From assembly GCF_003478035.1 (NCBI RefSeq), contig NZ_QUEP01000019.1, forward strand, positions 1 through 54,563: 54,563 nt of DNA, written 5' to 3'. The notes under the pieces were generated by a model. The model saw nothing but the letters and a program-made list of their open reading frames with translations, did no database searches and had not been told where the DNA came from. Positions 1-54,563 of this stretch are shown here, one piece after another (positions within the stretch are counted from its first letter, which is position 1; the number at the start of each line of letters is the position of its first letter). The translations under genes were made by a program, and so were the position numbers. This DNA comes from Clostridium sp. OF03-18AA (lineage in GTDB: Bacteria; Bacillota; Clostridia; Lachnospirales; Lachnospiraceae).

Positions 1-63
1 AACAGTTATTAAATTTCTTAAAACAGGTGAAATCTCAATCGAAATTTATAAAGGAGAATATTG

Positions 64-666
64 ATGAAATTATTTTTATGTTCGCACTTTTCAAGTGTAG
101 GAAGTCTGATAAAGGAAGAAATTGAAAATAAGAAAGTCGCATTTATTCCAACAGCTTCGCTGCGTGAAGGCTACACCGGTTATGTCGGCTCGGCTCGAAA
201 ATTATTCAAAAAGTTGGGAGCAATCGTAACTGAAATTGATATTTCAACGGAGGCTTATTCAACGATACAGTCTGTTTTTGAAGAAGCAGATGTGATATAT
301 TTTACCGGCGGAAATTCTTTCTTTCTTATGGACCAGCTCCGTAAAACGGGAACTGATGGACTGCTGAAAAAGGAATTGGCAAATGGAAAATTGATGATCG
401 GCGAGTCGGCAGGCGCAATTATATGCGCTCCAAGCATCCAATATATCGAGCAAATGGATGAAAAGCCGGAGGACTACTCACAAGAAGATGATGCAGGGCT
501 TGATTTGATTGATTTCTATGTTCTTCCGCATTATCTTACAGCACCATTTAAGAAAGTTACCGAGAAAATAATGACTGAGTTTTCGGATTTGAATCTATGC
601 CCAATTAACAACCGTCAGGGAATTGTAATTGATGGTGAAGATTCAAAGGTTATTTGCAAAGACTAA
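64..666 (+). CDS. Peptidase E-like (S51 family) serine hydrolase
   Basis: A 200-residue cytosolic protein of the peptidase S51 (dipeptidase E) class, which belongs to the glutamine-amidotransferase-like fold. The nucleophile elbow G-E-S-A-G-A is visible with Ser115, preceded by the glycine-rich strand YFTGGN and followed by a histidine in LPHYLTAP that could complete the catalytic set. The family cleaves Asp-X dipeptides, but many Firmicute members have no known substrate. The ATG at 64 is preferred over the adjacent TTG at 61 because AAAGGAG at 50-56 is then well placed. The region is AT-rich compared with what follows and there is no partner gene, so it probably belongs to the host chromosome or an older insertion. 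The family call is firm; the substrate is unknown. Confidence 0.8.
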   Translation: MKLFLCSHFSSVGSLIKEEIENKKVAFIPTASLREGYTGYVGSARKLFKKLGAIVTEIDISTEAYSTIQSVFEEADVIYFTGGNSFFLMDQLRKTGTDGLLKKELANGKLMIGESAGAIICAPSIQYIEQMDEKPEDYSQEDDAGLDLIDFYVLPHYLTAPFKKVTEKIMTEFSDLNLCPINNRQGIVIDGEDSKVICKD

Positions 667-973
667 TTTGAAAATTCAAGTTTGTCAATTACAGGTGACA
701 TTGAAGGAATATCACTACACATAGCAAATGATTTGCTGCTTTTTATTTTTATCAGGGTAGTCCATAGTGGGCTGCCTTTTGTTATACAAAATGGAGACAA
801 TCAGGGAATCTGTAAAAAGAGGCATGGGCGGCGCAATTTACGGTATTGCAAGTGTTACTATATTTGTTAGATTTTTACAAACATACCCTGTACACAAAAA
901 TTTCACTTGTAATCTGGCAGTATATCGACTACACTTTACACATTCCAATCTGATAGGAAGGATAAGAAAGAAT
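667..973. other. Gene-free stretch between peptidase and lipoprotein genes
   Basis: About 300 bases. An open frame runs through the right half into the PepSY gene, but it lacks a ribosome site and its translation resembles nothing. I see no convincing promoter, terminator or repeat. Confidence 0.5.
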
Positions 974-1825
974 ATGAGAAAGAAATGGATTTTTACCGGA
1001 GCGGCATTTGCACTTGCAATGACCCTGACCGGATGCAGAGATAATGCGGCAGCCAGTATTCCGCAGCAAAGCAGCCAGGAGCAGACGAAGGAGCAGACAC
1101 AGATGATCCCTATGGAGGAGGCACAGGAAGCGGCGTTAAAAGCAGCGGATATTGTAGCGGCAGATGCAGACATTTCAGCCACGACCTTAAGTGAGGTGGC
1201 GGGAGTGGCCTGCTATAAGGTGGAATTTACTTCCGGAGAGTATGCCTACGCCTACACGATCAATGCAGAGACAGGAGCTGTCATGGAAATGAGCAGCCAA
1301 GAACAGAATGCGCAGGCTTCCGGGACACAGACGGAGACGGCAGACCCCGCTGCCCCTGCTCCGGCACAGAATGCAACAGGTACCGGAACCGTGGATGAAG
1401 CAGCAGCACAGAAGATCGCACTGGAGCATGCCGGAGTGAAGGCAGCGGATGCAACGATCACCAAGTCAAAGCTTGACTATGAAGACGGACGTCAGGTATA
1501 TGACATTGAATGGTATGCAGGCGGTGCAAAGTATGACTATGAGATTGCGACAGACACCGGAGAGATCATCAGCTCCGCATATGAAGAAAAAACGATGGGA
1601 GCAGACAGCAAGAACGTTACGGTCAGTGAGGCAGATGCAAAGAAAACAGCCCTTGACCGTGTAAGCGGAGCAACGGACAAGGATCTCTACGAATGGAAGC
1701 TTGATTATGATGACGGACGTCCGGAATACGAAGGAAAGATCATCTACGGTGGAACGGAATACGAATTCACGATTGATGCAGCGACCGGATCCGTAATGGA
1801 GTGGGATGCTGAGAAGGTCCGTTAA
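974..1825 (+). CDS. Lipoprotein with three PepSY-like repeats
   Basis: A 283-residue secreted lipoprotein. It starts with a basic residue pair, a hydrophobic core and a lipobox LTGC, so Cys21 would be lipidated and the protein tethered to the outer face of the membrane. After a Gln/Glu/Thr-rich linker come three repeats of about 65 residues. Each begins with a D/E-E-A...A..ALE helix and ends in a Y-(D/E)-(Y/F)-x-I-(D/N)-A-x-T-G strand, the PepSY pattern. PepSY domains are thought to inhibit peptidases or sense envelope state; no target is evident here. The ATG at 974 follows AGGAAGGATAAG, and the longer upstream reading in the same frame has no signal peptide, so it is rejected. Composition is Ala- and Glu-rich. 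Confidence 0.85.
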   Translation: MRKKWIFTGAAFALAMTLTGCRDNAAASIPQQSSQEQTKEQTQMIPMEEAQEAALKAADIVAADADISATTLSEVAGVACYKVEFTSGEYAYAYTINAETGAVMEMSSQEQNAQASGTQTETADPAAPAPAQNATGTGTVDEAAAQKIALEHAGVKAADATITKSKLDYEDGRQVYDIEWYAGGAKYDYEIATDTGEIISSAYEEKTMGADSKNVTVSEADAKKTALDRVSGATDKDLYEWKLDYDDGRPEYEGKIIYGGTEYEFTIDAATGSVMEWDAEKVR

Positions 1826-1926
1826 GACAGACAGGAGAAGTAGTTGTGTACAAAGATTATCAATGACCAGTTAACAGATTTATTTTATAACTTTATCGAG
1901 ATGGAAGACCGTATTGCGGCCAATGA

Positions 1927-2217
1927 CCGGTAGAAATTGTGAATTTGTTTAAAAATCATCCACGAGGCACATACGATCTTATTTTGATGGATATTATGAT
2001 GCCAAACATGGATGGACACCAAGCAGCAAAAGCCATTCGAGCCTTGGGTATAGAGCGGTCCGATGCAGTTACGATTCCAATTATAGCTTTGTCTGCAAAT
2101 GCTTTTATAGATGATATTCAGGAATCCTTGAATTCAGGCATGAATGACCATATTTCCAAGCCGATTAACATGGAGGAATTAATCGATACCATCACTAAAT
2201 GCATTAAACACGATTAG
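1927..2217 (+). pseudogene. Response-regulator receiver domain, C-terminal remnant
   Basis: The frame opens right after a stop at 1924 and reads into the second half of a receiver domain: DLILMDIMMPNMDG holds the phospho-acceptor Asp, IIALSAN the switch Ser/Thr strand, and SKPIN the conserved Lys. The N-terminal acidic pocket and any kinase or output domain are missing. This type of receiver usually ends a hybrid histidine kinase. A GTG at 1939 could serve as a start but has no good ribosome site. Just upstream, 1849-1935 is a second short open stretch in another frame (reading DLFYNFIEMEDRI) that also ends abruptly. The two pieces meet at about 1924, so this looks like a recombination scar and not a working gene. 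Confidence 0.7.
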
Positions 2218-2544
2218 GAAAACAAAGAAGTTAATTCTGATGAAAAGTTTGCACTGGTCTTGTCGGATGCGAAAGCGCAAGTTTCCTATGATTATGATAC
2301 GGGTCGCATCACCACATTTCTTATCAGCACCCAGCACCAGTAGGACACCTCCGTTATGGATATTCGCCCGCTGGCGGAAGCTGTCATGGAAACCGCCGGA
2401 AAGATCAAGAACGACAATATGTCCGATCAGGATTTCTACAAATTCCAGTTTGTAGACCTAAAACAGAATACCGTTCCTTATATAGCAGTCATGCGCTTCG
2501 GTGCCTGGCTGCTAATTTTTTGTGAAAGGAGCAGTATCGAATGA
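2218..2544 (+). pseudogene. Amber-interrupted gene fragment, faintly MetK-like
   Basis: In the same frame as the receiver remnant, and directly after its stop, the sequence reads on as coding-like protein to 2340. It meets a TAG at 2341, then continues in frame as coding-like protein to 2544, overlapping the topB start. The first part contains DAKAQVSYDYDTG and LISTQHQ, which resemble the central strand of S-adenosylmethionine synthetase (…DGKxQVTVEY…STQH). The second part (MDIRPLAEAVMETAGKI) does not match that family clearly. There is no ribosome site. It is probably a decayed gene at the truncated left edge of the ICE; the identity is uncertain. Confidence 0.4.
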
Positions 2545-4619
2545 AGCTTGTATTAGCGGAAAAGCCCTCAGTTGCCATGAGTCTCTCGAAGGTGATCGGA
2601 GCAAATCAGCGAGGGGACGGTTATATGGAGGGCAATGGTTACCTTATCAGCTGGTGTGTGGGGCATCTGGTGGAACTTTCCCAGCCGGAAGCCTATGATG
2701 AAAAATATGCTAAGTGGAGATATGATGATCTTCCAATTTTGCCGGAACATTGGCAGTATCAGGTGTCCGCCAGCACGAAAAAGCAGTTTGGAATCCTGAA
2801 AAAGCTCATGCAGCGGAAAGATGTGGAGAGCCTGATCTGTGCAACCGATGCAGGGCGTGAGGGAGAACTGATTTTCCGACTGGTTTACCATCAGTGCGGC
2901 TGCAAAAAGCCGGTGGAACGACTTTGGATTTCCTCGATGGAGGACAGTGCTATCCGGGAAGGCTTTCAGAAGCTCAGACCGGGAACAGAATATGATGCCT
3001 TATATGAGGCGGCTTTATGCCGGGAGCGTGCCGACTGGATTGTCGGAATCAACGCCACCCGGCTTTTCTCATGTCTGTATGGGCAGACCCTGAATGTGGG
3101 GCGCGTAATGACACCAACGCTTGCGATGGTGGTCATGCGGGATGCAGCAATCCGGGCTTTCAAGCCAGAGCCGTTCTACTCGGCAGAATTGACATTCCGG
3201 GATTTTCAAGCAGGTGGTGAGCGGATGAAAGAAAAAGCAGAAGCAGAAAAACTGGTGGCAGAGTGCTGTCAGGCAGGTAGTGCCATCATTACTAAGGTGG
3301 AGCAGAAAGAAAAATCAGAGAAGCCCCCGGCATTGTTTGATCTGACCTCGCTTCAGAGAGAAGCAAACCGGCAGCTGGGATTCACTGCCCAGCAGACCTT
3401 GGATTACACGCAGGCTCTGTACGAGAAGAAACTCGTGACCTATCCCCGTACCGACAGCCGGTATCTGACGGATGATATGGCACCGCTTGTGCCGGAACTT
3501 GTTTCCGTGATTCAGCAGAGCTTTCAAATTCAGCCGGATGCACCGGCACCGGTGAATGCAGCACAGGTCATCAATTCCAAGAAAGTCACCGATCATCATG
3601 CCATAATCCCCACAAAAACAGCAGCGGGTTATGACATTTCCTCTCTTCCCAGTGGAGAACAGGCGATTCTTACCATGCTGGCGGTGCGGCTGATTTGTGC
3701 AGTCGGAACACTTTGCCGCTATGCAGAAACCATAGTGGAAGCAGAATGCGCCGATCAGAAGTTCCGTACAAAAGGCAAAACAGTCACGGATATGGGATGG
3801 AGACAGTATGCAGAAAAGACGAGTGAAGATGCTGAGAAACATGCGGAGACGGGTGATTTTCCGGAGCTTTCGGAAGGCATGACACTGGAACTTGCCGGTG
3901 TCGATCTGAAAGAAGGTAAGACCAGCCCACCCAAGAGGTTTACCGAAGATCTTCTGCTTTCAGCAATGGAAAGTGCCAGCTCGGATGAATTTCCGGATGG
4001 CGTAGAGCGAAAAGGCATCGGCACACCGGCCACACGCGCTGCTATCATCGAAAAACTGGTGCAGAAAGGCTTTATCGAGCGCAGGGGCGATAAGAAAACA
4101 AAATACCTTTTCTCTACGGATAAGGGAAATGCGTTGGTGACGGTGGTGCCGGAACAGATTCAGTCCCCGTCCATGACGGCAGACTGGGAGGAAAAACTGC
4201 TGAAAATAGAACATGGCGAGTATGACAGCGATGCCTTTATGGAAGAAATCAGCAGCATGGTCAGCGGACTTGTAAAAACCTACGAGGCTGTGAAAGGTGC
4301 CGATGTTCTGATGCAGCCGGAACGCAAAGTCATTGGCTCCTGTCCCGCCTGCGGCAGTGATGTCTGTGAAACGGCCAAGGGTTGGTTTTGCAGGGATAAG
4401 AACTGTAAATTTGCACTCTGGAAGGAAAACAGATTCTTTCAGACACTGGGAAAGCAGATGACAGAGGAACTGGCAAAGCAACTGGTAAATCAGGGAAAAG
4501 CACGGCTTACCCATTGCTATTCCAAGAAGTCCAATCGTTACTATGACACAACCGTTCATGTAGAGACCGGCGAGGACGGTGCAGCAGCATTTAAGCTGGA
4601 GTTTGGAGGTAAAAAATGA
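2541..4619 (+). CDS. topB: DNA topoisomerase III, ICE type
   Basis: A 692-residue type IA topoisomerase, which cuts one strand and passes another and in ICEs is thought to help process transfer DNA. The TOPRIM start KLVLAEKPSVA is at the N-terminus, with the acidic pair in ATDAGREGE. The catalytic tyrosine is Tyr301 in TYPRTDSRYL. The C-terminus holds a four-cysteine zinc ribbon (CPACGSD near residue 601, then C..D.NC). The length is typical for topB of Tn1549-like elements. The ATG at 2541 follows AAAGGAG. The stop overlaps the next ATG (ATGA at 4616), so translation is coupled. In intact relatives VirB4, VirD4 and NlpC/p60 genes precede this gene; here only debris does. Confidence 0.95.
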   Translation: MKLVLAEKPSVAMSLSKVIGANQRGDGYMEGNGYLISWCVGHLVELSQPEAYDEKYAKWRYDDLPILPEHWQYQVSASTKKQFGILKKLMQRKDVESLICATDAGREGELIFRLVYHQCGCKKPVERLWISSMEDSAIREGFQKLRPGTEYDALYEAALCRERADWIVGINATRLFSCLYGQTLNVGRVMTPTLAMVVMRDAAIRAFKPEPFYSAELTFRDFQAGGERMKEKAEAEKLVAECCQAGSAIITKVEQKEKSEKPPALFDLTSLQREANRQLGFTAQQTLDYTQALYEKKLVTYPRTDSRYLTDDMAPLVPELVSVIQQSFQIQPDAPAPVNAAQVINSKKVTDHHAIIPTKTAAGYDISSLPSGEQAILTMLAVRLICAVGTLCRYAETIVEAECADQKFRTKGKTVTDMGWRQYAEKTSEDAEKHAETGDFPELSEGMTLELAGVDLKEGKTSPPKRFTEDLLLSAMESASSDEFPDGVERKGIGTPATRAAIIEKLVQKGFIERRGDKKTKYLFSTDKGNALVTVVPEQIQSPSMTADWEEKLLKIEHGEYDSDAFMEEISSMVSGLVKTYEAVKGADVLMQPERKVIGSCPACGSDVCETAKGWFCRDKNCKFALWKENRFFQTLGKQMTEELAKQLVNQGKARLTHCYSKKSNRYYDTTVHVETGEDGAAAFKLEFGGKK

Positions 4620-5503
4620 GCATGAAAATGATGAATGCAGCTTATCTGGTGGATAATGTCGCTCTGCTTTCCTTGCAGGAAAAGCAGGAGGGCGTGGAAT
4701 TCCATTGCTTTGATATGGACAGAAAGGTGCAGATTGCCGAGGGACACATTGGCTGGGATATGTTGGATAAACAGCCGTTTTCTACTCTCGAAGAAAGCGC
4801 GAGGGTGGCAGCACTCAAGGAGATTCCCCAGCTTGCTGGTCTTACCGTTGCGCCGGTAGCCCCGGAGATGCTGGAGCAGATGCGCGGCGGCAGAAAGGTT
4901 CTTTGGCAGATGAAAAAGGCTGATCCTGAACTGGAGAATGCTAAAAATATCCGGTTTATCACCAGCAGCTACGAGGATCGGTTCAAAATTCCGGATGGCA
5001 GCGCGGTGGAGATCAAGTATCCGAATCGGAAGTTTTCGGCCCGCTGCGAATATATGGACGAATATCATTTGCGCCTGGGGTATGATGTTCTGCACATCTG
5101 TCAGCTGGCAGAAATGCTGGAACGCGGTGGCGGTACATGCCGACCGGAGCCGCTGATTACGGAAGAACGCAGCGCATGGGATTTGGGAAGCAAGGGCTTT
5201 CTCTCCATTCAAACCTGTGAGGACGGTTACGACTATACCTTATATCATAAGGACTTCACGGAAATTGACGGCGGACAGATCGACAACCCGGAAATCAGCA
5301 TGAATGCAGCCAGAGACCAGATTCTTTCGGATTATGGATTCGGTGGCCACACCATGACGCGGATTGATTATGACGAACTTTGTGATCGTGCAGAGGATGC
5401 AGAAATCAGCAGACGGGAATCTGTGATGGGTAAACTCTCGGATTTGTCTTCCAGAACGGATACGCCGGTGAAAGCTGCTAAGGCGAAGGAGGCGGAGCGA
5501 TGA
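4616..5503 (+). CDS. ICE conserved protein of unknown function
   Basis: A 295-residue protein encoded directly after topB by ATGA overlap. It is acidic, with no signal peptide or membrane segment. An N-terminal part of about 100 residues (from YLVDNVALLSL) is followed by a region with DGSAVEIKYPNRKF and YHLRLGYDVLHICQLAE, and a charged tail. I recognise it only as a protein that recurs at this position in Tn1549-like ICEs; I cannot name a reaction. Its place between topoisomerase III and the YodL-type protein suggests a role in conjugative DNA processing or host take-over. Base composition and codon use match its neighbours. Confidence 0.75.
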   Translation: MSMKMMNAAYLVDNVALLSLQEKQEGVEFHCFDMDRKVQIAEGHIGWDMLDKQPFSTLEESARVAALKEIPQLAGLTVAPVAPEMLEQMRGGRKVLWQMKKADPELENAKNIRFITSSYEDRFKIPDGSAVEIKYPNRKFSARCEYMDEYHLRLGYDVLHICQLAEMLERGGGTCRPEPLITEERSAWDLGSKGFLSIQTCEDGYDYTLYHKDFTEIDGGQIDNPEISMNAARDQILSDYGFGGHTMTRIDYDELCDRAEDAEISRRESVMGKLSDLSSRTDTPVKAAKAKEAER

Positions 5504-5808
5504 AATATAAGCTTACGAAGGCAGAGCAGGAAACCGTCATCAATTTTGACAATGAACTGGATACTGCCAGTATTTACACCCATGACAGCCGCCTGATTAA
5601 GAAGCTCCGGGAACTGCGAAAACAGTATCCGGAGCAGTTTATTTTGGAGCACCGGGAGCATGGGTCGGTCACTTATACGATTCCGAAACGCTGTGTTGGT
5701 ATCCGACCGCCGTACAGTGAAAAGCGGCGGGAACAGCAACGACAGGAAGCAAAGGAAAACGGCCTGCCGTTTATGGAGAAGGGAGAAATGAACGATGGCA
5801 AGAATTGA
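5500..5808 (+). CDS. Small basic ICE protein, unknown function
   Basis: A 102-residue, strongly charged protein coupled to the gene before it by ATGA overlap at 5500. It begins MKYKLTKAEQETVINFDNE, has predicted helices rich in Lys, Arg and Glu, and ends in a KRREQQRQEAKENG segment. The N-terminal pattern (KLTKAEQET.I.....D..A...T......KL) recurs in ICE proteins found between topB and the helicase. No catalytic motif is visible; nucleic-acid binding is possible from the charge but not shown. It overlaps the next gene by 14 bases, so the whole set looks like one transcript. Confidence 0.75.
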   Translation: MKYKLTKAEQETVINFDNELDTASIYTHDSRLIKKLRELRKQYPEQFILEHREHGSVTYTIPKRCVGIRPPYSEKRREQQRQEAKENGLPFMEKGEMNDGKN

Positions 5809-6388
5809 AAAATGGGATGAAGTGCATGGAAATCAGGCACCGGACGAAAGAATGATGGCATTTCTCGACAGCGCTACCGACCAGTATGCGATTTTGCAGC
5901 TTCGCCGCATCGAGGATACGGTATATGAACGCTTTTCGTCTATGCGCGAACTGGAACGGATGGGGCTGGAACCGGATATTGACCATTATGAAGTGGTTTA
6001 TACGGCTCCGCTGCTTCCCTACAAGGATCAGAATACGATGTTGGAGGAACTGTATGCGAAATTCAATGTTTCCCGCCCTGATGATTTTACTGGGCATAGT
6101 CTTTCTGTGTCTGACATCGTGGCTTTACGGCAGAATGGTGTTGTAAGCTGTCACTATGTGGATTCCATCGGCTTCCAGGAGCTGCCCGGATTTTTGAAAC
6201 CGGAGAATTATCTGAAAGCCGCAGAAATGGCAATGGAAGACGATTACGGTATGATTGACGGCGTAATCAATAACGGAAAGAAGGAAGAACCGGCGGAGAA
6301 AGCATCGGTTCTGGATCAGCTGAAGGAAAAGCAGGAGGCGGTGCCGCCTGCGCCGCCTCGTAGGTGCTGCGAAGAAAAGGAGTTATAA
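5795..6388 (+). CDS. YodL-domain / DUF4316 ICE protein
   Basis: A 197-residue soluble protein. Residues of about 30-125 match the YodL-type domain, with a YAILQLRR strand, a central VVYTAPL and the hallmark DDFTGHSLSVSDIV near residue 105. Next comes YYVDS-like HYVDSIGFQELPGF and the DUF4316 signature ENYLKAAEMAMEDDYGMIDGVINNG. The domain pair is common in Tn1549-like ICEs between topB and the helicase, often together with anti-restriction proteins; its function is not established. The last residues (PPRRCCEEKEL) look less conserved and may be a drifted tail. The stop is followed immediately by the next ATG. Confidence 0.8.
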   Translation: MARIEKWDEVHGNQAPDERMMAFLDSATDQYAILQLRRIEDTVYERFSSMRELERMGLEPDIDHYEVVYTAPLLPYKDQNTMLEELYAKFNVSRPDDFTGHSLSVSDIVALRQNGVVSCHYVDSIGFQELPGFLKPENYLKAAEMAMEDDYGMIDGVINNGKKEEPAEKASVLDQLKEKQEAVPPAPPRRCCEEKEL

Positions 6389-6595
6389 ATGCGTTTTACG
6401 GATGACGAATGGATGCTCATGATGCTTTACAGCCCTGGCACACGGACAGGGCTGATTGCAGAGCTTCAGATGATGCAGAAAAGTCTGACCGGCAGAGATA
6501 GAAACCTGCGCAGGTGGACGGCCTCGCTGCTTGCAAAACTGGCAGAGATGACGGATGCAGAATATGAAGCACTGGATTTGTATCCAGACGAATAA
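6389..6595 (+). CDS. Transposon-transfer assisting protein (TTRAP-like)
   Basis: A 68-residue protein that starts right after the stop of the YodL gene. The pattern FTDDEW.LMMLYSPGTRTGLI at the start and the tail MTDAEYEALDLYPDE are those I associate with the small TTRAP family of clostridial conjugative transposons. The name comes from association with transfer; the mechanism is not known. There is no membrane segment, and the protein is acidic overall and mostly helical. It sits in the same transcript as topB and the helicase. Confidence 0.75.
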   Translation: MRFTDDEWMLMMLYSPGTRTGLIAELQMMQKSLTGRDRNLRRWTASLLAKLAEMTDAEYEALDLYPDE

Positions 6596-6615
6596 AGGAG
6601 AGGAGGAAAAAATAG

Positions 6616-9600
6616 ATGATGACGAAAACGGCTTATTATATGCAGATGGCGCAGGAAGCTGCGGCACAGATCACTGGTAGCAAAGAGCAGTGGACAGCGT
6701 TTCTGACCACATCCGCACGGCTTTATAAGTATCCTTTTGCGGAGCAGCTGATGATCTATAAGCAGAGACCAGAAGCGACGGCCTGTGCAGAGTACGATCT
6801 CTGGAATGATCGGATGAACCGCTATGTGAAGCGTGGCTCCAAGGGCATTGCTCTTTTGGACATGCGCGGCGAGCAGCCGAAACTGCGGTATGTATTTGAT
6901 GTGGCAGATACCGGAGAACGGAAGAATTCCCGACCGGTACAGCTCTGGAAAATGAATGCGGAGCATGAGCAGCCAATCATTCGCGCACTGGATGCAGCAT
7001 TTGATGTTCCTGCCGGTGCTGGGTCTCTGGAAAATCATATCATGGAAGCGGCAGAACGCCTTGCAAGGGATTACTGGGAGGAAAACCGCAGGCAGATCAG
7101 TGACATCGTTGCAGATTCCTATCTGGAAGGATATGATGAACTCAACATCGGAGCTTCCTTTAAGAGAGCTGCCGCTGTCAGCATCGCATATTCCGTCTTT
7201 ACCCGGACGGTGGGCAATGCAGATGACTATTTTGAGCACGAGGATTTTCTGGACATCTTTGATTTTAATACGCAGGTTGCCGCCAATGTGCTGGGAACTG
7301 CGGTCAGCGAAATGTCCAGCCAGATCTTCCGGGAAATTGAACGCACGATCCGAACCTATGAAAGAGATAAGCAGGCAGAAAGGAGCCAAAACTATGATGG
7401 AGCTGAATTACACGAAGAACGGCGATTACCTGATTCCGGATATCCAGTTGTCGGTGCAGGAACAGAAGCCCCTGGGCAAGTACGGGAGGATGCGCAGAGC
7501 GTTTCTGCAGGAGAACAACACGCTGCTGTACAATCACCTGATCCTGACCGAGAAGCTGTACCCGCACCTGTGGGAGATTCAGGAGACCGCGACCGCACGG
7601 ATGGAGCAGATGATGGCGGATCTTCTGAAAGCGAATCCGGCACCGGACAAGAAATCGAACCAGATGGCCTGGGTGCAGCACATGAACATGCTGAGAGCGC
7701 AGGCAGAGGAAGTTATTCTGACGGAACTTATCAACAGCTGAACTTTATGAGTCTGTTTCAGTCCGAAGCAGAGCAGATTCAGAAAATTGATGCGGCGGCA
7801 GAAAATACAGCCATAGAAGCGGAGAGCGAAAAGCCCTCCGCTTTTGTCATTTCTGAGGATGAAATCGACCGGATGCTGCGGACAGGCTCTAACTTTGAAG
7901 GCGGAAAAATCCGTATTTATGCACTGTATCAGCAGCAAGGGGATGCGAAAGAACGAGCGGCATTTCTGAAAGCGGAATATGGTCTCGGTGGTCACAGCTA
8001 TACCTTTATGGATGGCAGTCGTGGTTTTGCCGATTATAACGGGAAAGGCATTCTGCTTCGCAATTATGGCCATGACCGAGAAGTGCGCCTCACGTGGGCA
8101 GCGGTGGATAAGCGGTTAGACCGGCTTGTGGAAAATGATCAGTACCTGACCGCGCTGGAAATGGAAGAGTATCGGAAGCTGGAGCAGGAATACGGCGCGC
8201 CGCTTCCTATGCCGACTGCCGCCCATGTTTTTCCTCCAACACCACCGGAACGTTACGATACCGGAAATGAACGTGTGGACGATATGCTGAATACGGCTGC
8301 GGATATCTATGCCCGGAGTGAACTGGCAGCACCACAGCGGTTTACCGTGATGGAAACAGACGATGGCTATGCGGTCTGGGATGATATTCAGGATGGCATT
8401 CATGTAGAGCCGGATGGCGTCAGCGAAGAGTTTACCAGCGAATGGGAGGCGGAGACATACCGTCAGCAGCTGATTGAAAAAGTCCAGGAACGGGAAGCAA
8501 AAGACTGGCTCTATGTTGAGCAGAGTAAACAGAATTTGCAGCAGGACATTCCGTTCCCGGATACGGAATCCGAAGAAGCACCGGAACCGGCTCACGCAGG
8601 GACAGATCCTCTGGTGCTGGAAATGCAGGAACACGCCAGAGAACTTGCCAGAGAGTCAGGCTATGCACCGAATGAACGATTTGTGGTCACGATGACCGGC
8701 GAGAATTTCCCGGATTCTAAGGATGCGTTTGCCATTTGGGATTATGTTAAAGAAGAGTATTACGGATATTCGGACGGAAAAGTGCAGACATTTGCCGATT
8801 ATGTGAGTGCATCAGAGGCGTTGCAGGAGATTCGCGGCAGGAACATGGAGGCTGAAAAAGAGCCTGCAACTGTGCAGCCAGAACCCGCAGCTCCGGTGCA
8901 GCCGGATTATCGCGTTGGCGATACGCTGTATCTGGACGGAAAGGCATTTACGATTGAAAAAGTCGGGCTTTTCGATGTGGAACTTCGAGACCCGGATTCC
9001 GTGTATCCGATCTTCCGCTCGGAAAGCAAGGAAAATCTGGCAAGAATTTTGGGGCATGAGGAAAATGTTCACCTGCACAATCTGGTGGTTGATCTGAATT
9101 CTGGAAAAAAAGAAGCGTTCCGGGCAGGGCATGAAGCAAAACATGCGGAGAACTACCGCATCAACAGCTTTCACCTCGGCGAAGGCAGTCCTAAGCAGAA
9201 ATTCCGTGCCAACATGGATGCCATCTACACGCTGAAAGCCTTGGAAAACCAGCACAGGGATGCGACACCGGAGGAACAGGAAACACTGGCCAATTATGTC
9301 GGCTGGGGCGGGCTGGCAGATGCCTTTGACGCAGAGAAAACTGCCTGGGCAGGCGAATATAAGGAACTGAAAGCAGCTCTTACGGAAGAAGAATATGCCG
9401 CAGCCAGGGCTTCGACTCTGAATGCGCATTACACCAGCCCTACCGTGATCCGTGCAATCTATGAGGCATTGGACGGTATGGGATTTGAGAAAGGCAATAT
9501 TCTGGAACCGTCGATGGGTGTCGGCAACTTCTTCGGTATGCTGCCGGATTCCATGCTGGGAAGCAGACTGTATGGTGTGGAACTGGATTCCATCACCGGG

Positions 9601-12600
9601 CGCATTGCGCAGAAATTGTATCCGCAGGCAGAAATCAAGGTGGCAGGCTTTGAAACCACCGACCGGGGCGACTTCTATGATCTGGCCGTGGGCAATGTGC
9701 CCTTTGGCAACTACCGTGTCAGCGATAAGCCCTATGATAAACTCGGATTTTCTATCCACAACTATTTCTTTGCCAAGGCATTGGATCAGGTTCGTCCCGG
9801 TGGCATCGTGGCCTTTGTTACCAGCCGCTACACGATGGATTCCAAGAATCCGGACGCGCGAAAGTATCTGGCGCAACGGGCAGAACTGCTGGGAGCCATT
9901 CGACTTCCTAACAACGCATTCCGTGCCAATGCCGGTACAGATGTAGTGTCGGATATCATTTTTCTGCAAAAGAGAGACCATCCAATTGATATCGAACCGG
10001 ATTGGGTGCATCTGGGGCTGACATCGGAGGGTATTACCCTCAACAGCTATTTTGTTGACCACCCGGAAATGGTGCTGGGTGAGATTACAACGGAAAGTAC
10101 CCAGTACGGCAAGGAAGAATGTACGGTCATTCCGATTCCGGATGAGGATCTGGGAGACCAGCTGCATGAGGCTGTGCAGCATATCGGCGGTCACTATGAA
10201 GCGCAGGAGCTGGCACCGGAGGAAGAACTGTCCTTGCAGGGCGAAACCATTCCGGCAGACCCCAATGTAAAGAACTTCTCCTATGCGGTGGTGGATGGGG
10301 ATGTCTACTTCCGTGAGAACAGCATCATGCGAAAGGCTGACCTTTCTGCGACAGCCACCGGCAGGATCAAGGGCATGGTGGAGCTTCGTACCATTGTGCA
10401 GGAACTGATCGACTATCAGCTGAACGATTATCCGGAGGACGCGATTGCCCAGAAACAGCGGGAACTGAATGTAGCCTATGACCGATTCGCCGATCAGTAT
10501 GGGCTTATCAACTCCCGTGCAAATGCGCAGGCTTTTTCAGAAGATTCGTCTTATTATCTGCTCTGCTCTCTGGAAAATGTGGATGAAAACGGCAGGCTGG
10601 AATCCAAGGCAGATATGTTCACCAAACGGACGATTCGACCGGAACGGGCTGTTACCAGCGTGGATACTCCGGCTGAAGCTCTGGCAATCTCCATTGGAGA
10701 GCGCGGCAGAGTGGATTTGCCCTATATGTCGGAGCTTTTAGGTACACCAGGGGAATATGAAAAAATCCAGCAGGAACTGCATGGTGTCATTTTCAAAGAC
10801 CCGATGACGCAGGGCAGCGAGGAAACCGGCTGGGTAACAGCTGATGAATATCTGTCCGGCAATGTCCGGGAAAAGCTCCGCGTGGCAGAGTTGGCTGCGG
10901 CCTCTGACCCTGCCTTTGCGGTGAACGCGGAATATTTGAAGAAGGCACAGCCAAAAGACCTGGATGCTTCGGAGATTGATGTGCGTCTTGGTGCCACATG
11001 GGTCAATCGGGATTATATCCAGCAGTTTATGGAAGAAACCTTTGAACCGCCGTTCTATCTGCGCCGAAATATTGAAGTGAAATTCTCTCCCATGACGGCA
11101 GAATGGCAGATTACCGGCAAGAGTACACCGAGCCGGAACGATGTCCATGCCTATATGACCTACGGCACCAGCCGTGCCAATGCCTACCGGATTTTAGAGG
11201 ATACGCTGAATCTGCGGGATATTCGTATCTACGATACCGTGGAGGATGCAGACGGTAAGCAAAAGCGAGTTCTGAATAAAAAGGAGACCACCCTCGCCCA
11301 GCAGAAACAGCAGGCCATTAAGGATGCGTTCCAGAATTGGGTGTGGAAAGACCCTTATCGCCGTGCGGAACTGGTGGAAAAGTATAACGAGCTGTTCAAC
11401 AGTACCCGTCCTCGTGAGTACGATGGTTCTCATATCCGCTTTGGCGGTATGAATCCGGAGATCCGGCTGCGTGAACATCAGCAGAATGCCATTGCTCATG
11501 TGCTGTACGGCGGCAATACGCTGCTGGCCCACGAGGTAGGTGCCGGTAAGACCTTCGAGATGGCCGCTTCTGCTATGGAGGCAAAGCGGCTGGGACTGTG
11601 CCAGAAATCCATGTTTGTCGTTCCGAATCATTTGACCCTTCAGTGGGCAAACGAGTTCCTACGCCTGTATCCGAGTGCGAAACTGCTGGTGGCAAGCAAA
11701 AAGGACTTTGAGACTGCCCGCAGAAAAAAGTTCTGCGCACGAATTGCCACTGGCGATTACGATGCAGTTATCATCGGGCATTCTCAGTTTGAGAAAATCC
11801 CGGTGTCCGCAGAACGGCAGGAGCGGATTTTGACTGCCCAGATTGATGAAATCGAAAATGCTATTGCTGAGATGAAATCCCAGAATGGCGAGCGTTTCTC
11901 CATCAAACAGATGGAAAAGACCCGGAAAGGATTGGAGGCGAGATTGGAGAAACTCCGGGCAACCGACCGAAAAGACGATGTGATTACCTTTGAGCAGCTG
12001 GGCGTAGACCGGCTGTTCGTAGACGAGGCACACGCGTTCAAGAACCTGTTCCTCTACACAAAAATGCGCAATGTTGCGGGCTTGTCCACATCGGAAGCGC
12101 AGAAATCTTCGGATATGTTTATGAAGTGCCAATATATGGACGAGCTGACAGGCGGGCGCGGCATCATTTTTGCGACCGGCACCCCGGTCAGCAACAGCAT
12201 GACGGAGCTTTACACCATGATGCGGTATCTCCAGTACGGCACGTTGCAGCAGAAAGGGCTGACCCATTTCGACAGCTGGGCTTCTACCTTTGGTGAGACC
12301 ACCACGGCCATTGAGCTGGCACCAGAAGGAACCGGATACCGGGCAAGAACAAGATTTGCAAAATTCTTCAACCTGCCGGAGCTGATGAATATGTTCAAGG
12401 AAGTGGCAGATATCAAGACTTCCGATCAGCTGCATCTGCCGGTGCCAGAGGCAAAGTTTGAAACTGTGGTGGTGCAGCCTTCGGAGCATCAGCAGGCGAT
12501 GGTGGCGGAGCTTTCGGAACGGGCAGCGGCTGTGCATTCCGGCGTGGTAGACCCGTCGGTCGATAACATGCTAAAAATCACATCGGATGGCAGAAAGCTG

Positions 12601-13980
12601 GGGCTGGATCAGCGGCTGATGAATCCGCTCCTGCCGGATGACCCCAACAGTAAGCTCAATGCCTGTGTGCGGAATGTGCTTCGGATTTATGAGGAAGGAC
12701 AGTCGGATAAGCTGACCCAGCTGCTGTTCTGCGACCTCAGCACACCGAAGAACGATGGAACCTTCAATGTCTATGAGGATATCCGCGCTAAACTTATCCA
12801 GTCCGGTGTACCGGAGGAAGAAATCGCATTTATCCATGATGCTGATACCGAGGCAAAAAAGAAAGATTTGTTTGCCAAAGTCCGTACCGGCCAGGTGCGG
12901 GTGTTGTTAGGTTCGACACAGAAGATGGGCGCAGGCACGAACGTGCAGGACAGGCTGGTGGCCGTGCATCATCTGGATGTGGGCTGGCGGCCTGCGGACA
13001 TGACCCAACGAAATGGTCGTATCATCCGTCAGGGAAACCGAAACAAAGAAGTGCAGGTTTATCAGTACGTGACGGAAGGAACCTTTGATGCCTACCTCTA
13101 TCAGACACTGGAGAATAAGCAGAAGTTTATCAGCCAGATCATGACCAGCAAATCTCCGGTACGTTCCTGTGATGATGTAGATGAGCAGGCTCTTTCCTAT
13201 GCAGAGATCAAGGCACTTTGTGCCGGAGACCCGCAAATCAAGGAGAAAATGGACTTGGATGTAGATGTTGCAAGGCTGAAAGTATTGAAGGCGGATCATC
13301 AGAGCCAGCAGTACCGATTGGAAGATAAATTGATGAAATATTTCCCTGCGGAGATTGAGAAAACGCAAGGGTTCATCAAGGGCTTTCAGTCGGATATCCG
13401 GACGGTGGCGGCACATCCGTTGCCGGAAGAGGGATTCTGCGGCATGACAGTGAATAGCACACGATTTACTGAAAAAGCAGATGCCGGTGAAGCAATCCTC
13501 GCGGTTTGTAAAGCCAATCAGAGTTTGGAGCCGGTGCCGCTTGGCAGTTACCGTGGTTTCAAGATGGAACTGACATTTGACAGTTTCCAGAAAGAGTATC
13601 AGGTGTTGCTGAAAGGCGAGATGACCCACCGGGTACCCATCGGAACCAGTGCTGCGGGTAATATCCAGCGTCTGGACAATGCTCTTGCCGGGATTCCAGC
13701 AAGGCTGGAAAAGGCAGAACAGCAGTTGGACAGTCTTAGGAGCCAGCAGGAAGCTGCGCAGGCCGAGCTTGGAAAAACGTTTCCCCAGGAGGCAGAACTG
13801 GCAGAGAAGAGTGCAAGACTGGCAGAACTGGACGCACTGCTGAATATGGATGACCGTGGAAATGATGATCCTGACTGTGAAAAAACAACGGAAAAACCGT
13901 CTGTCCTGGCAGAGCTGCGTGACCGTGCCGGTCGCATTCCGCCGATGACACATCGAGATGATGAGGAGGTGGCACTATGA
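6616..13980 (+). CDS. Giant ICE methylase-SNF2 helicase
   Basis: A 2454-residue cytosolic protein. Domains in order: an ArdC-like N-terminus (about 1-130, with YPFAEQLMIYKQRPEATACAEYDLW); an Asp/Gly/Glu/Ser-rich linker (about 260-376); small ICE-type domains (about 400-850); an N6-adenine methylase-like fold (EPSMGVGNFF near 964, NVPFGNY at 1027 in place of NPPF); and an SNF2/DEAD helicase with Walker A GAGKT near 1642, DEAH at 1803 and motif VI QRNGRIIRQG near 2131. Such proteins are conserved in Tn1549-like ICEs and probably protect or remodel incoming DNA. The start at 6616 follows AGGAGG; the stop overlaps mobC by ATGA. The linker region also encodes tnpV in another frame. Confidence 0.93.
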   Translation: MMTKTAYYMQMAQEAAAQITGSKEQWTAFLTTSARLYKYPFAEQLMIYKQRPEATACAEYDLWNDRMNRYVKRGSKGIALLDMRGEQPKLRYVFDVADTGERKNSRPVQLWKMNAEHEQPIIRALDAAFDVPAGAGSLENHIMEAAERLARDYWEENRRQISDIVADSYLEGYDELNIGASFKRAAAVSIAYSVFTRTVGNADDYFEHEDFLDIFDFNTQVAANVLGTAVSEMSSQIFREIERTIRTYERDKQAERSQNYDGAELHEERRLPDSGYPVVGAGTEAPGQVREDAQSVSAGEQHAAVQSPDPDREAVPAPVGDSGDRDRTDGADDGGSSESESGTGQEIEPDGLGAAHEHAESAGRGSYSDGTYQQLNFMSLFQSEAEQIQKIDAAAENTAIEAESEKPSAFVISEDEIDRMLRTGSNFEGGKIRIYALYQQQGDAKERAAFLKAEYGLGGHSYTFMDGSRGFADYNGKGILLRNYGHDREVRLTWAAVDKRLDRLVENDQYLTALEMEEYRKLEQEYGAPLPMPTAAHVFPPTPPERYDTGNERVDDMLNTAADIYARSELAAPQRFTVMETDDGYAVWDDIQDGIHVEPDGVSEEFTSEWEAETYRQQLIEKVQEREAKDWLYVEQSKQNLQQDIPFPDTESEEAPEPAHAGTDPLVLEMQEHARELARESGYAPNERFVVTMTGENFPDSKDAFAIWDYVKEEYYGYSDGKVQTFADYVSASEALQEIRGRNMEAEKEPATVQPEPAAPVQPDYRVGDTLYLDGKAFTIEKVGLFDVELRDPDSVYPIFRSESKENLARILGHEENVHLHNLVVDLNSGKKEAFRAGHEAKHAENYRINSFHLGEGSPKQKFRANMDAIYTLKALENQHRDATPEEQETLANYVGWGGLADAFDAEKTAWAGEYKELKAALTEEEYAAARASTLNAHYTSPTVIRAIYEALDGMGFEKGNILEPSMGVGNFFGMLPDSMLGSRLYGVELDSITGRIAQKLYPQAEIKVAGFETTDRGDFYDLAVGNVPFGNYRVSDKPYDKLGFSIHNYFFAKALDQVRPGGIVAFVTSRYTMDSKNPDARKYLAQRAELLGAIRLPNNAFRANAGTDVVSDIIFLQKRDHPIDIEPDWVHLGLTSEGITLNSYFVDHPEMVLGEITTESTQYGKEECTVIPIPDEDLGDQLHEAVQHIGGHYEAQELAPEEELSLQGETIPADPNVKNFSYAVVDGDVYFRENSIMRKADLSATATGRIKGMVELRTIVQELIDYQLNDYPEDAIAQKQRELNVAYDRFADQYGLINSRANAQAFSEDSSYYLLCSLENVDENGRLESKADMFTKRTIRPERAVTSVDTPAEALAISIGERGRVDLPYMSELLGTPGEYEKIQQELHGVIFKDPMTQGSEETGWVTADEYLSGNVREKLRVAELAAASDPAFAVNAEYLKKAQPKDLDASEIDVRLGATWVNRDYIQQFMEETFEPPFYLRRNIEVKFSPMTAEWQITGKSTPSRNDVHAYMTYGTSRANAYRILEDTLNLRDIRIYDTVEDADGKQKRVLNKKETTLAQQKQQAIKDAFQNWVWKDPYRRAELVEKYNELFNSTRPREYDGSHIRFGGMNPEIRLREHQQNAIAHVLYGGNTLLAHEVGAGKTFEMAASAMEAKRLGLCQKSMFVVPNHLTLQWANEFLRLYPSAKLLVASKKDFETARRKKFCARIATGDYDAVIIGHSQFEKIPVSAERQERILTAQIDEIENAIAEMKSQNGERFSIKQMEKTRKGLEARLEKLRATDRKDDVITFEQLGVDRLFVDEAHAFKNLFLYTKMRNVAGLSTSEAQKSSDMFMKCQYMDELTGGRGIIFATGTPVSNSMTELYTMMRYLQYGTLQQKGLTHFDSWASTFGETTTAIELAPEGTGYRARTRFAKFFNLPELMNMFKEVADIKTSDQLHLPVPEAKFETVVVQPSEHQQAMVAELSERAAAVHSGVVDPSVDNMLKITSDGRKLGLDQRLMNPLLPDDPNSKLNACVRNVLRIYEEGQSDKLTQLLFCDLSTPKNDGTFNVYEDIRAKLIQSGVPEEEIAFIHDADTEAKKKDLFAKVRTGQVRVLLGSTQKMGAGTNVQDRLVAVHHLDVGWRPADMTQRNGRIIRQGNRNKEVQVYQYVTEGTFDAYLYQTLENKQKFISQIMTSKSPVRSCDDVDEQALSYAEIKALCAGDPQIKEKMDLDVDVARLKVLKADHQSQQYRLEDKLMKYFPAEIEKTQGFIKGFQSDIRTVAAHPLPEEGFCGMTVNSTRFTEKADAGEAILAVCKANQSLEPVPLGSYRGFKMELTFDSFQKEYQVLLKGEMTHRVPIGTSAAGNIQRLDNALAGIPARLEKAEQQLDSLRSQQEAAQAELGKTFPQEAELAEKSARLAELDALLNMDDRGNDDPDCEKTTEKPSVLAELRDRAGRIPPMTHRDDEEVAL
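7394..7741 (+). CDS. tnpV: TnpV-like protein nested in another frame of the helicase gene
   Basis: A 115-residue open frame lying wholly inside the helicase gene, shifted one base from it. It has its own AAAGGAG at 7378-7384, an ATG ATG start and a clean TGA. The protein aligns along its length with the free-standing TnpV at 46899-47276: shared blocks include GDY..PD..L, PLGKYGRMR / PIGHWGRLR, LLYNHLIL / MLYNELIL, QMAWVQ.MN / QMLWVQSMN, and AEEVI.TELI / AEEII.TELI. TnpV proteins are small, accompany clostridial transposons and have no known activity. The helicase frame across this segment is low-complexity and Asp/Gly/Arg/Ser-rich, as expected of an overprinted frame. Expression is not proven, but the ribosome site and conservation make it likely. 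Confidence 0.85.
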   Translation: MMELNYTKNGDYLIPDIQLSVQEQKPLGKYGRMRRAFLQENNTLLYNHLILTEKLYPHLWEIQETATARMEQMMADLLKANPAPDKKSNQMAWVQHMNMLRAQAEEVILTELINS

Positions 13981-14309
13981 GCGTTCGGGAACACTGGATC
14001 AATGTCCGGGTAAACCCGGAAGAGCTGGCGAGGATTCGTGAAAAGCAGAAGGAATTAGGGATTCGCAATACCGGTGCCTATATGAGAAAAATGGCGATGG
14101 ACGGGTACTGCGTAAATCTTGATTTGTCAGATGTGGCGCAGGTATCCACTCTTCTTCGCCGATGCAGCAACAACCTGAACCAGTACGCAAAACGAGCCAA
14201 TGAATCCGGAAGCATCTATGCGGAGGATATACGGGATTTGCAGAAGCGACTGGATGAACTCTGGGAGATGCAGAAGCTGATCCTGAAGAGGCTTTCTGGT
14301 ATTCGCTGA
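13977..14309 (+). CDS. mobC: MobC-type relaxosome accessory protein
   Basis: A 110-residue protein that begins WINVRVNPEELARIREK, a ribbon-helix-helix-like N-terminus, followed by GAYMRKMAMDGY and a helical region with LLRRCSNNLNQYAKRANESGSIY, the mark of the MobC/bacterial mobilization family. MobC proteins open DNA around the nick site so that the relaxase can load. It is coupled to the helicase stop by ATGA at 13977, and the relaxase itself lies two small genes downstream. oriT should be close; the intergenic regions 14310-14464 and 15057-15117 are candidates, but I see no diagnostic nick motif. Confidence 0.88.
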   Translation: MSVREHWINVRVNPEELARIREKQKELGIRNTGAYMRKMAMDGYCVNLDLSDVAQVSTLLRRCSNNLNQYAKRANESGSIYAEDIRDLQKRLDELWEMQKLILKRLSGIR

Positions 14310-14339
14310 CGATGAAAATGTGCGGGATTTCTACAGCAC

Positions 14340-14380
14340 ACGGCACAGATGAAACTGTCTGTGCCGTTACATATTTTTTT
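14340..14380 (+). terminator. Rho-independent terminator after mobC
   Basis: A perfect 10-bp stem ACGGCACAGA / TCTGTGCCGT with an 8-base loop, followed after six bases by seven T residues. It ends the long topB-to-mobC transcript. Confidence 0.8.
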
Positions 14381-14464
14381 GCAGCTCTTCCTGTTGACAT
14401 CGTGGTGTTTGGCAAGCGGGTACGGTAAAATGAAGATGAAAAGAAAAACGAAGGGGTGAAATCC

Positions 14465-14770
14465 ATGAAGATCGTATGTTTTTTGTTGAAGCTGGGGCTG
14501 AAAGTTCTGTTGCTGCCGGTTGCGTTTCTGCTGCGATTTCTGTGCTTTATCGGGAATCTGCTGATGCAGCTATCCCTGTGGGTGCTTTCACCGGTCATGC
14601 TGTTTGTTCTTGGCTGCGGCATCTATTCGGTGGTTCGGGCGAACTGGACGGATGTGTTTCTGCTGACCCTGATTGAGATGGGACTTTTCGCAGTTGCGGT
14701 TGGTGCGGGCGGCATCATGGAACTGATGGAACGGTTGTGCGAGTGCATAGAGGATGTTTTGACAAGTTGA
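14465..14770 (+). CDS. CD1845-like small membrane protein
   Basis: A 101-residue, very hydrophobic protein with two or three membrane segments (about residues 5-25, 30-55 and 60-85) and a short acidic tail. It resembles the CD1845 family that sits between mobC and the relaxase in clostridial ICEs; the role is unknown. The ATG at 14465 is chosen because AAGGGG lies 9 bases upstream; a GTG at 14456 overlaps that ribosome site. It follows a terminator, so it must have its own promoter, but I could not find a well-spaced one. TTGACA at 14394 has no partner box at 17 bases. Confidence 0.75.
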   Translation: MKIVCFLLKLGLKVLLLPVAFLLRFLCFIGNLLMQLSLWVLSPVMLFVLGCGIYSVVRANWTDVFLLTLIEMGLFAVAVGAGGIMELMERLCECIEDVLTS

Positions 14771-14786
14771 GTTCAGGAGGGATTTG

Positions 14787-15056
14787 ATGGATATTCAGTT
14801 TATGAAAGATTATTATGATTTACGATACGAGGAAACAGATGGAGAAAATCATTTTGTGGATGAGACTGCTTATCAGGAAAAACAGTCTGAGCAATCGAAG
14901 ATGGAAGACCAGCTGATGGAAATGGTGGGCGGCAGCGAATCTAATGTGTGGAAGCTATACGAAAGCATCATGTGCATCTATTTCGACATGGAAGAAATCA
15001 TCAAGCAGGCCGTTTATTTGCAGGGAGCTTATGATCGGGAACGGATGTTAAAATGA
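14787..15056 (+). CDS. Small acidic ICE protein, unknown function
   Basis: An 89-residue acidic protein with a good AGGAGG ribosome site and ATG at 14787 (a TTG three bases earlier is less likely). It contains YYDLRYEETDGENHFVDE and a helical C-terminus ending GAYDRERMLK. There is no membrane segment or recognisable motif. It sits 16 bases after the CD1845-like gene and is probably co-transcribed with it. A hairpin terminator directly follows and separates it from the relaxase gene. Confidence 0.65.
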   Translation: MDIQFMKDYYDLRYEETDGENHFVDETAYQEKQSEQSKMEDQLMEMVGGSESNVWKLYESIMCIYFDMEEIIKQAVYLQGAYDRERMLK

Positions 15057-15071
15057 GAATAGTGAATTGGT

Positions 15072-15098
15072 AAGAGCTGCCTTCGGGTAGCTCTTTTT
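15072..15098 (+). terminator. Terminator or attenuator before the relaxase gene
   Basis: AAGAGCTGCC, a TTCG tetraloop and GGTAGCTCTT, then a T run. It lies only 20 bases before the relaxase start, so relaxase expression from upstream must pass through it. It could limit nicking activity. Confidence 0.75.
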
Positions 15099-15117
15099 AG
15101 ATGGAGGAATATGAAAA

Positions 15118-16584
15118 ATGGCGGCTACAAGACTAATTGCGCTGCATATCAATAAAGGAAAGACGGTAGCGCAGTGTCTGGCTGACCGTACTGATTATTC
15201 TGAGAATGCAGCAAAGACGGAAGATGGAAAATATATCAGCGCGTATGCCTGTGACGCAAAGACCTGTGATGAAGAATTTCTGCTTTCTAAACGGCAGTAT
15301 GAGCATATCACCGGTAGAACCCAGGCGCATGATGTGATTGCATATCAGATTCGGCAATCCTTTAAGCCCGGAGAAATCACGCCGGAGGAGGCGAACAAGG
15401 TCGGGTATGAGACAGCCATGCGATTCACCAAGGGAAAACACGCATTTATCGTGGCTACCCATGTTGATCGTGCGCACATTCATAACCACATTATTTTTAA
15501 TTCGACTACATTAGACTGCACCAGAAAATTCCGAGATTTTCGCTTGTCAGGACTTGCACTGGCAAGGCTCAGTGATATCGTCTGTCTGGAACACCGGTTG
15601 TCGGTCATTATACGGAAGCCCTATGGAGAGCGGCAGAAGAGAACGGAATACCCAGAGAAAAAATCGCAGCGAGATGAAATCTGCGAGGCCATTGATGTAG
15701 CATTGGCAAGACACCCAAAAGACTTCCGGAAACTGATTGGAATTTTGCAGGAAGCAGGATACGAGTATAAAGATGGAAAACAGCCTGCACTGCGGGGAAA
15801 AGTCCACGCCAGATTTGCTCGTTTCCGCTCTCTTGGCAAAGGATATTCGGTTGAAGAACTCTGCGAAGTGATTGCCGGGAATGCGGTTCACAGAAGCAAA
15901 TTTGCAGAGAATACCCGCACAAGCGCACGGTCTGCGCAGGTGCATCAAAAGGCGGAGTTGTCGTTCCTTATTGATGTCCGTGCCAAAATGCAGGCGGGCA
16001 AAGGCGCGGGATATGCGCGCTGGGCGAAAATCTTTAATCTGAAGCAGATGGCAAAAGCTATGATGTTCATGGAAGAGCATGGAATCAAGAGTTATGCAGA
16101 GCTGAAAGAAAAGGCAGATGGAATTTCTGAAAAATGTGATGCGCTGCTGGAATCTGTAAAGACAGATGAGGCACGGATGTCGGAAGTGTCGGTGCTGCGG
16201 AAGCATCTAATCAATTATGCTAAGACAAAAGATGTTTTTGCCGCGTATAAAGCATCCGGTTACAATCGGGAGTTCTATGAAGCCCATCGGGATACGCTGG
16301 CCTTACGCAGCGCAGCGAAAAAGGCGTTTGATGCCTATAAGAAAGAGAACGGTTCTGACAAAAAGCTCCCGCGCATCAGCGAGCTGAACGCAGAGTATGC
16401 AATGCTTCTGGAACGAAAGAAAAGCTCCTATGCAGAGTACCGCAAGACCAAATCGGAAATGCAGGATTGGCTCGTGGCACAGAAGATTGTGCAGGTAATC
16501 CTGAAAGAGGACGAACAGAAGAAAGAGCAGCTGCATGAGCAGGAAGTGCGGCAGGAAGAAGAAAATAGACAAAGCAGTCGATGA
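15118..16584 (+). CDS. Relaxase (VirD2/MobP-like mobilization nuclease)
   Basis: A 488-residue relaxase that nicks oriT and pilots the strand during conjugation. The metal-binding histidine triad is HIHNH at 120-124 in THVDRAHIHNHIIFN. The tyrosine-bearing N-terminus and the conserved stretch FRDFRLSGLALARLSD also fit the family. The C-terminal half is a charged coiled coil ending in a Gln/Glu-rich tail. The length is normal for Tn1549-like relaxases. The ATG at 15118 follows GGAGG; an upstream ATG is out of frame. A terminator precedes it and a terminator follows it, so it is its own unit. Since the secretion genes are missing nearby, transfer would need a helper element. Confidence 0.92.
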   Translation: MAATRLIALHINKGKTVAQCLADRTDYSENAAKTEDGKYISAYACDAKTCDEEFLLSKRQYEHITGRTQAHDVIAYQIRQSFKPGEITPEEANKVGYETAMRFTKGKHAFIVATHVDRAHIHNHIIFNSTTLDCTRKFRDFRLSGLALARLSDIVCLEHRLSVIIRKPYGERQKRTEYPEKKSQRDEICEAIDVALARHPKDFRKLIGILQEAGYEYKDGKQPALRGKVHARFARFRSLGKGYSVEELCEVIAGNAVHRSKFAENTRTSARSAQVHQKAELSFLIDVRAKMQAGKGAGYARWAKIFNLKQMAKAMMFMEEHGIKSYAELKEKADGISEKCDALLESVKTDEARMSEVSVLRKHLINYAKTKDVFAAYKASGYNREFYEAHRDTLALRSAAKKAFDAYKKENGSDKKLPRISELNAEYAMLLERKKSSYAEYRKTKSEMQDWLVAQKIVQVILKEDEQKKEQLHEQEVRQEEENRQSSR

Positions 16585-16593
16585 TGGGGTGTC

Positions 16594-16635
16594 CGGTGCA
16601 GTGTGGGTGTAATGCTCATGCTGCACCGTTTTTTT
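16594..16635 (+). terminator. Terminator after the relaxase gene
   Basis: CGGTGCAG pairs with CTGCACCG across a 19-base loop, followed by seven T residues. It lies ten bases past the relaxase stop. Confidence 0.75.
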
Positions 16636-16739
16636 CTTTGGCAGGAACTGCCGTTAAAGCATCCGGAACGGATGTGCAGCCCGATGCCACAGGCAGCGTT
16701 CTATGGGGATTGGGGAGTTCCCCCAACAAGCAGAAAATC

Positions 16740-16758
16740 GCTTTCGTGTCACGAAAGC
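16740..16758. promoter_or_regulatory. Palindrome GCTTTCGTGTCACGAAAGC, candidate XRE operator
   Basis: Two 9-bp arms around a single central base, 25 bases upstream of the -35 of the next promoter. It contains the TTCGTG and CACGAA half-sites that recur six times in the XRE/polymerase divergent region at 18778-18919, so the same repressor may act here. Confidence 0.6.
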
Positions 16759-16783
16759 CCTGCTTGCAGAAGAGTGGTTCAAA

Positions 16784-16812
16784 TTGACTTTGGTCGCTGA
16801 TAAGTCTATAAT
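16784..16812 (+). promoter_or_regulatory. Sigma-A promoter for the YjbR-like gene
   Basis: TTGACT at 16784-16789, a 17-base spacer and TATAAT at 16807-16812. It lies 57 bases upstream of the ATG at 16870. Confidence 0.8.
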
Positions 16813-16869
16813 ATTGATGTAAACACGATTGTAGAGAGAATTTAAGATGCAAGTGAGCTGTTATAAGAG

Positions 16870-17298
16870 ATGACACGACAAGAATTATTTACATGGGTAC
16901 GCCAGCAGTACGGCACAGAGCCGGAATACCCCTGGAATGACTGGAATGCTGTGCTGCGGCACAATGACAATAACAAATGGTATGGTGTAGTTCTGGAAGT
17001 ATCTGCTGATAAGTTGGGATTGCCGGAGGCAGGCATCATTGATGTCCTTAATGTGAAAAGTGATCCGCTGCTGATCGGTTCTCTTCGCGGGCAGAATGGC
17101 TATTTTCCAGCCTATCACATGAACAAGGAAAAATGGGTCAGTATTCAGCTCGGCAAACCGGAGCTGGATGATGCCATCAAAGACCTGCTTTCTTTGAGCT
17201 ATGAGCTGACATCACCGAAAAAGCGCAACCCAAAATTATCAGCAAAAAATCCGGGAGATTCCGCAAATGGCAAAGAAAAAGGAACTGACGAAGGCTGA
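16870..17298 (+). CDS. MmcQ/YjbR family protein
   Basis: A 142-residue protein. Residues 1-110 match the MmcQ/YjbR fold: an N-terminal helix (TRQELFTWVRQQYGTEPEYPW), a strand pair with HNDNNKWYGVVLEV, then NVKSDPLLIGSLRGQNGYFPAYHMNKEKWVSIQL and a C-terminal helix that usually ends YELT. These proteins have a CyaY-like fold and are annotated as DNA-binding, although no reaction is known. The last 30 residues are a basic, lysine-rich extension. It has a strong promoter of its own and a possible operator, and overlaps the next gene by 32 bases. It may be cargo of the ICE. Confidence 0.8.
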   Translation: MTRQELFTWVRQQYGTEPEYPWNDWNAVLRHNDNNKWYGVVLEVSADKLGLPEAGIIDVLNVKSDPLLIGSLRGQNGYFPAYHMNKEKWVSIQLGKPELDDAIKDLLSLSYELTSPKKRNPKLSAKNPGDSANGKEKGTDEG

Positions 17299-17698
17299 GC
17301 GAAAGGAAACACGCCTCCGAAAAGGCAAGCAGTGGCTGCTCACCTATACCGGCTCACCGAAAAAGATGAACAAGCATTATCGGGAACACTTTCGTGTGGA
17401 TGCTGTGACGGCTGCTCAAGATTTGCAGGAGCTGGGGGGCAACTATACACAGGAGCAGCTCGACCAGATTAAACAGGCTGAAGAACAGCGGCTCCGGCAG
17501 CGAAGAATGGAGCGGGAAGCGAAAGAACGGGAACAGCTGGCAGAACTGAATGAGGATTGTGATGGTCGTTTTGCTTTTATCGCAGGATATACAGATGGCG
17601 GTGCGACGTATGGTGTGATGTGGGAAAAAGTCGGCATTGATCCGGGACTGCCATTTGAGGAAAAAGTGAAGCTCTATCATATGCAGATGTTAGGGTGA
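17267..17698 (+). CDS. ICE-associated coiled-coil protein, unknown function
   Basis: A 143-residue protein. The first 35 residues are basic (KKKELTKAERKETRLRKGKQW). The middle (about 60-95) is a charged coiled coil of Glu, Arg and Gln. The C-terminus carries DGRFAFIAGYTDGGATYGVMWE, a pattern I associate with small cargo proteins of clostridial ICEs. No enzyme motif is present. The ATG at 17267 lies inside the 3' end of the YjbR-like gene, with GGGAG a suitable distance upstream. The function is unknown. Confidence 0.7.
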   Translation: MAKKKELTKAERKETRLRKGKQWLLTYTGSPKKMNKHYREHFRVDAVTAAQDLQELGGNYTQEQLDQIKQAEEQRLRQRRMEREAKEREQLAELNEDCDGRFAFIAGYTDGGATYGVMWEKVGIDPGLPFEEKVKLYHMQMLG

Positions 17699-17735
17699 TA
17701 ATTGTGCAGACGGCATCTGCACAATTTGCTGCAAT

Positions 17736-17763
17736 AAAAAAGAGGAGCCAGTCCAAGCTCCTC
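17736..17763 (-). terminator. Terminator for the minus-strand ImmA gene
   Basis: Read on the minus strand, GAGGAGC and GCTCCTC form a 7-bp stem followed by a run of six T residues, ten bases past the ImmA stop. A second perfect hairpin (11-bp arms, 17700-17710 with 17716-17726) lies between it and the convergent plus-strand gene. Confidence 0.75.
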
Positions 17764-17772
17764 GAAGATACG

Positions 17773-18285
17773 TTATTTCAAAAAGTTGCTCTTATGTTCC
17801 AGTGCGTGCAGATTATAACCAAGTGTGGCCAAGTGCGCTACCTTCAGCGCAACCAGATTGATGTCGGTGGACATCGCACTGGCAATCTGCTCGGCTGTGT
17901 ATCCATATTCATAGATGTAGCGAAGGACTTCATCGCTGTCCATTAGGATCTCCGCTGCTACGATGTTGGCTTCATATTCCGGTTTGGATTTCATGTCATA
18001 GAGCATGAACTCATGAATCGGGGTGGTTCTCGCCATATTCCGGTGAAGCTGGTCATGCCCTAATTCATGTGCGCACACGATGCGCAGCATATTTTCATCC
18101 AGACTGTTATTCAGGAAAATAAAGCGATTTCGCTTAATCACCCGGTACATTCCCTTCAGGGAACCAAAATTTTCGCAAAGCATGACATTGATACCAAGCT
18201 GTCTTGCAATTTCAAAAGGGTCTCTGGAACCGCAGCGTTTTACCAGTTTCTCACCGACCCGTGAAAGCTGTTCCGCATTCATCAT
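17773..18285 (-). CDS. ImmA/IrrE-type metallopeptidase
   Basis: A 170-residue zinc protease. The gluzincin motif HELGH is at 73-77 in CAHELGHDQLHR, and the third ligand is likely a Glu in EYEANIVAAEILM. In ICEBs1 and phages, ImmA cleaves its cognate XRE repressor when DNA is damaged and so derepresses the element. Here it lies 45 bases downstream of an XRE repressor gene on the same strand, and a Y-family polymerase gene diverges from that repressor, which fits the same logic. The start has GGAGGTGG five bases before ATG ATG. Confidence 0.88.
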   Translation of the reverse strand: MMNAEQLSRVGEKLVKRCGSRDPFEIARQLGINVMLCENFGSLKGMYRVIKRNRFIFLNNSLDENMLRIVCAHELGHDQLHRNMARTTPIHEFMLYDMKSKPEYEANIVAAEILMDSDEVLRYIYEYGYTAEQIASAMSTDINLVALKVAHLATLGYNLHALEHKSNFLK

Positions 18286-18330
18286 ACCACCTCCAGTTTA
18301 CAGTATAGCGAAAAGTGTGTACGATAAATA

Positions 18331-18747
18331 TCACTGATCGGATTTTTTACGCCTCGTTTTCGGGGCGTATTTTTTATTGTTCTCTTTGGCAATCCAGTAG
18401 GCATCAGTCAGAGCTTTATAAGCTCCTTCGATGGCATCTTCGCTTAATTCGCCGCCAGCGAACATACCGGTCACTTCGCTGACCAGTTCTTCAATATCTT
18501 TCGCTGCTTTTGCGCCGCCTTTTTCATGAGCTTCTACGACATAGGTGCCGCTGCTTCCCAGCAGGTACTCAGTAGTAGTATTCAGCGCATCCGCAATCTT
18601 CTGAATCGTAACCATATTGGATGGTTTGCGGCTGCCAAGCTCATAATTCTGAATTGTGCGGGCGGTTACGCCGGCCTTCTCTGCAAGTTCTACCTGAGTT
18701 AAGTTGGCTTCTGTTCTTTTTTCTTTCAACCTTTCTTTGAAGACCAT
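18331..18747 (-). CDS. XRE-family repressor
   Basis: A 138-residue DNA-binding protein. The helix-turn-helix occupies about residues 1-60: LKEKRTEANLTQVELAEKAGVTARTIQNYELGSRKPS, ending with the typical ALNTTTEYLLG. The C-terminal part (about 75-138) is helical and ends in a basic tail. The ATG at 18747 is chosen because AGAGG is well placed; an in-frame extension of 21 residues lacks a ribosome site. Together with the downstream ImmA protease it should form an ImmR/ImmA-like switch. CACGAA/TTCGTG boxes cover the divergent control region and are the probable operators. Confidence 0.88.
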   Translation of the reverse strand: MVFKERLKEKRTEANLTQVELAEKAGVTARTIQNYELGSRKPSNMVTIQKIADALNTTTEYLLGSSGTYVVEAHEKGGAKAAKDIEELVSEVTGMFAGGELSEDAIEGAYKALTDAYWIAKENNKKYAPKTRRKKSDQ

Positions 18748-18777
18748 AGGAATACCTCTTTCTTTTTTGATAACAAA

Positions 18778-18919
18778 CACGAACACTTTTTCATAAAAAC
18801 CTATTGACACGAAAAACTGTGCTTGCTATAATGACGATGAAAACACGAAATACAATTCGTGTAATTATAGTATCACAAGAAATGCTGTGTGTCAATGCGT
18901 TCGTGAAAAGTTGTTCGTG
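18778..18919. promoter_or_regulatory. Operator array: six CACGAA/TTCGTG boxes
   Basis: CACGAA begins at 18778, 18808 and 18844. TTCGTG begins at 18856, 18900 and 18914. The middle pair forms a dyad, ACACGAA and TTCGTGT, at 18843-18862, just downstream of the polymerase promoter. The array covers both divergent start regions. A weak minus-strand promoter (TTGACA complement at 18890, TATAAT complement at 18864, 20-base spacer) overlaps it. Confidence 0.65.
18804..18832 (+). promoter_or_regulatory. Consensus sigma-A promoter for the polymerase gene
   Basis: TTGACA at 18804-18809, exactly 17 bases, then TATAAT at 18827-18832. A perfect consensus promoter flanked by repressor boxes is what one expects of a gene that is normally shut off. 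Confidence 0.9.
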
Positions 18920-18948
18920 CTTTCGCAAACGGAGAGGAGGAATACGGG

Positions 18949-20184
18949 ATGCAAAGAGTGATTCTTCACTGTGATATGAATAATTTCTATGCCTCTGTCG
19001 AGTGTATGCTGAATCCGGAGCTGAAGAACAAGCCGGTGGCAGTGTGTGGTTCTGCGGAGGAACGGCATGGTATCGTACTTGCGAAGAACTATGCAGCAAA
19101 GGCGTTTGGCGTTTCCACGGGAGAGGCAATCTGGCAAGCAAAGCAGAAGTGCCAGGATCTTGTGATCGTGGAGCCGCACTATGAGCAATATATGAAGTTT
19201 TCAAAGCTGGCTCGTGAAATATACGGTCGCTATACCGATCAGATCGAGCCGTATGGGATGGACGAATGCTGGCTGGATGTGACCGGAAGCGGCTGCATGG
19301 GAACCGGATTTGAAATTGCAGATGAGATTCGCAGAACGGTTAAGTTTGAATTGGGACTTACGATTTCCGCAGGAGTGAGTTTCAACAAGATTTTTGCCAA
19401 GCTTGGGTCGGATATGAAAAAGCCGGATGCGATTACCTGCATCGAAGCAGATTCGTTCCGGGAGAAGATTTGGTGCCTTCCCGCCTCTGACTTGCTTGGA
19501 GTCGGCAGAGCGACCGAGAAGGTTCTGTCCGGTTATGGGATTCATACCATTGGAGAGCTTGCTGCAACATCGGATGATTTCTTGAAGTGCCGCCTTGGAA
19601 AGAATGGACTGGCGATTAAGAAATATGCCAATGGACTGGATGATTCGCCGGTTATGCGTTCCGATTATGTCTCCCCAGTAAAGAGCATTGGGCACGGGAT
19701 AACGACCATGCAGGATTTGGAGAATAACGCCGAAGTCTGGTGTGTCATTCTGGAACTGGTGCAGGAGATCGGAACCAAGCTGCGAACACATAAAAAGAAA
19801 GCTGGCGGAATAGCGATTTCCATCCGCAACAACGAGCTTTACACGAAAGAGTGGCAGTGCCGGATTGGTATTCCGACACCAAGCCCCACCTATCTGGCGA
19901 AAACCGCATTTGCTCTGTTTGCAAAGAACTATCAGTGGGAGCATCCGATTCGTTCAGTGACGGTTCGGACAATCAACCTGTTTGAAGAGGATTGTCCGAT
20001 ACAATACGACCTATTCACCGACGTGAAATCACTGGATCGCCAGGAACGGCTGGACGCAGCGATTGATCAGATTCGATTCCGATTCGGGAAAGATGCGATT
20101 AAAAATGGGGTACTTTTTCAGAAAAGCAAGATGCCGACAGAGCGAAAAGTGGATTTGGTTATGCCGACAGGAATGATTGGTTAA
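18949..20184 (+). CDS. Y-family DNA polymerase (Pol IV / UvrX type)
   Basis: A 411-residue translesion polymerase. Asp9 in HCDMNNFYASVE and the acidic pair Asp105-Glu106 in GMDECWLDVTGSG are the metal ligands. The helix-hairpin-helix LLGVGRATEKVLSGYGIHTIGEL follows, and the little-finger domain fills residues of about 240-350. Such enzymes copy damaged DNA with low fidelity. The ATG at 18949 follows GAGGAGG. Expression should come from the consensus promoter at 18804 and be held down by the adjacent XRE repressor. The downstream small genes overlap and seem to form an operon with it. It is probably element-borne and not the housekeeping dinB. Confidence 0.93.
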   Translation: MQRVILHCDMNNFYASVECMLNPELKNKPVAVCGSAEERHGIVLAKNYAAKAFGVSTGEAIWQAKQKCQDLVIVEPHYEQYMKFSKLAREIYGRYTDQIEPYGMDECWLDVTGSGCMGTGFEIADEIRRTVKFELGLTISAGVSFNKIFAKLGSDMKKPDAITCIEADSFREKIWCLPASDLLGVGRATEKVLSGYGIHTIGELAATSDDFLKCRLGKNGLAIKKYANGLDDSPVMRSDYVSPVKSIGHGITTMQDLENNAEVWCVILELVQEIGTKLRTHKKKAGGIAISIRNNELYTKEWQCRIGIPTPSPTYLAKTAFALFAKNYQWEHPIRSVTVRTINLFEEDCPIQYDLFTDVKSLDRQERLDAAIDQIRFRFGKDAIKNGVLFQKSKMPTERKVDLVMPTGMIG

Positions 20185-20265
20185 TACAGCACCGGCAGAA
20201 TCTGGTGAGTTCTTTGCTAAAAAAAGTCAACACATTCGCCGGTTTACAGAGGAGGAGCGTAGAAT

Positions 20266-20526
20266 ATGTCGGAACAGAAATGTAGAAAAGTATATGTACC
20301 TGTGAACTTGGATGTGGATGCAGAGGGGAATATCCGCCCGCGCCTAATTCGATGGATTGACGGACGGGTGTATGAGATCGACCGATTGAAGCATAAGTGC
20401 CGAGCTTCTTCTACGAAAGTGGGCGGCTGCGGAATTCGTTATACGGTCATGATCGGTGGGCATGAGAGTTTTCTGTTCAACGAAGATGAAAAATGGTTCG
20501 TTGAGGCAAAGGAGCAGTGCCTATGA
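20266..20526 (+). CDS. Small protein downstream of Pol IV, DUF6504-like
   Basis: An 86-residue protein with a GGAGGAG ribosome site. The core reads RPRLIRWIDGRVYEIDRL, then a basic stretch, a strand (RYTVMIGGHESFLF) and NEDEKWFVEA. This resembles DUF6504, a small beta-rich domain often encoded beside or fused to Y-family polymerases; the match is by pattern only. It has two cysteines in its middle (KHKC and GGCG) but no full metal site. Its stop overlaps the next start (ATGA at 20523). Confidence 0.65.
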   Translation: MSEQKCRKVYVPVNLDVDAEGNIRPRLIRWIDGRVYEIDRLKHKCRASSTKVGGCGIRYTVMIGGHESFLFNEDEKWFVEAKEQCL

Positions 20527-21254
20527 TCCTTTCACAGAAAAAAATAGAAGAAATCGCTGTTGCAGTGATAAGAGATTTTCAAAAGTCCTTTTTCGGCAGC
20601 GAAGCAGATGATCCGACGAGATTCGCGCTTCCGACACCCATTGAACAGTTTGCATCCGATTATCTGAACCTGAAGGTGTCATTTCAAAAGCTGTCCTCGG
20701 ACGGAAGCATCTATGGTCTGACTGCGTATGTGGATACAGAATATCAGATTGAAGTCGATGGAAGTCAGAGGAGCATCTTCCTGAAAACCAATGATGTGGT
20801 TCTGGACAAGAGCTTCATTGAACCGGAGAATATACGGAAACTCTGCGGAAAACGCAGGTTTACGCTGGCACATGAGTGCGCTCACCAGATATTGTTTCAG
20901 CTGGATGCCGATGACCGAAAGATAGCCTGCCATAAGAGACCGGAAGTGAGGAAAAAAGGTTCCCGCGTTCTGAGAACGCAGGAAGATTGGAACGAGTGGC
21001 AGGCCAATTCGCTGGGAGCTGCCATCCTGATGCCCCAGTCAGAAGTGGATCGGGCGATGTGGTTCATCAACAGCAGAAAGCCTCTGACATGTTATGGATG
21101 GCGTTTTTATGACAAAGACCAGGTGAAGATAGATACTTTCTGTGGCGCCTTTGGCGTTTCAAGATCGGCAGCTGCTATCCGCTTGGAACAGCTGGGCTAT
21201 CTGAACCGGAAAAAGGACTATGAATATCGTGCTCCATTGGAGGTGTGGCCATGA
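20523..21254 (+). CDS. Second ImmA/IrrE-family metallopeptidase
   Basis: A 243-residue protein with the zinc motif HECAH in FTLAHECAHQILF and a downstream NEWQANSLGAAILMP that supplies the third ligand. The C-terminus has a winged-helix-like stretch (FGVSRSAAAIRLEQLGYL). The ATG at 20523 is preferred over a GTG at 20517 because it makes an ATGA overlap with the previous stop and sits well after AAAGGAG. It is a separate, longer subfamily than the ImmA at 17773. Its substrate may be the XRE protein at 21729 or the one at 18331; the sequence does not decide. Confidence 0.85.
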   Translation: MILSQKKIEEIAVAVIRDFQKSFFGSEADDPTRFALPTPIEQFASDYLNLKVSFQKLSSDGSIYGLTAYVDTEYQIEVDGSQRSIFLKTNDVVLDKSFIEPENIRKLCGKRRFTLAHECAHQILFQLDADDRKIACHKRPEVRKKGSRVLRTQEDWNEWQANSLGAAILMPQSEVDRAMWFINSRKPLTCYGWRFYDKDQVKIDTFCGAFGVSRSAAAIRLEQLGYLNRKKDYEYRAPLEVWP

Positions 21255-21511
21255 GTAGGAATATCAGAGTATCGGAACCATCTGCGGAAATGCAGATTAA
21301 AATCATCCGGGCGAAAGATGCGATTGCTTCGCAAAAGCCCAGGACTGTCAGGTGCCCTTATTGCCGACACAATTCAATCATCGTCTTTGAGGATACCAGA
21401 GGACATGTGCAGACCAAATGCAAGGCCTGCGGACGAGAGACTGTCTTCAATGTTTTGGAGATGAGAAGATTACGGAGATTGCAGCTCTACTATTCGTCTT
21501 TGAATGGTTGA
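21251..21511 (+). CDS. Zinc-ribbon protein
   Basis: An 86-residue protein, coupled by ATGA to the metallopeptidase gene, with GGAGG just upstream. The core is a classic four-cysteine zinc ribbon: CPYC in VRCPYCRHNS and CKAC in QTKCKACGRETVFNV. The N-terminus is a charged helix and the tail is basic (RRLRRLQLYY). It may bind nucleic acid or the neighbouring protease. I do not recognise a named family. It ends the polymerase operon. Confidence 0.7.
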   Translation: MSRNIRVSEPSAEMQIKIIRAKDAIASQKPRTVRCPYCRHNSIIVFEDTRGHVQTKCKACGRETVFNVLEMRRLRRLQLYYSSLNG

Positions 21512-21564
21512 GATGACGATAAATAACCCTATTAACACAATTTTATAAGTCATAGCTGTGCTGT

Positions 21565-21680
21565 GGAGCCGCTGACAGGCGAAGTCTTCCGAATGCCGCA
21601 TGAGACAGAATTATGGGATACCCATGTTCTGTTTTATCGGCACAGGATTTTTTTCTTCACCGTCATGCGGCTCCTTTTTT
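21565..21680 (+). promoter_or_regulatory. Structured leader/terminator with alternative pairings
   Basis: GCCGCATGA (21595-21603) pairs with TCATGCGGC (21663-21671), followed by T6 at 21675. An inner hairpin, ACAGAA..ATGGG / CCCAT.TTCTGT, lies in the loop. GGAGCCGC at 21565-21572 is also an exact complement of GCGGCTCC at 21667-21674, so two folds compete for the same 3' arm. It ends 48 bases before the second XRE gene. Confidence 0.55.
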
Positions 21681-21728
21681 GACCTTCCGTTGGTCCGGTT
21701 CTGACCGGCTGTGCGGAAGGAGAAACGT

Positions 21729-22019
21729 ATGTATTTTGACGCAAAAGAGTTTGGTAAGAGACTTCACGATGTTCGCACTTCCCGTGGCATTACGCAGGAG
21801 GAACTGGCGGTTCGCCTGGGACTGGCAAGCAAGCAGCATGTCAGCCGCATGGAGAACGGAGAGCGCAGCTGCTCCATTGACTTGCTGATCGAACTGTCCT
21901 GCATCCTCCATGTCAGCACGGATTATCTTCTGATGGGCAGTGAGCCAAGCAAAGAGGAAGTCAAAAATGATCTTCTGAGCATTATTTCGGAGCTGTCTAC
22001 GATTGCGAAGAAAATCTAA
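21729..22019 (+). CDS. XRE-family regulator, second copy
   Basis: A 96-residue helix-turn-helix protein: FGKRLHDVRTSRGITQEELAVRLGLASKQHVSRMENGERSCSIDLLIELSCILHVSTDYLL, then a short helix that ends IAKKI. It is a single-domain repressor, half the size of many. The ATG at 21729 follows GGAAGGAG; an in-frame extension of six residues is less likely. It lies downstream of a structured leader that could end transcription from the polymerase operon. It may regulate the element or a host gene. Confidence 0.85.
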   Translation: MYFDAKEFGKRLHDVRTSRGITQEELAVRLGLASKQHVSRMENGERSCSIDLLIELSCILHVSTDYLLMGSEPSKEEVKNDLLSIISELSTIAKKI

Positions 22020-22055
22020 TCGTGCTCTGTGTTTGGAAATGACAAAATAGAGATA

Positions 22056-22178
22056 CTACTTGCCCGCTTCGATGTAATCTCTAACGAGGCGACTGAGATC
22101 TTCTTGTGTCAAGTAAGGAAAAAATTGAGAATTTACAAGCCGTTCATAGGCGGACAACCACCCGTGAACGGCTTGCAT
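22056..22178 (-). pseudogene. Possible C-terminal gene fragment, unknown
   Basis: Forty coding-like residues on the minus strand, starting at an ATG at 22178 and including YERLVNSQFFPYLTQEDLSRLVRDYIEAG. There is no ribosome site. An 11-bp perfect inverted repeat (CAAGCCGTTCA at 22136 with TGAACGGCTTG ending at 22175) lies at its start. It may be the tail of a lost gene at the border between ICE genes and the redox island. The rest of 22020-22342 shows nothing else. Confidence 0.25.
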
Positions 22179-22342
22179 GTAAACTAAACTCAGAATGAAT
22201 CCAAGCAAATTCATCATGCCCTGCGAAGTTCTGTCAAATGTAGATAATCTGACAATACGAACATGGCTCACACGTAGTCTTCGACACCGAATATCAGCCA
22301 GCACAGATATGAGGACGGAAAATGTAGCAGCTTTTGAAAAAA

Positions 22343-22371
22343 TTGCTTTTTTCTGCTCAAAGTGCTATAAT
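22343..22371 (+). promoter_or_regulatory. Promoter for the DUF134-NifX gene
   Basis: TTGCTT at 22343-22348, 17 bases, TATAAT at 22366-22371, 35 bases before the ATG at 22407. It is the first promoter of the redox island. Confidence 0.7.
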
Positions 22372-22406
22372 CGGAATATACCGAATACAAAGGGAGGAAA
22401 GCTCCC

Positions 22407-23186
22407 ATGCCAAGACCGCCACGGTGCCGTCGAATTTGTGGCGTACCACAGGTCGATACATTCTGTCCTAACGGGTGCGAGAATACCGAGCCGATCCTGC
22501 TGACGCTGGACGAATACGAGGTCATTCGGCTGGTTGACTTGGAGCAGCAAACCCACGAGCAGTGTGCCGCTCAAATGGAGATTTCCCGCTCTACCGTGCA
22601 GGAGATTTACGAAAGCGCACGGAGCAAGATCGCAGCGTGTCTTGTCCACGGGAAACCGCTGCACATCACCGGGGGAAACTACCGCATCTGCGGAGGACAG
22701 GAGGCAGCTCACTGCGGCCGTTGCTGCCGGATGCAGAGAGCCAACATGGAAAAATCAGGCAAAACTTGCAAAGGAGATTCCATTATGAAAATTGCAGTTA
22801 CCTATGAGAACGGTCGAATCTTTCAGCATTTCGGTCACACCGAGCAGTTCAAGCTTTATGAAGCTGTGGACGGCAAAATCGTCCATGCGGAAGTCGTTGA
22901 TACCAACGGCAGCGGTCACGGCGCACTGGCAGGATTCCTGATGCAGAACGGCGTGGACGCTTTGATTTGCGGAGGCATCGGCGGCGGTGCGCAGGCGGCT
23001 CTGGCCGAAGCGGGCATCAAGCTCTACGGCGGTGTCAGCGGGGACGCTGACGCGGCGGTGAGCGCATTGCTCAGCGGAAATCTGGGATACGACCCCAATG
23101 TTCACTGTGATCACCATAACCACGAGCACGGCGAGGATGGGCACACCTGCGGTGACCACGGCTGCGGCAAGCATAGCTACCATTGA
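22407..23186 (+). CDS. DUF134-NifX/NifB domain fusion
   Basis: A 259-residue protein. Residues 1-95 are a DUF134 domain: RPPRCRRICGVP, then LTLDEYEVIRLVDLEQQTHEQCAAQMEISRSTVQEIY, a sigma-like helix-turn-helix. A short Cys-rich linker (CGRCC) follows. From about residue 125 comes the dinitrogenase iron-molybdenum-cofactor domain (MKIAVTYENGRIFQHFGHTEQF, ALICGGIGGGAQ). The tail is His-rich (HCDHHNHEHGEDGHTCGDHGCGKH), a likely metal-binding segment. This fusion is known in anaerobes and is probably a metal- or redox-responsive regulator; no nitrogenase genes are present. AGGGAGG precedes the ATG. It is followed after one base by a Crp/Fnr gene. Confidence 0.88.
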   Translation: MPRPPRCRRICGVPQVDTFCPNGCENTEPILLTLDEYEVIRLVDLEQQTHEQCAAQMEISRSTVQEIYESARSKIAACLVHGKPLHITGGNYRICGGQEAAHCGRCCRMQRANMEKSGKTCKGDSIMKIAVTYENGRIFQHFGHTEQFKLYEAVDGKIVHAEVVDTNGSGHGALAGFLMQNGVDALICGGIGGGAQAALAEAGIKLYGGVSGDADAAVSALLSGNLGYDPNVHCDHHNHEHGEDGHTCGDHGCGKHSYH

Positions 23187-23187
23187 T

Positions 23188-23844
23188 ATGGAACGCACAC
23201 TGACACAACTTCCGTTCTGGTCATCCTTGACCGAACACGAAATGGAAACGCTACGCCGAAGCGCCTTTGTCCGTCATTATGAAAAGGGCGCGTTCGTTCA
23301 CAGCAGCGACAATGAATGTCTCGGAATGCTGTTTATTCTTTCCGGCGAGATCCGCACCTATCTTCTCTCCGAGGAGGGGCGGGAGGTAACACTGTTCCGC
23401 CTGTATCCGGGCGAACTATGCGTGCTTTCTGCCTCTTGTGTGATCAGTCAGATCACCTTTGATACGCAAATGACTGCTGGAATGGATACGGAAGTTCTGA
23501 TTATCCCTGCAAATGTCATTGCTGCGCTCAAGGAGCAAAATCTTCATGTCTGCTGCTTCCTCTATGAGTTGGCAACGAAACGGTTTTCTGATGTGATGTG
23601 GGCGATGCAGCAGATCATGTTCAAGGGGCTGGATCGGCGACTGGCAGATTTTCTCCTGGCCGAAGCGGAGCGTACCGGCTCCAACACGATACGCATGACC
23701 CATGAGCAGATCGCCCAGCACATCAGCTCGGCGCGGGAGGCGGTGGCGCGGATGCTCAAGAGCTTCTCGGAGGACGGGCTGGTGGAGCTGAAGCGCGGTG
23801 CGATCACGCTGCGGGATATAGACGGATTGAATCACTTAAAATGA
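23188..23844 (+). CDS. Crp/Fnr-family transcription regulator
   Basis: A 218-residue regulator. The N-terminal cyclic-nucleotide-binding-like barrel runs from LPFWSSLTEHEMETL through GMLFILSGEIRTYLLSEEGREVTLFRLYPGELCVLSASC. The C-terminal helix-turn-helix is MTHEQIAQHISSAREAVARMLKSF. It has no N-terminal cysteine cluster like E. coli FNR, but it does have internal cysteines (ELCVLSASC, HVCC) that might sense oxidants or bind a cofactor. The start at 23188 is one base after the DUF134-NifX stop; it lacks a good ribosome site, so translation is probably coupled. It likely controls the redox genes downstream, and a CRP-like palindrome lies at 25480. Confidence 0.88.
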   Translation: MERTLTQLPFWSSLTEHEMETLRRSAFVRHYEKGAFVHSSDNECLGMLFILSGEIRTYLLSEEGREVTLFRLYPGELCVLSASCVISQITFDTQMTAGMDTEVLIIPANVIAALKEQNLHVCCFLYELATKRFSDVMWAMQQIMFKGLDRRLADFLLAEAERTGSNTIRMTHEQIAQHISSAREAVARMLKSFSEDGLVELKRGAITLRDIDGLNHLK

Positions 23845-23849
23845 AAATA

Positions 23850-23878
23850 TTGCTTATAACACGAATCCTTGTTATAAT
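23850..23878 (+). promoter_or_regulatory. Rubrerythrin promoter with overlapping palindrome
   Basis: TTGCTT at 23850-23855, 17 bases, TATAAT at 23873-23878. The palindrome TTATAACA-N8-TGTTATAA (23854-23877) covers the spacer and most of the -10 box, an arrangement expected for repression. The repressor is not identified. Confidence 0.7.
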
Positions 23879-23910
23879 ATGAGCAGAAGAAGCTGAAAGG
23901 AGCATCGGCC

Positions 23911-24453
23911 ATGAAAGAAACGAAATACGCAGGAACTCAAACCGAAAAAAACCTGATGGCTGCCTTTGCCGGCGAGTCCGAGGCGCGCAACAAATACACC
24001 TATTTTGCATCCAAGGCCAAGAAGGAAGGCTACGAGCAGATCGCGGCGCTGTTCCTCAAAACCGCTGATAATGAGAAGGAACACGCCAAGCTGTGGTTCA
24101 AAGAGCTGAACGGCATTGGCGACACCGCCGAAAACCTTCTCTCCGCCGCTGAGGGCGAGAACTACGAGTGGACGGATATGTACGACGGCTTTGCCAAAAC
24201 CGCCGACGAGGAGGGCTTCCATGAGCTGGCCCAGCGTTTCCGCCTGGTAGCCGCCATTGAAAAGCATCATGAGGAGCGCTACCGTGCCTTGCTGCACAAT
24301 GTGGAGATGGCGGAGGTCTTTGCCAAAAGTGAGGTCAAGGTATGGGAGTGCCGCAACTGCGGGCATATCGTGATCGGTGAGAAAGCACCGGAGGTCTGCC
24401 CGACCTGCAACCATCCCCAGAGCTACTTTGAAATTCACGCAGAAAACTATTAA
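23911..24453 (+). CDS. rbr: Rubrerythrin
   Basis: A 180-residue peroxide reductase of the cytosol. The N-terminal four-helix bundle carries the diiron ligands in [17 protein letters not shown] and [10 protein letters not shown]. The C-terminal rubredoxin domain has CRNCG and CPTCNHP, which receives electrons from rubredoxin or NADH-linked reductases. It reduces hydrogen peroxide to water in anaerobes. Its length is close to classical rubrerythrin. It follows its own promoter with a palindromic operator and lies 20 bases before desulfoferrodoxin, with which it is probably co-transcribed. Confidence 0.96.
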
Positions 24454-24473
24454 AGAGAAAAGGAGAACGAATC

Positions 24474-24848
24474 ATGGAGCAGAAGTTTTACATTTGCAAG
24501 CATTGCGGCAACATCATTGCCAAGGTCAAGGACACGGGCGTTCCCGTCATCTGTTGCGGTGAGCCGATGAGCGAGATCATCCCCGGTACCACCGACGCCG
24601 CCGTGGAGAAGCACGTCCCTGTCTGGACTGTGGAAAACGGCATCGTTCATGTCAAGGTCGGCTCCGTAGAGCATCCCATGCTGCCGGAGCACTACATCGA
24701 GTGGGTGTCCCTCCACACCAAGCAGGGCAACCAGCGCAAGGAACTGCACCCGGGCGAGAAGCCGGAGGTCTGCTTTGCGCTCTGCGAGGGCGACGAAGTC
24801 GAGGCGGTCTACGCCTACTGCAACCTCCACAGTCTGTGGAAAGCGTGA
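24474..24848 (+). CDS. dfx: Desulfoferrodoxin (superoxide reductase)
   Basis: A 124-residue two-iron superoxide reductase. The N-terminal desulforedoxin site has Cys8, Cys11, Cys27 and Cys28. The catalytic centre uses His residues in EKHVPVW, VEHPM and PEHYIEW, with the Cys and His of YCNLHSLWK at the C-terminus. It reduces superoxide to peroxide without making oxygen, and the peroxide is then removed by the rubrerythrin just upstream. Rubredoxin encoded at 25227 is the usual electron donor. A good AAAGGAG lies before the ATG. Confidence 0.95.
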   Translation: MEQKFYICKHCGNIIAKVKDTGVPVICCGEPMSEIIPGTTDAAVEKHVPVWTVENGIVHVKVGSVEHPMLPEHYIEWVSLHTKQGNQRKELHPGEKPEVCFALCEGDEVEAVYAYCNLHSLWKA

Positions 24849-24924
24849 TCGTTCCGCGCATGGTATCTTAGAACCAACATAGAGAACTGAATGTCATGTA
24901 TTGCAGGCAGGAGGCAAACAAGTC

Positions 24925-25137
24925 ATGAAAGCACATAAATATTGGTCAATCGGAGCGGTAATTACCATGTTTGGAACTTTTTGCACTGGATATAAAGGCT
25001 CAAAAACAACGCATAAGTACCTTGCGCTTAGTTCCTTGATCTGCATGGTTATGGCAGTATATACGGGTCATAAAATGATTTCAGGGAATAAGAAAACAAA
25101 GAGAGTAAAACAAGCGGAAGCTGTGGATATTCTTTGA
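24925..25137 (+). CDS. Small two-helix membrane protein (DUF6219-like)
   Basis: A 70-residue protein with two membrane segments (about 8-25 and 34-52) joined by [16 protein letters not shown], and a lysine-rich tail. It resembles the DUF6219 family of small clostridial membrane proteins with a TGYKxxxxxHKYLAxxSL core; the match is from memory. No function is known. The ATG at 24925 follows GGAGG. It lies between superoxide reductase and rubredoxin genes in the same orientation, so a role near redox stress is possible but unproven. Confidence 0.7.
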
Positions 25138-25226
25138 GTAAGATAGGAATCGTTATTGCTTCTGATGACGATAAAGTCGGGCTAATGTTGTGTGCGAAAT
25201 ATAAAACATCAAAGGAGAATTTCATT

Positions 25227-25385
25227 ATGAAATATGTATGTGATGTGTGTGGTTGGGAATACGATGAAGAAAAGGGCTATCCGGAAGGCGGCATTGCACC
25301 GGGTACAAAATGGAAAGATATTCCGGATGATTTTGAATGCCCCTTATGTTTAGTTGGCAAAGATCAGTTTTCTGCGGCTGAGTAA
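25227..25385 (+). CDS. Rubredoxin
   Basis: A 52-residue electron carrier with the two CxxC knuckles [13 protein letters not shown] and [13 protein letters not shown] and the usual [12 protein letters not shown] between them. It can pass electrons to rubrerythrin, desulfoferrodoxin and flavodiiron proteins, all encoded in this island. The ATG at 25227 follows AAAGGAG; a longer in-frame reading has no ribosome site or homology. A strong terminator follows, closing the rubrerythrin-rubredoxin transcript. Confidence 0.97.
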
Positions 25386-25410
25386 AGAAGTACAACAGGA
25401 CCTATAAATA

Positions 25411-25455
25411 AAGAGCTGTGAAGCGGTATCTTACATACTGCTTCACAGCTCTTTT
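25411..25455 (+). terminator. Terminator after rubredoxin
   Basis: A perfect 14-bp stem: AAGAGCTGTGAAGC at 25411-25424 and its complement at 25440-25453, with a 15-base loop and a TTTTGGGTTT tail. Confidence 0.85.
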
Positions 25456-25479
25456 GGGTTTGTACAAAAATTTCCGTAA

Positions 25480-25521
25480 TGTGACCTCGTCACAGAAAAA
25501 TGCTTTACCATGCGGTATGAT
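25480..25521 (+). promoter_or_regulatory. Crp/Fnr-like operator and class II promoter
   Basis: The 15-base palindrome TGTGACCTCGTCACA is at 25480-25494 and a -10 box TATGAT at 25516-25521. No -35 box is found at the right distance. If transcription starts about 7 bases after the -10, the palindrome centre is near -41, the position used by CRP/FNR class II activators. The spacing between half-sites is 5 and not the CRP-typical 6. Confidence 0.6.
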
Positions 25522-25551
25522 AAAGCCACGATAAAGAAAGAGGTGGCGAAC

Positions 25552-25755
25552 ATGAAAATCAAGCTCAATCCCGATCAGGAGATTGTCAATACCATCCGGG
25601 AAGGACTCAAGCGCACCGGAGGATACTGTCCCTGCCGCAGGGAGCGCACAGAGGCAACCAAATGTATGTGTCAGGAGTTTAAGGATCAAATTGCAGATCC
25701 GCTCTTCGAGGGATTCTGCCACTGTATGCTCTATTACAAATCCTTACAGGATTAA
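25552..25755 (+). CDS. Ferredoxin-thioredoxin reductase catalytic-like protein
   Basis: A 67-residue protein with six cysteines in three CxC pairs: Cys26-x-28 (YCPCRR), Cys38-x-40 (KCMCQ) and Cys56-x-58 (FCHCML). Ferredoxin-thioredoxin reductase uses such cysteines for a 4Fe-4S cluster beside a redox disulfide and turns ferredoxin electrons into thiols. The spacing between pairs differs from the plant enzyme, and the variable subunit is absent, as in archaeal and clostridial relatives. It heads a tight operon with a ferredoxin, an iron-sulfur membrane protein and a thioredoxin. The ATG at 25552 follows AAAGAGG. Confidence 0.8.
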   Translation: MKIKLNPDQEIVNTIREGLKRTGGYCPCRRERTEATKCMCQEFKDQIADPLFEGFCHCMLYYKSLQD

Positions 25756-25767
25756 GGGGGGAAAGCT

Positions 25768-25971
25768 ATGTTGTCAAAGAAACTGGCCGCCGTAGATAGG
25801 ACGCGGTGTGTCGCCTGCGGTGTGTGTGAAAATACCTGTCCACTGGGGGCCGTCAAGGTGCGCCGTGGCTGCTACGCCGCCGTGGAGGCGGAACGCTGCG
25901 TAGGCTGCGGCAAGTGCGCAAAGCTCTGCCCCGTCGGCTGCATTGAGGTGAAAGTGAGGGCTGACGCATGA
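25768..25971 (+). CDS. 2[4Fe-4S] ferredoxin
   Basis: A 67-residue protein with two clusters: CVACGVCENTCPLGAV and CVGCGKCAKLCPVGCI, both complete CxxCxxCxxxCP motifs. It is the probable electron donor for the FTR-like protein 12 bases upstream or for the membrane protein that overlaps its stop (ATGA at 25968). GGGGGAAAG precedes the ATG. The tight packing makes a single electron-transfer module likely. Confidence 0.93.
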   Translation: MLSKKLAAVDRTRCVACGVCENTCPLGAVKVRRGCYAAVEAERCVGCGKCAKLCPVGCIEVKVRADA

Positions 25972-26543
25972 AAGCGAAGCATTGGTACGATTACCTGTGG
26001 GTATATGCCATCATCTATTTTGCACTGGGCTTTTTCAATATCCTGTTCGCGTGGCTGGGCATGATCGATTTTCTCTTGCCGCTGTTCTTAGCCATCTTTG
26101 GCGGGAACAAATTCTTTTGCAACCACCTCTGCGGACGGGGACAGCTGTTCAGCAAGCTGGGGACTGACCTTAAATGCTCCCGCTGTAAGCCCACGCCCCG
26201 CTGGATGGCCTCTAAGTGGTTCCGTTATGGCTTTTTGCTCTTTTTCCTGACGATGTTCGGCAACATGGTGTTCCAGACCTATCTGGTCGCTGCTGGTGCT
26301 GCGTCCCTACGGGAGGCCATTAAGCTGTTCTGGACATTCCGTGTGCCTTGGGGCTGGACTTATACTGCCGGTACAGTCGCTGATTGGGTGGCGCAGTTCA
26401 GCTTCGGCTTTTACAGCCTCATGCTGACCTCGCTGCTCATCGGCCTCATCGTCATGGTGCTCTATAAGCCCCGGACATGGTGTGCTTTCTGCCCCATGGG
26501 AACCATGACGCAGGGCATTTGCAAGCTGAAAAACAAAGAATAA
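25968..26543 (+). CDS. NapH-like membrane iron-sulfur protein
   Basis: A 191-residue membrane protein with four or five hydrophobic segments (about 10-45, 88-110, 140-170). It carries cysteine motifs after the first pair of segments (FCNHLCGRG, then KCSRCKPTP) and near the C-terminus (WCAFCPMGTMTQ), the pattern of the NapH/YccM/CcoG group. Family members move electrons between quinone or ferredoxin and periplasmic or cytosolic acceptors. Here the neighbours are ferredoxin and thioredoxin, so a role in ferredoxin-linked thiol reduction is possible. It is shorter than NapH and lacks a terminal double-cluster ferredoxin domain, which the separate ferredoxin gene may supply. Confidence 0.82.
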   Translation: MKAKHWYDYLWVYAIIYFALGFFNILFAWLGMIDFLLPLFLAIFGGNKFFCNHLCGRGQLFSKLGTDLKCSRCKPTPRWMASKWFRYGFLLFFLTMFGNMVFQTYLVAAGAASLREAIKLFWTFRVPWGWTYTAGTVADWVAQFSFGFYSLMLTSLLIGLIVMVLYKPRTWCAFCPMGTMTQGICKLKNKE

Positions 26544-26571
26544 TTAAGGATAACAGAAAGGAGTTTTTCTC

Positions 26572-26892
26572 ATGACTGAACTGAAAATTACTGCTGCGAA
26601 TTTTGAAAACGAGGTACTGCGTTCCGACCAACCCGTTTTGCTGGATTTCTACGCCGACTGGTGCGGACCGTGCAAAATGCTCTCTCCCATACTGCATGAG
26701 CTTGCCGAAGAAAAAAGCGGTGCGCTCAAGGTGGGCAAGGTCAATGTGGACGAGCAGATGGAGCTGGCAATGCGTTTTCAGGTGTCCAGTATCCCGATGC
26801 TGGTCGTATTCAAGGATGGAAAGGCCGTTGCCAAATCGGTGGGCTATCGGCCTAAGTCGGAGATTGCCGCAATGGTGGAGGGCGCAAGATGA
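26572..26892 (+). CDS. trxA: Thioredoxin
   Basis: A 106-residue thioredoxin with the active site WCGPC (Cys31, Cys34), the conserved Asp25 in LLDFYADW and the cis-proline in SSIPMLVVF. It reduces protein disulfides. It sits in the FTR-like operon and may be the target of that reductase; a second thioredoxin and an NADPH-type thioredoxin reductase occur at 38313-39580. Its stop overlaps the next gene (ATGA at 26889). Confidence 0.95.
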   Translation: MTELKITAANFENEVLRSDQPVLLDFYADWCGPCKMLSPILHELAEEKSGALKVGKVNVDEQMELAMRFQVSSIPMLVVFKDGKAVAKSVGYRPKSEIAAMVEGAR

Positions 26893-28583
26893 AAGTTGTA
26901 ATCGTAGGCGGTGTGGCGGGCGGTGCTTCTTCCGCCGCACGCATCCGCCGTTTGGATGAACACGCGCAGATCATCATGATCGAGCGCAGCGGCTATGTGT
27001 CCTATGCCAACTGCGGTCTGCCGTATTATGTAGGCGGCGTGATCAAAGAACAAGAAGAACTGACGTTGCAAACTCCGGAGAGCTTCTGGGACCGCTTTCG
27101 CATTGATGTACGGGTACGGCAGGAAGTAACTGCGATCAATCCCGCAGAGAAAACCGTCACCGTCCACGCACTGGACAGCGGGAAGGTCTACACGGAAACC
27201 TATGACAAACTGCTTCTTGCCCCCGGCGCAAAGCCGACGGTTCCTGCGCTTTCCGGCGTGGACAGCGAGCGGGTCTTTACCCTGCGCACTGTGGAAGACA
27301 CCCTCCGCATTCGACGCTTTGTAGAGGATCAGAAGCCGAAAACCGCTGTTTTGGCTGGCGGCGGCTTTATCGGTCTGGAAATGGCGGAAAACCTTGTGGA
27401 GATGGGCGTTTCGGTTACCATCGTCCAGCGTCTGAAGCAGCTATTAGCGCCTCTGGATGCGGATATGGCCAGCTTTGTCCATGCGGAAATGCGCAGACAC
27501 GGCGTGGCTCTGCGGTTGGATGAAACCGTCACTGGATTCCGACAGGACGGAGATTCCGTGCTGACGCTGCTGGAGGAAAGTGAGCCGCTGCGCTCCGACA
27601 TGGTGCTGCTGGCCATCGGCGTCACGCCGGACACCCATCTGGCAAAAGAGGCCGGACTTGAGCTGGGCATCCGGGGCAGCATCGCTGTCAACGAGCGGAT
27701 GGAAACCTCCGCGCCGGATATCTACGCTGTGGGCGATGCCGTAGAGGTCACCCATTTCGTGACCGGCCAAAAAGCATTGATCTCGCTGGCGGGGCCTGCC
27801 AACAAGCAGGGACGCATTGCCGCCGACAACATCTGCGGCGGAAACAGCCACTTTCACGGCTCTCAGGGTTCGTCTGTTCTGAAATTGTTTAGCTTGACCG
27901 CTGCCTCTACGGGGATCAATGAAAAGGCGGCGCAGGCAGCAGGGATTGCTTACGACAGAGTCGTACTTTTCCCAGCATCCCACGCTACCTATTATCCCGG
28001 CGCACAGTCTATGGCAATGAAGGTGCTGTATGAAAAAGAAAGCCTGCGGCTGCTGGGTGCGCAGATCGTTGGCGGCGAGGGCGTGGACAAGCGCATTGAT
28101 GTACTGGCAACGGCCATTCGCGCAAAAATGACAGCTTTGGAACTGACGGAGCTTGACCTTTCCTATGCGCCGCCCTATTCCTCTGCCAAAGACCCGGTCA
28201 ACATGGCAGGATTTATGATCGAGGATTTGGAGAGCGGGAAGGTGCGGCAGTTCCATTGGAATGAGGTTGAGGACTTGCCCTGCGATGGCAGGGCGACGCT
28301 GCTGGACGTCCGCACGGCGTGGGAGTATCAGCGGGGGCATCTGGACGGCTTTCGGAACATTCCCTTGGACGATCTGCGGGAGCATTTGGACGAGTTAGAC
28401 CGGGACAAGCCTGTCTATGTAAATTGCCAGACAGGGCTTCGCAGTTATCTGGCCTGCCGTCTTTTGACGCAGTACGGTTTCTCTTGTTCCCATCTCTCCG
28501 GCGGATACAGTTTTTATCAGGTCGTAACAAAAGAGCAGCAGACAGCGCGGAGCGCCTATCCCTGCGGAATGGAGGAGCTATGA
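26889..28583 (+). CDS. CoA-disulfide reductase with C-terminal rhodanese domain
   Basis: A 564-residue flavoprotein. The N-terminal FAD fold is KVVIVGGVAGGASSAARIRR; the redox Cys42 is in SYANCGLPYYVGG; the NAD(P)H fold is VLAGGGFIGLEMAENL; and the FAD-binding DIYAVGDAVE follows. A dimerization domain ends near 450. Residues of about 465-564 are a rhodanese domain with Cys513 in NCQTGLRS. CoADR-rhodanese fusions reduce CoA disulfide, persulfide or polysulfide, or act as NADH oxidases. Coupling with thioredoxin (ATGA) and the alarmone synthetase (ATGA at 28580) suggests a thiol-stress operon. The exact substrate cannot be read from the sequence. Confidence 0.9.
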   Translation: MKVVIVGGVAGGASSAARIRRLDEHAQIIMIERSGYVSYANCGLPYYVGGVIKEQEELTLQTPESFWDRFRIDVRVRQEVTAINPAEKTVTVHALDSGKVYTETYDKLLLAPGAKPTVPALSGVDSERVFTLRTVEDTLRIRRFVEDQKPKTAVLAGGGFIGLEMAENLVEMGVSVTIVQRLKQLLAPLDADMASFVHAEMRRHGVALRLDETVTGFRQDGDSVLTLLEESEPLRSDMVLLAIGVTPDTHLAKEAGLELGIRGSIAVNERMETSAPDIYAVGDAVEVTHFVTGQKALISLAGPANKQGRIAADNICGGNSHFHGSQGSSVLKLFSLTAASTGINEKAAQAAGIAYDRVVLFPASHATYYPGAQSMAMKVLYEKESLRLLGAQIVGGEGVDKRIDVLATAIRAKMTALELTELDLSYAPPYSSAKDPVNMAGFMIEDLESGKVRQFHWNEVEDLPCDGRATLLDVRTAWEYQRGHLDGFRNIPLDDLREHLDELDRDKPVYVNCQTGLRSYLACRLLTQYGFSCSHLSGGYSFYQVVTKEQQTARSAYPCGMEEL

Positions 28584-29251
28584 GTGAAAATTTATTTGGT
28601 TTGACGGTTGCGGCAGATAAAGGCTTGGATGATCTGCAATGCCAGCGCCTTTTAAGTGAAAATCGCAAGTATCAGGAAGTCATGCTGCAATACCGATGTG
28701 CGCTGAAAGCACTTGAAAGCAGGTTGGAAATTCTAAACGAAGAGTTTTCATTGCAGCATGATCGCAATCCGATAGAAAGTATAAAAAGCCGCTTGAAGTC
28801 GCCGTCCAGCATTATGAATAAGATGCAGAAACGCGGACTTCCTCTGGATTTTCCGACCATGCAGACAAATATCATGGATATTGCCGGTGTGCGGGTGATC
28901 TGCTCTTTCGAGGAGGATGTGTTCTTTTTGGCAAAGTGCTTAAAAAAACAGTCTGACATTGAAATCATCACAGAGAAAGATTATATTTCACACCCTAAGC
29001 CAAATGGCTATCGCAGTCTGCACCTGACGATCCGGCTGCCGGTATTCTTTGCGGAAAAAGTGATCCATGTGCCGGTGGAGATACAACTCCGTACAATCGC
29101 TATGGACTTCTGGGCAAGCCTTGAGCATACCATCCGCTATAAGAAAAACTTGCCGATAAATGCTGAAGTCGAAACTGAACTGAAAGAGTGCGCCGATTCC
29201 AGCAGAGAATGGGACGGTAAGATGGAACATTTACTGCATATCATAACATAA
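28580..29251 (+). CDS. Small alarmone synthetase (RelA/SpoT domain, RelQ/RelP-like)
   Basis: A 223-residue synthetase-only RelA/SpoT protein that would transfer pyrophosphate from ATP to GDP or GTP. Visible motifs are SIKSRLKSPSSIMNKM, DIAGVRVIC, HPKPNGYRSLHL and PVEIQLRT. There is no hydrolase, TGS or ACT domain. The ATG at 28580 overlaps the reductase stop and follows GGAGGAG; a long upstream in-frame extension lies inside the reductase gene and is rejected. Its place at the end of a redox operon suggests that oxidative or thiol stress raises (p)ppGpp directly; this is inference. Confidence 0.92.
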   Translation: MSENLFGLTVAADKGLDDLQCQRLLSENRKYQEVMLQYRCALKALESRLEILNEEFSLQHDRNPIESIKSRLKSPSSIMNKMQKRGLPLDFPTMQTNIMDIAGVRVICSFEEDVFFLAKCLKKQSDIEIITEKDYISHPKPNGYRSLHLTIRLPVFFAEKVIHVPVEIQLRTIAMDFWASLEHTIRYKKNLPINAEVETELKECADSSREWDGKMEHLLHIIT

Positions 29252-29527
29252 TGTGTCGAATATAAAATGAAAAGCACGCACTTTGGTGCTTGCCTTGGAC
29301 TTGCCAGGGACCGCCTTATCCGCCTTGGGTGGGCGACCCCTGCGAGCCCCAACCAATTTCTCCGCTTTCTGGTTTTCAGGCATAGTCTTTTCTGCTTTCG
29401 GCGGACTGCCACGGCACAGCTTTTTCGGCTTCTATATTGTAAGGAACATGGCTTTTCGCTGAATGAAAAGCGAAGCTGACCCGGGCTGGAGCGGTCTGTG
29501 TTAAAACGATATATTTTTTTGGAAATT
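29252..29527. other. Intergenic stretch with minus-strand gene remnant
   Basis: About 280 bases between the alarmone synthetase and the Rrf2 promoter. On the minus strand, an ATG near 29382 opens a coding-like reading that begins MPENQKAEKLVGARRGRPPK, with an AT-hook-like RGRPPK. It runs on into the 3' end of the synthetase gene, and no ribosome site was seen. It looks like the leftover of a small mobile-element gene. No terminator for the upstream operon was found. Confidence 0.35.
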
Positions 29528-29559
29528 ATCTTGACAAAATTTATCAAGATTGATATGAT
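29528..29559 (+). promoter_or_regulatory. Rrf2 promoter with palindromic operator
   Basis: TTGACA at 29531-29536, 17 bases, TATGAT at 29554-29559. The palindrome ATCTTGA-N9-TCAAGAT (29528-29550) covers the -35 box and spacer, as expected for autoregulation by the Rrf2 protein encoded next. Confidence 0.75.
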
Positions 29560-29594
29560 GTCATTAACAAGCAAGCGAAAAGAGGATGTGGAGC

Positions 29595-30026
29595 ATGATC
29601 ATCACCAAAGAGACGGACTACGCACTGCGCATTTTGCGGGTGCTGCTGGACGGGGAGAAGCATTCGGTGGCCGAGATGTCGGAAACGGAATTGATCCCCA
29701 ATCAGTTTGCCTACCAGATTCTGCGCAAGCTCTCCGCCGGCAATTTGGTGCGGGTGAGCCGCGGCGCCCTCGGCGGCTGCGCGCTGTCCTGCGATCTGGA
29801 CGCGACCTCCCTCTACGATCTCATGGGGGTCGTGGGGGAGCGGGGCATCCTGTGCGCCTGCATGGAGCCGGGATATGAATGCCGCTGGCAGGACAAGCAT
29901 GGGCGGTGCGCCATCCACTGTCAGCTGGCGGCCTTGCAGCTAAAGCAGGATGAGGCGTTCCGTGCCGTGAGCCTGCGCAGGCTGCTGACCGGCGGATCCG
30001 ATCCCCAAGATACAAGCAAGCTGTAA
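29595..30026 (+). CDS. Rrf2-family iron-sulfur regulator
   Basis: A 143-residue winged-helix regulator: ITKETDYALRILRVLL at the start, IPNQFAYQILRKLSAGNLVRVSRGALGGCALS as recognition helix and wing. The cysteines CACMEPGYEC and CAIHC in the C-terminal part could bind an iron-sulfur cluster, as in IscR and NsrR. The ATG at 29595 is chosen from the conserved N-terminus; a GTG at 29586 in frame is possible. A palindrome overlaps its promoter. It lies 22 bases before the acyl-CoA dehydrogenase fusion and is presumably co-transcribed with it, so it should sense redox or iron-sulfur state for that operon. Confidence 0.9.
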   Translation: MIITKETDYALRILRVLLDGEKHSVAEMSETELIPNQFAYQILRKLSAGNLVRVSRGALGGCALSCDLDATSLYDLMGVVGERGILCACMEPGYECRWQDKHGRCAIHCQLAALQLKQDEAFRAVSLRRLLTGGSDPQDTSKL

Positions 30027-30048
30027 AATTTTAAGAGGAGGTACCCAT

Positions 30049-31962
30049 ATGCTGTTTCAAACCACGGCGGCGCACGAAGAGCTGCGCGCGAAGATCCGGA
30101 GTTTTGCGGAGGAGGAGATCAAGCCCCTCGCATTTTTAATGGATCAGAACAATGAGTTTCCCGAGGAGGCTGTCAAGAAGCTGGGTAAGCTGGGCTGGAT
30201 GGGCATTCCCTACCCAAAGGAGTACGGCGGTGCCGGTCTTGATGCCCTGAGCTACGCCATCGCGGTGGAGGAGCTGGCCCGTGTGGACGGCGGCGCGGGC
30301 GTAATCCTCTCCGCCCACGTCTCCCTCGGCTCATGGCCCATTTTCGCCTATGGCACCGAGGAGCAGAAGAAGAAATATCTGGTTCCGCTGGCCAAGGGCG
30401 AGAAGATCGGCGCCTTCGGCCTCACGGAGTCCAACGCCGGATCCGACGCCGGCGGCACGGAGACCACGGCGCTGGATAAGGGGGACTACTACCTCCTCAA
30501 CGGCGGCAAGATCTTCATTACCAACGCCCCTAAGGCGGACACCTATGTGGTTTTCGCTGTCACCACGCCGGACATCGGCACCCGGGGCATCTCCGCTTTC
30601 ATCGTGGAGAAGGGCTGGAAGGGCTTTGAGTTCGGCGACCACTATGACAAGATGGGCATTCGCTCCTCCTCCACGGCGGAGCTGATCTTCAACGACGTGA
30701 AGGTTCCCAAGGAAAACCTATTGGGCAAGGAGGGCGAGGGCTTCAAGATTGCCATGTCCACGCTGGACGGCGGACGCATCGGCATCGCCGCGCAGGCGCT
30801 GGGCATCGCCCAAGGCGCGTTTGAGCACGCGTTGAGCTATTCCAAGGAGCGCGTCCAGTTCGGCAAGCCCATCGCGGCCCAGCAGAGCATCGCCTTCAAG
30901 CTGGCGGATATGGCCACCAAGCTGCGCTGCGCCCGGTTCCTCATCTATTCCGCGGCGGAGCTGAAGGAGCAGCACGCGCCTTACGGCATGGAGTCCGCCA
31001 TGGCGAAGATGTACGCCTCGGACATCGCGCTGGAGGTCACCAACGATGCCTTGCAGATCCACGGCGGCAGCGGCTTCCTCAAGGGCATGGAGGTGGAACG
31101 GGCCTACCGCGACGCCAAGATCACCACTATCTACGAGGGCACTAACGAGATCCAGCGGGTGGTCATCGCCTCTCATCTGGTGGGCAGGCTGGGCAAGAAC
31201 TCCGGCGGCGAGAGCCGTTCGGCGGCTAAGAAACCCGCGCCCATCACCGGCATTCGCAAAAAGACCATCTTCCGGGAGGGGGATGCTGCCCAGCAGGTGG
31301 CCGACCTTGTAGCGGCGCTGAAGAAGGATGGTCACGACTTCTCCGTGGGCATCCCTATGGATACACCCATCCCGCAGGCGGAGCGGGTGGTCTCCGCGGG
31401 CAAGGGCATCGGGGAGAAAAAGAACATGAAACTGGTAGAGTCGCTGGCCAAGGCTGCCGGCGCGGCCATCGGTTCTTCCCGCCCTGTGGCGGAGACTCTC
31501 AAATATCTGCCGCTGAACCGCTATGTGGGTATGTCCGGTCAGAAGTTCACCGGCAATCTGTACATCGCCTGTGGCATCTCCGGCGCATCCCAGCACCTTA
31601 AGGGCATCAAGGACGCCTCCACCATCGTGGCCATCAATAAGAACGGTAACGCGCCTATCTTCAAGAACTGCGACTACGGCATCGTGGGCGATGTGGAGGA
31701 GATCCTGCCCCTGCTCGCTGCTGCGCTGGATAGCGGCGAAAAGCTGCCCGCGCCGCCTATGGTAAAGATGAAGCGGCCCACACCGCCGAAGCCCACCCCC
31801 ATCGGCGACCGCTACGTCTGCAGCGGCTGCGGCTACGAGTATGTGCCGGAGTTGGGCGACGAGGACGGCGAGATCGCGCCGGGTACGCTCTTTGAGCAGC
31901 TTCCCGCCGAGTGGGTGTGCCCGGAGTGCGCGGAGACGAAGGATCAATTTGTAAAGGCTTGA
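30049..31962 (+). CDS. Acyl-CoA dehydrogenase-ETFalpha-rubredoxin fusion
   Basis: A 637-residue three-part flavoprotein. Residues 1-385 are an acyl-CoA dehydrogenase with [21 protein letters not shown] and the catalytic Glu363 in [12 protein letters not shown]. Residues of about 420-560 are the FAD-binding C-terminal domain of ETF alpha ([51 protein letters not shown]). Residues of about 588-637 are rubredoxin with Cys591, Cys594, Cys624 and Cys627. The ETF beta part and the N-terminal half of ETF alpha are missing. Electrons from acyl-CoA could run from the first FAD to the second and leave through rubredoxin. A flavodiiron protein gene follows after 22 bases. GGAGG precedes the ATG. The segment appears GC-richer than most of the window. 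Confidence 0.93.
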
Positions 31963-31984
31963 GCCGTGAAGGAGGTAAGATAAG

Positions 31985-33196
31985 ATGTATTGCGTGCGTA
32001 AAGTAACAAACGACCTCTACTGGGTGGGCGCCAACGACCATCGCCTGGCCCTGTTTGAAAACTGCTTTCCCATTCCCCGGGGCGTAAGCTACAACGCTTA
32101 CTGCCTGCTGGATGAAAAGACGGTGCTCTTTGACACGGTGGACTGGTCTGCCTGCCGCCAGCTTTTGGAAAATCTGGCGTATGTGCTGGATGGCCGCGAG
32201 CTGGACTACCTGCTGGTCAACCATCTGGAGCCGGATCACGCCGCCTGCATCGAGGAGATCCTGCTGCGCCATCCCAAGGTGAAGCTGATCTCCAACGAGA
32301 AGGCATTCATGCTCATGCGGCAGTTCGGCTTCCATGTGGACGGACATGAGTGCATCGAGGTGAAGGAGGGCGACACCTTCTCCTTTGGCAAGCACACCGT
32401 CACCTTTGTGGGCGCGCCTATGGTTCACTGGCCGGAGGCCATGGTGACCCTCGACGTCACCGACGGCGTCCTCTTTTCCGCCGACGCCTTCGGCACCTTC
32501 GGCGCGCTGGACGGCAAGCTGTTCGCCGACGAGGTGGACTTCGAGCGGGACTGGCTGGACGACGCCCGCCGCTATCTCACCAACATCGTGGGCAAGTACG
32601 GCCCCCACATCCAGCTCCTGCTGAAAAAGGCCGGCGGCGTTTTGGATCAGATCAAGTACATCTGCCCGCTCCACGGCCCCGTGTGGCGCAAGGATCTGGG
32701 CTGGTTCATCGAAAAGTACGACACATGGAGCCGCTATGCCCCTGAGACCCAGGGCGTGCTCATCGTCTACGCCTCCATGTACGGCAACACGGAGAACGCG
32801 GCGCAGGCGCTGGCGGCGTCGCTCTGCGATAAGGGCATGAGCAAGGTGGCGATGTACGATGTGTCCTCCACTCATGTCTCCCAGCTGATCTCCGAGGCGT
32901 TTAAGTACAGTCACATTGTCCTGGCCTCTGTGACCTACAATCTCGGCATCTACCCCGCCATGCATGACTTCCTCATGGATATGAAGGCACTGAATCTGCA
33001 AAACCGCACCTTTGCCATCATTGAAAACGGCTCATGGGCGGTGAAGTCCGGTGATCTCATGCAGAAATTCGTCAACGATGAGCTTAAGAACATGACGGTG
33101 CTCAACGAGCGGCTCAGCCTCGCCTCGTCCATGGGCACGGACAAGCGCACTGAGCTGGAAGCACTGGCGGACGCCATTCTGGAATCTATGAAGTAA
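31985..33196 (+). CDS. fprA: Flavodiiron protein (A-type, oxygen reductase)
   Basis: A 403-residue cytosolic flavodiiron protein. The beta-lactamase-like domain has the diiron motif H80-x-E82-x-D84-H85 (HLEPDHAA), the later ligands in MVHWPEAM, SADAFGTFG and CPLHGP. The flavodoxin domain starts near residue 255 (LIVYASMYGNTENAAQAL) and binds FMN. It reduces oxygen to water, or NO to N2O, with electrons from rubredoxin. It lies right after the dehydrogenase-rubredoxin fusion, with GAAGGAGG as ribosome site, so the fusion is a natural electron donor. A hairpin terminator follows. Confidence 0.95.
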   Translation: MYCVRKVTNDLYWVGANDHRLALFENCFPIPRGVSYNAYCLLDEKTVLFDTVDWSACRQLLENLAYVLDGRELDYLLVNHLEPDHAACIEEILLRHPKVKLISNEKAFMLMRQFGFHVDGHECIEVKEGDTFSFGKHTVTFVGAPMVHWPEAMVTLDVTDGVLFSADAFGTFGALDGKLFADEVDFERDWLDDARRYLTNIVGKYGPHIQLLLKKAGGVLDQIKYICPLHGPVWRKDLGWFIEKYDTWSRYAPETQGVLIVYASMYGNTENAAQALAASLCDKGMSKVAMYDVSSTHVSQLISEAFKYSHIVLASVTYNLGIYPAMHDFLMDMKALNLQNRTFAIIENGSWAVKSGDLMQKFVNDELKNMTVLNERLSLASSMGTDKRTELEALADAILESMK

Positions 33197-33277
33197 CTGG
33201 CAGGAAAGCCAAAACCAAGACAACAGACAACAAACAGCCCCGCCGTGTCGGCTGCAGAAAAACCGGCTTTCAAAAAT

Positions 33278-33315
33278 AGAGCGGGCAAGCGTGATACTGC
33301 GCTTGCCCGCTCTTT
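33278..33315 (+). terminator. Terminator after the first flavodiiron gene
   Basis: A perfect 14-bp GC-rich stem, AGAGCGGGCAAGCG (33278-33291) with its complement at 33300-33313, an 8-base loop and a short TTT tail. Confidence 0.75.
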
Positions 33316-33361
33316 GCCCAAAAGGACATGAGAAGTGACCGGAGAAGATGAGAGGATCGAA

Positions 33362-35878
33362 ATGGAGATCAGAAAACGAAACGGGAAGTCTGTTCCTTTT
33401 CAACAGGAGAAAATTTTCAACGCCATGAAAAAAGCGTTTGATGGACAGGGAAGGGAGATTGGGGGCGGAGAACTGGAGGAGATCCTCGCCGCCGTTCTCG
33501 ACAATCTCTCCGTCACAGTACCGCTCACCGTGGAACGTGTGCAGGACGAGGTGGAGCGGACGCTCATGGAGCGCGGACACTATGAGGTGGCCAAGGCGTA
33601 CATCCTCTATCGCGAAAAGCGGTCTGCGCTGCGCCGCGTCCGGCATACCATCGCGCAGACGGTGGGGGATAACTCGCTTGACGAGGTGCTGCGCCGTATC
33701 CAGATGGATTTTACCGAGGAAATCTACTCCCTCGCGGCGCTTCAATTGAAGTTTGAGAGCTTCTGTCGCCCGGGCATGACGGAGGATGAGAGGGCTGAGG
33801 CACTGACCAAGGCAGCGGTAGAGCTGACTACGGCAGAGGCACCCAAGTGGGAGTTCATCGCGGCGCGGCTTCTGAACCACTCCTTTCGCTGTCGCAACGC
33901 ACAGGAATGGGAGGGGCGCGGCGTCGGCGACCTCTATGGCAGGCTTCGCTATCTGACGGATAAGGGACTCTACGGTGACTATATTCTTGCCCACTATACC
34001 CACGAGGAGATCGCTATGGCGGAGGACTTTCTCTGCCCGGAACGGGACGAGTTGTTCACCTACTCCGGCCTTGACCTGCTGCTCAAACGCTATGTGATCC
34101 AGTCACGCAGCCGCGTGCCGCTGGAAACACCGCAGGAGATGTTTTTGGGTATCGCGCTGCATCTTGCTATGAACGAAAGCTCTGACCGCATGGGGTGGGT
34201 AAAACGCTTTTACGATATGCTCAGCCGTATGGAGGTCACGATGGCGACACCTACCATGTCCAACGCACGAAAGCCCTACCATCAGCTTTCAAGCTGCTTT
34301 GTGGACACTGTGCCGGACAGTCTGGACGGCATCTACCGCTCGCTGGACAACTTCGCAAAGGTCTCTAAATTTGGCGGTGGAATGGGGATGTACTTCGGTA
34401 AGGTGCGCGCTGCAGGCAGCACCATCCGCGGCTTTCAAGGGGCGGCGGGCGGTGTTATCCGCTGGATCCGGTTGGTCAACGACACCGCCGTGGCGGTGGA
34501 TCAGTTGGGGATGCGGCAGGGCGCTGCGGCGGTTTACTTAGACGCATGGCACCGGGATCTGCCTGAATTCCTTCAACTGCGCACCAACAACGGCGACGAC
34601 CGCATGAAGGCGCATGATGTGTTTCCCGCCGTATGCTATCCGGATCTCTTTTGGCGACTGGCGGAGGAGAACATAGACGCGCCGTGGCATCTCATGTGTC
34701 CGCATGAGATCCTCACGGTCAAGGGCTACGCACTGGAGGATTACTGGGGTACGGAATGGGAGAAGCGGTATCTGGACTGCGTCAATGACCCGCGCATCGA
34801 AAAGCGCAGCGTCACCGTCAAGGACATCGTGCGGCTGGTGCTTCGCTCGGCAGTGGAGACCGGCACGCCCTTCGCCTTCAACCGCGACAGCGTAAATCGT
34901 ATGAACCCAAACGGCCACACGGGAATGATCTATTGCTCCAATCTCTGCACGGAGATCGCACAGAACATGGCGCCCATCGAGCATATCAGCACTGAGGTGC
35001 ACACGGAGAACGGCGACACAGTGGTGGTGACGGCCACACGCCCCGGTGAGTTTGTGGTCTGCAACCTGGCGAGTCTGTCTCTCGGTAATCTGGCGGTGGA
35101 GGACGAGGCCTATATGGAACGCACGGTGGAAACGGCCATCCGCGCGCTGGATAATGTGATCGACCTCAACTTCTACCCGTTGGAATACGCGCGGCTTACC
35201 AATCAGAAGTACCGCAGCATCGGCCTGGGCGTCAGCGGCTACCACCACATGCTGGCAAAGCGCGGCATCCGTTGGGAGAGCGATGAGCACCTTGCCTTCA
35301 CCGACGCGGTGTTCGAGCATATCAACTACGCCGCCATCAAGGCGGACACAGCACTGGCACGGGAAAAGGGCCGCTACGCGCTCTTTGAGGGCAGCGACTG
35401 GCAGACAGGCGCGTATTTTGAAAAGCGAGGTTATACCTCAGAAAAGTGGCGGGCGCTTGCGGAAACGGTGGCGGTGCAGGGAATGCGCAACGCCTATCTG
35501 CTGGCTGTCGCACCCACTTCCAGCACATCCATCCTCTCCGGCACGTCGGCGGGCATCGATCCAATTATGAAGAAATTCTTTTTAGAGGAAAAAAAGGGCA
35601 GCATGCTGCCCCGCGTTGCTCCGGAGCTTTCTATGGATACATGGTGGTACTATAAGGCGGCGCATCTGATCGACCAAAGCTGGTCGGTACGCGCCGCGGG
35701 CTTTCGCCAGAGACATATTGACCAGGCGCAGAGCATGAATCTCTATATCACCAACGACTATTCCATGCGTCAGGTGCTCAGACTGTATTTGGAGGCGTGG
35801 AGGGCCGGCGTCAAGACCATTTATTATGTCCGCAGCAAGGCCCTTGAGGTCGAGACCTGTGAAAGCTGCTCGTCATAA
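33362..35878 (+). CDS. nrdA: Ribonucleotide reductase class Ia, large subunit
   Basis: An 838-residue catalytic subunit that converts ribonucleoside diphosphates to deoxy forms. The N-terminal ATP cone (EIRKRNGKSVPFQQEKIFNAM) senses dATP. Catalytic residues are Cys312 in LSSCFVDTV, the N-x-C-x-E set at 527-531 (NLCTE) and the partner cysteine in VVCNLASLSL. The radical-path tyrosines are in YYVRSKALEVE and the C-terminal redox pair is CESCSS. The ATG at 33362 matches the usual family start and follows GAGAGGA; a GTG at 33335 would add nine residues. nrdB follows after 10 bases. Thioredoxins in this island can regenerate it. Confidence 0.95.
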   Translation: MEIRKRNGKSVPFQQEKIFNAMKKAFDGQGREIGGGELEEILAAVLDNLSVTVPLTVERVQDEVERTLMERGHYEVAKAYILYREKRSALRRVRHTIAQTVGDNSLDEVLRRIQMDFTEEIYSLAALQLKFESFCRPGMTEDERAEALTKAAVELTTAEAPKWEFIAARLLNHSFRCRNAQEWEGRGVGDLYGRLRYLTDKGLYGDYILAHYTHEEIAMAEDFLCPERDELFTYSGLDLLLKRYVIQSRSRVPLETPQEMFLGIALHLAMNESSDRMGWVKRFYDMLSRMEVTMATPTMSNARKPYHQLSSCFVDTVPDSLDGIYRSLDNFAKVSKFGGGMGMYFGKVRAAGSTIRGFQGAAGGVIRWIRLVNDTAVAVDQLGMRQGAAAVYLDAWHRDLPEFLQLRTNNGDDRMKAHDVFPAVCYPDLFWRLAEENIDAPWHLMCPHEILTVKGYALEDYWGTEWEKRYLDCVNDPRIEKRSVTVKDIVRLVLRSAVETGTPFAFNRDSVNRMNPNGHTGMIYCSNLCTEIAQNMAPIEHISTEVHTENGDTVVVTATRPGEFVVCNLASLSLGNLAVEDEAYMERTVETAIRALDNVIDLNFYPLEYARLTNQKYRSIGLGVSGYHHMLAKRGIRWESDEHLAFTDAVFEHINYAAIKADTALAREKGRYALFEGSDWQTGAYFEKRGYTSEKWRALAETVAVQGMRNAYLLAVAPTSSTSILSGTSAGIDPIMKKFFLEEKKGSMLPRVAPELSMDTWWYYKAAHLIDQSWSVRAAGFRQRHIDQAQSMNLYITNDYSMRQVLRLYLEAWRAGVKTIYYVRSKALEVETCESCSS

Positions 35879-35888
35879 GGAGGATAGC

Positions 35889-36932
35889 ATGATGGAACTG
35901 AAGAAAAAGCCCCTCTTTAACCCGGAGGGCGACCCTGATGTGCGCCTGCGGCGCATGATCGGCGGCAATACCACCAACCTCAACGACTTCAACAATATGA
36001 AGTACGCTTGGGTCAGCGACTGGTACCGGCAGGCCATGAACAACTTTTGGATCCCTGAGGAGATCAATCTCTCGCAGGATGTGAAGGACTATCCCCGCCT
36101 GCTGTCAGCCGAGCGCAGCGCCTACGATAAAATTCTGAGTTTTCTTGTCTTTTTGGATTCCATTCAGACAGCGAACCTGCCTAATATCGGCGCCTACATT
36201 ACAGCCAACGAGGTCAATCTCTGCCTGTCCATTCAGGCGTTTCAGGAGTGTGTCCACTCACAGAGCTACAGCTATATGCTCGACACCATCTGTTCCCCCG
36301 TGGAGCGCAATGACATCCTCTACCAATGGAAAACGGACGAGCATCTGCTGCGCCGCAACACCTTCATTGGGGACTGCTACAACGAGTTTCAGGAGCGGAA
36401 GGACGCTCCCACGCTGCTGCGCGTGATGATGGCGAACTATATTTTGGAGGGCATCTATTTTTACAGCGGCTTTATGTTCTTCTACAATCTCTCCCGAAAC
36501 GGGAAGATGCCCGGCTCGGCGCAGGAGATCCGCTATATAAACCGCGACGAGAACACGCACTTGTGGCTGTTCCGCAATATCATCACGGAGCTGCAAAAGG
36601 AGCAGCCGGAGTTGTTCACCGCCGAGAGCGTACAAGCGCTGCGCGAGATGATGCGTGAGGGCGTGGAGCAGGAGATCGCATGGGGGCATTATGTGATCGG
36701 CGACGACATCCCGGGGTTGAACCGGCAGATGATTAGCGATTACATCCGCTATCTCGGCAATCTTCGCTGGACGAGCCTTGGCTATCCGGCATTGTATCCG
36801 GGCTTTGAGAGCGAACCGGAGAGCATGGAATGGGTCAGCCAGTACGCTGACGCCAATATGGTCAAGACCGATTTCTTTGAGGCACGCAGTACCGCCTACG
36901 CCAAGAGCACCGCACTGATAGACGATTTATAA
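35889..36932 (+). CDS. nrdB: Ribonucleotide reductase class Ia, radical subunit
   Basis: A 347-residue ferritin-like subunit that makes the tyrosyl radical with oxygen. The ligand set is complete: Asp in VFLDSIQ, E120-x-x-H123 in QECVHSQSY with the radical Tyr127, the Glu in ILEGIYFYSGF and E-x-x-H in RDENTHLW. Because the tyrosine is kept, this is a classical oxygen-activated type and not the Tyr-less R2c. AAGGAGGA overlaps the nrdA stop; the ATG at 35889 is followed by another at 35892. An oxygen-dependent RNR among oxygen-removal genes suggests that the host makes dNTPs under micro-oxic conditions. Confidence 0.94.
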   Translation: MMELKKKPLFNPEGDPDVRLRRMIGGNTTNLNDFNNMKYAWVSDWYRQAMNNFWIPEEINLSQDVKDYPRLLSAERSAYDKILSFLVFLDSIQTANLPNIGAYITANEVNLCLSIQAFQECVHSQSYSYMLDTICSPVERNDILYQWKTDEHLLRRNTFIGDCYNEFQERKDAPTLLRVMMANYILEGIYFYSGFMFFYNLSRNGKMPGSAQEIRYINRDENTHLWLFRNIITELQKEQPELFTAESVQALREMMREGVEQEIAWGHYVIGDDIPGLNRQMISDYIRYLGNLRWTSLGYPALYPGFESEPESMEWVSQYADANMVKTDFFEARSTAYAKSTALIDDL

Positions 36933-36969
36933 GAAAACCAAAGGCATCAGAATAGGAGGTATTTTTTAT

Positions 36970-38151
36970 ATGGGTATCCGAACGGTAACAGATGCCATCC
37001 GCTATGTAGGGGTGGATGATAACACATTGACACTCTTTGAAAACCAGTACCTCGTCCAGCCTATGGGAGTGAGCTACAACTCCTATGTCATTCTGGACGA
37101 GAAAATCGCCGTGATGGACAGCGTGGACGCACGGGCGGCGGAGGAATGGCTTTCCAATGTAGCGCAGGTGTTGGGGGGGCGCAACCCCGATTATCTTGTG
37201 GTCACACACATGGAGCCGGATCATTCCGGCAGCCTCATGCGGATAGCGCAAGAGTACCCGGAGATGAAGATCGTGGGAAACGCGAAAACATTTACCCTGA
37301 TCAAGCAGTTCTTTGGCACGGGTGCATTGTCGGAAGACCGTATGCTGGAGGTTGGCGAGGGCAGCACGATCTCTCTGGGCTCACACCGGCTGCGCTTCCT
37401 GCTGGCACCGATGGTACACTGGCCGGAGGTGATGACGGCGTATGAGGAAACGGAAAAAATCCTGTTCTCGGCGGATGCCTTCGGACGCTTTGGCTCACTG
37501 GAACGGACTGCCCGTGCCCCCTGGGTGCCGCAGGCCCGACGGTATTGTTACAATATTATCGGGAAATATGGCGCACAGGTGCAGGCTCTGCTGAAAAAGA
37601 CCTCCGCGCTGGAGATCCAAACGATCTGCCCGCTCCATGGTCCCGTGCTTACAGAAGGGCTGGAGGAGTGTCTGCGGCTCTATGATCTCTGGTCACAATG
37701 GGAACCAGAAGAATCGGAGAGCATACTGATTGCCCACGCATCCATCCATGGAAATACTGCCCATGCGGCGAAGACCATCAAGGGTAAATTAGAGAAAAAA
37801 GGCGTGCAGGTCAGCATATGTGATCTCACTGTGACAGATCTTTCCTACGCTGTTGCCAGTGCATTCTACTGCGGGAAACTGGTGTTGGCCTGCTCCACTT
37901 ATGACGGAGGACTGTTCCCGCCCATGAAGGCCTTTTTGGATCATTTACAGACAAAGGGATTCCGAAACCGCCGGATCGGCCTCATGGAAAACGGCTCATG
38001 GGCCCCTGCTGCCGCGCGGCTGATGCGCGCCGAGTTGGAAAAGATGAAGGAACTCCGACTGTGTGAAACGGAGGTATCGCTGCGCGGCGCACTGAACCAA
38101 ACCAGCGAAGCGCAGATGGACGCTCTTGTGGCGGAGCTCTGCGCGGAATAA
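36970..38151 (+). CDS. Second flavodiiron protein
   Basis: A 393-residue homologue of the protein at 31985. The diiron motif is H80-x-E-x-D-H (HMEPDHSG), with MVHWPEVM, SADAFGRFG and CPLHGP, and the flavodoxin part ILIAHASIHGNTAHAAKTI from about residue 255. The domain order is the same but the sequences differ widely, so this is an old duplication or a separate acquisition. It lies 37 bases after nrdB with an AGGAGG ribosome site. It may protect the RNR from excess oxygen, or use NO in place of oxygen; the sequence does not decide. Confidence 0.94.
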   Translation: MGIRTVTDAIRYVGVDDNTLTLFENQYLVQPMGVSYNSYVILDEKIAVMDSVDARAAEEWLSNVAQVLGGRNPDYLVVTHMEPDHSGSLMRIAQEYPEMKIVGNAKTFTLIKQFFGTGALSEDRMLEVGEGSTISLGSHRLRFLLAPMVHWPEVMTAYEETEKILFSADAFGRFGSLERTARAPWVPQARRYCYNIIGKYGAQVQALLKKTSALEIQTICPLHGPVLTEGLEECLRLYDLWSQWEPEESESILIAHASIHGNTAHAAKTIKGKLEKKGVQVSICDLTVTDLSYAVASAFYCGKLVLACSTYDGGLFPPMKAFLDHLQTKGFRNRRIGLMENGSWAPAAARLMRAELEKMKELRLCETEVSLRGALNQTSEAQMDALVAELCAE

Positions 38152-38312
38152 GCTGCAACAAACCGCAGCTATTCTCGTACAGATGATGGTCTTACTCATC
38201 TGCTTTATGTCCCAAGGGCAGAGTACCATCATCTCAGGTTGAGGTCACGATGTGGTGTGGGGCGAGAACGGAGTCTTGAGAATACCCAAACAAAAGAAAG
38301 GAGCTGACAGAT

Positions 38313-38636
38313 ATGGCAGCTATGAATATGAATCAGGAGCAGTTTGAGCAGGCGACCCGGGGCGAAAAGCCCGTTTTGGTGGATTTCTGGGCGCCCTGGT
38401 GCGGCTATTGCCGGAGGATCGGCCCTGCGTATGAGAAGATTGGAGAGGAATACGCGGACAGCCTCGTTGTCAGCAAGATCAATATTGACGAGGAGCCGCG
38501 GCTGGCGGGGGCCGAGGGGATCGAGGTCATCCCAACTCTGGTGCTGTACCGGAACGGAAAGGCCGTGGATTCCATCACCGCGCCCGGCTCAAAGGCAGAG
38601 ATCGACCGCTTCATTCAGGAAGCCTTGGCGAAATAA
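38313..38636 (+). CDS. Thioredoxin, WCGYC type
   Basis: A 107-residue thioredoxin with the atypical active site APWCGYC and the cis-proline in VIPTLVLY. The Tyr in place of Pro should shift its redox potential compared with the WCGPC copy at 26572. It is followed after 14 bases by thioredoxin reductase, so the pair forms an NADPH- or ferredoxin-type thiol system. AAAGGAG lies before the ATG at 38313. A 10-bp inverted repeat at 38181-38234, without a T run, is in the gap upstream. Confidence 0.93.
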   Translation: MAAMNMNQEQFEQATRGEKPVLVDFWAPWCGYCRRIGPAYEKIGEEYADSLVVSKINIDEEPRLAGAEGIEVIPTLVLYRNGKAVDSITAPGSKAEIDRFIQEALAK

Positions 38637-38650
38637 CGGAGGATTCAGAT

Positions 38651-39580
38651 ATGAACAACAATCATGTTTATGATATGCTCGTGGTGGGCGGCGGCCCGGG
38701 CGGCTACACCGCCGCCCTGTACGCGGCCCGGGCGGGGCTGGACACCGTCGTGCTGGAAAAGCTGTCTGCTGGCGGGCAGATGGCCCTGACCGAGCAGATC
38801 GACAACTACCCCGGCTTTGAGAACGGGATCGACGGCTTCTCTCTGGCGGAGAAGATGCAAAAGCAGGCGGAGCGTTTTGGGGCACGCAGCGAATACGCGG
38901 AAGTTCTCCGCATGGATCTGACGGCGGTTCCCAAGCTCGTGGAGACCAGCGAGGAGATCTTCCGGGGGAAAACCGTGGTGCTGGCCACCGGCGCAGACCC
39001 CAGAACGCTGGGCGTTGCCGGAGAGACGGAGCTGTTGGGCCGGGGCGTGGCCTACTGCGCCGCCTGCGATGGGATGTTTTACAAGGACAAAACGGTGGTC
39101 GTGGTGGGCGGCGGCAATTCCGCCGCGGCAGATGCCCTCCTTCTCAGCCGCGTGGCGAAAAAGGTGATCCTCGTCCACCGCAGAGACACCCTGCGGGCCA
39201 CCAAGATCTATCACGAGCCACTGGAACAGGCCGAAAATGTGGAATTCCGCTGGAACAGCACCGTTTCCGCGCTGCTTTCCGGGGACAGGCTGACCGGCGT
39301 ACGCCTGCGGGACACCGTCACCGGTGAGGAAAGCGTGGTGGACTGCGACGGCGTATTTGTCAGCGTGGGCCGACAGCCCGCCACGGCGCTGGCGGTGGGT
39401 CAACTGGCGCTGGACGGCGGCGGCTATATCGTGGCCGGAGAGACCACGGAAACCAGTATTCCCGGCGTTTACGCCGTGGGCGACGTGCGGACGAAGCCCC
39501 TCCGTCAGGTGGTCACCGCCGTGGCGGACGGCGCGGTGGCAGTCCACATGGCGGAGAAATATATCGCGGAAAACCGATAA
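38651..39580 (+). CDS. trxB: Thioredoxin reductase
   Basis: A 309-residue low-molecular-weight thioredoxin reductase. FAD fold VVGGGPGGYTAALYAARAG, redox pair Cys136/Cys139 in YCAACDGMFY, NAD(P)H fold VVVVGGGNSAAADALLL followed by HRRD, and the C-terminal FAD motif GVYAVGDVRTKPLRQ. HRRDTLRA points to NADPH as donor. The CAAC site differs from the usual CATC. It appears very GC-rich compared with the integrase genes downstream. It is the last gene of the redox island. Confidence 0.95.
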   Translation: MNNNHVYDMLVVGGGPGGYTAALYAARAGLDTVVLEKLSAGGQMALTEQIDNYPGFENGIDGFSLAEKMQKQAERFGARSEYAEVLRMDLTAVPKLVETSEEIFRGKTVVLATGADPRTLGVAGETELLGRGVAYCAACDGMFYKDKTVVVVGGGNSAAADALLLSRVAKKVILVHRRDTLRATKIYHEPLEQAENVEFRWNSTVSALLSGDRLTGVRLRDTVTGEESVVDCDGVFVSVGRQPATALAVGQLALDGGGYIVAGETTETSIPGVYAVGDVRTKPLRQVVTAVADGAVAVHMAEKYIAENR

Positions 39581-40140
39581 GGAAGGTAGATTGAAAAAGC
39601 CATGTTTAAGGTCAGGCCGGATACGACCGCAGTGGGGATGCCGACATATCTGCAAGGAAAACTGCCAGAGTGATGGCAGATAAGATCACCCATGTAAGAT
39701 CGGGAGATATGTTGTCTCTCCATATCCAGTCCACGCAACAGTGAGCAACTGAACACAAAACACAGCCACAGATGTACTCTGCGGCTGTGCTTTTATGCAT
39801 AGTACTTACGGAAAGGATTCGATGAGCAGATTTCTGTGATACGGATTTTGGATTCTCGCAGAGAGGAATTTCGATTGAGTAAAGCATATGAGCAGTTTAA
39901 GCGTTCTGGAAAAAAACAAGCGAATTTTGTAAAACAAATCTTCGGATGCATGATGTGAAGTCGTATGATTTTGTGAAGCAGTATTTCAGTAATCCTCAGC
40001 TCTTGGTGAAAGCCATAAAAGAGTATCGCAGAACAGCAAATACCCCCAAAGGAGAATACAGATTGTCTGATTTGCTGAGATGAGCGTTGCTTTTTTGATA
40101 CATTAGCCGTGACTCAAATGGTCACCAGGAGATAAACGGG
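39581..40140. other. Gene-poor stretch with a possible broken gene
   Basis: Between trxB and the terminator at 40177. From 39873, a frame opens with SKAYEQFKRSGKKQANFVKQ and stops at about 39957; one frame over, 39939-40083 reads LRMHDVKSYDFVKQYFSNPQ and TPKGEYRLSDLLR before a stop. A single frameshift would join them. On the minus strand, 39612-39756 has a hydrophobic coding-like piece. I could not name either. This may be the border between the redox island and the integrase module. Confidence 0.35.
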
Positions 40141-40176
40141 TACCAGTTTACAGAAAACAGGATAGAATCGTCTTCG

Positions 40177-40211
40177 ATGCCTCGTTGGGAAACCAACGAG
40201 GTATTTTTTTT
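40177..40211 (+). terminator. Strong terminator with GAAA loop
   Basis: A 12-bp stem around CCTCGTTGG / CCAACGAGG with a GAAA loop and an eight-T tail. It cleanly insulates the integrase module from the genes upstream. Confidence 0.88.
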
Positions 40212-40650
40212 GCCCCAATCCGACTGCATAGGACACTGAAAAAATCAAAACAAACCATATGTAGTCCTGCAAGGACAACCAAAGTGCGCCTACGAGGCCA
40301 ACGCGAAATCGGAGGATTCTTGTTAAACTTACTTTGTAAGGACGAAAGTCCGGATGTCCCTTGAAAACTGAATACTCATTCTTCAGGTACATTCCTGTTT
40401 GGTCGAGCCTTCGACTGCACGCCATGAAGCCCATCGGGGCGATAGCGGTTTCGCAGAAGCAAATGCCGGATTGCAACCGGCGGCGGTGCTAAAGCCAGAC
40501 AGGGACAATGATACTTCCGTAATTCGCGGTCCGGCCATAAGGAAGGCGGGATGGTTAAATTCCAATGGAGCAGTGAAGCACACTGCCGCCTGTGAGAAAT
40601 CCTACATCTCTGGGGTGATAAGAAAAAGTACAGAGAAACCATATTTTCAG
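40212..40650 (+). ncRNA. Gene-free structured block, candidate non-coding RNA
   Basis: About 440 bases with no credible gene: the open frames on both strands have no ribosome sites. Several short hairpins are visible: GTCCT-GCA-AGGAC at 40264-40276, GGAC-GAAA-GTCC at 40340-40351, TCGA-GCCT-TCGA near 40404, GCG-GTTT-CGC near 40445 and GCCGG / CCGGC at 40465-40481. GTGCGCC at 40284 resembles a group II intron 5' end, but no domain V was found. It precedes an orphan MazF gene. The RNA nature is inferred from pattern only. Confidence 0.4.
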
Positions 40651-40732
40651 AAAGCACTGCTGGGTGCTGTATCAGCATGATACCTGGCAGGCTTTATCCA
40701 TATCAGTGTATGGAGATTGGAGACAACAGAAA

Positions 40733-41155
40733 ATGAAAGAAAACTGGGTTTATCGGCGAGGTGATTTATATCTCGCCAATCTCGGTGTTCCGGTTGGATC
40801 AAAGCAGGGCGGTGTTCGTCCTGTTGTGGTTCTTCAGAATGATGCCGGTAATTATTATGCGCCGACAATCACGATTGCTCCGCTGACATCGAAAATTGAG
40901 AAGAAGCGAAAGCAGCCAACGCATTTCTTTCTCCGTAAAGCAAAGGGACTGGCAAAACCGTCTATGGTATTGGCAGAACAGCTCGACACCTGCGACAAGA
41001 TATGCGTGATTCGCTATCTTGGGCGGGTAAGTAAGGGGCAGATGCGTGGGATTGACGAAGCTGTAAGGATTCAGCTTGGTTATTACATTCCGGAACAGGC
41101 AGAGAAAAAAAGACAGGGCAAATGCCGAAAGGAAGGCGAAGAAGGCGATGGATAA
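40733..41155 (+). CDS. MazF/PemK-like endoribonuclease toxin without antitoxin gene
   Basis: A 140-residue protein of the MazF fold: YRRGDLYLANLGVPVGSKQGGVRPVVVLQND at the start, then TITIAPLTS and a basic C-terminus. MazF toxins cleave mRNA. No MazE-type antitoxin lies upstream or downstream; the gene before it is a terminator and a gene-free block, and the gene after it is excisionase-like. The ATG at 40733 follows GGAGA. The last residues are charged (EKKRQGKCRKEGEEG) and overlap the next gene by 8 bases. It may act in element maintenance or regulate integrase mRNA. Confidence 0.85.
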   Translation: MKENWVYRRGDLYLANLGVPVGSKQGGVRPVVVLQNDAGNYYAPTITIAPLTSKIEKKRKQPTHFFLRKAKGLAKPSMVLAEQLDTCDKICVIRYLGRVSKGQMRGIDEAVRIQLGYYIPEQAEKKRQGKCRKEGEEGDG

Positions 41156-41378
41156 ACTGATTACAAGGAAGGAAGCAGCCAGTATACTGGGAATCAGCGT
41201 AAAAACACTGGATGCTGCAAGAACAGACGGTTTGATCTCCTATGTTCAGTATGTGGAAAACGGCTGCGTTTATTTCACGGAAGTGGGGATTCAGGAGTAC
41301 ATTGCAAAATGTACACACCGTGCAAAACCGATGGAACGTGCTGCGACATATCGCAAACCTCGAAGCTTTCGGCGGTGA
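41148..41378 (+). CDS. Excisionase-like helix-turn-helix protein
   Basis: A 76-residue protein that begins DKLITRKEAASILGISVKTLDAARTDGLISYVQY, the MerR-like fold of excisionases, followed by a strand (CVYFTEVGIQEYIAKC) and a basic tail. Excisionases bend att DNA so that integrase acts in the excision direction. It overlaps the MazF gene by 8 bases, so the two are translationally coupled, and it lies 71 bases before the first integrase. The start at 41148 is the first ATG that keeps the domain complete. Confidence 0.82.
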   Translation: MDKLITRKEAASILGISVKTLDAARTDGLISYVQYVENGCVYFTEVGIQEYIAKCTHRAKPMERAATYRKPRSFRR

Positions 41379-41449
41379 AAATCGACATCGTTGAGTATGG
41401 ACGATGAATCCGCAATAATGAAAGCAACAACAGAATTGGAGGTAATGAT

Positions 41450-42658
41450 ATGGCGGCAAGAAGAATGATGATTCCCGATTATGGTACGGTGAGTATGAAG
41501 GGAACGCAGTATTATCGAACCCGTGTAACAGATCAGCAGGGGCGGCGGGTTTCCTTATATGCAAGAACGAGAGAGGAACTGTACCAGAAGGAACAGGAAG
41601 CGATCCAGCAGATTGAGAACAAGACGTATCGCCGCAGTACACCTACAGTGGAGGAGTATTGCGAGAAATGGTTGCTGATGCAGTCGGCACAGATCAGGAT
41701 GACAACGCTGATTGACTATACATCGAAAGTGAAGAACTACATCATTAAGCCATTGGGCGATATGCATATGGGAGATGTAACAGCAGATGACATTCGCCTG
41801 GCACTGCTGGCGGCATCAAAAAAGTCGGCATCCGTGTACAAATCGGTGAGCGTTATATATAAGTGTATTTTTACGGCAGCAATGGAGAGCAAGATCATTG
41901 ATGAGAATCCGACCATCTATCTGAAGAAGAATGTGGGAGGAATTCCCCAGAAGGAACGCCTCCCGCTTACGGATGAGCAGGTAGATAAGCTGCTGGATGC
42001 CATTTACGGCTTGCCGCCGTATGTGTTTGTAATGCTGGGGCTGTACGCAGGATTGCGGAGAGAAGAAATCCTCGGACTTCAATGGGATTCGGTGTATCTT
42101 GATTGCGAGGCTCCGTACCTTACCGTTCGGAGAGCCTGGCATACGGAGCATAATCGTCCGGTGATTCTGACAGAGCTGAAAACGAAGGCAGCGCATCGGA
42201 ATGTCCCTCTGCCGGACAATCTTCTGGAATGTCTGAAAGAGGCGAAGAATACATCGACATCGGATTATGTGGTTGCAAACCGGGATGGAGACCCGTTGTC
42301 CTATACGCAATTCAAGAGATTATGGCAGTATATCGTAACCCGTACCACCAAGGAACGCTGCTATTATCGCTATGAAGATGGCAAGAGGGTAAAGCATACG
42401 GTGAAGCCGGTTCTGGGGCAAAAGGCGGCACACAATGGAAATGTGGTTTACAGTCTGGACTTTGAGGTGACTCCGCATCAGCTGCGGCACACCTATATTA
42501 CGAATCTGATTCATGCTTCGGTTGATCCGAAGACAGTTCAGTATCTTGCCGGTCATGAAAGCAGCAAGATCACCATGGATATTTACGCCAAGGTGAAATA
42601 CAATCGCCCAGAGCAGCTCGCAGGAGTGCTGGAAGATGCTTTTGCATCGTGGGATTAA
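41450..42658 (+). CDS. int: Tyrosine recombinase (integrase) 1
   Basis: A 402-residue phage-type integrase. An arm-binding N-terminus (KGTQYYRTRVTDQQGRRVSLYARTREELY) and the core-binding SAM-like domain (VEEYCEKWLLMQS) lead to the catalytic domain: the first Arg in YAGLRREEILGLQW, the H-x-x-R box in HQLRHTYITNL, His in LAGHESSKITMD and the nucleophile Tyr in IYAKVKY. All residues are present. TTGGAGG precedes the ATG. A strong terminator follows it, so integrase 2 is separately transcribed. Confidence 0.94.
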   Translation: MAARRMMIPDYGTVSMKGTQYYRTRVTDQQGRRVSLYARTREELYQKEQEAIQQIENKTYRRSTPTVEEYCEKWLLMQSAQIRMTTLIDYTSKVKNYIIKPLGDMHMGDVTADDIRLALLAASKKSASVYKSVSVIYKCIFTAAMESKIIDENPTIYLKKNVGGIPQKERLPLTDEQVDKLLDAIYGLPPYVFVMLGLYAGLRREEILGLQWDSVYLDCEAPYLTVRRAWHTEHNRPVILTELKTKAAHRNVPLPDNLLECLKEAKNTSTSDYVVANRDGDPLSYTQFKRLWQYIVTRTTKERCYYRYEDGKRVKHTVKPVLGQKAAHNGNVVYSLDFEVTPHQLRHTYITNLIHASVDPKTVQYLAGHESSKITMDIYAKVKYNRPEQLAGVLEDAFASWD

Positions 42659-42679
42659 GAGTAAATCAGAAAAAACTTA

Positions 42680-42712
42680 GGGCAGGGATGGTCAAAAATC
42701 CCTGCCCTTTTT
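42680..42712 (+). terminator. Terminator between the two integrase genes
   Basis: GGGCAGGGA (42680-42688) and TCCCTGCCC (42699-42707), a 10-base loop and TTTTT. Confidence 0.88.
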
Positions 42713-42729
42713 ACATACATTCGACATCC

Positions 42730-42758
42730 TTGAAGGAAGTGGTGTACGCCATGATAAT
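42730..42758 (+). promoter_or_regulatory. Promoter for integrase 2
   Basis: TTGAAG at 42730-42735, 17 bases, GATAAT at 42753-42758, then 47 bases to the ATG at 42806. Confidence 0.65.
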
Positions 42759-42805
42759 AAAAGTGACAACACGCAATATATGAAGATAGACGAGGAGGAG
42801 AACAC

Positions 42806-44017
42806 ATGGCTAAAGGAAAAAAGCGTCCTGCTGAACTTCCGGAATACGGAACAGTGATGATGAAAGGGGTACAGTATTATCGTACCCGAATTACAGATGC
42901 AGACGGAAAGAGAGTGGCAATCTATGGGCTGACACGCGAAGAATTGTATGACCGGGTGGAAGATGCCCAGAAGAAAATTGCAGAAGTGGTTTTCCACAGA
43001 GAGAATCCGACCGTGGAAGAGTACTGCGAAAAATGGCTGCTGATGCGGTCTGGAACGGTAAGAACCAATACGTTGGAGGGATACGAGCGGATGGTGAATC
43101 GGTACATCGTGGGTCCAATTGGACAGATGTATATGGATGAGGTGACCACAGATGACCTGCGGCTGCTGATGGTTCCGCTATCAAAAGGTTCTTCCGGAAT
43201 GTATGGTCAGCTTAATATGCTGATTAAGAACATTTTTAATTCGGCAGAAGAGAGCAAGGTGATCAAAGAGAATCCATCCAAAACGATTTGCGCAAGAGGA
43301 GGAAAGCCTGCGAAACGGCGCGAAGCTTTGACGGATGAACAGACTGCCATTTTGCTGGATAGCATTCGTGAGCTACCACCGTATGTTTTCGTAATGATCG
43401 GCTTGTACGCGGGATTGCGTAGAGAAGAGATTCTTGGATTGAAATGGGACTGCGTATTCCTGGATGAAAAAACGCCGTACATTTCTGTAAGGCGTGCATG
43501 GCATGTGGAAGGCGGTGAGCCGGTGGTCAACACACTTTTGAAGACTCCGGCAGCGAAGCGAGATGTTCCGATTCCCAAATGCCTGGTAGCCTGTCTCAAG
43601 GAAGCAAGGGAAAAATCAGAATCGGAATATGTGATCTCCAATTCAAAGGGAACTGTTTTGACGGAAGCACAGTTTGTGAGGGTCTGGAAGTACATAACAG
43701 TCCGTTCCACCGCAGAACGCTGTTATTACACCTATGTAAATGGGCAGTCCATCAAGCATAGAATAAAGCCAAGGCTTGGTGAGCATCAGCCGAACAATCC
43801 CAAGCTGGTGTATACGATGGACTTCAAGGTGACTCCGCACATGCTGCGGCACACCTACATCACCAATCTGATTTACAAAGGTGTTGATCCAAAGACGGTG
43901 CAGTATTTGGCAGGCCATGAGAACAGCAAAACGACTATGGACATCTATGCGAAAGTCAAGTATAATAAACCTGAGAAATTAAGCAGCGTTGTGAATGCAG
44001 CATTCGGGCTGCGTTAA
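42806..44017 (+). CDS. int: Tyrosine recombinase (integrase) 2
   Basis: A 403-residue integrase nearly collinear with integrase 1: KGVQYYRTRITDADGKRVAIYGLTREELY, VEEYCEKWLLMRS, YAGLRREEILGLKW, HMLRHTYITNLIYKGVDPKTVQYLAGHENSKTTMDIYAKVKYNKPE. The full Arg-His-Arg-His-Tyr set is present. The two genes clearly come from one duplication or from stacked related elements. It has its own promoter and AGGAGGAG ribosome site. Five copies of a ten-base repeat lie just downstream, as arm-type or core sites often do next to the int gene that uses them. Confidence 0.94.
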   Translation: MAKGKKRPAELPEYGTVMMKGVQYYRTRITDADGKRVAIYGLTREELYDRVEDAQKKIAEVVFHRENPTVEEYCEKWLLMRSGTVRTNTLEGYERMVNRYIVGPIGQMYMDEVTTDDLRLLMVPLSKGSSGMYGQLNMLIKNIFNSAEESKVIKENPSKTICARGGKPAKRREALTDEQTAILLDSIRELPPYVFVMIGLYAGLRREEILGLKWDCVFLDEKTPYISVRRAWHVEGGEPVVNTLLKTPAAKRDVPIPKCLVACLKEAREKSESEYVISNSKGTVLTEAQFVRVWKYITVRSTAERCYYTYVNGQSIKHRIKPRLGEHQPNNPKLVYTMDFKVTPHMLRHTYITNLIYKGVDPKTVQYLAGHENSKTTMDIYAKVKYNKPEKLSSVVNAAFGLR

Positions 44018-44042
44018 ACGGCACCAAAAATCTCGCGATTTC

Positions 44043-44360
44043 GTGGGTTTACCTATGGGTTTACTGAGAGAGGGAAGCCCGAAAAAACGCATGAATACTG
44101 GACTTTTGGGATCAAGGTCAGGTGAGTACGGCCTCAAAGCCGCTCGTCGCGCTCCGCAGTTCAGCAAGCGATAATCTACAGCTTAATAATGCTAAAAAAG
44201 CCCGGAAATACGCCATTTTCCGGGCTTTTTCTATGCCTGAAATCGCCTGATTCCGATGGTGAAATTTGAGGAAATTTGACTTCAAATTAACCCATTTTGA
44301 TGGGTTTACCATGGGTTTACGGCCTATTTTTGAGCCTAATGGGTGGGAAAATGGGTTTAC
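44043..44360. repeat. Five ATGGGTTTAC repeats: candidate integrase binding sites / att region
   Basis: Copies at 44043 (GTGGGTTTAC), 44055, 44300, 44311 and 44351, all in the same orientation, plus a partial inverted copy (AACCCAT) at 44289. Two are paired 12 bases apart and two 11 bases apart, roughly one helical turn. They flank a terminator and lie within 350 bases of the end of integrase 2. Confidence 0.7.
44196..44232. terminator. Bidirectional terminator after integrase 2
   Basis: AAAAAGCCCGGAAA and TTTTCCGGGCTTTTT form a long stem with A and T tracts on both sides, so it can stop transcription from either direction. It sits between the two groups of ATGGGTTTAC repeats. Confidence 0.85.
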
Positions 44361-44510
44361 AGAAGGCCATTTTGGAGGGGAAATTAGCCCCATATCCTTG
44401 ACAGATTTTCGGCAAAAATCCGGCTGAAACGGAATGAAAAACAGTGTCAGGTTCGTTTGGCGAGTTCTGACGAATTCTGCAAAAATTTAATATCAGGTAT
44501 CCTGTTACAT

Positions 44511-44563
44511 AGAGCCTTGGCTCATTCTTTGAAAACGAGAATGGGTCGAGGTTCTATTTTTTT
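44511..44563 (+). terminator. Wobble-rich terminator upstream of the antirepressor gene
   Basis: An 18-bp helix (44511-44528 with 44538-44555) in which four pairs are G-U, a 9-base loop TTGAAAACG, then A and seven T residues. It ends 44 bases before the antirepressor ATG, so it could act as an attenuator. Confidence 0.75.
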
Positions 44564-44607
44564 CGCCCGAAATCCGGCGAGACAAATTTGAGCAGGAGGT
44601 AACAGGT

Positions 44608-45438
44608 ATGACGGATTTCAATCAGAAGACCCATGACACCGATGTGGGCAGTCATGGCGGACAGTCAAGGCAGATGATGGAGGTGTTTGAGAACCAGGAG
44701 TTTGGTTCGATCCGCGTGTTGCAAGAGGCGGGCAAGACCTTTTTCTGTGCAAGCGATGTGGCGAAAGCCTTGGGGTATGTGAATCCCTACGCCGCAGTGA
44801 AACGCCATTGCAGAGGCCCCCTAACGAAACGCGAGGGGGTCGTTCAGAAGGTGAATCAGTATGGAGATGCTGGAGAGCAGGTCGTTGAAATCTCCTTTAT
44901 CACAGAAGGCGATGTTTACCGGCTGATCGTTCACAGTAAGCTGCCATCGGCAGAACGATTTGAACACTGGGTGTTTGATGAAGTTCTCCCGTCCATTCGC
45001 AAGCATGGTGTGTATATGAGCGATTCCATTTTGGATCAGGTGATTCAGCATCCGGAGGTCATCTACACACTGGCACAGGAGCTTGTAGCCGAGAGAGAGC
45101 AGCTTGAGGGTATCTGCAAACAGCTGGATGCGGCACAGCCCAAGGCAGACTACTTCGACACCTTTGTAAATTCGGAAGATTGCACCTGCATCCGGAATTT
45201 CTGTAAGGAAATCGGAATCCCAGAGAAGACGGCAGTAGCTCTCTTACTGGATCACCGCTATCTGTACCGCAGTCCAAGCGGCTGGCTGATGCCTTTTGCA
45301 GACAAATCTGCAAGGGGCTATTTTATTGTCCGGGATTGCTACGGCAGAAGCGGAAAACTGGTGCAGCAGACGAGAGTGACCTGCAAGGGAAAGAATCATC
45401 TCTTCAAGTTGTTTAAGAAATGGGGTGTGATCGAATGA
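44608..45438 (+). CDS. BRO-family phage-type antirepressor
   Basis: A 276-residue protein. The N-terminal BRO domain (MMEVFENQEFGSIRVLQEAGKTFFCASDVAKALGYVNPYAAVKRHC, then TEGDVYRLIVHSKLPSAERFEHWVFDEVLPSIRKHG) binds DNA. The C-terminal KilA-C/Ant-like domain (YFDTFVNSEDCTCIRNFCKEIGI, YLYRSPSGWLMPFADKSARGYF) is joined by a helix. Antirepressors inactivate repressors of phages and ICEs. It is preceded by an AGGAGG and a hairpin attenuator and followed by coupled small genes. It probably marks the left end of a second element, next to the integrase end of the first. Confidence 0.92.
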   Translation: MTDFNQKTHDTDVGSHGGQSRQMMEVFENQEFGSIRVLQEAGKTFFCASDVAKALGYVNPYAAVKRHCRGPLTKREGVVQKVNQYGDAGEQVVEISFITEGDVYRLIVHSKLPSAERFEHWVFDEVLPSIRKHGVYMSDSILDQVIQHPEVIYTLAQELVAEREQLEGICKQLDAAQPKADYFDTFVNSEDCTCIRNFCKEIGIPEKTAVALLLDHRYLYRSPSGWLMPFADKSARGYFIVRDCYGRSGKLVQQTRVTCKGKNHLFKLFKKWGVIE

Positions 45439-45602
45439 CGCTTTTTACAGAGGGACGCCTTCAGGCGTTTGAACGCATGATGCAGGATACCGGCAAATAC
45501 CATCGACGGGAGGACAGCGAAGATCGTTCGCGCAAATGTCCGAAGAAAAAAACGGAGCCTGCGAAAAAGGATGGTGAGCACCATGCCGGTATTCAGGGTT
45601 GA
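45435..45602 (+). CDS. Small charged protein coupled to the antirepressor
   Basis: A 55-residue protein starting at an ATGA overlap with the antirepressor stop. It begins TLFTEGRLQAFERMMQDTGKYHRR and becomes highly charged (SRKCPKKKTEPAKKDGEH). No motif or membrane segment is visible. It overlaps the start of the next gene by 20 bases. The coupling supports translation, but the protein is too short to classify. Confidence 0.5.
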   Translation: MTLFTEGRLQAFERMMQDTGKYHRREDSEDRSRKCPKKKTEPAKKDGEHHAGIQG

Positions 45603-46257
45603 GAAAAACAGCAATTACACAACGATGTGCAATTACCACCTGCGGGATCAGGGTCTCAGCCTGAAAGGAAAAGGACTTCTCTCTATGCTGCTTAGTTTAC
45701 CGGACACATGGAACTATTCGGTACGGGGATTATCTTCGATTACACCGGATGGCGTAGATGGGGTGCTTACAGCTCTGAAAGAACTGGAACGTCTTGGATA
45801 TCTGGAAAGGAACCAGCAGCGTGAGAGTAACGGTCGGATGGGCAGAGCGGAGTATGTGATCTATGAGATGCCAAGGAAAAAGCCGTGTTCGGAATCACCG
45901 TGTACGGAAAAGCCGTATACGGTAAATCCGGATACGGACACACCGGTTACGGAAAATCCCGCGCAATTAAGTACTAATAGAACAAGTACTGAAACAATCA
46001 ATAAAAGAGAGAAGAAGGAAATCCAGCACCGGTATGGCTCATACGAAAATGTCCTTCTCTCTGACACGGAATACGGCAAGCTCCGGCAGGAGTTCCCAGG
46101 AGATTATCAGATGCGGGTGGAACGGCTCTCTGAGTATATGGCTTCCACCGGCAGGAGCTACAAAAATCACCTTGCCACAATCCGGAGCTGGGCAAAGAGA
46201 GAAAAGCCGAAGTATAACCCGGCAGACTACACATTTGAGGAAGGAGACAGCCTATGA
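45583..46257 (+). CDS. ICE replication-initiator-like winged-helix protein
   Basis: A 224-residue protein. Residues 1-95 (MPVFRVEKNSNYTTMCNYHLRDQGLSLKGKGLLSMLLSLPDTWNYSVRGLS, then GVLTALKELERLGYLER) form the winged helix typical of DUF6017/RepA-like initiators in clostridial ICEs. A low-complexity Pro/Thr/Glu segment with repeated Y-T/V-x-N-P follows, and a C-terminal DnaD-like helix bundle (LRQEFPGDYQMRVERLSEYMASTGRSYKNHLATIRSWAK). It could load replication proteins on the excised circle. The start at 45583 fits the conserved N-terminus; an upstream ATG at 45571 is in frame. The DNA after it breaks into a recombinase fragment. Confidence 0.8.
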   Translation: MPVFRVEKNSNYTTMCNYHLRDQGLSLKGKGLLSMLLSLPDTWNYSVRGLSSITPDGVDGVLTALKELERLGYLERNQQRESNGRMGRAEYVIYEMPRKKPCSESPCTEKPYTVNPDTDTPVTENPAQLSTNRTSTETINKREKKEIQHRYGSYENVLLSDTEYGKLRQEFPGDYQMRVERLSEYMASTGRSYKNHLATIRSWAKREKPKYNPADYTFEEGDSL

Positions 46258-46273
46258 GCGACATGGTGCCTGA

Positions 46274-46894
46274 AGTCAGAGAGTTTCCGAGCTGGAAGTC
46301 CTGCTCTGCAAAATCTATGAGGACAACATTTTAGGAAAGCTGTCCGACAGCAGATACACCACTCTGGACGCTCAATACGAAAAGGAACAGTCCGAGCTTA
46401 CCGTTGAAATCTCCGATCTGGAAAAGGCTATCAAGAGCTACGAGAAGCACGAAAAGGACGCTGACCGTTTTATCGCTCTGATTGACAAGTATGAGAACTT
46501 CGACAAGCTGACGATTGCCATGCTCAATGAGTTTATTGAGAAAATCCTTGTGCATGAGCGTGACCGCAAGGGCAGTATTCAGACCACACAGGAGGTCGAG
46601 ATTTACTTCAATTTCGTGGGTCGTTTAGTTCCCCCTGCGTTTGGCGAAGTGGAGCTTACCCCGGAGGAATTAGAGGAAATCCGCAAGCGTGAGGAACGCA
46701 AGGACAGGCTCCACCAGAACTACTTGAAGCGGAAAGCCAATGGTAAACAGAAAGAGTATGAGGAGCGCACGAAAGCCAAGAAAAAAGCGGAGATTGAAGC
46801 CAGAAAACAGGCAATCCGCACCGAGGATATTGCCAGAGGGGTATTTATCCCGGTGAGCAGTTTGCCGCAGCTGGGACCGAGAAAGGGAGCGTGA
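46274..46894 (+). pseudogene. tnpX: TnpX-type large serine recombinase, C-terminal fragment
   Basis: The frame opens right after a stop at 46271 and reads SQRVSELEVLLCKIYEDNILGKL, then KYENFDKLTIAMLNEFIEKILVHERDRKGS, TTQEVEIYFNFVGR and a basic coiled tail. These are the coiled-coil and DUF4368-type C-terminal parts of TnpX/Tn4451-like resolvases. The catalytic Ser domain and zinc ribbon are missing, so it cannot recombine DNA. The break coincides with the end of the preceding initiator gene region, marking a recombination junction at about 46270. TnpV follows four bases after its stop, the usual order. Confidence 0.88.
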
Positions 46895-46898
46895 TTTT

Positions 46899-47276
46899 AT
46901 GAAAGAGTTGAAACCGAGAATCCATGAGAACGGTATGGACTATGTGTTGGTGGGCGACTACTATGTGCCGGACTTGAAGCTGCCGGAGGAACGCCGACCT
47001 ATTGGGCATTGGGGACGCTTGCGCCAGTCCTATCTGAAATTGCACCGTCCCATGCTTTACAACGAGCTAATTTTGTCCGGCAGGCTCCACACCGTCGTTG
47101 CCGATCTGAACGAGCAGGCGGCAGACAGGCTGGACTTGATTATCCGGCAGATGATGAAAGCCGAGGGCGTGACCGAAGCCATGAAAGCGGAAAATCAGAT
47201 GTTATGGGTGCAGTCAATGAACTCCATCCGCTGCCGGGCAGAGGAAATCATCAAGACGGAACTAATCTACTGTTGA
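46899..47276 (+). CDS. tnpV: TnpV transposon-encoded protein
   Basis: A 125-residue protein of the TnpV family, with VGDYYVPDLKLPEERRPIGHWGRLRQ, YNELILSGRLH, and QMLWVQSMNSIRCRAEEIIKTELIYC at the end. It follows the recombinase remnant by four bases, as in Tn4451-like elements. No biochemical role is known. A clear homologue is nested inside the helicase gene at 7394-7741, in another frame. AAAGGGAG precedes the ATG. Confidence 0.88.
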   Translation: MKELKPRIHENGMDYVLVGDYYVPDLKLPEERRPIGHWGRLRQSYLKLHRPMLYNELILSGRLHTVVADLNEQAADRLDLIIRQMMKAEGVTEAMKAENQMLWVQSMNSIRCRAEEIIKTELIYC

Positions 47277-47289
47277 GAGAGGTAAAGCT

Positions 47290-47574
47290 ATGATTTTGGA
47301 AGCCATGTATAATGGGGAGTTTTATCCCTGCGAGACAGTTGTACCTACATCACCGGAATACCGAAAGGCAGTCATAGCCTGTGAAAAGCTCATGGAGCAG
47401 TTGTCCCAGCGGCTCAGCAAAGAGGACTATGAGCTGGTGCAGGAACTCCGGGCGCAGACAGCAATCGCCCAATGTGAAGAAAGTGAAAGTCACTTCAAGT
47501 ATGGCTTTTCCGCTGGGCTGATGTTCAGCAGGAAGCCCATGAACAAGTGCAGCAGAAGAAAGAAAAATAGATGA
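47290..47574 (+). CDS. DUF6809-like protein with frameshifted tail
   Basis: A 94-residue protein: MILEAMYNGEFYPCETVVPTSPEY, then helices with MEQLSQRLSKEDYELVQEL and ESHFKYGFSAGLM. I associate this pattern with DUF6809, found beside TnpV genes. The last 17 residues (SRKPMNKCSRRKKNR) look unnatural, whereas the reading one base back gives VQQEAHEQVQQKKEK and a stop at 47570, a normal helical end. A single-base change at about 47520 therefore seems to have shifted the tail. The domain before it is intact. The function is unknown. Confidence 0.7.
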   Translation: MILEAMYNGEFYPCETVVPTSPEYRKAVIACEKLMEQLSQRLSKEDYELVQELRAQTAIAQCEESESHFKYGFSAGLMFSRKPMNKCSRRKKNR

Positions 47575-47576
47575 AG

Positions 47577-47615
47577 AAAGCCGCCTGAGCAGAAAGAAAC
47601 TGTTCGGGCGGTTTC
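47577..47615 (+). terminator. Imperfect hairpin terminator
   Basis: AAGCCGCC..GA.CAG pairs with CTG.TC.GGCGGTTT across AAAGAA, with a TTTC tail. The T run is weak. Confidence 0.5.
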
Positions 47616-47705
47616 AGCATTCGCCAGTAGATTTATTCACACTCTTGTGATAAAATTTACTACAATAAAGAGCGTGATAGCACTAATTTTATGGGGGGAT
47701 GCTTA

Positions 47706-49238
47706 ATGAATAGAATTTTGAAAAAATTTTTACAGCGGGGTGTCGATTTAAGTCCTGTGGGAGTTGAACTCCGTGAGGATAATACAAATTATTTTTGTAC
47801 CCCAAAAGGGGCATCGGTTTTTGGATGGGCAGGGATAGATGGTATCCACTTCTGTTTCATTCGTGGATTTGGAGAGATGGTTTTCTCTGTCAGCCCCATG
47901 AATACTTCTCCTGATTATGTTCATCCAGTAGCTGAAAATTTTACCGACTTTCTGCGGCTTATACTGGCTTGTGGTGATGTGGCGGCAGTGGAACAAGCGT
48001 GGATGTGGAACGAAGCACAGTTTGAAGCCTTTCTCAATGAAAACCCTACAACCCAGGAACAACAGCAAACTTTATCGGAAATTTCAGAGAAGATGAATTT
48101 GTTGCCTATGGAACAACCGTGGACATATATCAAAAACCTGCAATCTTCCTTTGATTACAGTCAGATTAAATACACAGAAGATTATTACGATAATGATATG
48201 ACTTCAGAGGCAGAATTGGTTGCCCCTGAATGGAAGGTCTACTTTGATGGAGATTTCTGGGGACATCGAGGTAAAGACCGTGCCGGAAAAGAGATCAAGC
48301 TGGATAAACAATTCGATTGGGCTGGATATCATTGGGTAATTCCGGCAGCTTATTCATGTAGCAAAGGACTTGTCGTTGATTTTTGTATGCGAGTTGATTC
48401 AGAAAGCATCCGTGACTTCATGAAAAAATGGAATCTGGACTGGGAAAATGACTCATGTGAAAATTTTACCCGTGAGCAACAGATGCAGATGGAATGGGAA
48501 AACCCACTTTGTTTTAACTTCAAACCTTGCTTGAAGTTAAACGAGAAAATATTACAGACAACCCATGGCTGCGCTGTGAGCTTTAATCCTTGTCTGCCAG
48601 ATGGCGTTATCAATGAGTTGGAAGCAAAATGGGCAATCGACCATTATGGGCTGGATAGTACTTATGGCTGGGTCATATGCAGAGACGTATTTCCTTGGGG
48701 AACCAAGCATCACCCTGAAATCAATAAACTTTTTCTTACAATGGAGCAGCAACCAGGACAAGTTCCAGGCTCACATTTCAAAGTTCACGCACCCGGAGAT
48801 TCATTTATGTTTTCCCATCCTGTTAGCGGAATAACCCATACACTGACCGTGCAGGAAATAGAACAGCAGACAGTTCCTCAAAATAGTTTTGGTTCTGATC
48901 GCTGGATTTATCCGACACATTATATTGCCATGAGTTATACACTTACCCCTGAACCGATGGAGAACATTTCGGTTTTTGACTGTGATGAAGGCGATAGACC
49001 GATAGAAGTTACACCAGACGATCATTCGTTCCGTCCAGTTGGCAGTAGTTCCTGTTTTGTTGTTGGTGTTATTGGTGGTGCAGATGGTCCGACAGCAGTT
49101 ATATATGGAACAAATTCACAAGAAAAACTTCATGCTGCTTGTTCTGCTCTGCACTTTGAACCGGTTGGTGATGATGTCGAGTGGCGTATCGTGTTCAATG
49201 TTACGCAGTTTGACAAAGAAACATTCCCAATTATCTAA
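47706..49238 (+). CDS. Large cargo protein of unknown function, GGADGPT motif
   Basis: A 510-residue soluble protein, rich in Trp, Phe and Asp. It has no signal peptide or membrane helix. Features: an N-terminal beta-rich domain (about 1-110), an acidic segment (TEDYYDNDMTSEAE), strands with YFDGDFWGHRGKDRAGKEI and WAGYHWVIPAAYSCSKGLVVDFCMRVD, and at about residue 456 the stretch IGGADGPTAVIYG. That motif is a hallmark of the beta subunit of sodium-pumping decarboxylases but here has no membrane context. The ATG at 47706 follows GGGGGGA; an earlier in-frame ATG overlaps that site. Two small membrane-protein genes follow. I do not recognise the family. Confidence 0.75.
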   Translation: MNRILKKFLQRGVDLSPVGVELREDNTNYFCTPKGASVFGWAGIDGIHFCFIRGFGEMVFSVSPMNTSPDYVHPVAENFTDFLRLILACGDVAAVEQAWMWNEAQFEAFLNENPTTQEQQQTLSEISEKMNLLPMEQPWTYIKNLQSSFDYSQIKYTEDYYDNDMTSEAELVAPEWKVYFDGDFWGHRGKDRAGKEIKLDKQFDWAGYHWVIPAAYSCSKGLVVDFCMRVDSESIRDFMKKWNLDWENDSCENFTREQQMQMEWENPLCFNFKPCLKLNEKILQTTHGCAVSFNPCLPDGVINELEAKWAIDHYGLDSTYGWVICRDVFPWGTKHHPEINKLFLTMEQQPGQVPGSHFKVHAPGDSFMFSHPVSGITHTLTVQEIEQQTVPQNSFGSDRWIYPTHYIAMSYTLTPEPMENISVFDCDEGDRPIEVTPDDHSFRPVGSSSCFVVGVIGGADGPTAVIYGTNSQEKLHAACSALHFEPVGDDVEWRIVFNVTQFDKETFPII

Positions 49239-49617
49239 AAATACCCTTAGAACTCTAAAGGCGCACTTCTATACTCTCTATCGAGAGTAGTGCGTCCTGC
49301 GGAGCTTCATTCTCTGTCAGCAGAAGAAAACGGCTTGCCTGCGAATGTTGCGTCACTTCGTTCCGTCAAGGTGGCTACACCCCCTTGCACCGCTAAAGCG
49401 GCTATCCCCTGTGGACTTGCCGTCCGCAAACAGCATAAAATGCTGTTCGCCGCCAGCAAGTTTGAAGGCGAATAAAATGAATTTTATGGAACAAGCAAAT
49501 CGGGATTTGCAAAGGAGCGTGATTGTATATTTTGTTGGACGCGTTGTTGGAAATGTTGTGCCGTTTAAGTTGGATAGGTAGACGAGCGACAATTTGAAGT
49601 TGTGGAGGAAAAGCATT
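49239..49617. other. Gene-free stretch after the cargo gene
   Basis: About 380 bases. Open frames on both strands look like shadows, without ribosome sites. GCACTTCTATACTCTC / GAGAGTAGTGC near 49263-49293 forms an imperfect hairpin just past the cargo gene. Nothing else was recognised. Confidence 0.4.
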
Positions 49618-49782
49618 ATGAAAAAAATTATGTTTGGTAACAGTTTAATGCTCTTAGGTATTGCAATAATGATTCTTGCAGGTTTAGAGCTGATATACAT
49701 TGGTATTGTGTGGGCGTCTTTTCTTTTAATACCTGTAGGATTTATTATGGCTGTTATAGGGTTTTTTAGCAAAGACAGTTAA
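49618..49782 (+). CDS. Small membrane protein with two helices
   Basis: A 54-residue hydrophobic protein: two membrane helices (about 8-26 and 31-49) with short loops and a charged end (FFSKDS). The ATG at 49618 follows GGAGGAAAAG, a strong site; an in-frame start 24 bases earlier overlaps it. There is no recognisable family. It is AT-rich like its two neighbours, and together these three genes look like one cargo block. Confidence 0.6.
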   Translation: MKKIMFGNSLMLLGIAIMILAGLELIYIGIVWASFLLIPVGFIMAVIGFFSKDS

Positions 49783-49835
49783 ATACCGGTTTGTCGAATT
49801 AAGAAAATCGGTAGTTGACAAGGAGTTTTGATAGC

Positions 49836-50360
49836 ATGAAAAAAATATTTCTTAAAATTGTGATAGGGGTTGTTCTTGCTTGTATTTTATTTGTTTGTTT
49901 TCTTTATACGAACAATGAGATCGGCGTGACTTCATCTAAGCTGGAGGCAGATATTCGTTCGTCGCAGAAGATTAAGGATGATTGGACGGTCGATGGAAGC
50001 GTTTCCAGCACGATGGCTGCATATATTTCTTACCCTCAGGATTTGAGTGACCATTCTTTTTCCGTCTATGTCAACCGCCCTGGTCTTTCCTTTGGATACT
50101 TTTTCCGTGGGGGTGGAAAACTTTCGGGGGTTCAAAGAGGAATTGCCGAGTACACTGTAGAAGGATATAATGAGCGAGCATTTATTTCTATGAATCAGCA
50201 ACAGGTAACACAGCTTGAAATAGATGACGGCAACACAATTCAAGCGCTTGACATTGACAGCAATAAACCTTTTGCGATTGTTTTGCCTATAAATGCGGGA
50301 ACCATTACATTCTATGATGTGAATGGCAATACTGTGGAATACTGGAACAATTCTCTTTGA
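49836..50360 (+). CDS. Membrane-anchored extracytoplasmic protein, unknown
   Basis: A 174-residue protein with one N-terminal membrane anchor (about 5-25: IFLKIVIGVVLACILFVCFLY) and an outer part with no cysteine. The outer part is beta-rich (SFSVYVNRPGLSFGYFFRGGG, AEYTVEGYNERAFISMNQQQ, PFAIVLPINAGTITFYDVNGN). It might be a sensor or an inhibitor, but nothing in the sequence proves either. AAGGAG precedes the ATG at 49836. It lies 53 bases after the small membrane protein gene. Confidence 0.65.
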   Translation: MKKIFLKIVIGVVLACILFVCFLYTNNEIGVTSSKLEADIRSSQKIKDDWTVDGSVSSTMAAYISYPQDLSDHSFSVYVNRPGLSFGYFFRGGGKLSGVQRGIAEYTVEGYNERAFISMNQQQVTQLEIDDGNTIQALDIDSNKPFAIVLPINAGTITFYDVNGNTVEYWNNSL

Positions 50361-50408
50361 CAACTTCCAGTTTGTCTAACTGAACACAAAAACCGAATAC
50401 CGAAAATC

Positions 50409-50455
50409 AGACCGTTGACTGGTCGCACTATGCGAAAAGTCGGCGGTCTTTTTTT
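50409..50455 (+). terminator. Terminator before the mobilization module
   Basis: AGACCG..GACT pairs with AGTC..CGGTCT, followed by seven T residues. It insulates DUF3847/MobA from the cargo genes. Confidence 0.75.
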
Positions 50456-50487
50456 ATCCCCAAAATCAAAAAAGGAGGTCAAGCACA

Positions 50488-50847
50488 ATGGCAAAACCGA
50501 AAACCCTTGAACAGCTTCGAGCCGAAAAGGAGCGAGCCGAGACGCAGCTTTTACAGGAACAGCACAAGCTGGAGCGTTTGGAGAACAGAAAGAAATATCT
50601 GGAGAAAGGCGAACGCACCAAGCGCACCCATCGTCTTTGCAATCTGGGCGGCACGGTTGAGAGCCTTGCCCCGGAGGTCAAAGATCTCACACGCACCGAA
50701 ATGACAGAGCTGATGGAACACATCTTTTCTCTGTCCGAAGTCCAGCGAGCCGTCCGTCACATGACGATTACCCACATCAGCCAAGCAAACAGAGAAAAGG
50801 AGTTGAAAGCCGATGGCACTATTTCATCTGAGCGTCACGCAGACTAA
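50488..50847 (+). CDS. DUF3847 mobilization accessory protein
   Basis: A 119-residue, highly charged coiled-coil protein: LEQLRAEKERAETQLLQEQHKLERLENRKKYLEKGERTKRTHRLCNLGG, the DUF3847 pattern, then a helical C-terminus. DUF3847 proteins regularly precede MobA/MobL relaxases in clostridial mobilizable elements and are presumed relaxosome partners. It overlaps the relaxase start by 35 bases. AAAGGAGG precedes the ATG. Confidence 0.88.
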   Translation: MAKPKTLEQLRAEKERAETQLLQEQHKLERLENRKKYLEKGERTKRTHRLCNLGGTVESLAPEVKDLTRTEMTELMEHIFSLSEVQRAVRHMTITHISQANREKELKADGTISSERHAD

Positions 50848-52309
50848 GCGAAGCGCAGGACAGTCCGCTATTGCTTCTGCCGCCTACCGTGCAGGGGAAC
50901 GATTGTATAGCGAGTATTACGGCGAATACAGCGACTACACCCGCAAGGGCGGCGTGATCTGCTCCGATATTCTCCTGCCGTCCCATGCACCGCCAGAATA
51001 CGCAGACCGCCAGACCCTATGGAACGCTGTGGAAAAAGCCGAGCGTGGAAAGAACGCCCAGCTTGCATACAGTTTTGACATTGCCTTGCAGAATGAATTT
51101 TCCCTTGAGGAAAACATCGCTCTTGCAAGGCAATTTTTGTTGGAGAACTTTGTGAGCCGTGGCATGGTGGTTGACTTCGCCGTACACCAGCCAGACCGGG
51201 AGGACGGCGGCATACCAAACCCACATTTTCATGTGCTTTGCCCCATCCGCCCCATCGAGCAGAACGGCAAATGGGGACTAAAGCAACGCCGGGTGTATGA
51301 GCTGGACGAGGACAGCAACCGTATCCGAGACGCAGACGGAAAGTTTGTGTTCAACGCCGTTCCCACTACCGACTGGGGTAGTCCCGAAACGCTGGAACAT
51401 TGGCGTGAAGCATGGGCGGAGCTATGCAATGCCAAGTTTGCGGAAAAATGTATTGATGTTCGTATCGACCACCGGAGCTATGAGCGTCAGGGCGTGGAGC
51501 TTCTTCCCACCGTCCACGAGGGCGCAACCGTCCGGGCAATGGAGAAGAAAGGTATCCGCACCGAAAAGGGAGAGTTCAACCGCTGGATCAAAGCCACCAA
51601 TGCCGTTATCCGTGACATCAAGAAGAAAATCACTCTTCTGTTTGATTGGATTGCCGAAGCAAAAGCAGAGCTTGCCAAGCCACAGGCACCCGACCTTGTT
51701 TCTCTGCTGAACGCCTATTACACCAGCCGCAACGCCGGGGCGTATTCCCAGAAAGGCAAGGTCAGCAATCTAAAGGAGATGAACGAGACTTTCAATTATC
51801 TTCGGAAGAATGGCATTTACACCCTTGAAGATTTGGAAAGCCATGTCAACGAACACAGTGCTGCCACAGAGAGCTTGAAGAAAACGCTGGACGAACAGAC
51901 CGCCCGAATGAAAGCAATTAAGCAGCTCTATGACAGCTCTGCTGCTTTCCAGAGCTTGAAGCCTGTCTATGACGGCTTGCAGAAAATCAAGTTTGAGAAG
52001 CCCAGAGCCAAGTACAAGGCAGAGCATGAAGCGGAACTGATACAGTTCTACGCCGCCAGACGAAAGCTGACCGGGGAGTTCCCGGACGGCAAGGTGGATA
52101 TGAAAAAGCTGACTGAAGAGTATGACGAGCTGGAACAGGCGCACGAAACCACCTATGGCGAGTTTAAGGCTGTCAGAGACGATTTACACCGCCTTTGGAA
52201 GGTCAAGTCATGTGTAGATACTGCCGCCCGATTTAACGAGCACACAGAGGAACAAAAGCTCCAAAATCGACCCCAAACACGACACAAAAAGGAGGAACTA
52301 TCCCGATGA
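50813..52309 (+). CDS. mobA: MobA/MobL-family relaxase (MobQ type)
   Basis: A 498-residue relaxase. The N-terminus FHLSVTQTKRSAGQSAIASAAYRAGERL carries the family's opening motif, with a Tyr likely to be the nucleophile. The metal motif is H138-F-H140 in PNPHFHVLCPIRP, with further family blocks in WREAWAELCNAKF and RIDHRSYERQG. The C-terminal half is a long coiled coil. It starts conjugative transfer of the small element with help from an external secretion system. It differs from the VirD2-like relaxase at 15118, so the two elements are unrelated in transfer. Its stop overlaps the next start (ATGA at 52306). Confidence 0.94.
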   Translation: MALFHLSVTQTKRSAGQSAIASAAYRAGERLYSEYYGEYSDYTRKGGVICSDILLPSHAPPEYADRQTLWNAVEKAERGKNAQLAYSFDIALQNEFSLEENIALARQFLLENFVSRGMVVDFAVHQPDREDGGIPNPHFHVLCPIRPIEQNGKWGLKQRRVYELDEDSNRIRDADGKFVFNAVPTTDWGSPETLEHWREAWAELCNAKFAEKCIDVRIDHRSYERQGVELLPTVHEGATVRAMEKKGIRTEKGEFNRWIKATNAVIRDIKKKITLLFDWIAEAKAELAKPQAPDLVSLLNAYYTSRNAGAYSQKGKVSNLKEMNETFNYLRKNGIYTLEDLESHVNEHSAATESLKKTLDEQTARMKAIKQLYDSSAAFQSLKPVYDGLQKIKFEKPRAKYKAEHEAELIQFYAARRKLTGEFPDGKVDMKKLTEEYDELEQAHETTYGEFKAVRDDLHRLWKVKSCVDTAARFNEHTEEQKLQNRPQTRHKKEELSR

Positions 52310-54177
52310 ATTATACCCAAGCACAGATTGACCGGGCAAACGCCGTCAGTCTGGAAGATTTTCTCCGTACACAGGGAGAGACACTTGTCAAAAGCGGACG
52401 GGAATACCGCTGGAAAGAACATGACAGCCTGACCGTCCGGGGAAACAAGTGGTTTCGCCACAGCCAGAGCAAGGGCGGCTATCCCATTGATTTTGTCATG
52501 GAGTTTTACGGCAAGTCCTTTCCCGAAGCTGTCCAGCTCTTAACCGGCGAAAGCGGTGAGGGACAGAGCGAAGCCAGCACAGCACCGCACACAGCGTTTC
52601 ACTTGCCCTTGCACAACAGGACAGCCGACAGAGCAATCCAATATCTCACAGAAAGCCGAGGTCTCAACAAAACGCTTGTTGAGGCTTTTCTTCTTTCCGG
52701 GGATATTTACGAGGACGCAAAGCGGCACAATGTTGTGTTTGTCGGCAGAGACCGAAGCGGTACGCCGAGATACGCCCATGTGCGAGGAACGGCAGACCCA
52801 TTCAGACAGGACATTGCCGGGGCTGACAAGTCCTATCCGTTCCGCTATGAGGGAAACGGCAATCAGCTCTTTGTCTTTGAAGCACCGATTGACCTGTTAT
52901 CATTCATCTGCCTTTATCCGCAGGACTGGCAGAAAAGAAATTATCTTGCCCTGGGCGGCGTTTCGGGCAAGGCTCTTGACCGTTTTCTTTCTGAACGCAA
53001 GGACACCCAAAAAGTGTTCCTCTGCCTTGACAGCGACACCGCAGGAAGCGAAGCCTGTACCCGACTGGCACAGTCCATTCCCAGCGAGATCGCCGTCATT
53101 CGCCTTGTCCCGGCAAGGAAAGACTGGAACGATGTTCTCCGTCAGCAAAAGGACATTCCGAGCCACAAATTCATAGCCGAAACAATCACGCTGCGAGAGT
53201 TGCCTACCGCCCAGCCTGTCCCCATGCTCCGCATGGCAGATGTGGAGCTGACGAGCGTGGATTGGCTATGGTTTCCGTATATCCCCTTTGGAAAGCTGAC
53301 GATCATACAGGGCAACCCCGGCGAGGGAAAGACCTACTTTGCCATGCGTCTTGCGGCGGCTTGCACCAACCGAAAGCCCTTGCCCGGTATGGAAACAATT
53401 GAGCCTTTTAATATCATCTATCAGACCGCCGAGGACGGTTTGGGCGATACCGTTAAGCCCCGGCTGATGGAAGCTGACGCAGACCTTGAACGAGTGCTTG
53501 TCATTGACGATAGGGACACACCGCTGACCCTTGCCGATGAGCGCATAGCAAGGGCAATCCGGGAGAACAACGCAAGGCTTGTTATCATTGACCCGGTACA
53601 GGCGTTTCTGGGCGCAGATGTGGACATGAACAGAGCAAACGAGGTGCGCCCGATATTCCGCAGTCTGGGAGACATTGCACAGGCTACCGGGTGCGCTATC
53701 GTGCTGATTGGACACCTGAACAAAGCCGCAGGAACGCAAAGCACCTACCGGGGATTAGGGTCTATCGACATTACGGCGGCAGTCCGCAGTCTGCTCTTTA
53801 TCGGCAAGCTGAAGGACAGTCCCACAACGAGGGTGCTTATCCATGAGAAAAGCTCCCTTGCGCCGCCCGGACAGTCCCTTGCCTTTTCTCTGGGAGACGA
53901 GAAAGGCTTTGAGTGGATAGGGGCTTATGACATTACCGCTGACGAGCTTCTTGCCGGGACAGACACCGCCAAGACCGAAAGCAAGACCGCACAGGCGCAA
54001 ATGCTCATTCTGGAACTGCTTGCGGACGGAAAGCGTATGCCGAGTGCAGAGCTGGAAAAGGCAGTCAATGAGCGTGGGATTTCCTCACGCACCATGAGAA
54101 CGGCAAAGAGCCGTATCGGGGACAGACTTGTGACCGAGAAAGACGGCACAGCATGGGTCTGCTATCTCCGAGATTGA
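52306..54177 (+). CDS. DUF3991-TOPRIM-AAA replication protein
   Basis: A 623-residue protein. Residues 1-90 are a degenerate CHC2-like primase zinc region (DUF3991: RANAVSLEDFLRTQGETLVKSGREYRWKEHDSL). Next is a TOPRIM-like domain with FEAPIDLLSF, LALGGVSGKALDRFL and LCLDSDTAGSEAC. From about residue 310 comes a RepA-type RecA-fold helicase or ATPase with Walker A GNPGEGKTYF (from Gly336), Walker B LVIIDPVQAFLG and IVLIGHLNKAAG. A winged-helix tail follows. It is likely the replication helicase-primase of the mobilizable element. It is coupled to the relaxase by ATGA. Confidence 0.92.
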   Translation: MNYTQAQIDRANAVSLEDFLRTQGETLVKSGREYRWKEHDSLTVRGNKWFRHSQSKGGYPIDFVMEFYGKSFPEAVQLLTGESGEGQSEASTAPHTAFHLPLHNRTADRAIQYLTESRGLNKTLVEAFLLSGDIYEDAKRHNVVFVGRDRSGTPRYAHVRGTADPFRQDIAGADKSYPFRYEGNGNQLFVFEAPIDLLSFICLYPQDWQKRNYLALGGVSGKALDRFLSERKDTQKVFLCLDSDTAGSEACTRLAQSIPSEIAVIRLVPARKDWNDVLRQQKDIPSHKFIAETITLRELPTAQPVPMLRMADVELTSVDWLWFPYIPFGKLTIIQGNPGEGKTYFAMRLAAACTNRKPLPGMETIEPFNIIYQTAEDGLGDTVKPRLMEADADLERVLVIDDRDTPLTLADERIARAIRENNARLVIIDPVQAFLGADVDMNRANEVRPIFRSLGDIAQATGCAIVLIGHLNKAAGTQSTYRGLGSIDITAAVRSLLFIGKLKDSPTTRVLIHEKSSLAPPGQSLAFSLGDEKGFEWIGAYDITADELLAGTDTAKTESKTAQAQMLILELLADGKRMPSAELEKAVNERGISSRTMRTAKSRIGDRLVTEKDGTAWVCYLRD

Positions 54178-54181
54178 CAAC

Positions 54182-54254
54182 AGGAACACGGCAAGCGTGG
54201 CAAAGACGGCAAGGGTTTTATAGATACCTTAATGTTGCCGCCTTGCCTTGTTCC
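54182..54254. repeat. Imperfect inverted repeat after the AAA gene
   Basis: GGAACACGGCAAG (54182-54194) pairs with CTTGCCTTGTTCC (54242-54254) with one mismatch, and inner GGCAAG repeats can pair with CCTTGCC. There is no T tract, so it may be a structural or origin-like site and not a terminator. Confidence 0.4.
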
Positions 54255-54268
54255 CTCATACCGACACC

Positions 54269-54298
54269 GCCCGATGATGAACAGTCACCGGGCATTTT
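54269..54298 (+). terminator. Weak hairpin terminator before tnpW
   Basis: GCCCG and CGGGC form a short stem with a 15-base loop, followed by ATTTTT. Stability is low. Confidence 0.4.
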
Positions 54299-54319
54299 TC
54301 ATTTACAGGAGGATTTTGA

Positions 54320-54478
54320 ATGAACAATACCGCAACCAACACCGCCACTTGCCCGACTGTCAGAAAGCAGATCGGCAAGACAACCTATATCGTCCGTGTG
54401 CATTTCAGCCAGACCGCAAAAGAGACAATGGAGGACAAAATCAAGCGTCTGCTCCGTGAGGAAGTCCGCAAAATGTGA
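54320..54478 (+). CDS. tnpW: TnpW transposon-encoded protein
   Basis: A 52-residue protein with a GGAGG ribosome site. After a Thr/Asn-rich start it reads RKQIGKTTYIVRVHFSQTAKETMEDKIKRLLREEV, the TnpW pattern: a strand, HFS, then a charged helix. TnpW genes accompany TnpX-type elements; the role is unknown. Its position after the DUF3991 gene is usual. The remaining 85 bases of the window (54479-54563) contain only a partial hairpin near 54478-54506. Confidence 0.85.
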   Translation: MNNTATNTATCPTVRKQIGKTTYIVRVHFSQTAKETMEDKIKRLLREEVRKM

Positions 54479-54563
54479 CTTCTTTTTGGATTTGATGAAA
54501 AAGTCCTTGACTTTTCGTCTCTGGCAAAACCGCTAAGTCGATTTTGATTTCCTGCGGTGCGCG

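Follow-up and report, generated by a model that had tools for sequence, protein, structure and literature searches.

The core of a 54,563-nucleotide stretch of DNA from Clostridium sp. OF03-18AA (contig NZ_QUEP01000019.1, hereafter the window) is, judged by its genes, an additional member of the known butyryl-CoA:oxygen oxidoreductase (BOOR) system, and the whole is very probably best explained as a BOOR pair which, together with an Rrf2 regulator, sits in an island of oxygen-survival genes recently exchanged among distant gut Clostridia. BOOR was described in 2024 in Fusobacterium nucleatum as the pair of BCR (FN1424) and a flavodiiron protein (FDP, FN1423), for which the available text of PMC12288474 reports an alpha4beta4 complex with butyryl-CoA-dependent O2 reduction that does not reduce NO. 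That acyl-CoA oxidation feeds the FDP of this pair is shown biochemically, according to the accessible parts of PMC12288474 and PMC12630350, and BOOR allows strict anaerobes to use butyryl-CoA, from which butyrate is made, for oxygen removal. The notion that a self-contained wire of this kind is new was rejected, since it is already published as the F. nucleatum BOOR. What goes beyond the known enzyme pair is the island setting with its near-unchanged spread, an operator-like palindrome, and cysteine-less fusions in the genus Anaerococcus.

The BCR gene (30049-31962; like all other genes named here, on the forward strand) encodes 637 amino acids, and the product carries on a single chain, in the BOOR-like order, acyl-CoA dehydrogenase domains (Acyl-CoA_dh_N/M/1, residues 6-377), an ETF-alpha FAD domain (441-521) and a rubredoxin (588-634), all above the Pfam cut-offs. 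The original prediction of such a fusion, with the catalytic Glu363 (within YEGT, 362-365) and the four rubredoxin cysteines (591, 594, 624 and 627) all present, is thereby borne out, and so is the missing ETF-beta, as Pfam showed none in the cluster genes that were scanned. Of ETF-alpha, the fusion has just the C-terminal FAD domain, the listed NCBIfam EtfA models aligning by their C-terminal part (e.g. 194-311 of 313). The motifs GSSRP (475), GMSGQ (494), ISGASQH (510) and NGNAPIF (532), which are kept in A1, correspond to SSRP, GxSG, SGxxQH and NxxxxAxIF, which we take to be the FAD-site motifs of ETF-alpha and which are predicted to play that role in BCR. Regarding the dehydrogenase domain, the top PDB match by sequence is Bcd of the C. 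difficile Bcd-EtfAB complex (5ol2_C), and the same Bcd is the top fold match (TMt 0.95, 60% identity), the 50 listed matches of the fold search being all to acyl-CoA dehydrogenase-sized chains and thus uninformative for the other domains. The structure models of BCR and of the Anaerococcus protein are monomers of moderate confidence, silent on the domain arrangement and on the complex with the FDP.

The FDP gene (31985-33196) starts 22 bases past the BCR stop codon, as had been predicted, and its 403-residue product contains PF19583 (ODP) and PF00258 (Flavodoxin_1) with no additional domain, which places it in class A. The residues H80-x-E82-x-D84-H85, H148, D167 and H230, presumably the di-iron ligands, are all present. 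In the related loci, which were not thinned for relatedness, the catalytic Glu is retained in 112 of 112 full-length fusions and an FDP lies next door in all 107 that were testable, so the arrangement of fusion and FDP is not due to chance; the original prediction had counted on homologues occurring near oxygen reductases, and here they do throughout. Testable means that downstream room or a neighbour was visible (105 automated, L101 and L149 by eye, with five set aside at contig ends), and two of 80 loci, L115 and L143, hold no full-length fusion and stand outside the 112. No adjacent FDP was found in the neighbourhoods of three rubredoxin-less ACAD-ETF-alpha proteins (L056, L058 and L066). 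Further rubredoxin-less fusions exist beyond these three.

For this organism we infer an electron path in which butyryl-CoA, or another short acyl-CoA like it, would be oxidised to the enoyl-CoA by the dehydrogenase domain; the electrons would go first to the ETF-alpha FAD of the fusion, next to the rubredoxin domain and last to the FDP, whose FMN and di-iron centre would use them to reduce O2 to water. The rubredoxin step is the one for which a different reading survives best. Outside Anaerococcus, Cys591 and Cys594 are kept in 108 of 108 fusions and Cys624 and Cys627 in 107 of 107, which argues that the rubredoxin iron is under selection in the window type. In the full-length Anaerococcus fusions, 29 in number and representing 29 of the 31 listed genomes of the genus, all four cysteines are absent without exception, with D, S, S and S instead. 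These fusions still adjoin an FDP gene, whose ligand positions show no fixed change; their rubredoxin domain is under purifying selection (dN/dS about 0.11, against 0.09 for the ETF-alpha and 0.06 for the dehydrogenase domain) and matches the rubredoxin profile in 6 of 6 genomes tested, and its fold is predicted to be kept, with moderate confidence and from an alignment rich in Cys-bearing homologues that makes the prediction no independent evidence. A separate rubredoxin gene occurs in each of the six Anaerococcus genomes tested, and fixed changes are also found in the ETF-alpha domain (449, 475, 507, 508 and 510). All this is consistent with a rubredoxin domain whose main role is to clamp the FDP in place, with electrons reaching the FDP FMN from the ETF-alpha FAD either directly or through a free-standing rubredoxin, and with a fused iron centre that is optional. 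We keep this as a tentative possibility: the cysteines conserved outside Anaerococcus speak against it, and in Anaerococcus the activity of the pair may be lost or altered. In addition, given Anaerococcus, the wire via the rubredoxin iron is possibly not general in BOOR-type pairs, and the cysteine-less proteins are a natural experiment on electron transfer between the dehydrogenase and the oxygen reductase. The cysteine loss is at odds with the fused-rubredoxin step being obligatory. No report of the cysteine-less variant was among the matches listed in a literature search that had most subscription papers outside its reach.

As to the substrate, the dehydrogenase might favour a different acyl-CoA, such as propionyl- or isovaleryl-CoA, in which case the link to butyrate would be loose. 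The best NCBIfam match of BCR is indeed the acryloyl-CoA reductase AcrC, with a score short of the cut-off (490 vs 640 bits); however, the nearest structures are butyryl- or short-chain dehydrogenases and the F. nucleatum enzyme uses butyryl-CoA (PMC12288474, available text), and we consider such a preference unlikely.

The Rrf2 gene foreseen before the fusion is present (29586-30026; Pfam Rrf2 6.8e-17), its product exceeding the cut-off of PF02082 (62 vs 30 bits) and staying below that of TIGR00738 (58.8 vs 73.3 bits). Five cysteines (90, 92, 99, 108 and 112, numbered from 29586) lie in its C-terminal half, and the features of an Fe-S regulator of the C0FN14/NsrR-like type, namely the domain, at least three clustered cysteines and, given the likely start at 29595, Asp8, appear to be in place. 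A palindrome ATCTTGA-N9-TCAAGAT (29528-29550), which has no mismatch and of which 0.06 are expected in the window, covers the -35 box of a promoter-like TTGACA-N17-TATGAT (29531-29559, forward strand) read in the sequence before the Rrf2, BCR and FDP genes, and is the predicted Rrf2 operator. Rrf2, probably an Fe-S sensor, would bind there and repress the operon until oxygen damages its cluster. An Rrf2 gene occurs in only 43 of the 103 loci with room for one, and the palindrome is found in 24 of these 43 (0.005 expected) against none of the 60 loci without Rrf2, a count that is partly post hoc as the pattern was itself derived from observed palindromes, and whose controls were searched in the 400 bases before BCR, not before an Rrf2 gene. 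Among the 33 Rrf2-linked loci that are not of the island type, 14 have the operator form, and with the spacing one base off the pattern is absent from both sets (0/43 and 0/60). A relaxed search of the window, with one mismatch allowed, gave 8 matches vs 3.3 expected, where single loose matches mean little.

A likeness of Rrf2 to NsrR, drawn in the available part of PMC13404960, would also suit an FDP that is mainly an NO reductase and an operon for defence against nitrosative stress. FDPs are capable of NO reduction, and the nearest NCBIfam models for the window's FDP are NorV flavorubredoxins. However, these models score far below their cut-offs (207 vs 635 bits), NO is not reduced by the F. 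nucleatum BOOR in what is accessible of PMC12288474, and the island codes for oxygen and superoxide enzymes along with a class I ribonucleotide reductase; we hold an NO reductase to be quite improbable. As for the original prediction, acyl-CoA oxidation feeding the FDP without ETF or NADH gains support from homology to the F. nucleatum pair, while its mention of NO as another acceptor is weakened by the same available text.

The BOOR genes stand within a horizontally shared island of about 17.6 kb, whose ends are approximate (22219-39804, or to 39895 in C. fessum). The island starts with a DUF134/FeMo-Co-type regulator-like protein (22407-23186; PF02001 and PF02579) and a Crp/FNR-family regulator (23098-23844; cNMP_binding and HTH_Crp_2), followed by rubrerythrin (23911-24453; Rubrerythrin and RUBY_RBDX), desulfoferrodoxin, that is superoxide reductase (24474-24848; PF01880 and PF06397), and a stand-alone rubredoxin (25224-25385; Pfam Rubredoxin, 3.4e-22). 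Then come a ferredoxin-thioredoxin reductase catalytic-chain-like protein (25510-25755; FeThRed_B, 2.2e-06), a 4Fe-4S ferredoxin-like protein (25768-25971; Fer4 in two stretches), a 4Fe-4S binding protein that is probably in the membrane according to its hydrophobic sequence (25968-26543; Fer4_5), a thioredoxin (26572-26892; Thioredoxin), a pyridine nucleotide-disulphide oxidoreductase with a rhodanese domain (26889-28583; Pyr_redox_2, Pyr_redox_dim and Rhodanese), presumably of the CoA-disulphide-reductase type, and a RelA/SpoT-domain protein (28604-29251; RelA_SpoT). Downstream of the FDP lie the large (33335-35878; Ribonuc_red_lgC/lgN and ATP-cone) and small (35826-36932; Ribonuc_red_sm) subunits of a class I ribonucleotide reductase, the O2-dependent type, the small one keeping ECVHSQSY, which we take to be the context of the radical Tyr. 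A second FDP (36970-38151; ODP, ligand motifs present), another thioredoxin (38313-38636; from its translation and matching ORFs at the corresponding position in carriers) and a thioredoxin reductase (38651-39580; Pyr_redox_2, with a plasmid homologue annotated trxB) complete the set. The original prediction was silent on the island, its horizontal spread, the second FDP and the class I ribonucleotide reductase. Ribonucleotide reductase as a general partner of BOOR was considered and rejected, as its genes occur in only 7 of the 112 loci, many of which have short flanks, and all seven are of the near-identical island type.

The BCR-FDP core DNA is 96.6-99.5% identical to that of seven genomes (C. 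fessum, Faecalibacterium, Oscillibacter and G001), among which the mutual identity of rpoB goes down to 65%. When C. fessum or G001 is compared with Faecalibacterium or Oscillibacter (MSJ-31, ER4), the BCR and FDP DNA is 97.5-98.7% identical, and the rpoB of the same pairs 64.8-68.0%. Between the window and the F. prausnitzii loci L081 and L093, the DNA of 29441-36963 and 29441-36958, respectively, is about 97.5% identical, and a related copy lies on a plasmid. An old chromosomal cluster, whose near-identity would stem from contamination, binning or chimeric assembly, is the least probable reading of all: several carriers are draft genomes, and in C. fessum the ten flanking ORFs that were scanned appear chromosomal, but G001 is a single 3.6-Mb contig, the C. 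fessum copy is on an 885-kb contig, identity between carriers is short of complete (96.1-99.5%), and gene order and content vary from island to island. Part of the island is inverted in MSJ-31, a nitroreductase gene follows NrdB in F. prausnitzii APC923/51-1 and another is present on the plasmid, and MSJ-31 and ATCC 27768 have equal-length ORFs at that position.

For recent exchange between distant gut Clostridia, we infer that the island would travel within an element whose relaxase and integrase genes flank it. The surrounding genes encode a type IA DNA topoisomerase (2541-4619; Topoisom_bac and Toprim), a 2454-residue SNF2/helicase protein (6616-13980; SNF2 and Helicase_C), a MobA/VirD2 relaxase (15118-16584; Relaxase) and, at 41450-44017, two tandem tyrosine integrases (41450-42658 and 42806-44017; Phage_integrase). 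Relaxases are close to the island in three hosts, and G001 has a related element without the island; the same gene order in G001 supports that integrase and relaxase belong to one element. No VirB4 or VirD4 was found among the ORFs scanned with Pfam, and the element may extend past the window. Site-specific insertion via att repeats was sought and not found: the island edges share no 13-base word, direct or inverted, and the window has no tRNA. A search of a phage collection gave no match, a term search of the gut mobile-element survey PMC6907783 found rubrerythrin and flavoprotein unmentioned, and the literature search, most subscription papers being beyond it, had no report of a mobile BOOR or oxygen-survival island among the matches listed. 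Rnf genes occur in 9 of 10 carrier genomes tested, and therefore the published BOOR-Bcd-Rnf energy loop is possible in them.

We give an even chance to the wider reading that gut anaerobes trade oxygen tolerance across families as a mobile package (BOOR, superoxide reductase, rubrerythrin, class I ribonucleotide reductase and thioredoxin systems), acquired in the manner of antibiotic resistance, and that at least one genus, Anaerococcus, can do without the rubredoxin iron and retains the domain as a metal-free docking piece. If the package spreads in this way, the oxygen tolerance of commensals near the mucosa or between hosts, and likewise the butyrate output of the carriers, could depend on recent transfer and not on ancestry.

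Compared by description with the F. nucleatum BOOR, the window pair shows the same domain order (Bcd, C-terminal EtfA part, rubredoxin) and the same bicistronic arrangement with the FDP, as far as the available text of PMC12288474 tells. It differs in being of clostridial type, in having an upstream Rrf2 gene with an operator-like site, and in forming part of a larger oxygen-survival island that is shared horizontally. The 2026 preprint PMC13404960, in its accessible part, describes Rrf2 (C0FN14 type)-BOOR loci in gut Clostridia, calls the gene pairs of gut Firmicutes BOOR, and places ribonucleotide reductase, thioredoxin and rubrerythrin near Rrf2, BCR and FDP in F. prausnitzii. The window is alike in these genes, its matching F. 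prausnitzii loci L081 and L093 belonging perhaps to other strains; mobility, superoxide reductase and the operator are not discussed in that part of the preprint. PMC13252398, from what is available of it, concerns a Bacteroides FDP. With the bifurcating Bcd-EtfAB of C. difficile (5ol2), the window shares a 60% identical dehydrogenase domain and a homologous ETF-alpha FAD domain, but its fusion has neither ETF-beta nor domain I of ETF-alpha. Because both are missing, we would presumably not expect bifurcation in BCR, and the proposed electron direction is reversed, out of butyryl-CoA. Finally, the class A FDPs known as rubredoxin:oxygen oxidoreductases have the same beta-lactamase-like and flavodoxin domains and likewise a rubredoxin donor, whereas the rubredoxin here is fused to an acyl-CoA dehydrogenase and would not be fed by NAD(P)H.

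The reading frame at 30049-31962 encodes a fusion of 637 aa (BCR hereafter), whose Pfam matches comprise three acyl-CoA dehydrogenase domains (residues 6-377), an ETF-alpha FAD domain (441-521) and a rubredoxin (588-634), with Glu363 and Cys591/594/624/627 all kept. The ETF-alpha portion is the C-terminal part only (e.g. model positions 194-311 of 313), and no ETF beta was seen among the scanned cluster genes. The flavodiiron protein (FDP) gene at 31985-33196 starts 22 bases downstream, its product having the expected ligands, and the Rrf2 gene (29586-30026), which scores above the Pfam cut-off and below the NCBIfam cut-off, lies upstream. The original prediction was thus correct in the coordinates and features of the fusion, in the missing ETF beta and in the placing of both neighbours. 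The best match of the dehydrogenase domain is the butyryl-CoA dehydrogenase of Clostridium difficile Bcd-EtfAB (5ol2_C; TMt 0.95, 60% identity).

The fusion is patchily distributed: used as query at E <= 1e-180, it has matches in 6 of 398 genomes at the level of the phylum and in 32 of 391 at that of the class, and in each set one of the matching genomes (G093, G720) shows the rubredoxin-less form only. From 36 wide genome stretches (38 retrieved, two of them left out as ordinary Bcd loci), 80 genome_contigs loci and one plasmid stretch we counted 115 fusions, 112 full-length and three without rubredoxin; L115 and L143, with no full-length fusion, stand outside the 112, and here as in all locus counts close relatives are included without thinning. 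The catalytic Glu is conserved in 112/112. A search for the fusion and its neighbours across genomes had been proposed, and it placed an FDP, the oxygen reductase type expected, beside all 107 testable full-length fusions (105 judged automatically and two by eye, five loci cut by contig ends being set aside), whereas none adjoins the three rubredoxin-less fusions L056, L058 and L066, which are part of a larger number in the search listing. As far as these loci show, rubredoxin domain and FDP occur together. The neighbours in L056 are 3-hydroxyacyl-CoA dehydrogenase and CoA-transferase genes.

Two other arrangements were seen in the searches. P0025 (1084 aa) has an inverse wiring: behind an FDP core come three rubredoxin-like and three ETF-alpha FAD domains in alternation, with no dehydrogenase domain, which suggests that ETF-alpha plus rubredoxin is a portable plug. 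In P0032 and P0038 the ETF-alpha FAD domain is partly duplicated (two matched stretches, with an internal repeat in the sequence), which could be real or an assembly error.

In Anaerococcus the fusion is present in 29 of the 31 genomes listed, and 29/29 full-length copies (L039, L040, L184-L210) have Asp, Ser, Ser and Ser at the positions of the four rubredoxin cysteines; window-type BCR and a locus of a related genus (L211, 81% identical) retain the cysteines. The cysteine-less domain is under purifying selection, with dN/dS of about 0.11 against 0.09 for ETF-alpha and 0.06 for the dehydrogenase. The FDP motif H.E.DH occurs downstream in 29/29 loci, and none of the fixed FDP changes falls at a ligand position. 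Of 98 proteins retrieved with this domain, 70 have no Cys within the C-terminal 75 residues, and the other 28 have four; the named entries include A. octavius, A. hydrogenalis and A. porci, Anaerococcus species not marked as MAG. A separate rubredoxin gene exists in 6/6 Anaerococcus genomes tested, so rubredoxin is possibly supplied in trans. The cysteine-less fusion is a natural variant bearing on the mechanism of the butyryl-CoA:oxygen oxidoreductase (BOOR).

Rrf2, BCR and FDP lie in an island at roughly 22219-39804, most of whose cargo fits the survival of an anaerobe in oxygen. It further encodes DUF134 and Crp/FNR regulators (profile matches), rubrerythrin, superoxide reductase, rubredoxin, a ferredoxin-thioredoxin-reductase-like protein, ferredoxin, a 4Fe-4S protein, thioredoxin, a rhodanese-tailed disulphide reductase, a RelA/SpoT protein and class I NrdA and NrdB; a second FDP with ligand motifs present (36970-38151) lies between the ribonucleotide reductase genes and those of thioredoxin and thioredoxin reductase. 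Within the stretches examined, ribonucleotide reductase genes neighbour 7 of the 112 full fusions, and these seven loci all belong to the near-identical island type.

This island recurs in distantly related hosts. C. fessum matches 22219-39895 at 97.7-99.7%, Oscillibacter sp. MSJ-31 matches 22292-39798 piecewise (91-97%, the last part inverted), Oscillibacter ER4 matches 22332-28917 (93%) and 29441-35677 (97%), and G001, the nearest comparison genome, matches 29239-39804 (98%). Faecalibacterium prausnitzii ATCC 27768 matches 29441-36963 and APC923/51-1 29441-36958 (97.5%), both with further pieces between 22253 and 39809 (88-95%). Five genomes have their left end at 22219-22332, and five have their right end at 39798-39895. 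Vertical descent is very unlikely as the source of this near-identity, because BCR+FDP DNA shows 97.5-98.7% identity when C. fessum or G001 is compared with F. prausnitzii, MSJ-31 or ER4, while rpoB in the same pairs is only 64.8-68.0% identical. The BCR+FDP DNA of O. valericigenes shares 96.1-96.6% identity with that of the window and of the six remaining carriers. GC content is 55.7% in the island and 47.7-49.8% in the flanking modules. Between the RelA/SpoT gene and the Rrf2 promoter, the segment 29252-29440 is a place where alignments break repeatedly: those of several carriers stop or start at 29214-29259 or 29441, and MSJ-31 carries an insertion of about 1.4 kb at this point.

To the left of the island lie genes for a type IA topoisomerase, a 2454-aa SNF2/helicase protein and a MobA/VirD2 relaxase, and to the right a PemK/MazF gene, a small HTH gene and two tyrosine integrases. 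A related element in G001 matches 17657-21808 at 96.5% and, only some 260 bases further on, 40316-44241 at 71%, so the element exists without the island at that place, its right arm being a divergent relative; the island core is elsewhere in G001, at 2.965-2.976 Mb. In MSJ-31 and F. prausnitzii ATCC 27768, relaxase genes are found at a distance of about 4 kb from the end of the island. The 142-kb Vescimonas fastidiosa plasmid pMM35_02 (L159, NZ_AP023417.1; 86.6% identical across 46% of the query), classed as non-mobilizable in PLSDB, carries Rrf2-BCR-FDP, nitroreductase and the second FDP; near the operon are thioredoxin genes, ferritin, another Rrf2 gene and one for a transcriptional repressor. 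No att repeats were found at the island edges and no secretion genes among the window ORFs scanned with Pfam; the surroundings of the C. fessum copy, judged by the ten ORFs scanned, appear chromosomal. Beyond the integrases, 50813-54177 encodes a MobA/MobL relaxase and an AAA/Toprim protein as a second mobilisation module, part of which matches ER4 at 95%.

Upstream of the Rrf2 gene a promoter-like TTGACA-N17-TATGAT (29531-29559) can be read, overlapped by the palindrome ATCTTGACAAAATTTATCAAGAT (29528-29550), a predicted operator. An Rrf2 gene was found in 43 of the 103 full-length fusion loci having 600 bases upstream. The relaxed pattern CTTGAY-N7-RTCNAG, derived from some of the same loci, occurs in 24 of the 43 Rrf2-linked loci whose upstream DNA is long enough (0.005 expected), namely 10/10 island-like and 14/33 others, and in 0/60 loci without Rrf2. 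The Rrf2 protein has a Cys-rich region, and Asp8 if it starts at 29595; a July 2026 preprint (PMC13404960) notes Asp8 for a related Rrf2 protein. Fe-S sensing by this Rrf2 protein is inferred.

Of 10 carrier genomes tested, 9 have Rnf genes (the exception, G781, being a 1.6-Mb genome reached via a MAG contig), and in G001 two additional Bcd-type genes lie near ETF-alpha genes, so the published BOOR-Bcd/Etf-Rnf loop is possible in these hosts. The primary BOOR paper is reportedly that of Bystrom and Wolthers 2024. Our literature searches found no report of a horizontally shared oxygen-survival island or of a cysteine-less BCR. Sections of a 2025 review (PMC12288474) describe how, in Fusobacterium nucleatum, the FDP FN1423 and the neighbouring-gene product BCR (Bcd, EtfA C-terminus and rubredoxin) form an alpha4beta4 complex, named BOOR, that oxidises butyryl-CoA and reduces O2 to water, with no NO reductase activity; PMC12630350 gives the same reaction for FN1423-FN1424. 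For gut Clostridia, the preprint PMC13404960 reports an Rrf2 gene adjoining BOOR, with ribonucleotide reductase, thioredoxin and rubrerythrin close by, notably in F. prausnitzii. The central claim of the original prediction, acyl-CoA oxidation wired to an FDP, is therefore right in kind and already known, as the same architecture has been characterised in F. nucleatum. By architecture and context the window pair is a well-supported predicted BOOR, and the fusion itself is a further example of an already described system.
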